Translations under genes and position numbers: made by a program
In this document: positions 1 through 34,878 of the stretch, piece by piece
How positions within the stretch are numbered: the first letter of the stretch is position 1
Layout of the letters: each line of letters opens with the position of its first letter
IMG/VR virus record: IMGVR_UViG_3300048838_001813
Span: 1-34,878 of that record
DNA from: a virus
DNA length: 34,878 bases
Direction: 5' to 3' (one strand)
Notes under the pieces: model-generated
The model's database searches: none
The model's input: only the letters and a program-made list of their open reading frames with translations
What the model was told of the DNA's origin: nothing

Positions 1-362
1 CGGATAATTGACCGGATATGCCGTCACGCACACGTTATAGGTTCCTTCCCCATCGGCGGAATAATCCCAGGTCGGGCTCACGATGGCAGGACTATCCGCA
101 GGGCCCGACAGATCGATCACGAGATCTCCATTAAAATCCCATTTGAGCGTGTCGGCATCGTAGGTGAGGTACGTGGTATCGAAAGCCACCTCGAACGGGG
201 TGTTGCAGGATTGCGTAGCGCCAAACCTCACCACAGGTCCATAAAAGCATACGGCATCCTCAATGGTTTGGCTCGCCGCACAACCCGCGTTGTTGATGGT
301 GAGGGTCACGTCGAAACACCCGGTGCAGTTGGGCAATACCGAAAGGGAAGGATAACTCGAGG
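1..362 (-). pseudogene. Host PKD-like secreted protein, fragment interrupted by the prophage
   Basis: The minus strand is open through the whole stretch with no start codon. The translation is that of a large cysteine-rich surface protein: it has pieces such as NCTGCFDVTLTINNAGC, then LKWDFNGDL, then GEGTYNVCVTAYPV, which is the PKD-like beta-sandwich pattern (WDFG-like turn followed by a GTYxVxVTA strand). Such proteins are typical of Bacteroidota that use type IX secretion. The frame stays open beyond 362 into phage DNA, but the host-like character stops near there. The 5' part of the gene would lie beyond the unseen phage end, and the 3' part runs off the left edge. Confidence 0.6.
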
Positions 363-396
363 TGTACGAGAAACTGCAACTATCTACAAACGCCCA

Positions 397-432
397 AACG
401 AAGCGTACAGATCGCTCAAAACGAAGCGTACA
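397..432. repeat. Two 13-bp direct repeats near phage terminus
   Basis: The 13-mer aacgaagcgtaca occurs exactly at 397-409 and 420-432, a spacing of 23 bp, about two helical turns. Together with a TG dinucleotide at 363-364 this resembles the array of transposase-binding sites inside the ends of Mu-like phages. Assignment as transposase sites is inference; the partner sites at the other end are outside the window. Confidence 0.55.
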
Positions 433-461
433 ACTGGCCTCCGTGTTAGGATCCCAATTAT

Positions 462-480
462 ACGCCCGTTGAACGAGCGT
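462..480 (-). terminator. Hairpin behind the last tail gene
   Basis: The sequence acgcccgtt-g-aacgagcgt folds into a nine-pair stem with one mismatch, starting directly at the stop codon of the collar-domain gene. On the minus strand it is followed by an AT-rich stretch (ATAATT) but no strong T run, so it is at best a weak intrinsic terminator for the late tail transcript. Confidence 0.35.
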
Positions 481-1397
481 CAAACAACGCTTTGAATGAA
501 CACCAGCGCTCTGCTCGCCTGGCGAACATCTATCGGATCGTTCGTGGTCGCGTTGTCCCCTGTTTGATAGGTTGGACCAACAGCATTCAGTTGCAATCCG
601 CCACCTGTATCGACGCCACTGCCTTGCGCTGATGTCTCGCGCATCCTGTCTACGTATGGATGATTGTGAGCAGGCAGATTATTCGCATCCAGCTGGACCA
701 TATCCCCACCAACAGCATCACCAGCGTTCACTGGACCAGGCATGACACCTCCATAGACTGATCCCGCTCCGCTGCTCGGCACATTTGTCGCACCAAGCGG
801 AACCATCCCACGCATATCAATGGTATCATTGAGACCGTTGCAGACAGCCCACCCCTCCACGGCTGTGCCTACCAATCCCTTGCCCGTTGCAGTAAAGAGG
901 TTCATTGGCCCGAAGTAGGGCAGTATACCACCCTTCGGAACCACGCGACCCTTCAGCCGCGCCATGTCAAGATCCGACTTGCGAGCGATATTGATGGACA
1001 CGGAATCGGCAGGATAAGCCACGCCGACTTGTATGATAGCCTTACGGTCGCGCATCACATAGTCGACCTGCCCGTCCGTGTTGGCATCTGGATACACATC
1101 GACCCCAACATCTTGCACGATCAGGTAGACTACCTGAGAGGCCGCCTTCGTGACTGCCCCAGCGTCCAGCGGCATGAACTCCCCTCGGATACAGACAACG
1201 CCTGCGGTAATGGTGTAGTCGGTAGCCGACACCACAGGCGCTTCCGTGATCTCGCCGCCTTGGACATAGAAGCTGTCCGTAATGGCGATGTAGTCATCGA
1301 ACGCATTGGCCAGCGTCTTTTGCGCGGCGTCCTGCTGAAATTGAATGTGCTGCCAGGCTATAAGGCCAGAGCCGTTGCGAGGTTGGTACCTATCCAT
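480..1397 (-). CDS. Tail fibre tip with phage tail collar domain
   Basis: This 305-residue protein is the last gene of the tail operon. Residues 1-150 are probably a baseplate- or fibre-attachment part. Residues 183-201 (WAVCNGLNDTIDMRGMVPLG) are the hallmark of the phage tail collar domain, followed by a glycine-rich stretch and an HNHP motif at 244-247 that in such fibre tips often binds metal ions. It probably contacts the host surface. Its start overlaps the end of the gpI-like gene by 8 bp. Lower GC than the capsid genes fits a fast-changing receptor-binding module. Receptor specificity cannot be read from the sequence. Confidence 0.75.
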   Translation of the reverse strand: MDRYQPRNGSGLIAWQHIQFQQDAAQKTLANAFDDYIAITDSFYVQGGEITEAPVVSATDYTITAGVVCIRGEFMPLDAGAVTKAASQVVYLIVQDVGVDVYPDANTDGQVDYVMRDRKAIIQVGVAYPADSVSINIARKSDLDMARLKGRVVPKGGILPYFGPMNLFTATGKGLVGTAVEGWAVCNGLNDTIDMRGMVPLGATNVPSSGAGSVYGGVMPGPVNAGDAVGGDMVQLDANNLPAHNHPYVDRMRETSAQGSGVDTGGGLQLNAVGPTYQTGDNATTNDPIDVRQASRALVFIQSVV

Positions 1398-1926
1398 CGT
1401 ATTGGTCGTAGAATGTTGGGTAACTGAAGAGAATGTTGACCCAGGTGATCTGGGGACGGCGACCTGCCAGCCTATACAGGTCGACGTAGTCGAAAATGGC
1501 CTTGGCGCTCACGCCAATGGTATCTGGCACCCGTATAGTGAACTCGCTGCGGTAGGCCAGTGCTCCACTGAGCTGCTGCGCGTCCATGATGCTATAGAGG
1601 CTCGGCTCACTCGCCTCTCCTATGCGCTCGACCGGCAAGTCCGCAGCATCGCGATAGAAGAGGTAGGCTACCTGGGGCGAATCCATTACTGTGATCCGGC
1701 GCAACACAGCATCGAACCGGTCATTCAATGCTATTTCGAGCGAGTGGATCAGACCATTGTACCCATACTCCGCCTGCACCGCTGCACGTAGTGGCGCGAA
1801 CTCCTGCTCCTCGATACGCAGCAGCCAGCGGCACAGCGCGAAAGCCAGGCTCTGATTGGTTGGCCAACGGAACCAAGTAGGCGCACTCCGCCTCAGTATC
1901 TTACGCAGGTCGAAGTCGTACAGCAT
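1390..1926 (-). CDS. Baseplate protein, gpI-like (tail protein I)
   Basis: A 178-residue protein directly after the gpJ-like gene, the place where P2 gpI and Mu gp48-type baseplate wedge proteins lie. The sequence is rich in aromatic and charged residues and has no signal peptide or membrane segment. A start near the upstream stop (TAA at 1929-1927, ATG at 1926) indicates translational coupling. The name rests mainly on position and size, since gpI-like proteins diverge strongly; the piece from residue 65 on (LNDRFDAVLRRITVMDSP) has the look of a structural wedge protein. Confidence 0.5.
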   Translation of the reverse strand: MLYDFDLRKILRRSAPTWFRWPTNQSLAFALCRWLLRIEEQEFAPLRAAVQAEYGYNGLIHSLEIALNDRFDAVLRRITVMDSPQVAYLFYRDAADLPVERIGEASEPSLYSIMDAQQLSGALAYRSEFTIRVPDTIGVSAKAIFDYVDLYRLAGRRPQITWVNILFSYPTFYDQYDG

Positions 1927-2769
1927 TTATACGCGGCCCTGCTGCCAGGTGATGGTCGAGATGAGTGAACTGAACGTGTCCAGGATCATGTGCCCGGCAT
2001 ACGTATGATAGAGCCTGCCTACCGGCCTGAACGGCCCTGTGCTTTTGGCCGCGAGGTCCGTAATGGTCATGTCCACTACGCCAGGCACCGTAAGGACGGC
2101 CTGAATGAGGTCGGTGGTGCGCATGATCCCGCCGAATTCGAGCGAGCGTAGGTATGCCTCCATGGCCAGCTTCACACCCGACTGCACCGCCATGATCGGC
2201 GTTTCGGGATCGTAGATGATGCGCCCGGTCACGCGGAGCATGTCGGGATCAGCGGTAAGCACTACCACGTGTACCGTTGGCCGCAGGTGCTGGAAGTAGT
2301 CCGACAGCGCGGACAGCTCGGTCGGGTCCAGCTTAGCTAAAGTGCCGTTCGCTCCGCCTTTGGCGACCTTGACATAGACGGAATTTGCCCGCTCCTGGAC
2401 CGCAGCGTGCGTTACAATGCGAGCCACAGGGTCGTCAACGGCATACCCGCCATCGAGCGGGGTCATCACCAGTACATGGCCGAGCTGAAAAGCCTTGGCC
2501 TTGGCCACGAACCACCTCCTTGTTCCGAAGTGCCCATCCTTCGCCAGTGCCACGACGTCCTTCTCATACAGTTCCCACAGGTCCTGCTGCGTCTTCGCGG
2601 CATACGCAAAGAGCCACATGAATAAGCGCCACACGCTTACCCTGCTTCCGCTGCTCAGCTCGGAGCGGAGCTGCACGGTTGTGTCCGGGTTCGGCGACAG
2701 GTCAGCCAGGGCAGCCTCTTGGCTGGCCGCGCTGGCCATTGCATCGTATATCTTCTCGGTCGTTGCCAT
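1927..2769 (-). CDS. Baseplate J-like protein (gpJ / Mu gp47 type)
   Basis: This 280-residue protein probably forms the baseplate wedge that joins tube, hub and fibres. The middle part carries the pattern of gpJ proteins: a beta-rich domain with ARIVTHAAVQERANSVYVKVA, then RPTVHVVVLTADPDMLRVTGRI, then a helical and beta C-terminus with LIQAVLTVPGVVDMTI, matching the usual 'V..vpGV.dv.i' segment. The N-terminus (residues 1-100) is atypical and shorter than in Mu gp47. It lies between the fibre-like gene and the gpI-like gene, as expected for the J-I pair. Confidence 0.6.
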   Translation of the reverse strand: MATTEKIYDAMASAASQEAALADLSPNPDTTVQLRSELSSGSRVSVWRLFMWLFAYAAKTQQDLWELYEKDVVALAKDGHFGTRRWFVAKAKAFQLGHVLVMTPLDGGYAVDDPVARIVTHAAVQERANSVYVKVAKGGANGTLAKLDPTELSALSDYFQHLRPTVHVVVLTADPDMLRVTGRIIYDPETPIMAVQSGVKLAMEAYLRSLEFGGIMRTTDLIQAVLTVPGVVDMTITDLAAKSTGPFRPVGRLYHTYAGHMILDTFSSLISTITWQQGRV

Positions 2770-2774
2770 GGTGT

Positions 2775-4769
2775 TTAGTTCAGTCGCTCCCAGCGCAGGT
2801 GACTGTCTTTCTGAAGCATGGCTACGGCGCTACTACTGCTGCTTGCGAGAAACAGCCTCACTGGACCGCCGGCATCACAAGTCACCTCTGCCTCGATGAT
2901 GTAAGCCATGTCTTTTAACTCCTCTATAGCCGTGCCTTCCGCATTCAGCTCTCCGCCATTACGGAACGCCTGCACGATGCAGTCTCCTGTTGATGTTGTC
3001 TGCTTAAAGAGTCTGCCGATCACCGTGCCAGATGGCGGAATGATCGCCAGTGAGACGCATTCACCAACACTGTCTGTTTGCACCCATGCCTCCACGTGGA
3101 CGCGGTACACAGCGCCAGCCGCGCCAGCGAAGGACATGCCCGCGACCTCGACTCCTCCATCTCCGACCGTCTCTGACGTAGGCTGTCCGCTGGTAATGAG
3201 TCCACCGCTGGGCTCTTCAGACGAGGTCGGCGTGAAGTCGACCGATCTGTCAGGCATGCCAACAAATACGGGCACAACGCGCCCAGAAGGGCGCGTATCG
3301 GTCCATGCACCTGCGGTGACCGGGTCGAGATAATACTGAGCACCTCTCACTACCGAAGAGAACACATCGTCAGCCCAAAGCCCACGTCGAAGCAGCCGGA
3401 AATGTGCTGGATCAGGTACTGCGACCACCATTGCCGTCACTCTTGCCTCATCGTCGCTCACGGCCCTCGACTTTACCCATACCGACCCGTCGTGCCGCAC
3501 GAGGTCGCCGATGGCTAAACCATGCGCCTCCTGAAAGACCAGAGTCTCATCGACGATAGCCTGGACATAGTCCTTTGTAGCCAGCTTACCCAGGCCGAGG
3601 TTCATCCGTGCGCCGGACACACTCGTAAGATCGCTCAGGTTGCTCGCTTTTGCCAGCTTCCCGTTCAGCGCCGCATTGGTCGCCGTGAGCTGAGCCTGCA
3701 CCTTGCCGAATGCGACCAGCACGCTGTCCGTGGCCACGATGGCCACGTTCGTCCCCGCTGCATAGCCCGTGAGCAACACCCCGCGCACAGCGGCGGCGAA
3801 CCCTGCTAAGGTCAGTCCCTTGCTCCACGCCTGCCACCATCGCAACGGAGATACGATGGAGCTGTTGTCCGCTGTGGCGCTGTTCTCTACTCCAGTCTGG
3901 TCCACTACCGTGCGATTACTCTCGATCACCTGCCAGCTCGCATCTACCTGCCCTGGGGTGTCGACCAAGGCCACGAGCAGATCCTCAGCATTGACCGTGA
4001 CCGCCCCCATCGTGCCTGCGGCCATACGGAAGGTGTCGCCCTTTTGTACAGGGTCGCCATCATAGGTGGTCGGGTAGCTTCCAGCGGGCGAGAAGGCTTC
4101 CGGTGCTTTCAATGTACCGTCCACCAACGCCGCAACTCCGGCGAGGTCATCCAGCAGCGCGATCGTGCCATACTTGTCCGGCAGGTAGATCGTGTTGTCA
4201 TCTGATACAGAGATCGGTCGCAGCGACAGCGTTCCGTCGCTTTCCGGGCCTCGGAAGTTGATCTTCTGCCCAGCGTCCACCTCGATATTGTTCGCCCCTG
4301 TGGTGTGCCCTACCGCCAGCACGTCGGCCAATGGCGGCACCTCTGTTGGACTGTCCAAATGCGCACGGATCTCCGCCGCCGTCACCTCGTTGGAACCGCC
4401 ATCATCGAGCATCTGGTCGGTGCCCTGGGTGTGGGAAAGCAGCAAGGCGCTCAGGTCCATCCAAACGGACGGGTCCGTTCCCGGCTGCGTGCCTTGGTCG
4501 GTATCCGCGCCCACGAACAGGTAGATGCCGCCACCGTGCGTTACCAGCACCTGCTGGTTCCCCAAGTACTCCAAGCTCGCGTCCCAGGGTGTGATGCTGC
4601 CCGTAGGTGTCGGCGCTGCGCCGATGATGGCGATGATCCCCAGCACCATCTCCTTCAGGAGCTGCTGCGTGCGCTCGCCGGTGTTCTCCCGGTTGCCGTT
4701 CACGGTCATGTGCTCGGAGATCCGGGCGATCAGGCTTTCCAGGTTGTTTATCGTGATCGGTGCTGCCAT
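2775..4769 (-). CDS. Large tail fibre / baseplate-associated protein
   Basis: A 664-residue protein beginning MAAPITINNLESLIARISEH, with an N-terminal helical part (1-55), a long alanine-, threonine- and glycine-rich middle and a beta-rich C-terminal domain (about 540-664) ending in HLRWERLN. Residues 120-145 resemble the repeated phage-stalk phrase around 'LSHTQGTDQML' seen in fibres. There is no enzyme motif, signal peptide or membrane segment. It sits between the LysM gene and gpJ, so it is a probable structural tail component, perhaps a fibre or a carbohydrate-binding appendage. The C-terminus could be a receptor-binding or jelly-roll domain. Function beyond this is not recognised. Confidence 0.5.
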   Translation of the reverse strand: MAAPITINNLESLIARISEHMTVNGNRENTGERTQQLLKEMVLGIIAIIGAAPTPTGSITPWDASLEYLGNQQVLVTHGGGIYLFVGADTDQGTQPGTDPSVWMDLSALLLSHTQGTDQMLDDGGSNEVTAAEIRAHLDSPTEVPPLADVLAVGHTTGANNIEVDAGQKINFRGPESDGTLSLRPISVSDDNTIYLPDKYGTIALLDDLAGVAALVDGTLKAPEAFSPAGSYPTTYDGDPVQKGDTFRMAAGTMGAVTVNAEDLLVALVDTPGQVDASWQVIESNRTVVDQTGVENSATADNSSIVSPLRWWQAWSKGLTLAGFAAAVRGVLLTGYAAGTNVAIVATDSVLVAFGKVQAQLTATNAALNGKLAKASNLSDLTSVSGARMNLGLGKLATKDYVQAIVDETLVFQEAHGLAIGDLVRHDGSVWVKSRAVSDDEARVTAMVVAVPDPAHFRLLRRGLWADDVFSSVVRGAQYYLDPVTAGAWTDTRPSGRVVPVFVGMPDRSVDFTPTSSEEPSGGLITSGQPTSETVGDGGVEVAGMSFAGAAGAVYRVHVEAWVQTDSVGECVSLAIIPPSGTVIGRLFKQTTSTGDCIVQAFRNGGELNAEGTAIEELKDMAYIIEAEVTCDAGGPVRLFLASSSSSAVAMLQKDSHLRWERLN

Positions 4770-5072
4770 CTAATCGCTGTTCATATCGTAACTGAAGTCG
4801 TCGTTGAAGTCGCCCGCCGGATAGAGGCCGGGGTCCGCAGTGTTGGTAGCGGGCACCACGCGCAAGCGGCGCATGGCATCGTACATGGGCTGGTCCACCG
4901 GCGGTCGCAGAACGAGCAATTCCGTCCCGGCTGCCAGGTCCGTGCTGTAGCCGTCCGGGAACAGGTCCAGGTTGTCCTCCACCAACGCGGTCACGCCGTC
5001 AATGCTCCCATACTCCTGAAGCGCGATGTCCTCTAAGCACTGGCCCGGCTCAACGATCACGGTCTTATCCAT
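4770..5072 (-). CDS. LysM-domain baseplate protein (gpX-like)
   Basis: A 100-residue protein whose N-terminus (VIVEPGQCLEDIALQEYGS, residues 5-23) is the classic LysM opening, followed by VTALVEDN and a closing strand AAGTELLVL. In phage tails such LysM proteins (P2 gpX type) stabilise hub or spike and may touch peptidoglycan. The C-terminal 40 residues are acidic and probably disordered. It overlaps the gp25-like gene by 8 bp. Its place between gp25 and the fibre gene is unusual, as gpX-like genes commonly lie beside the hub. Confidence 0.7.
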   Translation of the reverse strand: MDKTVIVEPGQCLEDIALQEYGSIDGVTALVEDNLDLFPDGYSTDLAAGTELLVLRPPVDQPMYDAMRRLRVVPATNTADPGLYPAGDFNDDFSYDMNSD

Positions 5073-5346
5073 CGGTGCGGAGGTTGATACCGTTCTTGAT
5101 GTCGCTCCAGTTCTTTCCGTCGCGCTCGACCTGCACCTTCACAAGCTGCTCCAGGCGCGACCGCGTGAGCCTCGCGTTCATCATCTTGCGCAGGTCGCAA
5201 CCTGCCAGTGGGTCGGCACGCATCTCACCCTTGCAGGTGAGCATGAGCAAGGCCACCTCTTGGGTGATGCTCTCGCCCGTAACGACGCCCCCGTTACGCA
5301 GCATCAAGCGCCCGCTGTCGTCCAGCATGAAATCCCGGTCAGCCAT
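5065..5346 (-). CDS. gp25/gpW-like baseplate wedge protein
   Basis: A 93-residue protein with the gp25 family pattern: a short N-terminal MADRDFMLDDSGRLMLRNGG, then SITQEVALLMLTCKGEMRADPLAG, in which the 'Q.v.llL.t..GE.r.dP..G' core stands out, and a C-terminal helix and strand. In Mu this corresponds to gp46. It helps form the baseplate ring around the hub. It overlaps both neighbours by 8 bp, which points to translational coupling inside the baseplate block. Confidence 0.8.
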   Translation of the reverse strand: MADRDFMLDDSGRLMLRNGGVVTGESITQEVALLMLTCKGEMRADPLAGCDLRKMMNARLTRSRLEQLVKVQVERDGKNWSDIKNGINLRTDG

Positions 5347-5848
5347 GTTTTACGACCGGGTTTTCATAGCTTGCAGGAAGCACCGGCTGTAGCGGCGTGG
5401 TGGTCACGGTGAGCAGTGCCGCTTTGAGCGTTACCAGGTCGGCAGGCGTTGGCGGGGCCGCCGGTGTCCAGGCGTTCAAGGCGGCGAGTAAGGCGTTCAC
5501 CTTGCTGATCAGCGCGGCATCAGTATTCCGCACCGTGTCGGCCAGCACCATTCCTCCGTTCGCATCACCATTGATGCGCCTTTGAGCTATCCGTTCGGCG
5601 AAAAGCAGGAAGGTGGCCTCGCGCTGGTTCTCCACAATGCCGAGCAGCACCTTGCTCCCCGGCTCGGGCACGGTGATGTCCGAGCCGATGCCGAGCAGCA
5701 CGTCATCGTATTCAAGACCGTCCACCAAAGCCACCATGGTCCCGGCCTGCATGTTCACCGAGCGGCACTCGGCCCACAGCGTCTGCACCGGGGTCAGCGC
5801 CTTCACCTGCGCGATGATGGCGCGTTTGAGAGCCTCTAAGCTGTCCAT
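5339..5848 (-). CDS. Baseplate spike protein (gpV / Mu gp45-like)
   Basis: A 169-residue protein with an OB-fold-like centre (residues 30-85): MVALVDGLEYDDVLLGIGSD followed by VPEPGSKVLLGIVENQ, which fits the 'V...G..v...V.vP..G..VLvg' pattern of membrane-piercing spike proteins. The C-terminus (about 115-169) is an alanine-, proline- and threonine-rich tail and not the long beta-helix of P2 gpV, so the tip may be short or made by another protein. It follows the hub gene with a 13-bp overlap, the usual hub-spike order. Confidence 0.65.
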   Translation of the reverse strand: MDSLEALKRAIIAQVKALTPVQTLWAECRSVNMQAGTMVALVDGLEYDDVLLGIGSDITVPEPGSKVLLGIVENQREATFLLFAERIAQRRINGDANGGMVLADTVRNTDAALISKVNALLAALNAWTPAAPPTPADLVTLKAALLTVTTTPLQPVLPASYENPVVKHG

Positions 5849-6804
5849 TGTTGCGCCAGTTTAATGTCACGTTGGAAGCCATCGGGGCCGAACGCAATGG
5901 CGACCGACTCGGCCAGGTATTCGCCATTGCGTTCGGGGTGGTCGCTGCTGGTCAACCGCACCTTGTCGCCGTGCTGGCACACAGGGATACCGAAGCCCTT
6001 CAGACCGCCCTCATAGCCGTCATACTTGAATTTCTCCATGTCCACCTCAGCCAGCTTCTTCAGCTCGGCCTTGGAGGCGATGCCGTAGTAGTTCAAGGTG
6101 CGGGCCTCCCCGTCGGGGTCGCCCACCGATACCTCGATCGACGAGCCATCGCTCCGGGTGCTCTTGGCCGTCACCTTCAGGCTCACCTCGTCGGCGAGGC
6201 GGTACTTCAGGTCGCTGCTCTTCACGTTGCGCTCCAGGTCATAGGTAGCGGTCCGTGCCTGGGCATCGAACAACACGCCGCAGAACACCGTGTCTCCTTT
6301 CAGGTACGTGACTAAACCGAACTCATCCTTCAGCGCCTTCACCAGGTCGGCCTTCTTCCCCTTCACCACCCGCAAGGGGCCAAGGGTCGCATCCATGACC
6401 TGGTGCTTGTAAGCGGAACCCACCAGGTCCTGGATCACGGTCGGCACGGAAGCGTTCTTATACGCCTTGTGAAAAGGCTCTTGAAGGACTTTCCAAAGCC
6501 GGTCACGGCATTCGATCACCAAGGGTACGTCAGCGCCCACGCGGGTGGCAAACCCAGAAAAATCCACCACGCGCAGGTCGCCGTCGTAACCCAAGGATAT
6601 GCTCACCTCGTCCCCTCGACGGATGAGCTGCTTCAATTCTGTTTTCAGGAAGGCCGGGATGTTCCTCGGCAGGGTGATCGTGGCCGACTGGCAGGCATCC
6701 TGCACGCTCATACCGATCTCCACGCTGGCCACTTGTCGCAGCTCGATCGCGCCGCGCCTGGCGTTCGCCCCGAATACGATATATGCGCACATGGCCAGCG
6801 TCAT
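5836..6804 (-). CDS. Baseplate hub protein (gpD / Mu gp44-like)
   Basis: The start is set at 6804, where ATGA overlaps the stop of the small membrane gene upstream; a longer frame exists but reads through that gene. The 322-residue product fits the late-control D / gp27-like hub family: an N-terminal beta barrel with RGDEVSISLGYDG, a middle helical domain (VIQDLVGSAYKHQ), a second barrel, and a C-terminal part with VCQHGDKVRLTSSDHPERNG and AESVAIAFGPDGFQRDI, the usual closing strand pattern. It connects the tube to the spike. The name comes from fold-like pattern and gene order. Confidence 0.65.
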   Translation of the reverse strand: MTLAMCAYIVFGANARRGAIELRQVASVEIGMSVQDACQSATITLPRNIPAFLKTELKQLIRRGDEVSISLGYDGDLRVVDFSGFATRVGADVPLVIECRDRLWKVLQEPFHKAYKNASVPTVIQDLVGSAYKHQVMDATLGPLRVVKGKKADLVKALKDEFGLVTYLKGDTVFCGVLFDAQARTATYDLERNVKSSDLKYRLADEVSLKVTAKSTRSDGSSIEVSVGDPDGEARTLNYYGIASKAELKKLAEVDMEKFKYDGYEGGLKGFGIPVCQHGDKVRLTSSDHPERNGEYLAESVAIAFGPDGFQRDIKLAQQWTA

Positions 6805-7031
6805 GCGTCCTTGCGTTGTTGCGCCTTTTGCGCCCGCCGCGCCTTCCGGGCGGAGCGCCAGGCGAAGAAGCCGATGCTCCGGCCTATCAGGTGACCGAGG
6901 CCACCGATGATGCCGGTGAGCAAGGCCACCGACAGCGCCTTCCACAGCACGGGGTCGGCCAGCCATGTCACCAGTCCCGCACCGATGCTCAGCATCACGG
7001 AAATAAATGGATTGTCGTGGTGCTGCGTCAT
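6801..7031 (-). CDS. Small two-segment membrane protein in the baseplate block
   Basis: A 76-residue protein, start at 7031 chosen because its ATGA overlaps the upstream stop, and its own stop again overlaps the hub start by ATGA. It has two hydrophobic segments, roughly residues 10-27 and 32-50, with glycine-rich packing motifs, then a strongly basic C-terminus (WRSARKARRAQKAQQRK). That is a holin-like layout with a charged cytoplasmic tail, but its place between a DUF6046-like gene and the hub gene is not where lysis genes are expected. It may be a holin, an antiholin or a membrane-associated tail assembly factor. Confidence 0.6.
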   Translation of the reverse strand: MTQHHDNPFISVMLSIGAGLVTWLADPVLWKALSVALLTGIIGGLGHLIGRSIGFFAWRSARKARRAQKAQQRKDA

Positions 7032-7672
7032 TGGATAAGAAGCTCGATCGCGGCATCGCTGTCGCATTGCATTTGATACCCCATCATGCGGGGCCGTCCG
7101 GGCATCTGCTGGAAGTTGATGGACCGGATCACCAGGCGGTTGATCCCGCGCCGGTTGAAGAGGGTCGCGTCCACTTCGATACTGTCGGCCAGCCCGTAAA
7201 AGGCGAGCAGGCGTTCTTCCATCGTCTCGGTGGTGGTGGCCCCGTCCGGATGCTTGGTCTCGTCGAAGAGGATGCCGCTGATCCGGATGTCCCAATCCCC
7301 GAAGCCGAACACCTCCTTCACGCTGGAATCGTTGGCGCTCACCTGCGTGGTGGTGATGGTCTTGGTCGCGCTCATCTCCGCCACCGAGGTGATCGGCAAG
7401 CGCAGGTCGCCGATGCCCTTGGCCTCCTCCACGCGCCCTTGGCGATCATAGCGCTTGTACGGGCCGCCACGGAACGTGATGGGCAGGAAGATGGGCGTAC
7501 CGATATGGCTCGTGGGGACCACCGTCCCGTCCGGCACCATCTGCACCCCGCCGAAACTGATCTCGGGGTACTGCTGCTCCGCCCCGGCCACCACACCGGG
7601 GAACGCGATGGGCTGCGCGATGCCGTACAGCATCGCCAGTGCGCTCGGTATGTTGAACCTCGGTGCCTCCAT
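7028..7672 (-). CDS. Tail/baseplate protein, DUF6046-like
   Basis: A 214-residue protein right after the tape measure gene, coupled by TAATG (stop of the tape measure at 7674-7672). The C-terminal half contains GFGDWDIRISGILFDE, then EERLLAFYGLADSIEV, then INRLVIRSINFQQMPG, a beta-rich pattern I associate with a conserved tail protein of Bacteroidota transposable phages (DUF6046). In Mu this place is held by gene N, a baseplate protein needed around the tape measure end. The role as a tail-tip or baseplate connector is inferred. Confidence 0.5.
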   Translation of the reverse strand: MEAPRFNIPSALAMLYGIAQPIAFPGVVAGAEQQYPEISFGGVQMVPDGTVVPTSHIGTPIFLPITFRGGPYKRYDRQGRVEEAKGIGDLRLPITSVAEMSATKTITTTQVSANDSSVKEVFGFGDWDIRISGILFDETKHPDGATTTETMEERLLAFYGLADSIEVDATLFNRRGINRLVIRSINFQQMPGRPRMMGYQMQCDSDAAIELLIQ

Positions 7673-9717
7673 TACCCCATCGCGTATTGTGCGTCGTTCA
7701 ACTTGTTCACCAGCATCGCCGTCACCTTGTCCGCCAGTTCGCGTACGCCCATGTTGGCATCGCGGGGCAGGCTGATGTGATTGGTGATCTTGATGTCCAT
7801 GGTGATGGTGCGCCCGCTGCCACTGCCGCCCACGGTCACACCATCGCCCTTGCCTTTGTCGGTGCCTGTCTTCAGCAGCTTATCCGCGCCTACGTTATCG
7901 CCCGGCTTGGCCACCGCCGTGGCGTCCATCCCCGATGTGGCCTTCTTCTCTTGGTCCGCCTTGAACGACTTCCGGCCTTCGGCATCGCCCTTCGCATAGG
8001 CGAGCCCGGCTTCCACGCCGTTGGCCTTCATCTTGTCCTTCAGGGTGGAAGGCAGGTCTGCAACCTTGGCAATGGCGTCGGTAGTAGCTTTAACACCCTT
8101 CGTGATATTGTCGAGATACCCCGATTTGAATGGGTTACTAAAGACCGCTCCAAGCAGTTGGCCGACGGCGCTTACAACGCCGTTGATAGTGCCAAACACG
8201 GTAGCTATCACATCGCCAATGCCGCTGAACACCACCTTGATACTGGCCCATAGCCCATATAGAAAGGCCCGGAACCCTTCGAAGTGATTCCAGCAGTAGA
8301 TCAGCCCGGCCACCAAGGCCATAATACCCGCGATCACAAGACCCGCAGGATTGGCCATCAGCGCCGCGTTGAAGCTCCATGTGGCCTCTGTGGCCGCCAC
8401 GGTGGAGGTTGTGGTGAGCGCCCGCCAGAACGCGCTGACCTTGTCGGCCACCGCAGCGCCCAGCGTCAGTATCTTGTTCTGGATCAGTGCCCGGTTGTTC
8501 CAAAGCAGCAGAGTGCCATACCAGGCCGTCACCGTGGCGATGGCCTTCAGCGCACCGGCGATGCTGTCCTTGTTCTCGATCACCCAATTGAAGGCGGAGC
8601 GCACCCCGTCCAGGCCACGGCTGAACGCATCGACCGCCTGGGTGATCTGCGGCAGTAGCGCCGTACCTATGTCCTCCAGGAAGCCCGCCCAACTCTCACC
8701 GGCAGCGTCCAGCTGGCCACCGACAGTCTGCGACTGCTCGGCCATGAGGTTGTGGAACTTGCCGCCCTCCGCCGTCATGTTCGCCAGCGCCTGGTTCACC
8801 ACATCGAAGGGGATGGCCATCTTGGCAATGTTCCCCGAGATCTCCGACGTGCTCTTGCCCGTCACCTTGGCCAGCTCGTCCAGGAGCGGCACACCCGCTT
8901 CCTGGAACTGGAGAAGCTCCCCGCCCATTAGCGTTCCCTTCCCTTTCATCTGCGTGAAGGCACGCACGATCTGTGGGAGCTTGTCCTTGCCGACACCGGC
9001 GGCGATGTTGCCGAGGTTGTCAAGCGTTGGGATGATGTCCTTCTGAGCGACGTTGGCCGAATTCAGTTGCGTGGTATATTCCCGCAGGCCCGCCACATCA
9101 AAGGGTGTGGCGATGGCGAACTCGCGCAGGTCCTTGGACATCTTCAGCGCCTGCTCCTGGCCGCCCAGCATCACCTTCATGCTGGCGTTGAAGGTCTGCG
9201 CACCGGCCACGGCGTTCACCACGCTCTTGGTGAAGCCGACCACGCCGCCCACGGCGAACGCCCCGGCGATGGGTATCGCCAGCCCGGCCACCGTACTGCG
9301 CATGCGGCTCATGGCCCCGCCCACGCGCTGTTCCATCCGCGCCGGGTTCACGCCATCCAGCTCCTTTTGCGTAGCCGCGATCTCCACCTTCAGCTTGCGC
9401 ACCTCGCCCACGCTCTTCGCGGTGTTCAACTGCCCGCCCAAGCGGCGCAGCTTGTCCTCCAGCTCCTGCGTCTTGGCGAGCGGTGCCATCACATCGCTCA
9501 CGATGTTGCGCATGCTCGCATCGAACGAGCCGTCCAGGGCGTTCACCGCACTGGTGGTCCCGCTCACGTGGGTGCGCATATCGCCGAACGCACGGGCGGC
9601 GGCGCTATCCACCGCAGCCACACCACCGCTGATCCCGCCAAGCTGGCGGTGCAGCTTGTTCAGGTCGCCAAAGATCCCCTGGAGGATCGCGATGTCTATG
9701 GTTACTTGCTCGGCCAT
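7672..9717 (-). CDS. Tail tape measure protein
   Basis: A 681-residue protein that sets tail length and probably helps DNA cross the cell envelope. The N-terminal 150 residues are helical coiled coil (ELEDKLRRLGGQLNTAKSVG). Residues 150-360 hold the TP901-type tape measure core, with FAIATPFDVAGLREY, then FTQMKGKGTLMGGELLQFQE, AGVPLLDELAKVTGKS and QSQTVGGQLDAAGESWAGFL. Around residues 455-515 are hydrophobic segments (AGLVIAGIMALVAGLIYCWN) that could insert into the membrane. It follows the tail chaperone gene, in the canonical order. At 681 residues it implies a tail of ordinary length, near 100 nm by the usual rule. Confidence 0.9.
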   Translation of the reverse strand: MAEQVTIDIAILQGIFGDLNKLHRQLGGISGGVAAVDSAAARAFGDMRTHVSGTTSAVNALDGSFDASMRNIVSDVMAPLAKTQELEDKLRRLGGQLNTAKSVGEVRKLKVEIAATQKELDGVNPARMEQRVGGAMSRMRSTVAGLAIPIAGAFAVGGVVGFTKSVVNAVAGAQTFNASMKVMLGGQEQALKMSKDLREFAIATPFDVAGLREYTTQLNSANVAQKDIIPTLDNLGNIAAGVGKDKLPQIVRAFTQMKGKGTLMGGELLQFQEAGVPLLDELAKVTGKSTSEISGNIAKMAIPFDVVNQALANMTAEGGKFHNLMAEQSQTVGGQLDAAGESWAGFLEDIGTALLPQITQAVDAFSRGLDGVRSAFNWVIENKDSIAGALKAIATVTAWYGTLLLWNNRALIQNKILTLGAAVADKVSAFWRALTTTSTVAATEATWSFNAALMANPAGLVIAGIMALVAGLIYCWNHFEGFRAFLYGLWASIKVVFSGIGDVIATVFGTINGVVSAVGQLLGAVFSNPFKSGYLDNITKGVKATTDAIAKVADLPSTLKDKMKANGVEAGLAYAKGDAEGRKSFKADQEKKATSGMDATAVAKPGDNVGADKLLKTGTDKGKGDGVTVGGSGSGRTITMDIKITNHISLPRDANMGVRELADKVTAMLVNKLNDAQYAMG

Positions 9718-9919
9718 TACTCAATGAGGCCAAGTCGCCTGCCCAGCAGCTCGGCCTTGAAATGCAGAAGCCAGTGGGCTTCTATCCAACGATCCACGAA
9801 CTCGGCGTCGGTGAGCATGTCGGGGTCCAACCCGAATTCGCTGCGCACCAGTGCTCGCCCCTTCCGCAATTGGTCGGCGTCCGGTGAGGCGTCTATTGCC
9901 CGGAGCCGAACGCTTCCCC
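9717..9919 (-). CDS. -1 frame extension of the tail chaperone (lambda GT-like)
   Basis: In the -1 frame a reading frame runs from the GGGGG run to a TAA at 9719-9717, which forms TAATG with the tape measure start. It adds 66 residues, among them SPDADQLRKGRALVRSEFG, then AEFVDRWIEAHWLLHFKAEL, a helical and clearly protein-like sequence. The -1 frame has a TGA just upstream of the G run and the zero frame stops at 9893, so the shift must occur in a window of about 30 bases, and the G run is its only homopolymer. The fusion would be about 178 residues. Independent start at an internal ATG (about 9813) is possible but would remove half. Confidence 0.6.
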
Positions 9920-10252
9920 CACTTCAGCCTCCAGCACGCGGAACATCCGGCCCACGCCGGTCATGGCCCCGAACTTCACCTCGTCGTCGCTGTCCATCTG
10001 CGGGTCCACCGCCAGTTTACAGCTGTTATACAGCAGCTCGGCGCTGCCCACCGGGTTGTTCTGCCCCACGCTGGCCGCCGCGCTCATGTCGCTGAGGTCC
10101 GGCTTGCGGAACACGCCGACGTAGGTCTTGCCGTCCTTGGTCACGCGCACGGGGAATACCTTGTCGGCACCATGCACGCGCTTCCACTTGGTCAACTGTT
10201 CCTCCGTCACACCATCGGGTAGGTGCTTCACTGTTTCTGCCTTCTTCGCCAT
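9893..10252 (-). CDS. Tail assembly chaperone, zero-frame product
   Basis: A 119-residue protein between the tail tube and tape measure genes, the standard place of tail chaperones (Mu gp41, lambda G). The start is at 10252 (MAKKAETVKHLPDG); a longer frame overlaps the tube gene and is less likely. The C-terminal half is helical with an acidic surface (LAVDPQMDSDDEVKFGAMTG). The sequence upstream of its TAG stop at 9895-9893 contains a GGGGG run in the context GTG GGG GAA (9922-9914), a possible -1 slip site leading into the next frame. Its role is to coat the tape measure protein while the tube grows. Confidence 0.65.
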   Translation of the reverse strand: MAKKAETVKHLPDGVTEEQLTKWKRVHGADKVFPVRVTKDGKTYVGVFRKPDLSDMSAAASVGQNNPVGSAELLYNSCKLAVDPQMDSDDEVKFGAMTGVGRMFRVLEAEVGEAFGSGQ

Positions 10253-10275
10253 TCCGGGTTGGGTTTTTCGGGTTG

Positions 10276-10719
10276 TTACTGCACGTTCCAGTCGATGTGC
10301 GTGCAGAAGCACGGCATCTCCAGGTACACGCTCTTGTCGCCTTGGCTCACCTCCTTGCCCAGGCCGGTGAACATGAAGTTGCGGACCACGTCCTTCGTCT
10401 TCTTGCCGCCACGGGTGGTCAGCACGGGCACGTCGGTGGGCGGGATGTCCTGAAGGCGGCTACCGGCAGGCATGCTGGCGAGCAGCGCTTCCACCTCCTC
10501 CTTCAGCAGGGTCATGCTGCATTCGGCCTTGTAGTTGCCTTCGCCGATGCCGATGGGCATGCCGCCAGCGCCGTAGATGGCCTCCACCTCCGTACTGTCC
10601 TTATAGCTGATCTTGGAGATGCCTTGCAGCTTCCTGCCGAGCAGCACCACGCTGTGCTGGTTCCAGCCGGAGACCTGCCCGAAGTTGTTCACGATGGTAG
10701 TTGGGACTGTTGCTGGCAT
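10276..10719 (-). CDS. Tail tube protein
   Basis: A 147-residue protein right after the sheath gene, as in Mu (gene M, gp40) and P2 (FII). It starts with MPATVPTTIVNNFGQVSGWNQ and carries beta-rich segments typical of tube proteins, for instance SVVLLGRKLQGISKISYKD and NYKAECSMTLLKEEVEALL. It forms stacked hexameric rings around the DNA channel, over which the sheath contracts. A gap of only 5 bp separates it from the sheath stop, so both should be made from one transcript and in large amounts. Confidence 0.75.
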   Translation of the reverse strand: MPATVPTTIVNNFGQVSGWNQHSVVLLGRKLQGISKISYKDSTEVEAIYGAGGMPIGIGEGNYKAECSMTLLKEEVEALLASMPAGSRLQDIPPTDVPVLTTRGGKKTKDVVRNFMFTGLGKEVSQGDKSVYLEMPCFCTHIDWNVQ

Positions 10720-10724
10720 GTTGC

Positions 10725-11996
10725 TTAGGCTTGGGCAGGGTTCAAGAATCCGATCTCGGCCTCAATGGCCTTGGAAATGCCTTGCGGCACAATGCGCAGC
10801 TTGCACACCACCTTGCCGGTGGCGATCACATCCTGCGCGGGGTCCAGCGTAAAGCGGAAGTCGGCGACCTCGCTCTCGGCGAGCATCCCCTCCAGCTCGC
10901 GTTTGGCGGCAGCATCCCAGTCCGCGATGGTGGCCGGGTCGATGGAGCCACTGGCGGGGTCGATACGTACCCGGCTGTTCATGCGGGGGATCAAGGCGCG
11001 GCGCACACGGCGAGCGCTTTCGTTCCACACACGGTTGGCATGTACAGTATTGAAGTCGTCGGTGACCAGAGTGCAGGTGGCCTCGCTGTTGAAGTAGATG
11101 CCTTGGTAGCCGATGAAGCCATCAGCGAAGCAATAGGCGTTCTTCTTCATCAGGCGAAGCCGCGTGTCAGGCACGTCCGCCACCAGTTCACCGGTGCTCA
11201 ACCCGACCGACACCCAGCGCTTCTTGCGGGTATCGACCAGGCTATAGTTCGCTTGGCCACGCGCCACGCTGGGGTAGCGCTCCAGCATTACACTGGCGAT
11301 GCTCTCGCTGAGCATACGTACCCCGATGCTGCCGAGCACGGTGCCGACGGCAGCCGTCTTCAGGAAGGCGGCGTCGTATTCCGCGAAGTAGCCATGGTCA
11401 CACGCCGTGGCGATCAGCACTTGCGGCGCGTCCAACGTCTTCAGGTCGATGGGCGTGGTGCTGGCATCAATGCCCTCGACCACCACCGCGTCGATGTAGA
11501 TGTTCTCGGCGGCGCGGGCGTTCACCCAGACCTGTGCGGCGGATACCGCCGTCAGCACATCGGCGGCAAAGCCGGAGGTGTTCACCAGGGTAGCGTCCGG
11601 GTCGAACCCGAACACCAGTCCCATGTAGCGGATGCTGTTGCCGCTCGCGGCAAGCAGGAGATCAGCCGGGCCGCCCACGGCGAAGAGGTCCGCCACGGCC
11701 ACGGCATTGCCGTTGTGGACGTAGAACTTGCCGTCCGGGTTCACCCGGAAGAACTCGTCGATGTGGTACCAGGGACAGGCCGTGGTATCACCTGCGGCGT
11801 TGGCATCGGTAGCTGCGGAAAGGCCAAGGGCGGCGGCATCGTCGATGCTGTTCAGCTCCTTGGTCGCGCCGAGCGGGAAGGTGGTGGCCACGGCATAGCC
11901 GTTGGCGATCACGAGACCGCCGACGTTCCGGTCGCTCGGCTCCTGCTGGCCTAAGCCGCCACCGATCTTGATGATATTAGGTCCCTCTAAGCTCAT
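10725..11996 (-). CDS. Contractile tail sheath protein (DUF2586-like)
   Basis: A 423-residue protein that marks the tail as contractile. The pattern matches the DUF2586 type of sheath found in Bacteroidota: N-terminal MSLEGPNIIKIGGGLGQ, a central domain with VLIATACDHGYFAEYDAAFL and VGTVLGSIGVRMLSESIASV, then GYQGIYFNSEATCTLVTDD, where the 'GiYfn....a....tDy..i...Rv' motif is shared by many sheaths, and a C-terminal domain ending with a variable strand and KAIEAEIGFLNP. It polymerises around the tube and drives penetration on contraction. Confidence 0.8.
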   Translation of the reverse strand: MSLEGPNIIKIGGGLGQQEPSDRNVGGLVIANGYAVATTFPLGATKELNSIDDAAALGLSAATDANAAGDTTACPWYHIDEFFRVNPDGKFYVHNGNAVAVADLFAVGGPADLLLAASGNSIRYMGLVFGFDPDATLVNTSGFAADVLTAVSAAQVWVNARAAENIYIDAVVVEGIDASTTPIDLKTLDAPQVLIATACDHGYFAEYDAAFLKTAAVGTVLGSIGVRMLSESIASVMLERYPSVARGQANYSLVDTRKKRWVSVGLSTGELVADVPDTRLRLMKKNAYCFADGFIGYQGIYFNSEATCTLVTDDFNTVHANRVWNESARRVRRALIPRMNSRVRIDPASGSIDPATIADWDAAAKRELEGMLAESEVADFRFTLDPAQDVIATGKVVCKLRIVPQGISKAIEAEIGFLNPAQA

Positions 11997-12026
11997 GTTC
12001 TATCGTTCAACTGGCGTTACAATGCC

Positions 12027-12404
12027 TCACTTCTTGCCCTTGCCTTTCTTCGGCTTGGGTTCGGCTTCCGCCTTGGCCTTGGCAGCCTCTTCAGCGTCGG
12101 CCTCCGCTTTGGCCTTGGCAGCCTCTTCGGCTTCGGCCTTCTCCTTGGCGATGCGTTCTCCTTCCAGCTTGGCGTTATCGTCCGCCGACATCACCACGTC
12201 ATCGGGGGGCGCTTCAGGTGCCACCAGCTTGCCTCCGCGTGTCACTTTCACCGGTGCGTCCAGCCGCGAACGGCGGCAATGCTCCTCGGCGAGGTTGATC
12301 GCGGAAAGGCGGAAGATGTTGCCGTCCTGGCACACCAGCATGGTGTCATCCTCCGGCCATTGGTCAAAGGCCTCGGCGACCTTACTGTTCAAGTTCTTGC
12401 TCAT
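12027..12404 (-). CDS. Small protein with Ala/Lys/Glu-rich tail repeat
   Basis: A 125-residue protein. Residues 1-65 form a compact N-terminal part (MSKNLNSKVAEAFDQWPEDD, then MLVCQDGNIFRLSAINLAEEH). The remaining part is a charged helical tail with repeated EEAAKAKAEA units, due to a 36-bp tandem repeat, and a lysine-rich end (PKPKKGKGKK). Its start overlaps the stop of the long endolysin frame by ATGA. It lies between the lysis genes and the sheath gene. Mu places a small gp35 protein between capsid and tail genes, so a head or connector accessory protein is one possibility. I do not recognise a family. Confidence 0.6.
   Translation of the reverse strand: MSKNLNSKVAEAFDQWPEDDTMLVCQDGNIFRLSAINLAEEHCRRSRLDAPVKVTRGGKLVAPEAPPDDVVMSADDNAKLEGERIAKEKAEAEEAAKAKAEADAEEAAKAKAEAEPKPKKGKGKK
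12067..12138. repeat. 36-bp tandem repeat, two copies
   Basis: 12067-12102 and 12103-12138 are near-identical 36-bp units (five or fewer differences) that code on the minus strand for the KAEA(D/E)EEAAKA helix of the small charged protein. In-frame unit length allows copy number change without breaking the gene. Confidence 0.8.
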
Positions 12405-13735
12405 GGTCGTTCAGTTCGGGTCATAGCAGCAACATGCGTATCAAAGGCCACAGCTTCCACAGCGCAAGCAGCAGGGCCGTGCCCAGGGCATACCAGGCCC
12501 ACTTGGGCGTAACGGGCACCTCTACGCGCTCGTAGCGCGTATGGTCCACCGTATGCGCCTGGTACTCCTTCTCCCAGCGATCCCACAGCGTAGCGGCCAG
12601 CGCCGTGCTGTCGCAACCCCCGCTGTGTATCAGGGTGCCACCTGTGATCACCACGGTGCTCCAAGCCCGGTCGCTGCGTGCCGTGGTAGGCGGCAGGTCC
12701 GTGCCCGGCGGCGGCAGTGGAAGCGAAGCCTCCACGTGGCTGCCCGGCACTTGTATCAAAGTATCGTGCGGCTGCACGCCGGAGCGCACTTCCGTCCGCA
12801 GCGTATCGGACCGGCTCTCCACCAGTGTCCGCTTGCCCCGGCATCCCGATACCAGTATGGCCATGGCCGCGATAAAGCCCAAGAGGGCCAGCGCCAGGGC
12901 TTTCTCCCCTGATGTAGTTCGTGATCGCATGTACCTTGCTTAGTTGCCGCCTGCGGGCATAGACACCATCGCCGTCCCGGCTGCCCGGTGCGCTGGTGTT
13001 GCCTTCAATGGTGTTGATGTAACCGCCGTCCAATGAGGACACGAGGCCCACATGGCCTACGCGGCCAAGGCGGGCGAAGTAGATGCTGAACACGTCGCCG
13101 GGGCGTGGGGAGCGGGACGCCTTACGGGGCGTCCACACCTGGTCCGCAACGGAGGCGAACGCAGGGCTCCACGCACTTCTCGGATTCCTTACCCCGCAGG
13201 CGGACAGTTCGTAGCTCACAAAGGCAGCGCACCAGGGGTGGCCAGCGCCGAGCCCGACGTGGGCTAAGTAGCGTTCCACCTCGGGGCCGTCGTTGTGGCC
13301 GGAGGCTTCACGCACGCCCACGTCGGCTGCGGCATTCATCACCACGCAAGTGCGTTGGTCGGTGGCCAAGGTGGCCGCCTGGGCCGGGCTGCAACCGCTA
13401 AGGGCAAGCAGCACCAGGCCGAAGAAAAGGATGGCATACATGCGCAGGCTGTACCTGCTGCGCTGTTCCACCGGTAGCTTATCGAACGCGTCGATGGTGT
13501 CGTGCTTCAGGTGCTGGTAGGCTTTCGGGGCCACGGCCCGCAGGCCCACCCAGGCCGCCAGGCTGTAGATCACCAGCCGCAGCACCGTCCAGAACACCGT
13601 CTCGGTCTGCGCGGCCAGGTCGTACTGGCCCGTGGTGGGCCACACGTTGGCACTCACGTACCGCAGCCCCAGCAGCACCGTGCTCAACAGCACGATCACC
13701 ACCAGTTCAGCCTTGTATCCGCGCAGTTCCTTCAT
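12401..13735 (-). CDS. Membrane-anchored CHAP endolysin with holin-like N-terminus
   Basis: Start at 13735, before the first membrane segment; the longer frame overlaps the capsid gene. The 444-residue product has hydrophobic segments at about 11-25, 48-66 and 99-113, the last followed by LSGCSPAQA, which resembles a lipobox. Residues 130-277 form a CHAP amidase/endopeptidase domain: Cys169 in HPWCAAFVSY, His228 in RVGHVGLVSS and Glu244 in NTIEGNT. It would cleave cell-wall peptide links. After residue 277 the frame runs on for 167 residues of His/Arg/Gly/Ala-rich sequence over the spanin-like gene and stops in ATGA overlap with the next gene. This tail may be a true extension or a frame that lost its stop. 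Confidence 0.7.
   Translation of the reverse strand: MKELRGYKAELVVIVLLSTVLLGLRYVSANVWPTTGQYDLAAQTETVFWTVLRLVIYSLAAWVGLRAVAPKAYQHLKHDTIDAFDKLPVEQRSRYSLRMYAILFFGLVLLALSGCSPAQAATLATDQRTCVVMNAAADVGVREASGHNDGPEVERYLAHVGLGAGHPWCAAFVSYELSACGVRNPRSAWSPAFASVADQVWTPRKASRSPRPGDVFSIYFARLGRVGHVGLVSSLDGGYINTIEGNTSAPGSRDGDGVYARRRQLSKVHAITNYIRGESPGAGPLGLYRGHGHTGIGMPGQADTGGEPVRYAADGSALRRAAARYFDTSAGQPRGGFASTAAAGHGPAAYHGTQRPGLEHRGDHRWHPDTQRGLRQHGAGRYAVGSLGEGVPGAYGGPYALRARRGARYAQVGLVCPGHGPAACAVEAVAFDTHVAAMTRTERP
12421..12930 (-). CDS. Unimolecular spanin-like lipoprotein, embedded in the endolysin frame
   Basis: A 169-residue protein with an N-terminal hydrophobic signal ending in a lipobox (AILVSGC, Cys30), a proline- and charge-rich middle (residues 60-120), and a C-terminal transmembrane segment (about 144-165, starting WAWYALGTALLLALW). 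An outer-membrane lipid anchor at one end and an inner-membrane segment at the other is the layout of phage u-spanins such as T1 gp11, which fuse the membranes in the last lysis step. It lies entirely inside the reading frame of the CHAP endolysin gene, in another frame. Neighbourhood with the lysin supports the role; sequence similarity to known spanins was not tested. Confidence 0.6.
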   Translation of the reverse strand: MRSRTTSGEKALALALLGFIAAMAILVSGCRGKRTLVESRSDTLRTEVRSGVQPHDTLIQVPGSHVEASLPLPPPGTDLPPTTARSDRAWSTVVITGGTLIHSGGCDSTALAATLWDRWEKEYQAHTVDHTRYERVEVPVTPKWAWYALGTALLLALWKLWPLIRMLLL

Positions 13736-13772
13736 TCGTTCGTTCAGCGTTGTATAGCTCTTGTAGCAGCGA

Positions 13773-14816
13773 TCAGACGATGGCGCTCGCAATGGCACCG
13801 AACCCGAGGTTCTTCACCGGCCCGATGATGTGGTACTGCGTGAACCCGACCTCCGTCTGGCGCATGCGCGGGTTGCTGTACTTGTCCTGGTAGAACATCT
13901 CCGTGGTGCCGCTGGCCTGGAAGGCGCGGGGCGCGAAGAACAGCGTGCTCGCGTTACGGTCCGTGGAAGGGGCTGCGGCAGCGCCGAACGCCTTCTTGGC
14001 ACCAGCATCGGTGAACACGTTACAGAACACATCCTCGAAGATCTCGAAGCCGTACTGCGGGATCACCTCGCCGGTCTTGGTGTTGTTGTACCGGATCTGG
14101 AAGCTCAGGTCCTCCATGAGCAGGTCGGCCACGTGGTCGCCGCAGAGCACCAGGATACGTCCGGCCTGGGGCACCTTCAGCGCGTCCAGACGGGCCTTCA
14201 AGGTGATCAGGTCGGCCACCTTCAGCCGCTTGCGGCCAGCGCCGTTGTCCGCCCCCGTGGTGGCGATCACCGGCGTGGACGCCGTGTTGCCCGCCGGGCA
14301 GAGGTTCCATAGGCCATGCTCACCGGTGCGCTCGATCAGCACCTCCTTATGCTGTGAGATCACGCTGCCCTCCTTGTCGTAAGGAAGTGCCTCGATCTCC
14401 GAACGGCTCACGCTGGTGTTCGTGGTCTCGTACTTGTTCAGCGCGAGGATGGTGGTATCGTCCGTGCGTGATGCCACGGCGATGGGATAGGAACTGTTGT
14501 TGATCAGCACCGTGGGATCAGCGCCCACCTCCTGTACGTTGATGGCGTTGTTGCCCACGTATTCGTCCTTGCGGGGAATACGGCTCGGCCAGCTGCGCGT
14601 GGCACGGAAGGCACGGAGCAGCTCCGCCTCCCACATCTGCTTCAGCACGACCGCCATGGCCGCGCCCTGCGGCAAGCGCACGAGGGAGAGCAGCGCACTG
14701 GCCACCAGCAACCCGGCAAGTACCGGAAGGAAGGAGAGGCCGGTGGCCATGGAGATCGCCACGGCCATGAGCACGGCCACTACGAGGCTGGAAAGGAAAT
14801 TGAGAATGTGTTTCAT
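13773..14816 (-). CDS. Major capsid protein with hydrophobic N-terminus
   Basis: A 347-residue protein following the protease/scaffold gene, the position of the Mu capsid gene T. The part after residue 55 fits an HK97-fold capsid: LKQMWEAELLRAFRATRSWP, then NAINVQEVGADPTVLINNSS, ILALNKYETTNTSVSRSEIE, and the late part with MRQTEVGFTQYHIIGPVKN. The first 50 residues are strongly hydrophobic, with two membrane-like segments at about 7-25 and 28-46, followed by RLPQG. That is uncommon for a capsid protein; the segment may act as a scaffold-like or membrane-targeting part that is cleaved in maturation. An internal ATG at residue 54 (MAVVLKQM) could give a soluble form. Confidence 0.75.
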   Translation of the reverse strand: MKHILNFLSSLVVAVLMAVAISMATGLSFLPVLAGLLVASALLSLVRLPQGAAMAVVLKQMWEAELLRAFRATRSWPSRIPRKDEYVGNNAINVQEVGADPTVLINNSSYPIAVASRTDDTTILALNKYETTNTSVSRSEIEALPYDKEGSVISQHKEVLIERTGEHGLWNLCPAGNTASTPVIATTGADNGAGRKRLKVADLITLKARLDALKVPQAGRILVLCGDHVADLLMEDLSFQIRYNNTKTGEVIPQYGFEIFEDVFCNVFTDAGAKKAFGAAAAPSTDRNASTLFFAPRAFQASGTTEMFYQDKYSNPRMRQTEVGFTQYHIIGPVKNLGFGAIASAIV

Positions 14817-14868
14817 CTTCGTTGGTATGCGGCGTTGCCGTTCGTTGTTCGTTGTTTCGTTGTGCGGG

Positions 14869-15999
14869 TCAGGCGGTCAGCGAGGGCGCATGACCGTAGT
14901 GCGCCTGGTACAGCGCGGTGAAGACGTTCTTGTCCTTCGCCATCAGCTCCTGAAGGCCCTTCGGGTCCTTGGCCGCCCACATGGCATAGTCCCAGTTCTC
15001 GCGCCCTTTTGCCGAAGCGGTCACGGCACCGGCCTCGGCACCGGCACGCACTTCATCCGCCACGTTCGGGGCGGCGGACAGCGCCTCTACCTCAGCCTTG
15101 GTGGCATCGAAGGCGGCATTAAACTTGGCCTCGTAACTGGCGCGGTGCGCCTCGGTCAGCTTCCGGTCGGCGATCGCCTTGTCCAGCACCGCCTTCACCT
15201 CACCCTCACGCAGCGCCTTGGCAGCTTCCGCATGGCGGGTGTTCTCCTTTTTCAGCGCTTCCACACGGGCCAGCACTTCGGCCTCGGTGGCCACTTCGGA
15301 CATACCCAATAGGGCACGCATCGCTTTGATATCCATCTCGTCGTGTTTAGGGGCCGTTCGGGCCTTGGGTAGCTTATCGGCAGGGCAGCCACAGGCCGCA
15401 ATGCGCGACACGGCTTCCTCGTCCATCAGTTCTTCGTTGTCTTCCGCTGCGGCATCCTCCACCAGGCCATCGGCCAAGCCTTCGGCCACGGCCTCGGTAC
15501 CGGTGAACCACCGGTCGCCCTTGCTCCACATCGCCTCCACCTCATCGTCGGTCTTGCCGGTCTTGGTGGCGTATGCGGCGCGATACTCCTGGGTGATGTC
15601 CTTGATCGCTTTCAGCGAACTCTGCAATTCGTCCTCGTTCCCGGCCACGCCCACCATGGGCTTATGCACCATCACGGCGGTGTCCGGACGCAGGTGGAAA
15701 GCATCGGCCTTCACCGCGATGTAGGTGGCCGCACTGGCCACCATGGCACCACCTTCCACGGTGATGCTTCCCGTGAGCTTGCGCATGGCGGCCACGATAC
15801 GCTTTGCCTCCAGCACGTTGCCTCCCTCGCTATCAATGTACACGTGCGCATCGCGTATGCCCTTCGCTGCGATCTGCGCAATGCTCTCGCCGAACGCTTT
15901 TGCGCTGGCCCCCTCAAAGGAGTTGATCACTCCTTCGATACGGATGTCCGCACGGCGGCCATTGGCCTGGGCGGTGATGTGCAAGGGGCGTTTTCCCAT
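14869..15999 (-). CDS. Head maturation protease fused to scaffold (Mu gpI/Z-like)
   Basis: The ATG at 15999 is used, since the longer frame begins with TTG. The 376-residue product has a ClpP-like S14/S49 serine protease domain in residues 1-180: Ser89 in AMVASAATYIA, His112 in VMVHKPM, and an Asp in 150-162. Around residue 48 are HVYIDSEGGNVLEAKR, the usual oligomer strand. Residues 220-330 are a charged coiled-coil scaffold part (EALKKENTRHAEAAKALREG). In Mu, I and the nested Z give protease and scaffold from one gene. It works inside the prohead and is removed on maturation. Divergent from the terminase genes across a 127-bp region. Confidence 0.8.
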   Translation of the reverse strand: MGKRPLHITAQANGRRADIRIEGVINSFEGASAKAFGESIAQIAAKGIRDAHVYIDSEGGNVLEAKRIVAAMRKLTGSITVEGGAMVASAATYIAVKADAFHLRPDTAVMVHKPMVGVAGNEDELQSSLKAIKDITQEYRAAYATKTGKTDDEVEAMWSKGDRWFTGTEAVAEGLADGLVEDAAAEDNEELMDEEAVSRIAACGCPADKLPKARTAPKHDEMDIKAMRALLGMSEVATEAEVLARVEALKKENTRHAEAAKALREGEVKAVLDKAIADRKLTEAHRASYEAKFNAAFDATKAEVEALSAAPNVADEVRAGAEAGAVTASAKGRENWDYAMWAAKDPKGLQELMAKDKNVFTALYQAHYGHAPSLTA

Positions 16000-16126
16000 G
16001 TGGTGCCGCAAACATGGCGACGTCCGGAAGCCCTCACCAAATCAAACATCCACCACGGCGTAACATGTTCCGACACTGCGGGAATTTGACCGCGCGCGCG
16101 TCTCCTTGGGAGGGCACATTTGCAAC
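16000..16126. promoter_or_regulatory. Divergent late promoter region
   Basis: This 127-bp stretch separates the leftward capsid/tail transcript from the rightward packaging transcript, so at least two late promoters must lie here or be read from outside. It contains a perfect 8-bp palindrome aacatgtt at 16062-16069, a possible activator site, a (cg) run at 16090-16100 and a good Shine-Dalgarno-like gggaggg before the terminase start. On the minus strand gatgtttg is one mismatch from TAnnTTTG. No activator gene of the Mu C/Mor type was recognised. Confidence 0.4.
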
Positions 16127-16588
16127 ATGGCCAAGGATGGAGCAAGGGCGAATGCCCGCATCATGTTCGTGGAGCAGGGCAAGAGCCGAAAGGAGATCGC
16201 CGAGCTGCTGAAGGTCCGCGAAAAGACCGTGGGGGAATGGGCCTCCAAAGGCAACTGGGAGGACCAGCGCACCGCGCACCTCACCAGCAGCCAACAGGTG
16301 GAACGCAGCCTGAAGGGCTTGATCCAGACCTACACGGAACAGCTCACCGTGATGGAGCGGGAAGGTGATGGGGACCCCAGGGAAAAGGCCCGATTGGTGG
16401 ACGCACTGGTAAAGACCAGCAAGACCCTGGAGGTGGTGCGCAACGAGAACGACATCAGCCTGAGCGCTCGCATCCGTGTGATGGACTGGCTCTTCAACGC
16501 TTTGCAGAAGCACGACGAAAAGCTGCACAGGGATCTGATCGACTTTCAATCCACGATGCTTGAAGAGGCGGCACGCCTGCACGCATGA
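16127..16588 (+). CDS. Small terminase subunit (HTH, Mu gp27-like)
   Basis: The start at 16127 (MAKDGARANARIMFVEQ) is preferred because it follows gggaggg by about ten bases; a longer frame adds seven residues. The 153-residue protein has an N-terminal helix-turn-helix (residues 13-45: KSRKEIAELLKVREKTVGEW), typical for DNA-recognising small terminase subunits, then a helical oligomerisation part with EKARLVDALVKTSKTLEVV. It selects phage DNA and hands it to the large subunit, whose gene overlaps its stop through ATGA. Confidence 0.75.
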   Translation: MAKDGARANARIMFVEQGKSRKEIAELLKVREKTVGEWASKGNWEDQRTAHLTSSQQVERSLKGLIQTYTEQLTVMEREGDGDPREKARLVDALVKTSKTLEVVRNENDISLSARIRVMDWLFNALQKHDEKLHRDLIDFQSTMLEEAARLHA

Positions 16589-18126
16589 GCAAAGTCGTAC
16601 GCGAGCGCAAGCGCGGCCTGCGCGAACTGGAACAGTACCGGCGCAAGCTGGAGATACTGCGGGCCAGCAAGGGCTTCAACCTCCACGAGACGGCGGATGA
16701 GCAACACCGCCGCATAGAGGCCGCGAAGGCCGACCCCGTCACCTTCGCTGAAACTTACCTGCCCGACTATTGCACCGCCAAGTGCGCCACCTTCCAGGAC
16801 CAGGCCGCACGCCGCATCCTGCGCACCAAGGACATCCGTATCGTATTGCGTTGGGCACGCGCCCACGCGAAGAGCGTCTGGGCCGACATCATCATCCCGC
16901 TTTGGCTATGGGCTAAAGGCGAACCGATGTACCTGGTCATCATTGGCAGCAGTTTCGATAAGGCAAAGACGCTTTTGAGCGACGTTCAAGCGGAGTTCGA
17001 GGCCAACCCCAGATTGCTGCACGACTTCGGTGAACAGCAGATGGACGGCAACTGGACCGACGGCTACTTCAGCACCAAGGGCGGCTTCGTCGGTGCCGCG
17101 CTGGGCATGGGCCAAAGCGTAAGGGGCCTGCGCAAACGCGCCCTGCGCCCCACCTACATCGTGCTGGACGACACCGAGACGCGGCAGCTCTGCAAGAACC
17201 CCAAGCGCCTTGCCGAAATGGTCCACTGGGTGGAGACGGACGTGCTCGGTACCATGGACGGGGCCACCCAGCGCTTAGTGATCGCCAACAACCGTTTCGC
17301 CCCGGACATGATCCAGGTGCGGCTTTTGGAGAAGCACAAGGACTGGATATGCCACGAAGTGAAGGCATACGACCCTGTGACCTTCCTGGCCACGTGGCCG
17401 GAGAAGTACGGCACCGACGACACCTACTGGCGGGACATGGAGCGCAAGAACGGCAGCTTGGCCGTCCGCGCCGAATACCTCAACGAGCCGCACGTGGAGG
17501 GCAGCATCTTCACCGACGATCTCTTCAACTGGGGCAGGCCACCGCGCATCGACCACTTCGTGTGCATCGTGGGCCATTGGGACGTCGCCTACGCCGGGAC
17601 CCGGACGGCGGACTACAACGCCGTCCGCGTATGGGGCTTGGACAAAGACAACCGGTACTGGCTCATCGGCACCTATTGCAAGCAGAGCAAGATGGCCGCC
17701 GCCGTGCGCTGGATGGTGCAGTTCGACAAGGCGCTGCCCGACAGCGCCGTGATACGCTGGCAGTATGAAAGCCAGTTCTGGAACGACGAGCTGGAACGCA
17801 CCGTGCGCGATGTATGCCATGAAGAGGCGCACGAGCTGCGCTTGGCCCAGGCCGAGCGCGGCAAGGCCAATAAGTACGAACGCATCCTTACCCTGCATCC
17901 CTACTATCAGAACGGGCGCGTGTGGTACAGCGATAAGGCGAAAAGCGAGAGCGACGCGCTGGTGGCCCTGGCCCAACTGAAAGGCATCGAGCCCGGCTAT
18001 TCCTCTCATGACGATGCCCCCGATGCCGACGAGCAGGCCATCGGCGTACTGAGCCGCGAAGTGCTGGCCCGCGAATGGAACGACCCCGTGCTCGGCGAGC
18101 GCCAACGCCCCAAAAACATCTGGTAA
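16585..18126 (+). CDS. Large terminase subunit (Mu gp28-like)
   Basis: A 513-residue packaging ATPase and nuclease. The N-terminal ATPase part has a Walker A-like RWARAHAKSVW at 89-99 (the classical lysine is replaced or shifted, as in many large terminases), a Walker B YIVLDDTE at 191-198, and IVIGSSF-like strands before it. The C-terminal RNase H-type nuclease has the first aspartate in GHWDVAYAGTRTADYN (Asp333, Asp343) and the last acidic group in SSHDDAPDADEQAIG near 475-485. It drives DNA into the prohead and cuts it, in transposable phages by headful packaging with host flanks. Length fits the family. Confidence 0.9.
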   Translation: MSKVVRERKRGLRELEQYRRKLEILRASKGFNLHETADEQHRRIEAAKADPVTFAETYLPDYCTAKCATFQDQAARRILRTKDIRIVLRWARAHAKSVWADIIIPLWLWAKGEPMYLVIIGSSFDKAKTLLSDVQAEFEANPRLLHDFGEQQMDGNWTDGYFSTKGGFVGAALGMGQSVRGLRKRALRPTYIVLDDTETRQLCKNPKRLAEMVHWVETDVLGTMDGATQRLVIANNRFAPDMIQVRLLEKHKDWICHEVKAYDPVTFLATWPEKYGTDDTYWRDMERKNGSLAVRAEYLNEPHVEGSIFTDDLFNWGRPPRIDHFVCIVGHWDVAYAGTRTADYNAVRVWGLDKDNRYWLIGTYCKQSKMAAAVRWMVQFDKALPDSAVIRWQYESQFWNDELERTVRDVCHEEAHELRLAQAERGKANKYERILTLHPYYQNGRVWYSDKAKSESDALVALAQLKGIEPGYSSHDDAPDADEQAIGVLSREVLAREWNDPVLGERQRPKNIW

Positions 18127-18127
18127 C

Positions 18128-18631
18128 ATGCCCACTGCCTACACCTTCCTTACCGATAGCGACGTGCGCAGCCGCGTCCGCGACGAACACCTGAACGACC
18201 TGGTGGACCGCGACACCTTAGTGGTAGCACCCGACCCTTCCGATACCGAGGCCTATGCCGCCTACATCGCCGCGCTGAACGCCAGCGAGACCGTGAAGGT
18301 GAGCTGCGAGAGCATGGCCATTGCCAAGGTGCGCAGCGTGTTGAGCAACCGTTTCGACACCACGGGCCTGCTCTCCGCCACCGGCGAGGACCGCCACCCG
18401 CTGCTGGTGCTCCACGTGCTCAACGTGATGGTATACCTGCTCTACCGGCGCATCAACCCGCGCAAGGTGCCCGAAGTAGTGAAGGAGGACCACGACGAAA
18501 CCCTCGCCTGGTTGGACCGCGTGTCCGACGGGCGGGAAGCCCCGGACTTCCCGCCGGTGGAACCACCCGAGGACAATGCGGGATTACCCCGTGTCGGGGG
18601 TGCATGGATACCCAAGGGCCATTACTTCTGA
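18128..18631 (+). CDS. Head-tail connector, DUF1320 (Mu gp36-like)
   Basis: A 167-residue protein one base after the terminase stop. It opens with TAYTFLTDSDVRSRVRDEHL, the typical beginning of DUF1320/gp36 connector proteins ('..fit..dl...i....l..l'), and has a helical middle with ESMAIAKVRSVLSNRFDT and LVLHVLNVMVYLLYRRINPR, which fits their helical bundle. The C-terminus is proline- and acid-rich. In Mu the gene lies after the capsid gene; here it has moved to the packaging block. Confidence 0.7.
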   Translation: MPTAYTFLTDSDVRSRVRDEHLNDLVDRDTLVVAPDPSDTEAYAAYIAALNASETVKVSCESMAIAKVRSVLSNRFDTTGLLSATGEDRHPLLVLHVLNVMVYLLYRRINPRKVPEVVKEDHDETLAWLDRVSDGREAPDFPPVEPPEDNAGLPRVGGAWIPKGHYF

Positions 18632-18791
18632 CCATGACGGACCAAAGGAGGGCCGAGAACCCGTTAAACTGTGTTGAAATAGAACGATACCGCCTTGGGT
18701 GGCCCTCCCCTGCCTTCAAGGAATTTGAGGCCCGTAAATCGAATAATCCAAAGGGCGGTTCTACCCGCCCGGAAAACAGACCGAGCAAGCC
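18632..18791 (+). promoter_or_regulatory. Structured intergenic stretch before membrane genes
   Basis: In a phage with nearly no gaps, this 160-bp stretch holds no convincing gene. It has a perfect 8-bp inverted repeat ggagggcc (18647-18654) / ggccctcc (18701-18708) enclosing an AT-richer loop, and a 6-bp hairpin gggcgg-ttctac-ccgccc (18753-18770). It may carry a promoter, a terminator or an RNA element for the two membrane genes that follow. Nothing in it matches a known RNA family that I recognise. Confidence 0.4.
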
Positions 18792-19013
18792 ATGAAGAAA
18801 TACAACTCCTTTTTCGGCTGGGTGGCCACCACCCAGCGCTTCACACTGGTGTTCATCCACCTGGTGCTCCCCGCCATGGCCTGGAGCCTCCTTACCGACC
18901 GGCCTGAACCGCCTTGGGACATCGTGGCCTGGGTCATGGTCGCATTGCCCGCCATCGGCTACTGGGCGGGCAACTGGTGGTACTGGACCAAGCGCTTGGA
19001 CCGGGGCCGCTGA
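18792..19013 (+). CDS. Small two-segment membrane protein
   Basis: A 73-residue protein with two hydrophobic segments at about 15-33 and 43-62 and a basic C-terminus (WTKRLDRGR). Its stop overlaps the next start as TGATG. Tryptophan is frequent (WWYW near residue 63), typical of membrane interfaces. It sits between the DUF1320 connector and portal genes, which is not a usual lysis position. It could be a holin, antiholin or superinfection exclusion factor. No family recognised. Confidence 0.65.
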   Translation: MKKYNSFFGWVATTQRFTLVFIHLVLPAMAWSLLTDRPEPPWDIVAWVMVALPAIGYWAGNWWYWTKRLDRGR

Positions 19014-19453
19014 TGACCTGGCTGCTCCCTTTCGTGCTTTACGCGGCAGCTTATGCCGCCGGATTGCTGGTGGCCATCCCGCAGGCCATCCTTATCCAGA
19101 GCAACAAGCCCATACGCCACGGCCTGTGGCTCTCCGCCTACATCGTGGTGGGCTTCCTTTCCGCATGGATGACCATGCCCAGCGCCGCATGTGCCTTGCT
19201 GGCCAGCGCCGGTATGGCCGGTGTGTTCAGTGCCTCCTTCCGCTTCTACCTCAACGACCTCCGCGAACTGCCCACCGGCTACTTGGGGCCGGATCCCGCC
19301 AACGGTCCCGCGCCCGGACGCAGCCGTTACGACATGCTGATGTGGCGCACGGCGCGGTACTTCCGCTGCCCGCCGGTGCGGGTGGCACTTTTTCTTGAAC
19401 TCGGCACGGCAGCAGCCGTGTACATCATTCTGGTGCTCGAATGCAACAACTGA
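19013..19453 (+). CDS. Multi-segment membrane protein
   Basis: Start at 19013, coupled to the upstream stop (TGATG). The 146-residue protein has about four hydrophobic segments: 3-22, 37-54, 56-74 and 122-141. Between the third and fourth is a soluble loop with LNDLRELPTGYLGPDPANG and GRSRYDMLMWRTARY. It ends 13 bases inside the portal gene. With the 73-residue protein it forms a membrane pair inserted in the packaging block. Possible roles are superinfection exclusion, holin partner or membrane recruitment of prohead assembly, which would be interesting given the hydrophobic capsid N-terminus. Not recognised as a known family. Confidence 0.65.
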   Translation: MTWLLPFVLYAAAYAAGLLVAIPQAILIQSNKPIRHGLWLSAYIVVGFLSAWMTMPSAACALLASAGMAGVFSASFRFYLNDLRELPTGYLGPDPANGPAPGRSRYDMLMWRTARYFRCPPVRVALFLELGTAAAVYIILVLECNN

Positions 19454-22107
19454 ACCGCCCCAATATCCTGAGCCGCATCCGTGCGGCCTTCACCCCCATG
19501 CTGCTGCATCCTGCACAGATGCAGAGCTTCCGCATGCCCGACCTGGAGCGCTGGGCCATGCCCCACCGCAGTGTGGACATGGAAGACTGGGAGGCCGCGC
19601 TGAACATGGCCAAGAACCTGTTGCGCCCGGACCGCACCCGCCTGATGGACCTGTACGACAGCATCCTGAAGGATGCCCACTTGGGCAGTGTGATGGAGAC
19701 GCGGGTATTGCGCGTGGTGCGGGGCAAGTTCATGCTCACCGATGCCGACGGCAAGCCCCGGCCCGACCTGCTGCACCTGTTGGAAACGCAGTGGTTCGAG
19801 GACTTCCTCCAGTACGTCACCGAAGCCCTCTTCTTCGGCCACAGCCTCATTGAGCTGGGCGAACTGGCACGGCCCGGCGAGCTGCGGCAGGTGAACCGGA
19901 TAGACCCGCGCAACGTGCTGCCTTACCAAGGCATCGTGGCGCGGCGGCGCGGCGAGGAGACCGGCTACCTCTTCCGCGAGGAACCCTTGCGCAGCTACCT
20001 CATTGAAGTAGGCCGCCCGGACGACCTCGGCCTGTTGGAGCGCGTCGCCCCCGTGGCCGTGGTGAAGAAGTACGCCATCGGGAGCTGGAGCGCCTTCGTG
20101 GGCACCTACGGCATCCCCAGCCGCTGGATAAAGACGCGGGGCAACGATGCCCGCCGCGTGAAGCAGTTGGAGACCGTGATGCAGAACATGATGAGCAGCG
20201 CCTATGCCATCATACAGGGTGATGAAGAGTTCGGCATTGCGCCCACGCCCGCCGGGGACCCCGTGAAGGTGTTCGACGACCTGGTGAGCCGCATGAACAG
20301 CGAGATCAGCAAGCGCATCCTCGGCCAGGACGGGACCACCGACAACAAAGATGCCAGCGGCACCTACGGCAGCCTGAAAGTACTGGCAGGCGTGGCCGAG
20401 GACCGCCATGCCGCCGACAAGGCCAGTGCCGCCTACGTGGTGAACCAGGAGCTGCTGCCGCGTTTAACGGCCCTTGGATACCCGTTCAAAGGCATCCGCT
20501 TCGCGTGGGACGCCATGCAGGACCTCAGCCCCACCGAGATCGTGGACGCGGTAAGCAAGCTGGGGCTGGTGTTCGACATCGACCCGGAGTACATCGAGAA
20601 GCGCACAGGCATCCGCATCCTGGGGGCGCGAAGGATGCCGGGGGAACTGGGGCCGGAAGGAGGCAACCCGCCGGGCAGCGGCAGGCAGACCGGGGCACCG
20701 GAACCCAAGCCGGAAGAAGAGACCGGCGACGACACGGAAGAGGACGGCGCAGGCGTGACTGCGCATTGGGGCGGCGAAGCGCCCACCTGCGCTATCTGCG
20801 GTGGTGGAGGCATGGCCGAGGCTGCTGCCGTGCCGCCCGTACCCATCGAAGCCGTGGAGAGCCTGCTGCGCTCCGCCTTCGACGGGGCGGCGTTCGACGC
20901 GGCCTACTTCGATGCCATCGCCAACCTGTACGTGGCGGAACTGGACAGGACCTGGAACCCGGCCATGCTCAATGTAGGTACCGCAGCCCCCCAGCACGTG
21001 GCACACGCGCTGATGGAGTCGAACCTGTACCAGTTCAGCGGACTGAAGACACTGGCCATCGCCCTGGATGTGAACGCACACGCCAAGGAGGGCGGCACCT
21101 TCGCCACCTTCAAACGCCGCGTGGACGAGAGCGGACTGATCGAGAAGTACAATGTGCATCAGCTCCGGGCCGAATACACCAACGTGGCCATGAGCGGCAT
21201 ACAGGCCGGGCGGTATTACCAGATGCAGCAGACCGCCGATGTACTGCCCTATGGTGAGTATGTCACCGTGGGCGACCTGCGCGTCCGCGCCGCACATGCC
21301 GACCTGAACGGGAAGATATGGCCGCTGGACCACGATGCCTGGAAGTCCATTTGGCCGCCCAACGGATGGAACTGCCGTTGCACCGTGCTGCCCACGGAGG
21401 CCGGGAAGAGAGGGAAAGCTGCGGACGACCAATGGGACCAGGCCCAAGCGGAACTGAAGCGCAGCGGGGAATGGAACCAGATGGCCAAGGGCGGCTTCCA
21501 GGGCAACCGCGCACAGAGCGGCACCATCTTCGACCTTGGCAGCTATCGCAAGGACCTGGCCAAGAATGCCGGGCGGAAGAGACTGGACAAGCTCAACGTG
21601 GAGGACTCATACGGGCGCAAGGACATGGACATGGACACGCTGATAAAGCGGCCAGGACTCCCTACCATTACGCCACAGGTCGCCGATGAGGCCGGATACA
21701 AACCCTGGTTCATCACGCAGCGTGATAAGCGCAGCGACGACAAAGGCCGGGCCATCTTCAATGACTACCGGGAGCGGCCTTGGGCGCTGGACCTCTCAAC
21801 CCTCAACCGCCATGCCGGAAAGGAGTACAATGCTGGCAGACGCTGGGAGTACGTCCATGAGATCCCGAACATCCTGCGCGGGCCTGACGAAGTGTGGGCG
21901 AAGAAGGACAGGGGCGGACGGACCTCTTGGCAATTCATCAAATACTACCAAGGTGAGGCGATCGTCGTTCGTGCCGAGATCCCCAAGACCGCGGAGCTGC
22001 GCGGCGGTGTACTGGAAGTGACAAGCTGGTACAAGCTCGACGCAAGATCGGAACACGCCGTCCGGAGCGGAACACTCATAAAGAAGATGCCTGCGCAAAC
22101 CAACTAA
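19441..22107 (+). CDS. Portal (DUF935) - Mu F head protein - nuclease-like C-terminus fusion
   Basis: An 888-residue protein. Residues 1-400 are a DUF935 portal (Mu gp29): MEDWEAALNMAKNLLRP, FGHSLIELGEL, VKKYAIGSWSAFVGTYGIP, GQDGTTDNKDASGTYGSLKV. A linker (400-460) is Gly/Pro/acid-rich and has a CAIC at 450-453. Residues 480-655 are the Mu F-like minor head domain, with the signature HADLNGKIWPLDHDAWKSIW and NGWNCRCTVLP. Residues 775-885 look like the BECR-fold (barnase/EndoU/colicin/RelE) nuclease-like domains known at the ends of Mu F proteins: EYVHEIPNILRGPDEVW, SWQFIKYYQGEAIVVRAEIP, SGTLIKKM. The first two parts form the portal vertex; the last may be an injected toxin. Portal and F are separate genes in Mu. 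Confidence 0.8.
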   Translation: MQQLNRPNILSRIRAAFTPMLLHPAQMQSFRMPDLERWAMPHRSVDMEDWEAALNMAKNLLRPDRTRLMDLYDSILKDAHLGSVMETRVLRVVRGKFMLTDADGKPRPDLLHLLETQWFEDFLQYVTEALFFGHSLIELGELARPGELRQVNRIDPRNVLPYQGIVARRRGEETGYLFREEPLRSYLIEVGRPDDLGLLERVAPVAVVKKYAIGSWSAFVGTYGIPSRWIKTRGNDARRVKQLETVMQNMMSSAYAIIQGDEEFGIAPTPAGDPVKVFDDLVSRMNSEISKRILGQDGTTDNKDASGTYGSLKVLAGVAEDRHAADKASAAYVVNQELLPRLTALGYPFKGIRFAWDAMQDLSPTEIVDAVSKLGLVFDIDPEYIEKRTGIRILGARRMPGELGPEGGNPPGSGRQTGAPEPKPEEETGDDTEEDGAGVTAHWGGEAPTCAICGGGGMAEAAAVPPVPIEAVESLLRSAFDGAAFDAAYFDAIANLYVAELDRTWNPAMLNVGTAAPQHVAHALMESNLYQFSGLKTLAIALDVNAHAKEGGTFATFKRRVDESGLIEKYNVHQLRAEYTNVAMSGIQAGRYYQMQQTADVLPYGEYVTVGDLRVRAAHADLNGKIWPLDHDAWKSIWPPNGWNCRCTVLPTEAGKRGKAADDQWDQAQAELKRSGEWNQMAKGGFQGNRAQSGTIFDLGSYRKDLAKNAGRKRLDKLNVEDSYGRKDMDMDTLIKRPGLPTITPQVADEAGYKPWFITQRDKRSDDKGRAIFNDYRERPWALDLSTLNRHAGKEYNAGRRWEYVHEIPNILRGPDEVWAKKDRGGRTSWQFIKYYQGEAIVVRAEIPKTAELRGGVLEVTSWYKLDARSEHAVRSGTLIKKMPAQTN

Positions 22108-22170
22108 AAAGGAACCCCCGTGTTAGTAGGGAGACCGGTCCATTGGCCACGCAGGCAACACCACAAAGAT

Positions 22171-22704
22171 ATGCCGATAAAGGGAATGGACCAAGTGATG
22201 CGCAAGGCGCTGGCCCTGCAAAAGGCCATGGAGCGCCAGGTGCCGGTGAAGATGCAGGCGGCGGCGGTGAAGGTGTTCCGCGCCAACTTCACCGCCCAAG
22301 GCTATGTGGACAATGGCGTGGACCCGTGGGCCGCCCGCAAGGTGATGCCCAAGATGTCCCGCCCGCGCCCTTCGCCCAAGATACTGATACGCTCGGCCCT
22401 GCTGATCAACAGCATCCGGCCCAATGGCCAGGCCAGTTGGAACCGCATCAGCGTAAAGGCGGGCGGTCCGCACGTGCCCTACGCGCAGATACACAATGAT
22501 GGCGGTACCATCCGGGGCACCTTCGGCGTACGCCAGCACGAACGGCGCAGCCCCAAGGGCAAGAAAAGCAACGTGCGCCAGCACACCCGCACGGTGAACA
22601 CCACCATCCCCCAGCGCCGCTACATGGGCAACAGCCGCGCATTGGGCACGGCCATGCGCCAGGAGATCATGAAGGCTGTCGCTAAAACCATGCTGAACAA
22701 ATGA
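22171..22704 (+). CDS. Virion morphogenesis protein (Mu gpG-like)
   Basis: The start at 22171 (MPIKGMDQVMRKALALQK) avoids a basic, unlikely N-terminal extension and leaves a 63-base gap after the portal fusion. The 177-residue protein has the gpG / phage virion morphogenesis pattern: a helix, then VKVFRANFTAQGYVDNG followed by W-A-R, ILIRSALLINSIRP, VPYAQIHNDGGTIRG and a C-terminal RRYMGNS motif. It acts in joining head and tail. It is coupled to the next gene by ATGA. Confidence 0.75.
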   Translation: MPIKGMDQVMRKALALQKAMERQVPVKMQAAAVKVFRANFTAQGYVDNGVDPWAARKVMPKMSRPRPSPKILIRSALLINSIRPNGQASWNRISVKAGGPHVPYAQIHNDGGTIRGTFGVRQHERRSPKGKKSNVRQHTRTVNTTIPQRRYMGNSRALGTAMRQEIMKAVAKTMLNK

Positions 22705-23249
22705 ACTGGATCATCGAAGAGAACCTCGACCCCACCTTACAGGACTGGAGCGAGGCCTACAAGGAGCTCTGCGCCATCATCCGCGCCAAGCTGCCCGAGG
22801 TAAAGCACGTGGACCTCTACTACGGGCAGGACCAGGTGGTGGGCACGGACGGCAACTGGATCCCCTTCCGCGCCCCCGCCGTCTTCCTGGAGTTCAACGC
22901 CGCGCAGGTGAGCGACCTGGGCGACAACACCCAGCAACTGCTGATGGACATTTCCATGCACCTCTGCGTGGAGACCGTGCAGGATACCCACGCGGGCAGC
23001 GCCGGGCAGCGCCGCGCCCTGGAGTTCACCGCCCTGCTGCGCAAGCTGCACGTGGCCATGCACGGGGCCAGTGGCGACCACTTCAGCCCATTGGGCCGTA
23101 CCGGACTGGCCCGCAAGGCCGATGCGCCGCCCTACATGTACATGTATACCCAGACCTTCCAGTGCGTGGTGCTGGACAACAGCGCCAGCAAGCAGTGGGA
23201 CTTTATTGGGCCGGATGCGCTGGGGCCGGAGGTGGAGAAGGAAGACTGA
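22701..23249 (+). CDS. Tail terminator/completion protein (Mu gp37-like)
   Basis: A 182-residue protein coupled to gpG by ATGA. It has an N-terminal helix (SEAYKELCAIIRAKLPEVKH), then beta strands with IPFRAPAVFLEFNAAQVSDL and LLMDISMHLCVETVQDTH, and a C-terminal strand YMYMYTQTFQCVVLDN. That is the general pattern of phage tail terminator or gp37-type connectors, which are often diverged. It is the last gene of the rightward late transcript and converges with the lysogenic unit with one base between the two stop codons, so no terminator fits between them. Confidence 0.5.
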   Translation: MNWIIEENLDPTLQDWSEAYKELCAIIRAKLPEVKHVDLYYGQDQVVGTDGNWIPFRAPAVFLEFNAAQVSDLGDNTQQLLMDISMHLCVETVQDTHAGSAGQRRALEFTALLRKLHVAMHGASGDHFSPLGRTGLARKADAPPYMYMYTQTFQCVVLDNSASKQWDFIGPDALGPEVEKED

Positions 23250-23250
23250 G

Positions 23251-23838
23251 TCAATTCGCCGGATCGATCATCAACATGCGGTAGAACGCAGTTGGGGCTA
23301 TGATGGTGAAGGAAGCGCCGCCAATCGTGGTCGTAGCACTATCCGTATCGAAATTGCTCTGCACCCAGTCGTGGGCCGCTTGCGGGTCAGCTCCGGTATA
23401 CGGAACACTGGCAATAAAAGACAGGTATTCCACCCCGGCCTGAATGACCTTACCGGCACCATCCACCATTACGGTGGCGGTCACATTGTCAACCTCCTTT
23501 GTACCCGGACCTGCGACATCCGCCGAGAAGGTAATGGAAGGCATCTCTTGAATACAGGTGCGCACGGAATACCCATCCTTGTGGATCTTTTTGATCACGA
23601 AGCCGCGCTTCTCCAAGCTCCGGTATACGTCAACCGGATTTAGGCCGGGAATGACGCGGTGCTCGACCTCTGCGGGAGCAGGCCCGCTCTCTGCACTGGC
23701 AGCCTTGGCCTTCCTCGCAGCAGCGGCCTCGGGTGTATCTGTTGCGATCACGGTGATCACGAGCAAGGCGATCAGTCCCCCTATGATGGAGAGGGTGATC
23801 TTCGCTCCCTTGGAAAATCCTTTTTTCGGCGTATCCAT
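23251..23838 (-). CDS. Membrane-anchored protein downstream of repressor, unknown
   Basis: A 195-residue protein with a short basic N-terminus, one membrane segment at about 12-32 and a long soluble part, probably outside the cytoplasm. After an alanine-rich linker (33-55) there is a compact domain with NPVDVYRSLEKRGFVIKKIH and VRTCIQEMPSITFSADVAG. No family recognised. Its position after the repressor and the second membrane protein, on the same strand, suggests expression in the lysogen. Candidates are superinfection exclusion or host modification. It is not needed by analogy with Mu structure genes. Confidence 0.6.
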   Translation of the reverse strand: MDTPKKGFSKGAKITLSIIGGLIALLVITVIATDTPEAAAARKAKAASAESGPAPAEVEHRVIPGLNPVDVYRSLEKRGFVIKKIHKDGYSVRTCIQEMPSITFSADVAGPGTKEVDNVTATVMVDGAGKVIQAGVEYLSFIASVPYTGADPQAAHDWVQSNFDTDSATTTIGGASFTIIAPTAFYRMLMIDPAN

Positions 23839-23853
23839 GGAGGCGAATGTAGG

Positions 23854-24303
23854 TCATCTTGCTGGTCGGCACCGGCGGCAAGGCTCATAACCCTCAGCTT
23901 TCGCCTCGCTGAGCGAAGTGGCGTAACTGCTCCTGCGCAGACTGCTGCAACCTGCACGGTGGTACTTCTCCCCGGTACTGGTGGTATACACGGTGATGCT
24001 CTTCTCTGGGTCAAGCTGCGGCGCAGGCTCCACTGGCGGTGGTAGCGGGGTCGCGAGAACCGGAACGGACAAGGGCGTCACAGCGCTGTCCACATGAGCA
24101 CTGTCCACAACCGTCGTCACAGCCGCAGTATCCTTAGTAGTGGCGCTTGTCTTTGGCGCGGCGGACGGCTCCGGGTCCATAATGGAGCCAATGATCACAA
24201 GCAACAGCACAAGGCCGACCCACGATGCGCAGCCTATGCCGGTCCATTTGAGCCATGGTCGCCAGCGGGACTGCTTTGTTTCTACCTGTGGCATAGCTGG
24301 CAT
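23854..24303 (-). CDS. Membrane-anchored protein with Ada-like zinc-binding C-terminus
   Basis: A 149-residue protein with a basic N-terminus, a membrane segment at 22-41, a Thr/Pro-rich linker (45-98) and a C-terminal domain beginning ITVYTTSTGEKYHRAGC. Its pattern His115, Cys119, Cys142, Cys145 with SLSEAKAEGYEPCRRC resembles the Ada-like metal-binding fold often found beside secreted nucleases and surface proteins. It follows the repressor with three bases between, so they should be co-transcribed in the lysogen. The role is unknown; a cell-surface change against other phages is one idea. Confidence 0.65.
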   Translation of the reverse strand: MPAMPQVETKQSRWRPWLKWTGIGCASWVGLVLLLVIIGSIMDPEPSAAPKTSATTKDTAAVTTVVDSAHVDSAVTPLSVPVLATPLPPPVEPAPQLDPEKSITVYTTSTGEKYHRAGCSSLRRSSYATSLSEAKAEGYEPCRRCRPAR

Positions 24304-24306
24304 ACC

Positions 24307-25032
24307 TCAACGCTTTTTCAGTTTGGCCACGTCCTGCTCCACGCGCACCAGTCGCACATTGAAGCTATGCCGCTGGTCTCCGGGGTTCTCCCTGATCAGC
24401 GCCAGCACATCATACACCATGGCGCTACCTTTTATGGTATATGGCGCAACGTCCGGATTGTCGCTCTCGCACAGGATCATCTCTTCCGCGAAGTCCACGC
24501 GCAGACGCTTGGCGCTTGCCCCTTCCGCCGTCACCACCACATACACCTGGCCCGGCCTCACCTGCTCCTTGGGACTATCGCATTTCCGCACCACCAACCA
24601 ATCACCATCCAAGATGGTAGGCTCCATGCTATCACCCGTGACCTGAATGGCCAGCAATCCGCCGCCCCGGAAGCGTTCCCCCGGCAGGGCCATGCGCGGC
24701 TGCTTGTCCAAGAACTCGCGCTGGCCTTGATGCTTCAGTAGCCCCGCCGCCACTTTGCTCCGCAAGGCGATGATGTTGCCCTCGGCGGTCGGGATGTCAA
24801 CTTTGGTAGAGGTGTCGTGCCGCATCATCCGCCCCTTTCCGGTGAGAAGCCAGTCGGCGTCAAGCTCCGGGAACCGCTGAACGATGGTCGCAATCGTATC
24901 GCTATGCAAGCCCTTACCTGCGGCGAGTGCCTTGTGAACGGTGGCTGGCTTTAGCTCTGTCTGCACGGCAAGCTGGTTCGGGTTCAACCCCTTTCGCTCC
25001 ATGAATTGCTTAAGCCGTGTCGTTATCGACAT
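24307..25032 (-). CDS. Prophage repressor, HTH with S24 (LexA/CI-like) peptidase
   Basis: A 241-residue repressor. Residues 5-50 hold the helix-turn-helix (NPNQLAVQTELKPATVHKAL). Residues 85-220 are the S24 peptidase domain: Ser135 in VTGDSMEPT, Lys175 in GASAKRLRV, and a likely self-cleavage Ala96-Gly97 in KVAAGLL. So it should be cut under SOS-type DNA damage and release the early genes. It is unlike Mu c, which is controlled by ClpX; a LexA-like repressor makes the phage inducible, as in D3112/B3-type or lambda-like systems. The start is next to the operator region and has a leader of about ten bases. Confidence 0.85.
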   Translation of the reverse strand: MSITTRLKQFMERKGLNPNQLAVQTELKPATVHKALAAGKGLHSDTIATIVQRFPELDADWLLTGKGRMMRHDTSTKVDIPTAEGNIIALRSKVAAGLLKHQGQREFLDKQPRMALPGERFRGGGLLAIQVTGDSMEPTILDGDWLVVRKCDSPKEQVRPGQVYVVVTAEGASAKRLRVDFAEEMILCESDNPDVAPYTIKGSAMVYDVLALIRENPGDQRHSFNVRLVRVEQDVAKLKKR

Positions 25033-25048
25033 AGGTAAGTGGATAAAA

Positions 25049-25080
25049 GTTTATACACTGAATTTGACATTCGTATCAAC
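25049..25080 (-). promoter_or_regulatory. Repressor promoter (candidate)
   Basis: On the minus strand a TTG (within gttgata, top 25074-25080) is followed after 21 bases by TATAAAC (top 25049-25055), a fair fit to the Bacteroidota -33/-7 layout. Transcription would begin near 25042, about ten bases before the repressor start. Confidence 0.4.
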
Positions 25081-25095
25081 TTTGGTGTACGTTTG
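25063..25095 (+). promoter_or_regulatory. Early promoter with Bacteroidota -33/-7 boxes
   Basis: TTTG at 25063-25066 and TACGTTTG at 25088-25095 fit the Bacteroidota consensus TTTG / TAnnTTTG with a spacing of 21 bases. Transcription would begin near 25100, so the first gene would be nearly leaderless if it starts at 25104, or start at the internal ATG 25152. Confidence 0.55.
25064..25079. promoter_or_regulatory. Putative operator dyad
   Basis: TTGACATTCGTATCAA is an inverted repeat of the form TTGAYA-N4-TRTCAA. It overlaps the -33 elements of both divergent promoters, so one bound dimer could affect both sides. An inverted copy of its inner part, acgaatgt, lies at 25113-25120. Confidence 0.45.
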
Positions 25096-25103
25096 CTCCC
25101 GCA

Positions 25104-25352
25104 ATGAGAAGCACGAATGTAGCACAAGCCGACTTGCAGCCGAGCGCAACTATGCGGGCACGCATCCTGCGCGGCTTGCGTCGAGGCGACCAAGCCCGCA
25201 TAGCCGAGGCCGTGGGCACCGCGCCGGAGTATGTCAAACAGATAATGCGCTACCGCCCGCAGGCCAAGAGCGCATTGGCCCGCCGCGTATGGCAGGCCGC
25301 CGACCGCCTGCTAAAGGATCGCGCACGGCTTAATAACGACATGCGCCCATGA
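25104..25352 (+). CDS. Small DNA-binding protein, Ner/Cro-like position
   Basis: An 82-residue basic protein, first gene of the early transcript. The middle part has a helix-turn-helix-like run (RRGDQARIAEAVGTAPEYVK) followed by an Arg/Ala-rich helix. Mu has ner here, a small repressor of early and repressor promoters. An internal start at 25152 would give 66 residues and leave a normal leader after the promoter. Its stop overlaps the transposase start by ATGA. Confidence 0.6.
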   Translation: MRSTNVAQADLQPSATMRARILRGLRRGDQARIAEAVGTAPEYVKQIMRYRPQAKSALARRVWQAADRLLKDRARLNNDMRP

Positions 25353-27394
25353 TGGTGCGCGATGGCATGGTGCTGCTGGAATACGCCGAACTGGTGAACG
25401 ACGCTTGCGTGAGCAAGCCGACGTACGATAAAGCCTCGCGTGACGGGCGTATCGCGGTGGTTCGACGCGGCGGAAACGACCACCCCGCACTGGTTGAATG
25501 GGCCAGTCTGCCACAGCGCTACAAGGATATGGTGCGTCACCACCTGGGCGGCGACCCGGAAGTATTGGCCATGGCCCAGCAGGTGGAGCAGCACTTGGTA
25601 ACGGTGCCGGAGGACGTGCAATACCTGGACAGCTACAAGGCCGAGAACGGGCTGGGGCTGTCCCAAGCAGCCCGCCAGCAGTTGAACCTGGCCTGCCGCT
25701 TGGTGGCCCTGCTGGCCGAGGCCACGCAGGTGTACAACGAGGGAGGCACGGCTAAAGTGAGCGCCACTTACGGCATGGGTACCATGGCCTTGAAGCAGGC
25801 CGTGGCCGCTTATGTGAAGGCCAACCGCAAGCGCCTGCCACCGGCGTTTCCGGCCAGCTTCGCCCGCTTGGAGACGCGCAAACGCGCCTACATGCACGCC
25901 CGTCAACAGGGCATGTCCGGCGCTTCCTCCTTGGTGCATGGCGGGCAAGGCAACAACAACGCGGCCAAGGTGGCCACGCCCGAACAAGCGCAACTGTTGC
26001 GCCTGCTGGCCGCTCGGCCACAGAACCACAGCAAGCGGCGCATCGCGGCGGACTACAACGCCGTGGCCACAACGCAAGGCTGGCCCAAGCTGACGGCCAA
26101 CACCGTCCGGCGCTTCCTGGCCGACGGAGCCAACGGACGTACCGTAATGCTCTATGCCAAGGGCGCGGCCCAATACCACAACACCTACGGCATCGTGGTA
26201 CACCGCAGCCGTCCTACACAGCCGACCTATCTGTGGGTGCATGACGCCACGGATTACGAACGCCTGTACCAGAAAGAGGTGAACGGCAAAGCCACCTACC
26301 ACCACCGGAAAAAGGTGATGGTGGTGGTGGACCCGCACAGCTGGTACCCTGTGGGCTACGCCATCGGCGATGCGGACACGATCACCTTGGCGCAGGAAGC
26401 GATAGGGAACGCGGTGCGGCACATGCGTGAGCTCACGGGGCAGTACGCCATTCCTTATCAGGTGCAGAGCGACCGCATGGGCCACAAGGCGCTGAGTGCG
26501 TGGTACGGTGCCATGGATGTGAAGTACACCCCGGCAGCGGCCCGCAACGCCCGTGCGAAGATCATCGAGCCATGGTTCCGCCAGCACAACGACCACTATG
26601 CCAACCACGGTGTGAACTGGAGCGGCCACAACGTGACCTCCAAGAAGAGCAACCAGCCCAACCCGGACGCGCTGAACACGAACCGGAAGCTCTTCCCGAA
26701 CGAGGCGACGGTGATCGAGGAGATACACGAGGCCATCGGTCGCGAACGTGCCGACAAGATGGAGGCCTTCCGCGCCGCGCTTGCCGCCATGCCCGAAGGT
26801 GCGCTGCGCACCATCAGCCGCGAGCGCTTCCTGGAATGGTTCGGCACCCGCCACGGCTGGACCAACGAACTCACCAACCTGGGCCTGTGCCCCACGCTGC
26901 TTGGCGAAGAGCGCCCCTACCAGCTGCTCACGCCGGACTTCCAACAGCACGTGGGCCTGGCCTTCCAGGTCCACTACGACCCCGCCGACCTGGGCGACGT
27001 GCTGGCCACGGCGAACGAAGGCAGCATACGCTACCTGCTCCCCGCTGTGGTGCCGGTGCCCATGGCCTTGATGGACCACACCCCGGAGAGCCGTGCGCAA
27101 CTGGCAGGCGTGGAAGCCTTCAAGAAGGGCTTGAACAAGGAGGCCATCGATCAGGTGCTCAACGACCAGGAGCAACTGCGCCAACTGGCCGACATGCTGC
27201 TGGCCGATGCCATGCCGCGCCTGCGGAAGACGGACCGCCACACCGACGACCTGGTCACGCTATCGCCGGAGGAAGAAGTGGCCACCAAAGCCTACCTCAC
27301 CGAGAACGGAAGCCACAAGGCCGCCGTGGATACCGCCCGCCACGAAGCGCAGCTCCGCAAGGACATCGAGCGCTGGGCCGAAGACCAATTCTAA
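25349..27394 (+). CDS. MuA-like DDE transposase
   Basis: A 681-residue transposase. The N-terminal half is DNA-binding, with helix-turn-helix parts (residues 10-35 and 105-160). The catalytic RNase H-like core has Asp299 in LWVHDATDYERLY, Asp375 in YQVQSDRMGHKAL and Glu407 in ARAKIIEPWFRQHN, giving a DDE triad with 31 residues between the last two, shorter than in MuA. The C-terminal part (about 480-681) has a beta-barrel-like region (RPYQLLTPDFQQHVGLAFQV) and a helical tail for contact with the MuB-like protein. It cuts the phage ends and joins them to target DNA, both in lysogeny and replication. The product is close in length to MuA (663). Confidence 0.9.
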   Translation: MMVRDGMVLLEYAELVNDACVSKPTYDKASRDGRIAVVRRGGNDHPALVEWASLPQRYKDMVRHHLGGDPEVLAMAQQVEQHLVTVPEDVQYLDSYKAENGLGLSQAARQQLNLACRLVALLAEATQVYNEGGTAKVSATYGMGTMALKQAVAAYVKANRKRLPPAFPASFARLETRKRAYMHARQQGMSGASSLVHGGQGNNNAAKVATPEQAQLLRLLAARPQNHSKRRIAADYNAVATTQGWPKLTANTVRRFLADGANGRTVMLYAKGAAQYHNTYGIVVHRSRPTQPTYLWVHDATDYERLYQKEVNGKATYHHRKKVMVVVDPHSWYPVGYAIGDADTITLAQEAIGNAVRHMRELTGQYAIPYQVQSDRMGHKALSAWYGAMDVKYTPAAARNARAKIIEPWFRQHNDHYANHGVNWSGHNVTSKKSNQPNPDALNTNRKLFPNEATVIEEIHEAIGRERADKMEAFRAALAAMPEGALRTISRERFLEWFGTRHGWTNELTNLGLCPTLLGEERPYQLLTPDFQQHVGLAFQVHYDPADLGDVLATANEGSIRYLLPAVVPVPMALMDHTPESRAQLAGVEAFKKGLNKEAIDQVLNDQEQLRQLADMLLADAMPRLRKTDRHTDDLVTLSPEEEVATKAYLTENGSHKAAVDTARHEAQLRKDIERWAEDQF

Positions 27395-27397
27395 CCC

Positions 27398-27607
27398 ATG
27401 ACCATGAGCACACCCCACACCGTTTGCGTCAACTACCACGGCCTGCCCGCCTACCTCAAGCAGGAGGCCATCCGCCGTGCCAGGGCCGGGCTGGGCCTTG
27501 GCCTCTCCGACCTGATGCTGGGCCGGGCCGAGTTCCGCCTCAGCCCGCGCCATCCCGAAACCGACAAGCGCTCCATCGTGGAGATACTGCGCACAACCAT
27601 CGCCTGA
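27398..27607 (+). CDS. Small unknown protein between transposase and MuB-like genes
   Basis: A 69-residue protein three bases after the transposase stop; the start may also be the ATG at 27404. It has a pattern of two helices with YLKQEAIRRARAGLGLGLSD and a C-terminus with ETDKRSIVEILRTTIA. No family recognised. Position suggests a helper of transposition or replication. Codon use and coupling to neighbours look genuine. Confidence 0.55.
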   Translation: MTMSTPHTVCVNYHGLPAYLKQEAIRRARAGLGLGLSDLMLGRAEFRLSPRHPETDKRSIVEILRTTIA

Positions 27608-27612
27608 CCCAC

Positions 27613-28527
27613 ATGACCCCCACCATGACCACTATGCTCAGCACCACGCACAAGGAAGGCATCGCCAAGAAGATGGTCGCCGCCTTCAAGGCCAGCGGCT
27701 TCCCCAGCCGGGCGAAGTACGCCGTAAGCATCGGCATCAACTCCAGCGACTTCTCGGTGATCGAGAACGGTAAATGGAAACAGAACGAGCGGCTTGTGGG
27801 CGTGCAGAAATGGATGCGCATCGCCCGCGAGGTGGGCTATGAGTTCAGCGCACGGCAGGGGTGGACCACGGCGGACACGATGACGCGCCGGGCCATCCGT
27901 CGCCAGTTGGAGATGTGCGTACAGGACGGCCTCTGCGCCATCTACTGCGACGAGGCGGGCTGGGGCAAGACCCATGCGGCCCGTGAGTTCTGCACGGCCA
28001 CGCCGAACGCCTTCTACATCAATGGGGGAAGCCACCCGCGCAAAACGGCGTTCATCCGGGCGCTGGCCACGGCGGTAGGCATCAACCCGGACAAGAGCAA
28101 GCTGGAGGACACGCTGATGGACACCATCACCTACCTGAAGGCGATACCGCGCCCGGTACTGGTGATCGACGAGGCGGGCGACCTGGACGCCACTACCTAC
28201 CTGCTGCTGAAGCGCATCTACAACGAGCTGGAGTTCCAGTGCGGGATGTACATGATCGGAGCGCGTGGACTGCGCAAACACATCGACAGCGCCATCCGCC
28301 GCCGCACCAACGGCTTCGAGGAAGTCTTCAGCCGCTTCGGCAACCGCTACACCACCATGCTACCAGAGGGCAACAAGGAGCGCAAGGAGTTCATGCGGTC
28401 CGAGGCGCTGCTGGTAGCGCAGACCAACGGACTGAAGGACAACGAGCGCATCAACCGCATGTTCAACCGGGACTTCGACCTGCGCACCGTGCGCCGGGAG
28501 GTCCTCAAATCCCGCATGGCCAAATGA
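27613..28527 (+). CDS. MuB-like AAA ATPase, target selector
   Basis: A 304-residue protein; ATGs at 27625 and 27634 are possible alternative starts. Residues 15-60 are a helix-turn-helix like that of MuB (FPSRAKYAVSIGINSSDFSV). The ATPase part has Walker A DEAGWGKT (113-120) and Walker B PVLVIDEAGD with Asp186 and Glu187, then MIGARGLRKHIDSAIRR as sensor/arginine region. It forms filaments on target DNA, activates the transposase and protects the phage against self-insertion. It stands one small gene behind the transposase and overlaps the next gene by ATGA. Confidence 0.85.
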   Translation: MTPTMTTMLSTTHKEGIAKKMVAAFKASGFPSRAKYAVSIGINSSDFSVIENGKWKQNERLVGVQKWMRIAREVGYEFSARQGWTTADTMTRRAIRRQLEMCVQDGLCAIYCDEAGWGKTHAAREFCTATPNAFYINGGSHPRKTAFIRALATAVGINPDKSKLEDTLMDTITYLKAIPRPVLVIDEAGDLDATTYLLLKRIYNELEFQCGMYMIGARGLRKHIDSAIRRRTNGFEEVFSRFGNRYTTMLPEGNKERKEFMRSEALLVAQTNGLKDNERINRMFNRDFDLRTVRREVLKSRMAK

Positions 28528-28979
28528 ACGCCCTGATCACCCGCAGCAACGAGGCCCGCGCCCAGCTCATGGCCGCCACCGGGCTGGACGACCTGGAATA
28601 CAACCTCCTGATACTGGAGAGCGGCTGCCAATGCCTGGACGACCTGGTGCGACCGGTGGGCACATTGAGCAAGGAGACCTGCGAGCTCTACCGGCACCAC
28701 CTGAGCGACATCGGCTGGTGGACGTGGTACGAGTACACCTTCCGCGCCTTCGAGATCCGCCTCAATACCGAATGGAACGCCCCGGCAAGCCCGGTGCCGC
28801 AGCAGGACGCGCAGTGGTGCCGCAGGCGCTTCCTGGACGAGGCTTACACCCTACGCCACACGGCCTACTACGACCGCGCCTTCGATACCTGGTTGAAGCT
28901 CATTGAAGAAGGCGGAAAACTGAAACTCACCATCCCGGCCACGAACGTCGGTAAAACCCAAGCACAACATGTCCACTGA
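28524..28979 (+). CDS. Early protein, unknown
   Basis: A 151-residue protein coupled by ATGA to the MuB-like gene. It is rich in aromatic residues, with LLILESGCQCLDDLVRP and HHLSDIGWWTWYEYTFRAFE, and a C-terminal helix with RHTAYYDRAFDTWLKLIEE. Two cysteines in CQC may bind metal. No known family recognised. It overlaps the DUF3164 gene by 11 bp. A role in replication or early control is possible by position only. Confidence 0.55.
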   Translation: MNALITRSNEARAQLMAATGLDDLEYNLLILESGCQCLDDLVRPVGTLSKETCELYRHHLSDIGWWTWYEYTFRAFEIRLNTEWNAPASPVPQQDAQWCRRRFLDEAYTLRHTAYYDRAFDTWLKLIEEGGKLKLTIPATNVGKTQAQHVH

Positions 28980-29616
28980 CATCACCAAGATGAGCGCCGC
29001 CGAACTGAAGGCTGCGCTGAAGAAGAAACAGGCCGACGAGACGGCTGCCGCCAAGGCCAAGCGCAAGGCGTATGATACCCTGCGCGACGAGTTCATCGCG
29101 TCCGTATTCTCCAAGTTCGAGGCGGTGCAGGCCGAGCTCGGCGCGTTCAAGGCCGAGGCCGTGAAGCTGGGGCTGGAGCTGCACGACAAGATGTACGAGG
29201 CCTATGGACGCGAGAAGCGGGAAGGCATCGACCACTACACCCTCACCAGTGACGACGGTACGAAGAAGGTGGTGATACAGCGCGACTGGCTGTGCCGGTA
29301 CGACGAGACCGTAGAGGTCGGCATCGGCATGATCAAAGAGGTGGTGCGGGACAAGTTCGAGCCGCGCAACAAAGGGATGTACGCCGTGATCGACGGCCTG
29401 CTGCTGAAAGGCAACGAAGGCGACTACGACGAGCGCATGGTCGCGAAGCTGCGCAAGCATGCCGATGCGTTCGACAACGACCCGCGCTTCTTCGAAGCCT
29501 TGGACATCATCACGCGGGCCTATAAGCCGGTGGAGAGCCGGTTGTACCTGCGCGTGTACCGCAAGACCGAGGCCGGTGCCTGGGAGGACATCAGCGTGAA
29601 CTGGAGCCGCATGTGA
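28969..29616 (+). CDS. DUF3164 family early protein
   Basis: A 215-residue protein of the DUF3164 type, a conserved early protein of Mu-like phages of unknown activity. A coiled coil at 8-70 (ELKAALKKKQADETAAAKA) comes before the core: DDGTKKVVIQRDWLCRYDET, then FEPRNKGMYAVIDGLLLKG and the final pattern PVESRLYLRVYRKTEAGAW with DISVNW. In its family the C-terminal 'yvrvy.r' strand is conserved. It is the best conserved piece of the early region beside transposase and MuB. Confidence 0.75.
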   Translation: MSTDITKMSAAELKAALKKKQADETAAAKAKRKAYDTLRDEFIASVFSKFEAVQAELGAFKAEAVKLGLELHDKMYEAYGREKREGIDHYTLTSDDGTKKVVIQRDWLCRYDETVEVGIGMIKEVVRDKFEPRNKGMYAVIDGLLLKGNEGDYDERMVAKLRKHADAFDNDPRFFEALDIITRAYKPVESRLYLRVYRKTEAGAWEDISVNWSRM

Positions 29617-29617
29617 A

Positions 29618-29803
29618 ATGGCGGCGCTCACTGAAATAGACCGCATCCGCATCCATTGGGACATGGAGCAGCTCACCGAGCTGATGCAGCGCAAGCAGTG
29701 GTTGTGGGAGAACACCCAGGACACGGCCAAGCGGGCGCAGATAATGGCCGAACTGGAGCAGCACCAGCAAGACCTCGACAGAGCCAAAGCCTACCTACAA
29801 TGA
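29618..29803 (+). CDS. Small helical protein
   Basis: A 61-residue, nearly all-helical protein (IHWDMEQLTELMQRKQWLW, then IMAELEQHQQDLDRAKAYL), one base behind the DUF3164 stop and ATGA-coupled to the next gene. It may be a coiled-coil partner of a neighbour. No family recognised. Confidence 0.55.
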   Translation: MAALTEIDRIRIHWDMEQLTELMQRKQWLWENTQDTAKRAQIMAELEQHQQDLDRAKAYLQ

Positions 29804-30039
29804 ACGCCGAGCCACAGGACAAGAAGGGATACCAGGACGCACTGCAAGAGCTGATGTCGGCCCGGCCCTGGCTGGGCGAGCACACCATCGGGCGGCTCAC
29901 CATTTCAGCAGGGCACCGGATATGGACCGTGACCGACGGGAAGCACTACCGCGCCAGCGGCAGCAACAAGACCGCCGATGCCATGCGGCTGGGCGTGGCC
30001 AAGGCCGTGAACGCATACATCAGGACGCACCTCCGATGA
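29800..30039 (+). CDS. Small early protein
   Basis: A 79-residue protein, start at 29800 by ATGA coupling. It has a helix, a beta hairpin with RLTISAGHRIWTVTDGKHYR and a C-terminal helix with TADAMRLGVAKAVNAYI. This alternation looks like a small double-stranded-RNA-binding or regulator fold, but no family was recognised. Coupled to the next gene by ATGA. Confidence 0.55.
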   Translation: MNAEPQDKKGYQDALQELMSARPWLGEHTIGRLTISAGHRIWTVTDGKHYRASGSNKTADAMRLGVAKAVNAYIRTHLR

Positions 30040-30275
30040 ACCACCTGCACGACTGGCGGAACTACATCCAGGAGAAGGAGAGCTGGCCTGCTCCGCACCC
30101 GCACCTGCGCGAGCTGCTGAATGCCATGCACAGCCGCATGGGTGCAACGCCTCCTGACAGTGAACTGGCCACCCGGCCCGCGATGGAAACCGTAGCTACA
30201 AAGCCGACGGCGCAGATGGGCTGGACCGAATATCGCAAACACCTCCATGGCGATGCGCAACCCCACGCTTTTTGA
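30036..30275 (+). CDS. Small early protein
   Basis: A 79-residue hydrophilic protein with LHDWRNYIQEKESWPAPHPH and a C-terminal GWTEYRKHLHGDAQ. Start by ATGA coupling to the upstream stop. Its 3' end overlaps the next gene by 29 bases. Weakly structured by appearance. Not recognised. Confidence 0.5.
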   Translation: MNHLHDWRNYIQEKESWPAPHPHLRELLNAMHSRMGATPPDSELATRPAMETVATKPTAQMGWTEYRKHLHGDAQPHAF

Positions 30276-30453
30276 TGATGATTACGATGTGGCCATCTAT
30301 GACATGGTCGACCGCTTCAAACGGCAGTTGGACAGCGCTTCAACCGACCTTGAACGGGCGGAGATAAAGCAAGCCATCCGCTCCTGGCTCGCCGCCTTGG
30401 AGCCTCCGGCCGCAAGTAAAAAGAAACCCTCAAATACCCCCCCCCGCAAATGA
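30247..30453 (+). CDS. Small acidic early protein ending in a C9 run
   Basis: A 68-residue protein (alternative ATG at 30253) with an acidic start (PTLFDDDYDVAIYDMVDRF) and a helical middle with ERAEIKQAIRSWLAAL. Near its end the DNA has nine consecutive C (30437-30445) that code for TPPR. A -1 shift on this run would join it in frame to the next gene. Its stop overlaps that gene's start by ATGA. Confidence 0.55.
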   Translation: MAMRNPTLFDDDYDVAIYDMVDRFKRQLDSASTDLERAEIKQAIRSWLAALEPPAASKKKPSNTPPRK

Positions 30454-30872
30454 GCACCTACAATCGGTTCTTTCTGCTCTGGAACGATGCCAAGCGCCAC
30501 CCGCACTGGCCCTACGAAGAACACGGTGACCTGGTGAGCGAATACACCCGTGGGGCCACGGACAGCCTGCGACGGCTGACCACGACGGAGCTGCGCGGGC
30601 TGGAGCGCCGGATAGAGCAGATGAACGCCAACCCGAAGCTGCTTGCCGCCCAACGCATGCGCCGCAAGATCATCGCCATACTGGCGGCACGCGGGGCGGT
30701 CACTGCGCAAGGCAAGCCGGACATGGCCCGTGTGCAAGCATGGGTGTTGCGCTACGGCTACCTGCACCAGCCACTGAACGCCTATGGCGTGGCCGACCTG
30801 CCCAAACTGGTAACCCAGGCGGAGGCCATCGTGGCCAGCGACCTCAACGCCATCAACTCTTCCCATGGCTGA
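30450..30872 (+). CDS. GemA/gp16-like early regulatory protein
   Basis: A 140-residue protein. Its pattern, FFLLWNDAKRHPHWPYEEHG followed by LVSEYTRGATDSLRRLTTTE, then MRRKIIAILAARGAVTAQGK and LRYGYLHQPLNAYGVADLPK, matches a widespread protein of Bacteroidota transposable phages and is close in layout to Mu gp16 (GemA, DUF1018). GemA affects host gene expression and DNA topology in Mu. The GemA relation is tentative, but that it is a conserved Mu-like early gene is likely. It overlaps the following gene by eight bases. Confidence 0.55.
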   Translation: MSTYNRFFLLWNDAKRHPHWPYEEHGDLVSEYTRGATDSLRRLTTTELRGLERRIEQMNANPKLLAAQRMRRKIIAILAARGAVTAQGKPDMARVQAWVLRYGYLHQPLNAYGVADLPKLVTQAEAIVASDLNAINSSHG

Positions 30873-31197
30873 GCAGGTCCGCTTCACCATTGACCACCAC
30901 CAGCTCCGCGTGGTGGTGAGCTTCATGGACCTCTACCTCGCCGACCCTCCATACGGCGAGGTCCACAACCTCTTGCACAGCATCGTGGGGCAGCAAGCGC
31001 TGGGCCTGAAGCGCAAGCTCCTGCTCCAGCGCTTGGAGTACCGGCTGACGATGCCGGTACACTTCGCACTGGCCTTTCGCCGCATGGCTCTGGCCGCACT
31101 GGAGGTGCTCCATGAAGGCTCGGACCTCACAGCCATGCGCACGCTCATCGCCGCAGTTGACCCCGTTACCAACCGCTACACCCACGTCCACGCATAA
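30865..31197 (+). CDS. Early protein, unknown
   Basis: A 110-residue protein with an N-terminal beta strand (VRFTIDHHQLRVVVSFMDLY), then VGQQALGLKRKLLLQRLEYR and FRRMALAALEVLHEGSDLT helices. No metal-binding or catalytic motif. The gene overlaps the GemA-like gene by eight bases. It may be a DNA-binding accessory protein. Not recognised. Confidence 0.55.
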   Translation: MAEQVRFTIDHHQLRVVVSFMDLYLADPPYGEVHNLLHSIVGQQALGLKRKLLLQRLEYRLTMPVHFALAFRRMALAALEVLHEGSDLTAMRTLIAAVDPVTNRYTHVHA

Positions 31198-31208
31198 GCC
31201 TAAAGCCC

Positions 31209-31466
31209 ATGACAGTCGCAGACCTTAAAGACGCCCTCAACCTATTGCCCGATGACATGCAGGTGATCTTGCAAAAGGACGCCGAAGGCAATGGCTACTC
31301 GCCCCTTTCGGGTGCTGATATCAATTCCTTCTATGTGCCGGAATCCGACTATGCTGGAGAGGTCTTTAACGCGGACTGGACGGCAGATGATCATGGTATG
31401 GAGGAGGGCGAGTGGGAGAAGGTGAAGGCGCGTGGCAAATGCTTGACGCTGTATCCCGTGAACTGA
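31209..31466 (+). CDS. Small acidic protein
   Basis: An 85-residue acidic protein starting MTVADLKDALNLLPDDMQVI, a pattern seen in small conserved phage proteins ('v.eLi..L..lp.d..V.l'), followed by GYSPLSGADINSFYVPESDY. It has a lower GC content than its neighbours. Function unknown. Confidence 0.6.
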   Translation: MTVADLKDALNLLPDDMQVILQKDAEGNGYSPLSGADINSFYVPESDYAGEVFNADWTADDHGMEEGEWEKVKARGKCLTLYPVN

Positions 31467-31468
31467 CC

Positions 31469-31756
31469 ATGGCCTTCGAAAAAGAACCCCGCTACGTCGT
31501 TACCCGCATCCACGAGGATAGTGGTCGCCGTGTCTACATGAACGACATCGGCGACGAGACCTCTATTCCATCCACATTCGGCGCGACTTGGTCCTGCGGC
31601 GAGCCGGGTATGTGGACATTTCATCAAGCCACTAAACGATGCAGCGAGAGTAATGAAGCGCGTGGTGCAATTATCCCTCGCGCTACGTGGATGTTCGCTG
31701 TACGCGAGTGCTTCTGGACGGTGCAGATGTACGACCCAAAAGCATCCTGGAACTAA
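31469..31756 (+). CDS. Small protein, unknown
   Basis: A 95-residue protein, start at 31469 shortly after the upstream stop; a longer frame overlaps the preceding gene. It shows EPRYVVTRIHEDSGRRVYMN and GEPGMWTFHQATKRC. Its TAA stop overlaps the next start as TAATG. Lower GC than the core genes, so perhaps acquired later. No family recognised. Confidence 0.5.
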   Translation: MAFEKEPRYVVTRIHEDSGRRVYMNDIGDETSIPSTFGATWSCGEPGMWTFHQATKRCSESNEARGAIIPRATWMFAVRECFWTVQMYDPKASWN

Positions 31757-32166
31757 TGCGCTACCTCGTCCACTCCAAGCGCACCGGCACGCAGCTCACG
31801 CTCGGGTATGACGAGCGCGGCCTGCTCTGCGAGATGCTGATAGAAGGAGCCGCCGATGCCAAGGGCGTGGAATGGCTGCGCCTGAACAGCCCCGTGCTGG
31901 AACAAGAGGTGATGCCCGCATTCCAGAAGATCCCCGGCGTTACCGTGCGTATGATCACCGTGGACTTCGCGCAGTTCTGGCGCACTTATCCGCGCAAGGA
32001 CGGTAAGAAGGAAGCCGAGCGGGTGTGGAACAACTGCTCCAACGGCACGCGCCAGCTCGCATACGACTTCATCAAGCGCTACCGCGACAAGTGCGCCGCC
32101 GATGGCATCGCTTATATGTACCCAGCAACCTACCTGCGAGCCGAAAGGTGGCTCGACAACCTGTGA
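31756..32166 (+). CDS. Replication-organiser-like protein
   Basis: A 136-residue protein, start by TAATG coupling. The C-terminal half has FAQFWRTYPRKDGKKEAERV and AYDFIKRYRDKCAADGIAYM, then ATYLRAERWLDNL. The 'FW..YP.K.gK..A...w' and 'P.tyLr...W.d' motifs are common at the C-termini of phage replication initiation proteins. The N-terminal half is beta-rich and unlike the usual winged helix. It may interact with the host replication machinery. Confidence 0.55.
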   Translation: MRYLVHSKRTGTQLTLGYDERGLLCEMLIEGAADAKGVEWLRLNSPVLEQEVMPAFQKIPGVTVRMITVDFAQFWRTYPRKDGKKEAERVWNNCSNGTRQLAYDFIKRYRDKCAADGIAYMYPATYLRAERWLDNL

Positions 32167-32170
32167 CTTA

Positions 32171-32485
32171 ATGGAGGAACTGAACCCGGAGATAAAGCGA
32201 CTGCGTACCGCCGTGGACAAGCTGCGACAGAACAACGCAGGCGACATTGAGGACGCGGTCGGCATCATTGAGGATGTGATCGGTGAGCTGGCCGCACACG
32301 ACTGCGATGACTACGCCTCCGAGTGCCCCAATTGCGAGTGGAACGAAGGTTCGCCCAGCACATTGCCTGACATTCCATACGTGAAGGAATGCCTGGAGCT
32401 GGGCCTACCCGCATTGATAGAGCGCTATGGCCTGAATTCCGATGAGGTACAGACTGCCCAGCGGCTAATGGACGACCAGGCATGA
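32171..32485 (+). CDS. Early protein with Cys pair
   Basis: A 104-residue acidic protein, start at 32171 five bases after the stop upstream. It has an N-terminal helix with IKRLRTAVDKLRQNNAGDIE and a middle CDDYASECPNCEW, whose cysteines may bind zinc. The last part (IPYVKECLELGLPALIERYG) is helical. ATGA-coupled to the next gene. Unknown. Confidence 0.55.
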   Translation: MEELNPEIKRLRTAVDKLRQNNAGDIEDAVGIIEDVIGELAAHDCDDYASECPNCEWNEGSPSTLPDIPYVKECLELGLPALIERYGLNSDEVQTAQRLMDDQA

Positions 32486-32748
32486 ACGCCGAAGAAGTGA
32501 TCGAGCTGATGGTGAACCCGCACGTGCAGCGGACCATTCTGCGCCTTGCGCGGCAGGAGGCCCAGCGCATCGTGCTCCAGCACATCGCACCGAAGGACGC
32601 GCCGAGGAACAGCATCACCTACGTGCAGGCGGCGGACCTGCTCGGCCTGAAAGAGCAGACGATCAGGGTGTACGTGTGCCAGGGGAAGCTCAAAGGAGGC
32701 AGCGGCTATGTCACCATTGCCTCCTGCGCCCGGTTCAAGAAGAAATGA
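32482..32748 (+). CDS. Small helix-turn-helix protein (excisionase/MerR-like)
   Basis: An 88-residue protein. Residues 42-80 (SITYVQAADLLGLKEQTIRV, then YVCQGKLKGG) are the classic small winged HTH of excisionase and MerR-like type. The first 40 residues are an extra helix with VQRTILRLARQEAQRIV. It is a candidate early or late gene activator, as no Mor/C homologue was found. It is ATGA-coupled on both sides. Confidence 0.65.
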   Translation: MNAEEVIELMVNPHVQRTILRLARQEAQRIVLQHIAPKDAPRNSITYVQAADLLGLKEQTIRVYVCQGKLKGGSGYVTIASCARFKKK

Positions 32749-32825
32749 AAGCGGCCACCCTCATCATTCTCCTGCTCGTGTGGCTCCTGCTGCCGGACGG
32801 CGACGACCCCGCTGATCACCGATGA
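32745..32825 (+). CDS. 26-residue single-pass membrane micropeptide
   Basis: A very short frame: ATG at 32745 overlaps the stop of the HTH gene, and its TGA at 32823-32825 overlaps the next start, both as ATGA. The product has a lysine after the start, a membrane segment (IILLLVWLLLP) and an acidic C-terminus (DGDDPADH). Coupling on both sides argues for translation. The function is unknown; small toxins and holin regulators look like this. Confidence 0.5.
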   Translation: MKAATLIILLLVWLLLPDGDDPADHR

Positions 32826-33208
32826 ACCTCTTCTGCTTCCTCTTCGGCCACCAGTGGCGTTGGATGTGCTGCGACCGCTGCGGCGCATGGCGCACCAAGC
32901 CCAGCGCCGTGGCCATGCCCAAGCCCACGCGCAAGGTGCATGCGCTTAAGTGCTGGCCGCAGTACTACGCCTCCGTGGTGGATGGTAGTAAGTCCTTCGA
33001 GGTACGCAAACACGACCACGCCTTCGCCGTGGGCGACCACCTTATACTTAGCTCGTACGACCCCATGGAGCTGCGCTACCTCGGCCCGCGCACCACCTGC
33101 CGCATCACTTACGTACTGGCCGGTGGCAGCTTCGGCATCGCCGAGGACTACTGCGTCCTGGGCATCAAGCCCCTCCATAGCACCAGCGGCATTGACCGCT
33201 TGGCCTGA
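32822..33208 (+). CDS. DUF3850-like (ASCH/PUA fold) protein with zinc-like N-terminus
   Basis: A 128-residue protein. Residues 5-22 (CFLFGHQWRWMCCDRCGAW) contain His and Cys spaced as in a small zinc finger. Residues 38-100 match DUF3850: VHALKCWPQYYASVVDGSKS, FEVRKHDHAFAVGDHLILS, an RNA-binding PUA/ASCH fold. DUF3850 proteins are common in phages; their target is not known. An RNA- or modified-base-binding role is suggested by the fold. Confidence 0.7.
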   Translation: MNLFCFLFGHQWRWMCCDRCGAWRTKPSAVAMPKPTRKVHALKCWPQYYASVVDGSKSFEVRKHDHAFAVGDHLILSSYDPMELRYLGPRTTCRITYVLAGGSFGIAEDYCVLGIKPLHSTSGIDRLA

Positions 33209-33213
33209 CGCTA

Positions 33214-33253
33214 TCCGCTGCCAATTGAGCCGTTCCGCTGCCTATGTAGCCGA
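33214..33253. repeat. 20-bp imperfect tandem repeat
   Basis: 33214-33233 and 33234-33253 (tccgctgccaattgagccgt / tccgctgcctatgtagccga) agree at 16 of 20 positions, in the 98-bp gap between two early genes. No gene covers it. It could be a protein-binding site. Confidence 0.45.
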
Positions 33254-33306
33254 ACCGGCCCTTGGCGCTTGCGTGTCCGGGAAAGATGGTCGTGCTTCGC
33301 TTCACC

Positions 33307-33510
33307 ATGAAGAACACCACACCCGCCGAGACTTACGTGCCAACCAATGATGATGGCAATCCGGCCTATCTATTCTCCACCACGCCCACCGACCTGCTGG
33401 TCGCCGCGCTGGACGGTCGCGTAGACCTGGTAGCCTACGCACGCCGCGAGATGGTTGCACGCGGTTGCAATGAGCAAGGGCAATGGGTGGGATTCGGCAA
33501 GGCCAAGTAA
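33307..33510 (+). CDS. Small early protein
   Basis: A 67-residue protein, start at the ATG 33307, the most plausible of several starts (33262 is a TTG). It has NPAYLFSTTPTDLLVAALDG, DLVAYARREMVARGCNEQG and WVGFG at the end. That is a compact helix pair. No family recognised. Confidence 0.5.
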   Translation: MKNTTPAETYVPTNDDGNPAYLFSTTPTDLLVAALDGRVDLVAYARREMVARGCNEQGQWVGFGKAK

Positions 33511-33519
33511 CACGCAGCC

Positions 33520-33768
33520 ATGAACTACCACACCCTCATCACCGCCAGCCTTAACGGAAGCACCTCCTTGGACCTCCGCGAGGTATACCGCTGCACCGCT
33601 GAAATTGAAGGCGCAGGCGTGGTGGAGTTCCACGCCACCGGCAAGCACGGCACCCGCTTCGTGGACGGTGTGGAGGGCGTGGAGCTGAGCGCCACCTACT
33701 CGTTGCGCAGTTGGCAGTTGGAGGCCCGATTGTGGGTTTACGCGGACGGCACCTATATGATCGACTGA
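33520..33768 (+). CDS. Small beta-rich protein
   Basis: An 82-residue protein made largely of beta strands (LDLREVYRCTAEIEGAGVVE, YSLRSWQLEARLWVYADGTY). No membrane segment or catalytic motif. Nine bases after the previous stop. Not recognised. Confidence 0.5.
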   Translation: MNYHTLITASLNGSTSLDLREVYRCTAEIEGAGVVEFHATGKHGTRFVDGVEGVELSATYSLRSWQLEARLWVYADGTYMID

Positions 33769-33803
33769 GTATTCTATATTACCCGCGCCGGTATTGACGA
33801 ATT

Positions 33804-33816
33804 CCCCGGCACGGGG
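33804..33816 (+). promoter_or_regulatory. Hairpin directly before start codon
   Basis: ccccg-gca-cgggg forms a perfect five-pair hairpin ending two bases before the ATG at 33819, so it could block ribosome entry. An AT-rich tattctatatta stretch at 33769-33780 upstream may be a promoter. Confidence 0.35.
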
Positions 33817-33818
33817 CG

Positions 33819-34079
33819 ATGGAGCGGAAAAGCGTAGTGATGGTAACATGGAGGAACACGGGCAAGGTCGAAGCCTATAGCAGCCTTGTCGGCTTCTGTG
33901 CCAAGCACCCGCAATACGCGCCGCACCGCATCTATGCCCGTTGGAAAGATGGCATCTACGTGGACTTCCGCGTGGAGCTGCGCCGGGTGGTGTTCATCCA
34001 TAACCCGTACAGGACCCGACGGGGCGGGCTGAAGCGGGCGAAGCCGGGGCCGAGACGCAAGGCCACCAAGGAACTGTAG
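33819..34079 (+). CDS. Small basic protein
   Basis: An 86-residue, strongly basic protein with VVMVTWRNTGKVEAYSSLVG, IYARWKDGIYVDFRVELRRV and a C-terminal RAKPGPRRKATKEL. The pattern suggests a nucleic-acid-binding protein. A hairpin stands directly before the start. Not recognised as a family. Confidence 0.55.
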   Translation: MERKSVVMVTWRNTGKVEAYSSLVGFCAKHPQYAPHRIYARWKDGIYVDFRVELRRVVFIHNPYRTRRGGLKRAKPGPRRKATKEL

Positions 34080-34119
34080 TAGTGCGAAGAGCGCTCCGAG
34101 GCCACTGCTTCGCGGCATT

Positions 34120-34878
34120 ATGGTACTCAATCGCCTCGGCAACAAGCGGCGCATGGCCGCACGTATCTTGCCTCATATCCCGCCGCACCGTCATTGGATA
34201 GAACCCTTCTTCGGAGCGGGCGGTATGTTCTTCGCGAAGCCCAAGGCGGAGCGCAACATCGTCAACGACATGGACGAGGAGGTCTACAACCTCTTCTGCG
34301 TCATCCTGGACAAGCCGGAGGAATTGGCGGCGGCATGGGCATCCATGCCGTTGCACGAGGCCCTTTGGCGCAGGTGGAAGCACGAGACACCGACCGACCC
34401 GGTATGGAGGGCGGTACGCTTCCTGTTCCGCAGCAACTTCGGCTTCTTAGGCAAGCCGCACACGCAGCGGCTGAACAGCAAGAACGCCAAGCGCAGCCTC
34501 CAGGAGCGCATACAGGCCACCCGCGACGCGCTCTACGATGTGGAGTTCACCGGGTGTGACTTCCGCACCATGCTGGGCCGCATCCCGCTCTCGCCGCGTG
34601 AGCGCGAACTGGCCTACGTCTACGCGGACCCGCCCTACCTCGGAACGTCCAACAACTACGGCGCGGCCTCCTGCTGGACCGAGCTGGATACACGCGACCT
34701 GGTCTCAACGCTGGTAGCCAGCGGCCTGCGCTTCGGCATGAGCGAGTTCGACCATCCAATTGTAGTGGAACTGGCGCTGGAACATGGCCTGCATGTGATC
34801 AACCTCGGCGAGCGGAAGAACCTGAACAACCGCCGGACGGAACTCCTGCTCACGAACGTGCATCAACAAGGCCGTTGA
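34120..34878 (+). CDS. Dam-type (D12 class) DNA adenine methyltransferase
   Basis: A 252-residue enzyme with motif I at 29-38 (PFFGAGGMFF, S-adenosylmethionine binding) and motif IV DPPY at 170-173 in YADPPYLGTS. The order is that of the D12 class N6-adenine methyltransferases (Dam, T4 Dam, DpnM). Residues 60-160 form the target recognition part. It probably methylates phage DNA against host restriction or changes gene timing. It is the last gene in the window and ends at its last base; whether more phage genes follow is unknown. Confidence 0.85.
   Translation: MVLNRLGNKRRMAARILPHIPPHRHWIEPFFGAGGMFFAKPKAERNIVNDMDEEVYNLFCVILDKPEELAAAWASMPLHEALWRRWKHETPTDPVWRAVRFLFRSNFGFLGKPHTQRLNSKNAKRSLQERIQATRDALYDVEFTGCDFRTMLGRIPLSPRERELAYVYADPPYLGTSNNYGAASCWTELDTRDLVSTLVASGLRFGMSEFDHPIVVELALEHGLHVINLGERKNLNNRRTELLLTNVHQQGR

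Follow-up and report, generated by a model that had tools for sequence, protein, structure and literature searches.

The two open reading frames behind the repressor gene of a Mu-like phage, ORF A and ORF B, are predicted to encode proteins that display a domain outside the cytoplasmic membrane. What is new in them is twofold: ORF B belongs to a phage-borne protein family, and exported Ada-like domains of the kind found in ORF A, often carried together with nucleases, are recurrently associated with lysogeny markers in other phage records. We tentatively favor the explanation that the phage acquired ORF A and ORF B independently of each other, as accessory (moron-type) genes whose products would work at the envelope against incoming DNA or an injecting phage, a possibility that we hold at somewhat under an even chance.

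A Mu-like phage of Bacteroidota

The window analyzed here is the entire IMG/VR record IMGVR_UViG_3300048838_001813, a viral sequence of 34,878 bases. Its nearest relatives mark it as a transposable, Mu-like phage of Bacteroidota. Pfam domains were found in one ORF with Portal_Mu and Mu_F, in a separate Phage_tail_S gene, in Gp36, terminase-like and protease genes, and in DUF6046 and tape-measure genes. The early block contains the transposase gene:

25349..27394, plus strand: MuA-like transposase (rve 1e-4 and Mu-transpos_C 0.002, each below the cut-off)

The nearest relative of this protein is the MuA-like protein of Elizabethkingia phage TCUEAP3 (31% identity), and scans of viral_contigs with MuA and the portal gave no match. 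The portal ORF (888 aa; 19441-22107) is a fusion of Portal_Mu, Phage_Mu_F and a C-terminal PBECR2 nuclease-like domain, whereas the portal and Mu_F lie on separate genes in the phage contig G002. By eye, the first ~390 bases of the window hold a minus-strand open frame for a PKD-like surface protein, a host gene that is interrupted. Two direct repeats, AACGAAGCGTACA, follow this frame at positions 397 and 420 (window 1-432) and probably mark a Mu-type transposition end in host DNA. The opposite end carries a D12 adenine methyltransferase gene (34120-34878), the stop codon of which is formed by the final three bases of the record. On the phage-plasmid pPLIM01, the ORF B relative also has an annotated adenine methylase beside it, and an ORF that resembles a methylase by eye is located at the end of G002.

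ORF A and ORF B lie in line with the repressor

The genes and the one promoter-like site around the pair are as follows:

22701..23249, plus strand: convergent structural gene with a weak tail-terminator match (Pfam Phage_tail_terminator, 0.046; phrog_6911, 4e-25)
23251..23838, minus strand: ORF B, 195 aa, open frame confirmed
23854..24303, minus strand: ORF A, 149 aa, open frame confirmed
24307..25032, minus strand: S24/LexA-type repressor with HTH and Peptidase_S24, 241 aa (Pfam Peptidase_S24, 6.7e-14; phrog_4 'transcriptional repressor', 1.4e-21)
25063..25095, plus strand: Bacteroidota-type promoter-like site facing the early genes and away from ORF A and ORF B (the window's single match; chance expectation 0.09)

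The first-pass annotation had placed both genes within a few bases of the repressor on its strand, and the spacing bears this out, with 3 bp between the repressor and ORF A and 15 bp between ORF A and ORF B. The repressor is related to the left-end gene of TCUEAP3 (22%, 9e-12). The stop codon of ORF B is located 1 bp from that of the convergent structural gene, which is itself matched in the Mu-like contig L022 (blastp 6e-4). Neither a terminator-like nor a sigma-70-like site was found in positions 23150-25400, which is compatible with a single operon from which the repressor, ORF A and ORF B would be transcribed together. The promoter-like site was located with a Bacteroidota promoter consensus.

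Both frames are shown to be coding, ORF A through the homology of its C-terminal domain and ORF B through its relatives. The GC content by codon position is 0.58/0.59/0.65 in ORF A, 0.56/0.48/0.66 in ORF B and 0.67/0.43/0.84 in MuA, and the weaker contrast in the pair resembles the pattern of foreign or fast-changing genes. As had been read from the letters alone, a single N-terminal membrane segment followed by an exported domain is predicted for each protein; basic residues ahead of both hydrophobic segments predict an N-in/C-out orientation.

ORF A carries an Ada-like zinc domain

ORF A consists of a basic N-terminal tail, one membrane segment, a Pro/Ala/Thr-rich linker and a C-terminal Ada-like zinc domain. 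The membrane segment and the zinc domain are:

24181..24237, minus strand: ORF A membrane segment, residues 23-41 (Kyte-Doolittle window mean 2.44; AlphaFold helix 26-41)
23863..23997, minus strand: ORF A Ada-like domain, residues 103-147 (PF02805; N-Ada chains; Foldseek 1wpk, probability 0.91)

In the AlphaFold model, residues 101-140 form a block with pLDDT 87-93. By profile and sequence, and less firmly by fold search, the domain resembles the zinc domain at the N terminus of E. coli Ada (PF02805; 1adn, 1u8b and 1wpk). The Ada-like His-Cys3 site noticed on first reading is indeed present. PF02805 (Ada_Zn_binding) matches residues 113-147 with an E value of 8.3e-5 and 23 bits, which is at the limit of its curated cut-off of 23. 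The best PDB matches in the sequence and profile searches are N-Ada (E 0.02-0.05), and the only three matches returned by Foldseek against the PDB are all N-Ada with probabilities of 0.72-0.91, yet with E values of 0.12-0.43. When the domain is aligned to 1adn and 1u8b, the putative zinc ligands H115, C119, C142 and C145 fall on the four zinc cysteines of Ada, and His115 replaces the first of them. C142 and C145 are invariant across a 17-row alignment of Ada-like domains; KYHxAGC itself had served as the search pattern.

The position of Ada to which His115 aligns is Cys38, the methyl acceptor. A histidine at this position makes phosphotriester repair unlikely and zinc binding likely; thus the domain is likely to form a zinc site and would hardly perform Ada-type repair. 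In contrast to E. coli Ada, in which the domain is part of a cytoplasmic regulator, the ORF A domain is predicted to be exported and tethered to the membrane. ORF A has no catalytic domain, as is also the case for the 111-aa protein of L032. A PHROG match to 'Zot-like toxin' (8e-4) was rejected, since it covers the membrane segment and the low-complexity linker.

Exported Ada-like domains recur near lysogeny markers

The set of Ada-like proteins comprised 15 records of the phages collection (12 fetched; H5, H7 and H12 were left out) and 17 viral_contigs loci. A search of 29 records for HTH_3, tyrosine-integrase and resolvase domains, in which HTH_3 rows under the family cut-off were kept when E was <=0.001, gave the marker positions, and 19 of the records were retained for counting. 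The window (the source of the query), G017 (12.6 kb), G020, W06 and W09 (near-duplicates of W04, W05 and W07), and W02 and W10-W13 (fragments of 4.6-16.6 kb, several apparently chromosomal) were dropped; L036, a near-duplicate of L035, is outside the marker set. An HTH_3, tyrosine-integrase or resolvase marker lies within 1.5 kb of the Ada-like domain in 10 of the 19 records (3.1 expected, P 1e-4), within 2.5 kb in 12 (4.4 expected, P ~5e-5) and within 4 kb in 16 (5.9 expected, reached in 0 of 20,000 simulations), where the null is uniform placement and the distance cut-offs were picked after the contexts had been read. A marker on the same strand is found within these distances in 7, 9 and 12 of the 19. 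The three exceptions are W05 and G015, with the nearest marker 13 kb and 67 kb away, respectively, and G019, in which no marker was found.

A hydrophobic 15-mer (mean >=1.9) precedes the Ada-like domain in 18/19 proteins and occurs in 41/237 background ORFs, a contrast that is somewhat flattered by scoring the whole stretch before the domain in the Ada set and the first 60 residues in the background. By Pfam, a nuclease is fused to the domain in seven of the 19 proteins and a metallo-beta-lactamase (MBL) in one. The nuclease is SNase in L002, L004 and L033 (and in L035, outside the 19) and Endonuclea_NS_2, a DNA/RNA non-specific endonuclease, in L024, L040, L042 and L043; the MBL fusion is that of L029 (and of L010, outside the 19). 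These exported proteins of temperate phages share the C-terminal Ada-like domain and the N-terminal hydrophobic segment, and are often encoded near a repressor or recombinase, whereas ORF A lacks the catalytic domain. The gene order is HTH, MBL-Ada, integrase in L029; HTH, zinc-ribbon/TM protein, SNase-Ada, integrase in L004; HTH, TM-Ada, recombinase in RG-TP1; and repressor, 3-TM protein, Ada-like protein in FNU4. Nuclease-free Ada-like proteins of lipoprotein-like or coiled-coil type are encoded in L003, L031, L034 and L037, and the domain is also present on contigs that look chromosomal by eye (L010, L047 and L048).

The first-pass annotation had proposed that the pair are morons with superinfection exclusion or envelope defense as a main hypothesis. 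For ORF A this proposal gains indirect support, because in temperate phages that are not related to one another Ada-like exported proteins recur near a repressor or recombinase, some of them fused to nucleases.

ORF B founds a phage-borne protein family

ORF B consists of one membrane segment, a linker and a compact exported alpha/beta domain:

23743..23799, minus strand: ORF B membrane segment, residues 14-32 (Kyte-Doolittle window mean 2.69; AlphaFold helix 10-32)
23254..23658, minus strand: ORF B exported domain, residues 61-195 (block pLDDT 78-95)

The exported domain is built from a helix, four strands, two helices and three strands, in this order. Nothing of useful significance was found for ORF B in Pfam, PHROGs, NCBIfam or PADLOC, and nothing significant for its relatives in Pfam or PHROGs. 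With PADLOC-DB 2.0.0, neither ORF A nor ORF B matched any family (0) at E values up to 1. The remote homology searches place neither protein in a structural or metabolic family; a clear match to such a family had been named beforehand as what would speak against the moron reading.

A tblastn search of 72,556 plasmids returned a single ORF B match (5e-5), on pPLIM01 of Planctopirus limnophila, which by gene content is a phage-plasmid because it has terminase, portal, capsid and tail genes. Profile searches then added L014, L016 together with L017, and L022. The five relatives are therefore encoded on three Mu-like contigs (L014, L016 and L022), on the phage contig L017 and on pPLIM01, and blastp of ORF B with relatives, run against single small records, gives E values of 3e-23 to 1e-30. 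On the strength of this homology, ORF B founds a previously undescribed phage-borne protein family. The family signature is I-[PK]-G-x-x-PVD-[VI]-Y-x-x-L, and Tyr, Trp and Phe residues are conserved in the C-terminal part. The anchors vary, with a TM-like segment in most relatives and a lipoprotein-like signal with a lipobox-like motif in L014. The pPLIM01 protein WP_013112515.1, annotated as hypothetical, is homologous to ORF B over the exported domain (28-30% identity) and has the same order of anchor, linker and domain. Unlike ORF B in the window, it is encoded between an adenine methylase and an integrase, in a planctomycete host.

No match was obtained by tblastn of the phages collection with the family members from the window, pPLIM01, L014, L016 and L017, and tblastn of the plasmids with family members returned pPLIM01 alone. 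When ORF B was the only query, pattern scans of viral_contigs and genome_contigs gave no relative, and a two-sequence profile found none in genome_contigs; the pattern and profile scans depend on short, near-exact peptides, so that chromosomal relatives may have been missed. The ORF B profile had no match in the five records fetched for the ORF A domain or MuA, which gives no sign of the two genes working together.

Against the PDB, the predicted ORF B fold matches nothing at E 0.001. The best VIA-align matches are a fibronectin fragment (Z 6.5) and B. subtilis YwmB and YjgB (5.5), all below Z 8, the level under which the tool warns of common arrangements. The single fold match below E 0.001 is BFVD A0A8S5RVB8 of Siphoviridae sp. 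ctLeG9 (1.7e-5, TM 0.47/0.50, 18% identity), which bears the name 'ABC transporter periplasmic binding protein' in its own record. A tRNA-splicing endonuclease assignment was rejected, as the sequence matches are weak (E 0.6 and above).

The position of ORF B probably reflects a rearranged early block

In L014, L016/G002 and L022, the ORF B family gene ends a cluster that runs in the early direction and converges with the head-gene block, with no repressor ahead of it. It is separated by 0-2 small genes from the head-gene block, in which the neighboring gene is placed like 22701..23249 of the window. Since ORF B does not follow a repressor in any of the three Mu-like relatives, that position is particular to the window phage and is not a property of the family. 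The earlier statement that both genes lie on the lysogenic transcript thus stands as regards their position behind the repressor in the window, but has no counterpart in any of the three Mu-like relatives as far as ORF B is concerned, and the moron and exclusion reading is weakened for ORF B. The planctomycete relatives are located near integrases, an adenine methylase or tail-like genes, with no evident early cluster. L022 also encodes, separated by two ORFs from the ORF B relative, a reverse transcriptase (327-1310; RVT_1, 5e-19) that is possibly part of a diversity-generating element.

The window shares 34% identity with the three Mu-like relatives in ORF B, compared with 25% in the terminase, 24-26% in the portal and 25-31% in Mu_F where matched, which suggests that ORF B is constrained or was recently exchanged. 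Over positions 16585-27394 the window is a mosaic: the early block (MuA and repressor) matches TCUEAP3, and ORF B and the head genes match G002, L022 and L014. MuA and the portal share a strand in the window but not in Porphyromonas phage010a; nor do the head genes of G002 share one with a transposase-sized first ORF, which we take as MuA, although the window MuA has no blastp match in G002 at the thresholds used. The simplest reading of these arrangements is that an inversion or replacement affected the early block of the window together with the repressor, so that ORF B stayed next to the head block and came to lie behind the repressor, with ORF A between repressor and ORF B. At the left ends of five Mu-like relatives (TCUEAP3, MT835523, phage010a, p00 and Peternella_1), no annotated membrane-anchored gene is present behind the repressor; an unannotated 48-aa ORF behind the Peternella_1 repressor scores as hydrophobic but, being repeat-like, was left out of the gene count.

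Comparison with known exclusion proteins

According to PMC3952083, the superinfection-exclusion lipoprotein Ltp of Streptococcus thermophilus phage TP-J34 is tethered on the outer side of the cytoplasmic membrane, its gene is transcribed while the phage is a prophage, and it blocks DNA injection. ORF A and ORF B resemble proteins of the Ltp and SieA kind in the predicted membrane anchor and exposed domain. As to a tie with the repressor, the two genes lie behind it in the window, a position that is not conserved for ORF B. Ltp is a lipoprotein, its host is Gram-positive, and its effect on DNA injection has been demonstrated, whereas ORF A and ORF B are predicted to be TM-anchored and are putative exclusion proteins. 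Library scans of the two proteins (Pfam, PHROGs, NCBIfam and PADLOC) matched none of the known exclusion families; accordingly we do not class them in such a family, although they may work like one. No open-licence PMC paper that treats Ada-like domains in exported prophage proteins was found by title or start of abstract, and the main text of a 2024 review of superinfection exclusion (PMC11436027) contains neither 'nuclease' nor 'zinc' nor any word starting with 'bacteroid'.

Discussion

In the explanation that we favor, the lysogen would produce both proteins from the transcript of the repressor; the N-terminal helix would hold them in the inner membrane, with the domain displayed on the outer face. 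The Ada-like domain of ORF A, which derives from a fold that grips the DNA backbone and would be tethered to the membrane by a flexible linker, could capture DNA crossing the periplasm and hinder its uptake, as its relatives may do by tethering the same domain to exported nucleases; that the His-Cys3 version binds DNA is presumed. ORF B, by analogy, may interfere sterically or through protein-protein contacts at the injection site, in the general manner of Ltp or T4 Imm and Sp. The operon-like gaps, the recurrence of Ada-like domains near markers and the so far exclusively phage-borne relatives of ORF B argue for this explanation. Against it count the link of ORF B to lysogeny, which is not conserved in L014, L016 and L022, the five relatives with no annotated membrane-anchored gene behind the repressor, the lack of a PADLOC match, the chromosomal-looking contigs with Ada-like domains, and the absence from ORF A of the nuclease that would explain the job of the domain in its relatives. 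The first reading of the locus is a reasonable hypothesis, which in the case of ORF B owes part of its appeal to a chance arrangement of genes.

In a somewhat unlikely alternative, ORF B would be an early lytic gene (for host take-over, or for exclusion of late-comers like T4 Imm and Sp) that was moved behind the repressor by the inversion or replacement of the early block, leaving ORF A as the only lysogeny gene. The end-of-cluster position of its relatives, convergent with the head genes, and the strand relation of MuA and portal in the window, opposite to that in phage010a and G002, fit this account. However, a gap of 15 bp separates the window gene from ORF A, and it runs in the direction of the repressor, which makes read-through likely, and the planctomycete relatives are not in an evident early cluster. 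We regard as unlikely, too, and a little more so, that the pair serves lysogenic conversion without phage exclusion, with the envelope changed for the benefit of the host (metal handling, stress, adhesion or surface protection) and the Ada-like domain acting as a zinc- or surface-binding module. The nuclease-free and chromosomal-looking occurrences of the domain would suit such a role, as would PDB look-alikes of ORF B that are unrelated domains at Z <=6.5, but the nuclease in 7/19 of the Ada-like phage proteins points to nucleic acid, and the relatives of ORF B have been seen on phages and a phage-plasmid only.

A role of the pair in lysis, as holin- or spanin-like proteins, is highly improbable. 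Both proteins are small and membrane-anchored, and the L014 relative has its lipobox-like motif; the CHAP endolysin candidate of the window (12401-13798), however, is not adjacent to the pair, being ~9.5 kb distant from ORF B. The counterpart of this candidate in G002 (36% identity over 147 aa) is likewise far from ORF B and has as neighbors one TM ORF and one lipoprotein-like ORF. The predicted ORF B fold, moreover, is compact alpha/beta with no coiled coil.

Beyond the favored explanation, a wider and quite doubtful proposal is that temperate phages of several phyla share an 'entry guard', a membrane-held, exported zinc domain derived from Ada that would capture incoming DNA, either alone or with SNase, Endonuclea_NS_2 or MBL, and would be expressed with the repressor. 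The window phage would pair this guard with ORF B, a new family of membrane-tethered exclusion proteins ranging from phages of Bacteroidota to those of planctomycetes.

Should the exclusion reading be right, superinfection exclusion would gain an envelope-level mechanism built from a repurposed DNA-repair zinc domain, and the modular series of the domain alone and the domain with a nuclease would be testable. The ORF B family, with no significant Pfam or PHROG match, is conserved enough to offer a way into the activities of Mu-like Bacteroidota phages at the envelope. Even on a reading other than exclusion, it needs explaining why exported Ada-like nucleases recur close to the repressors and recombinases of phages.
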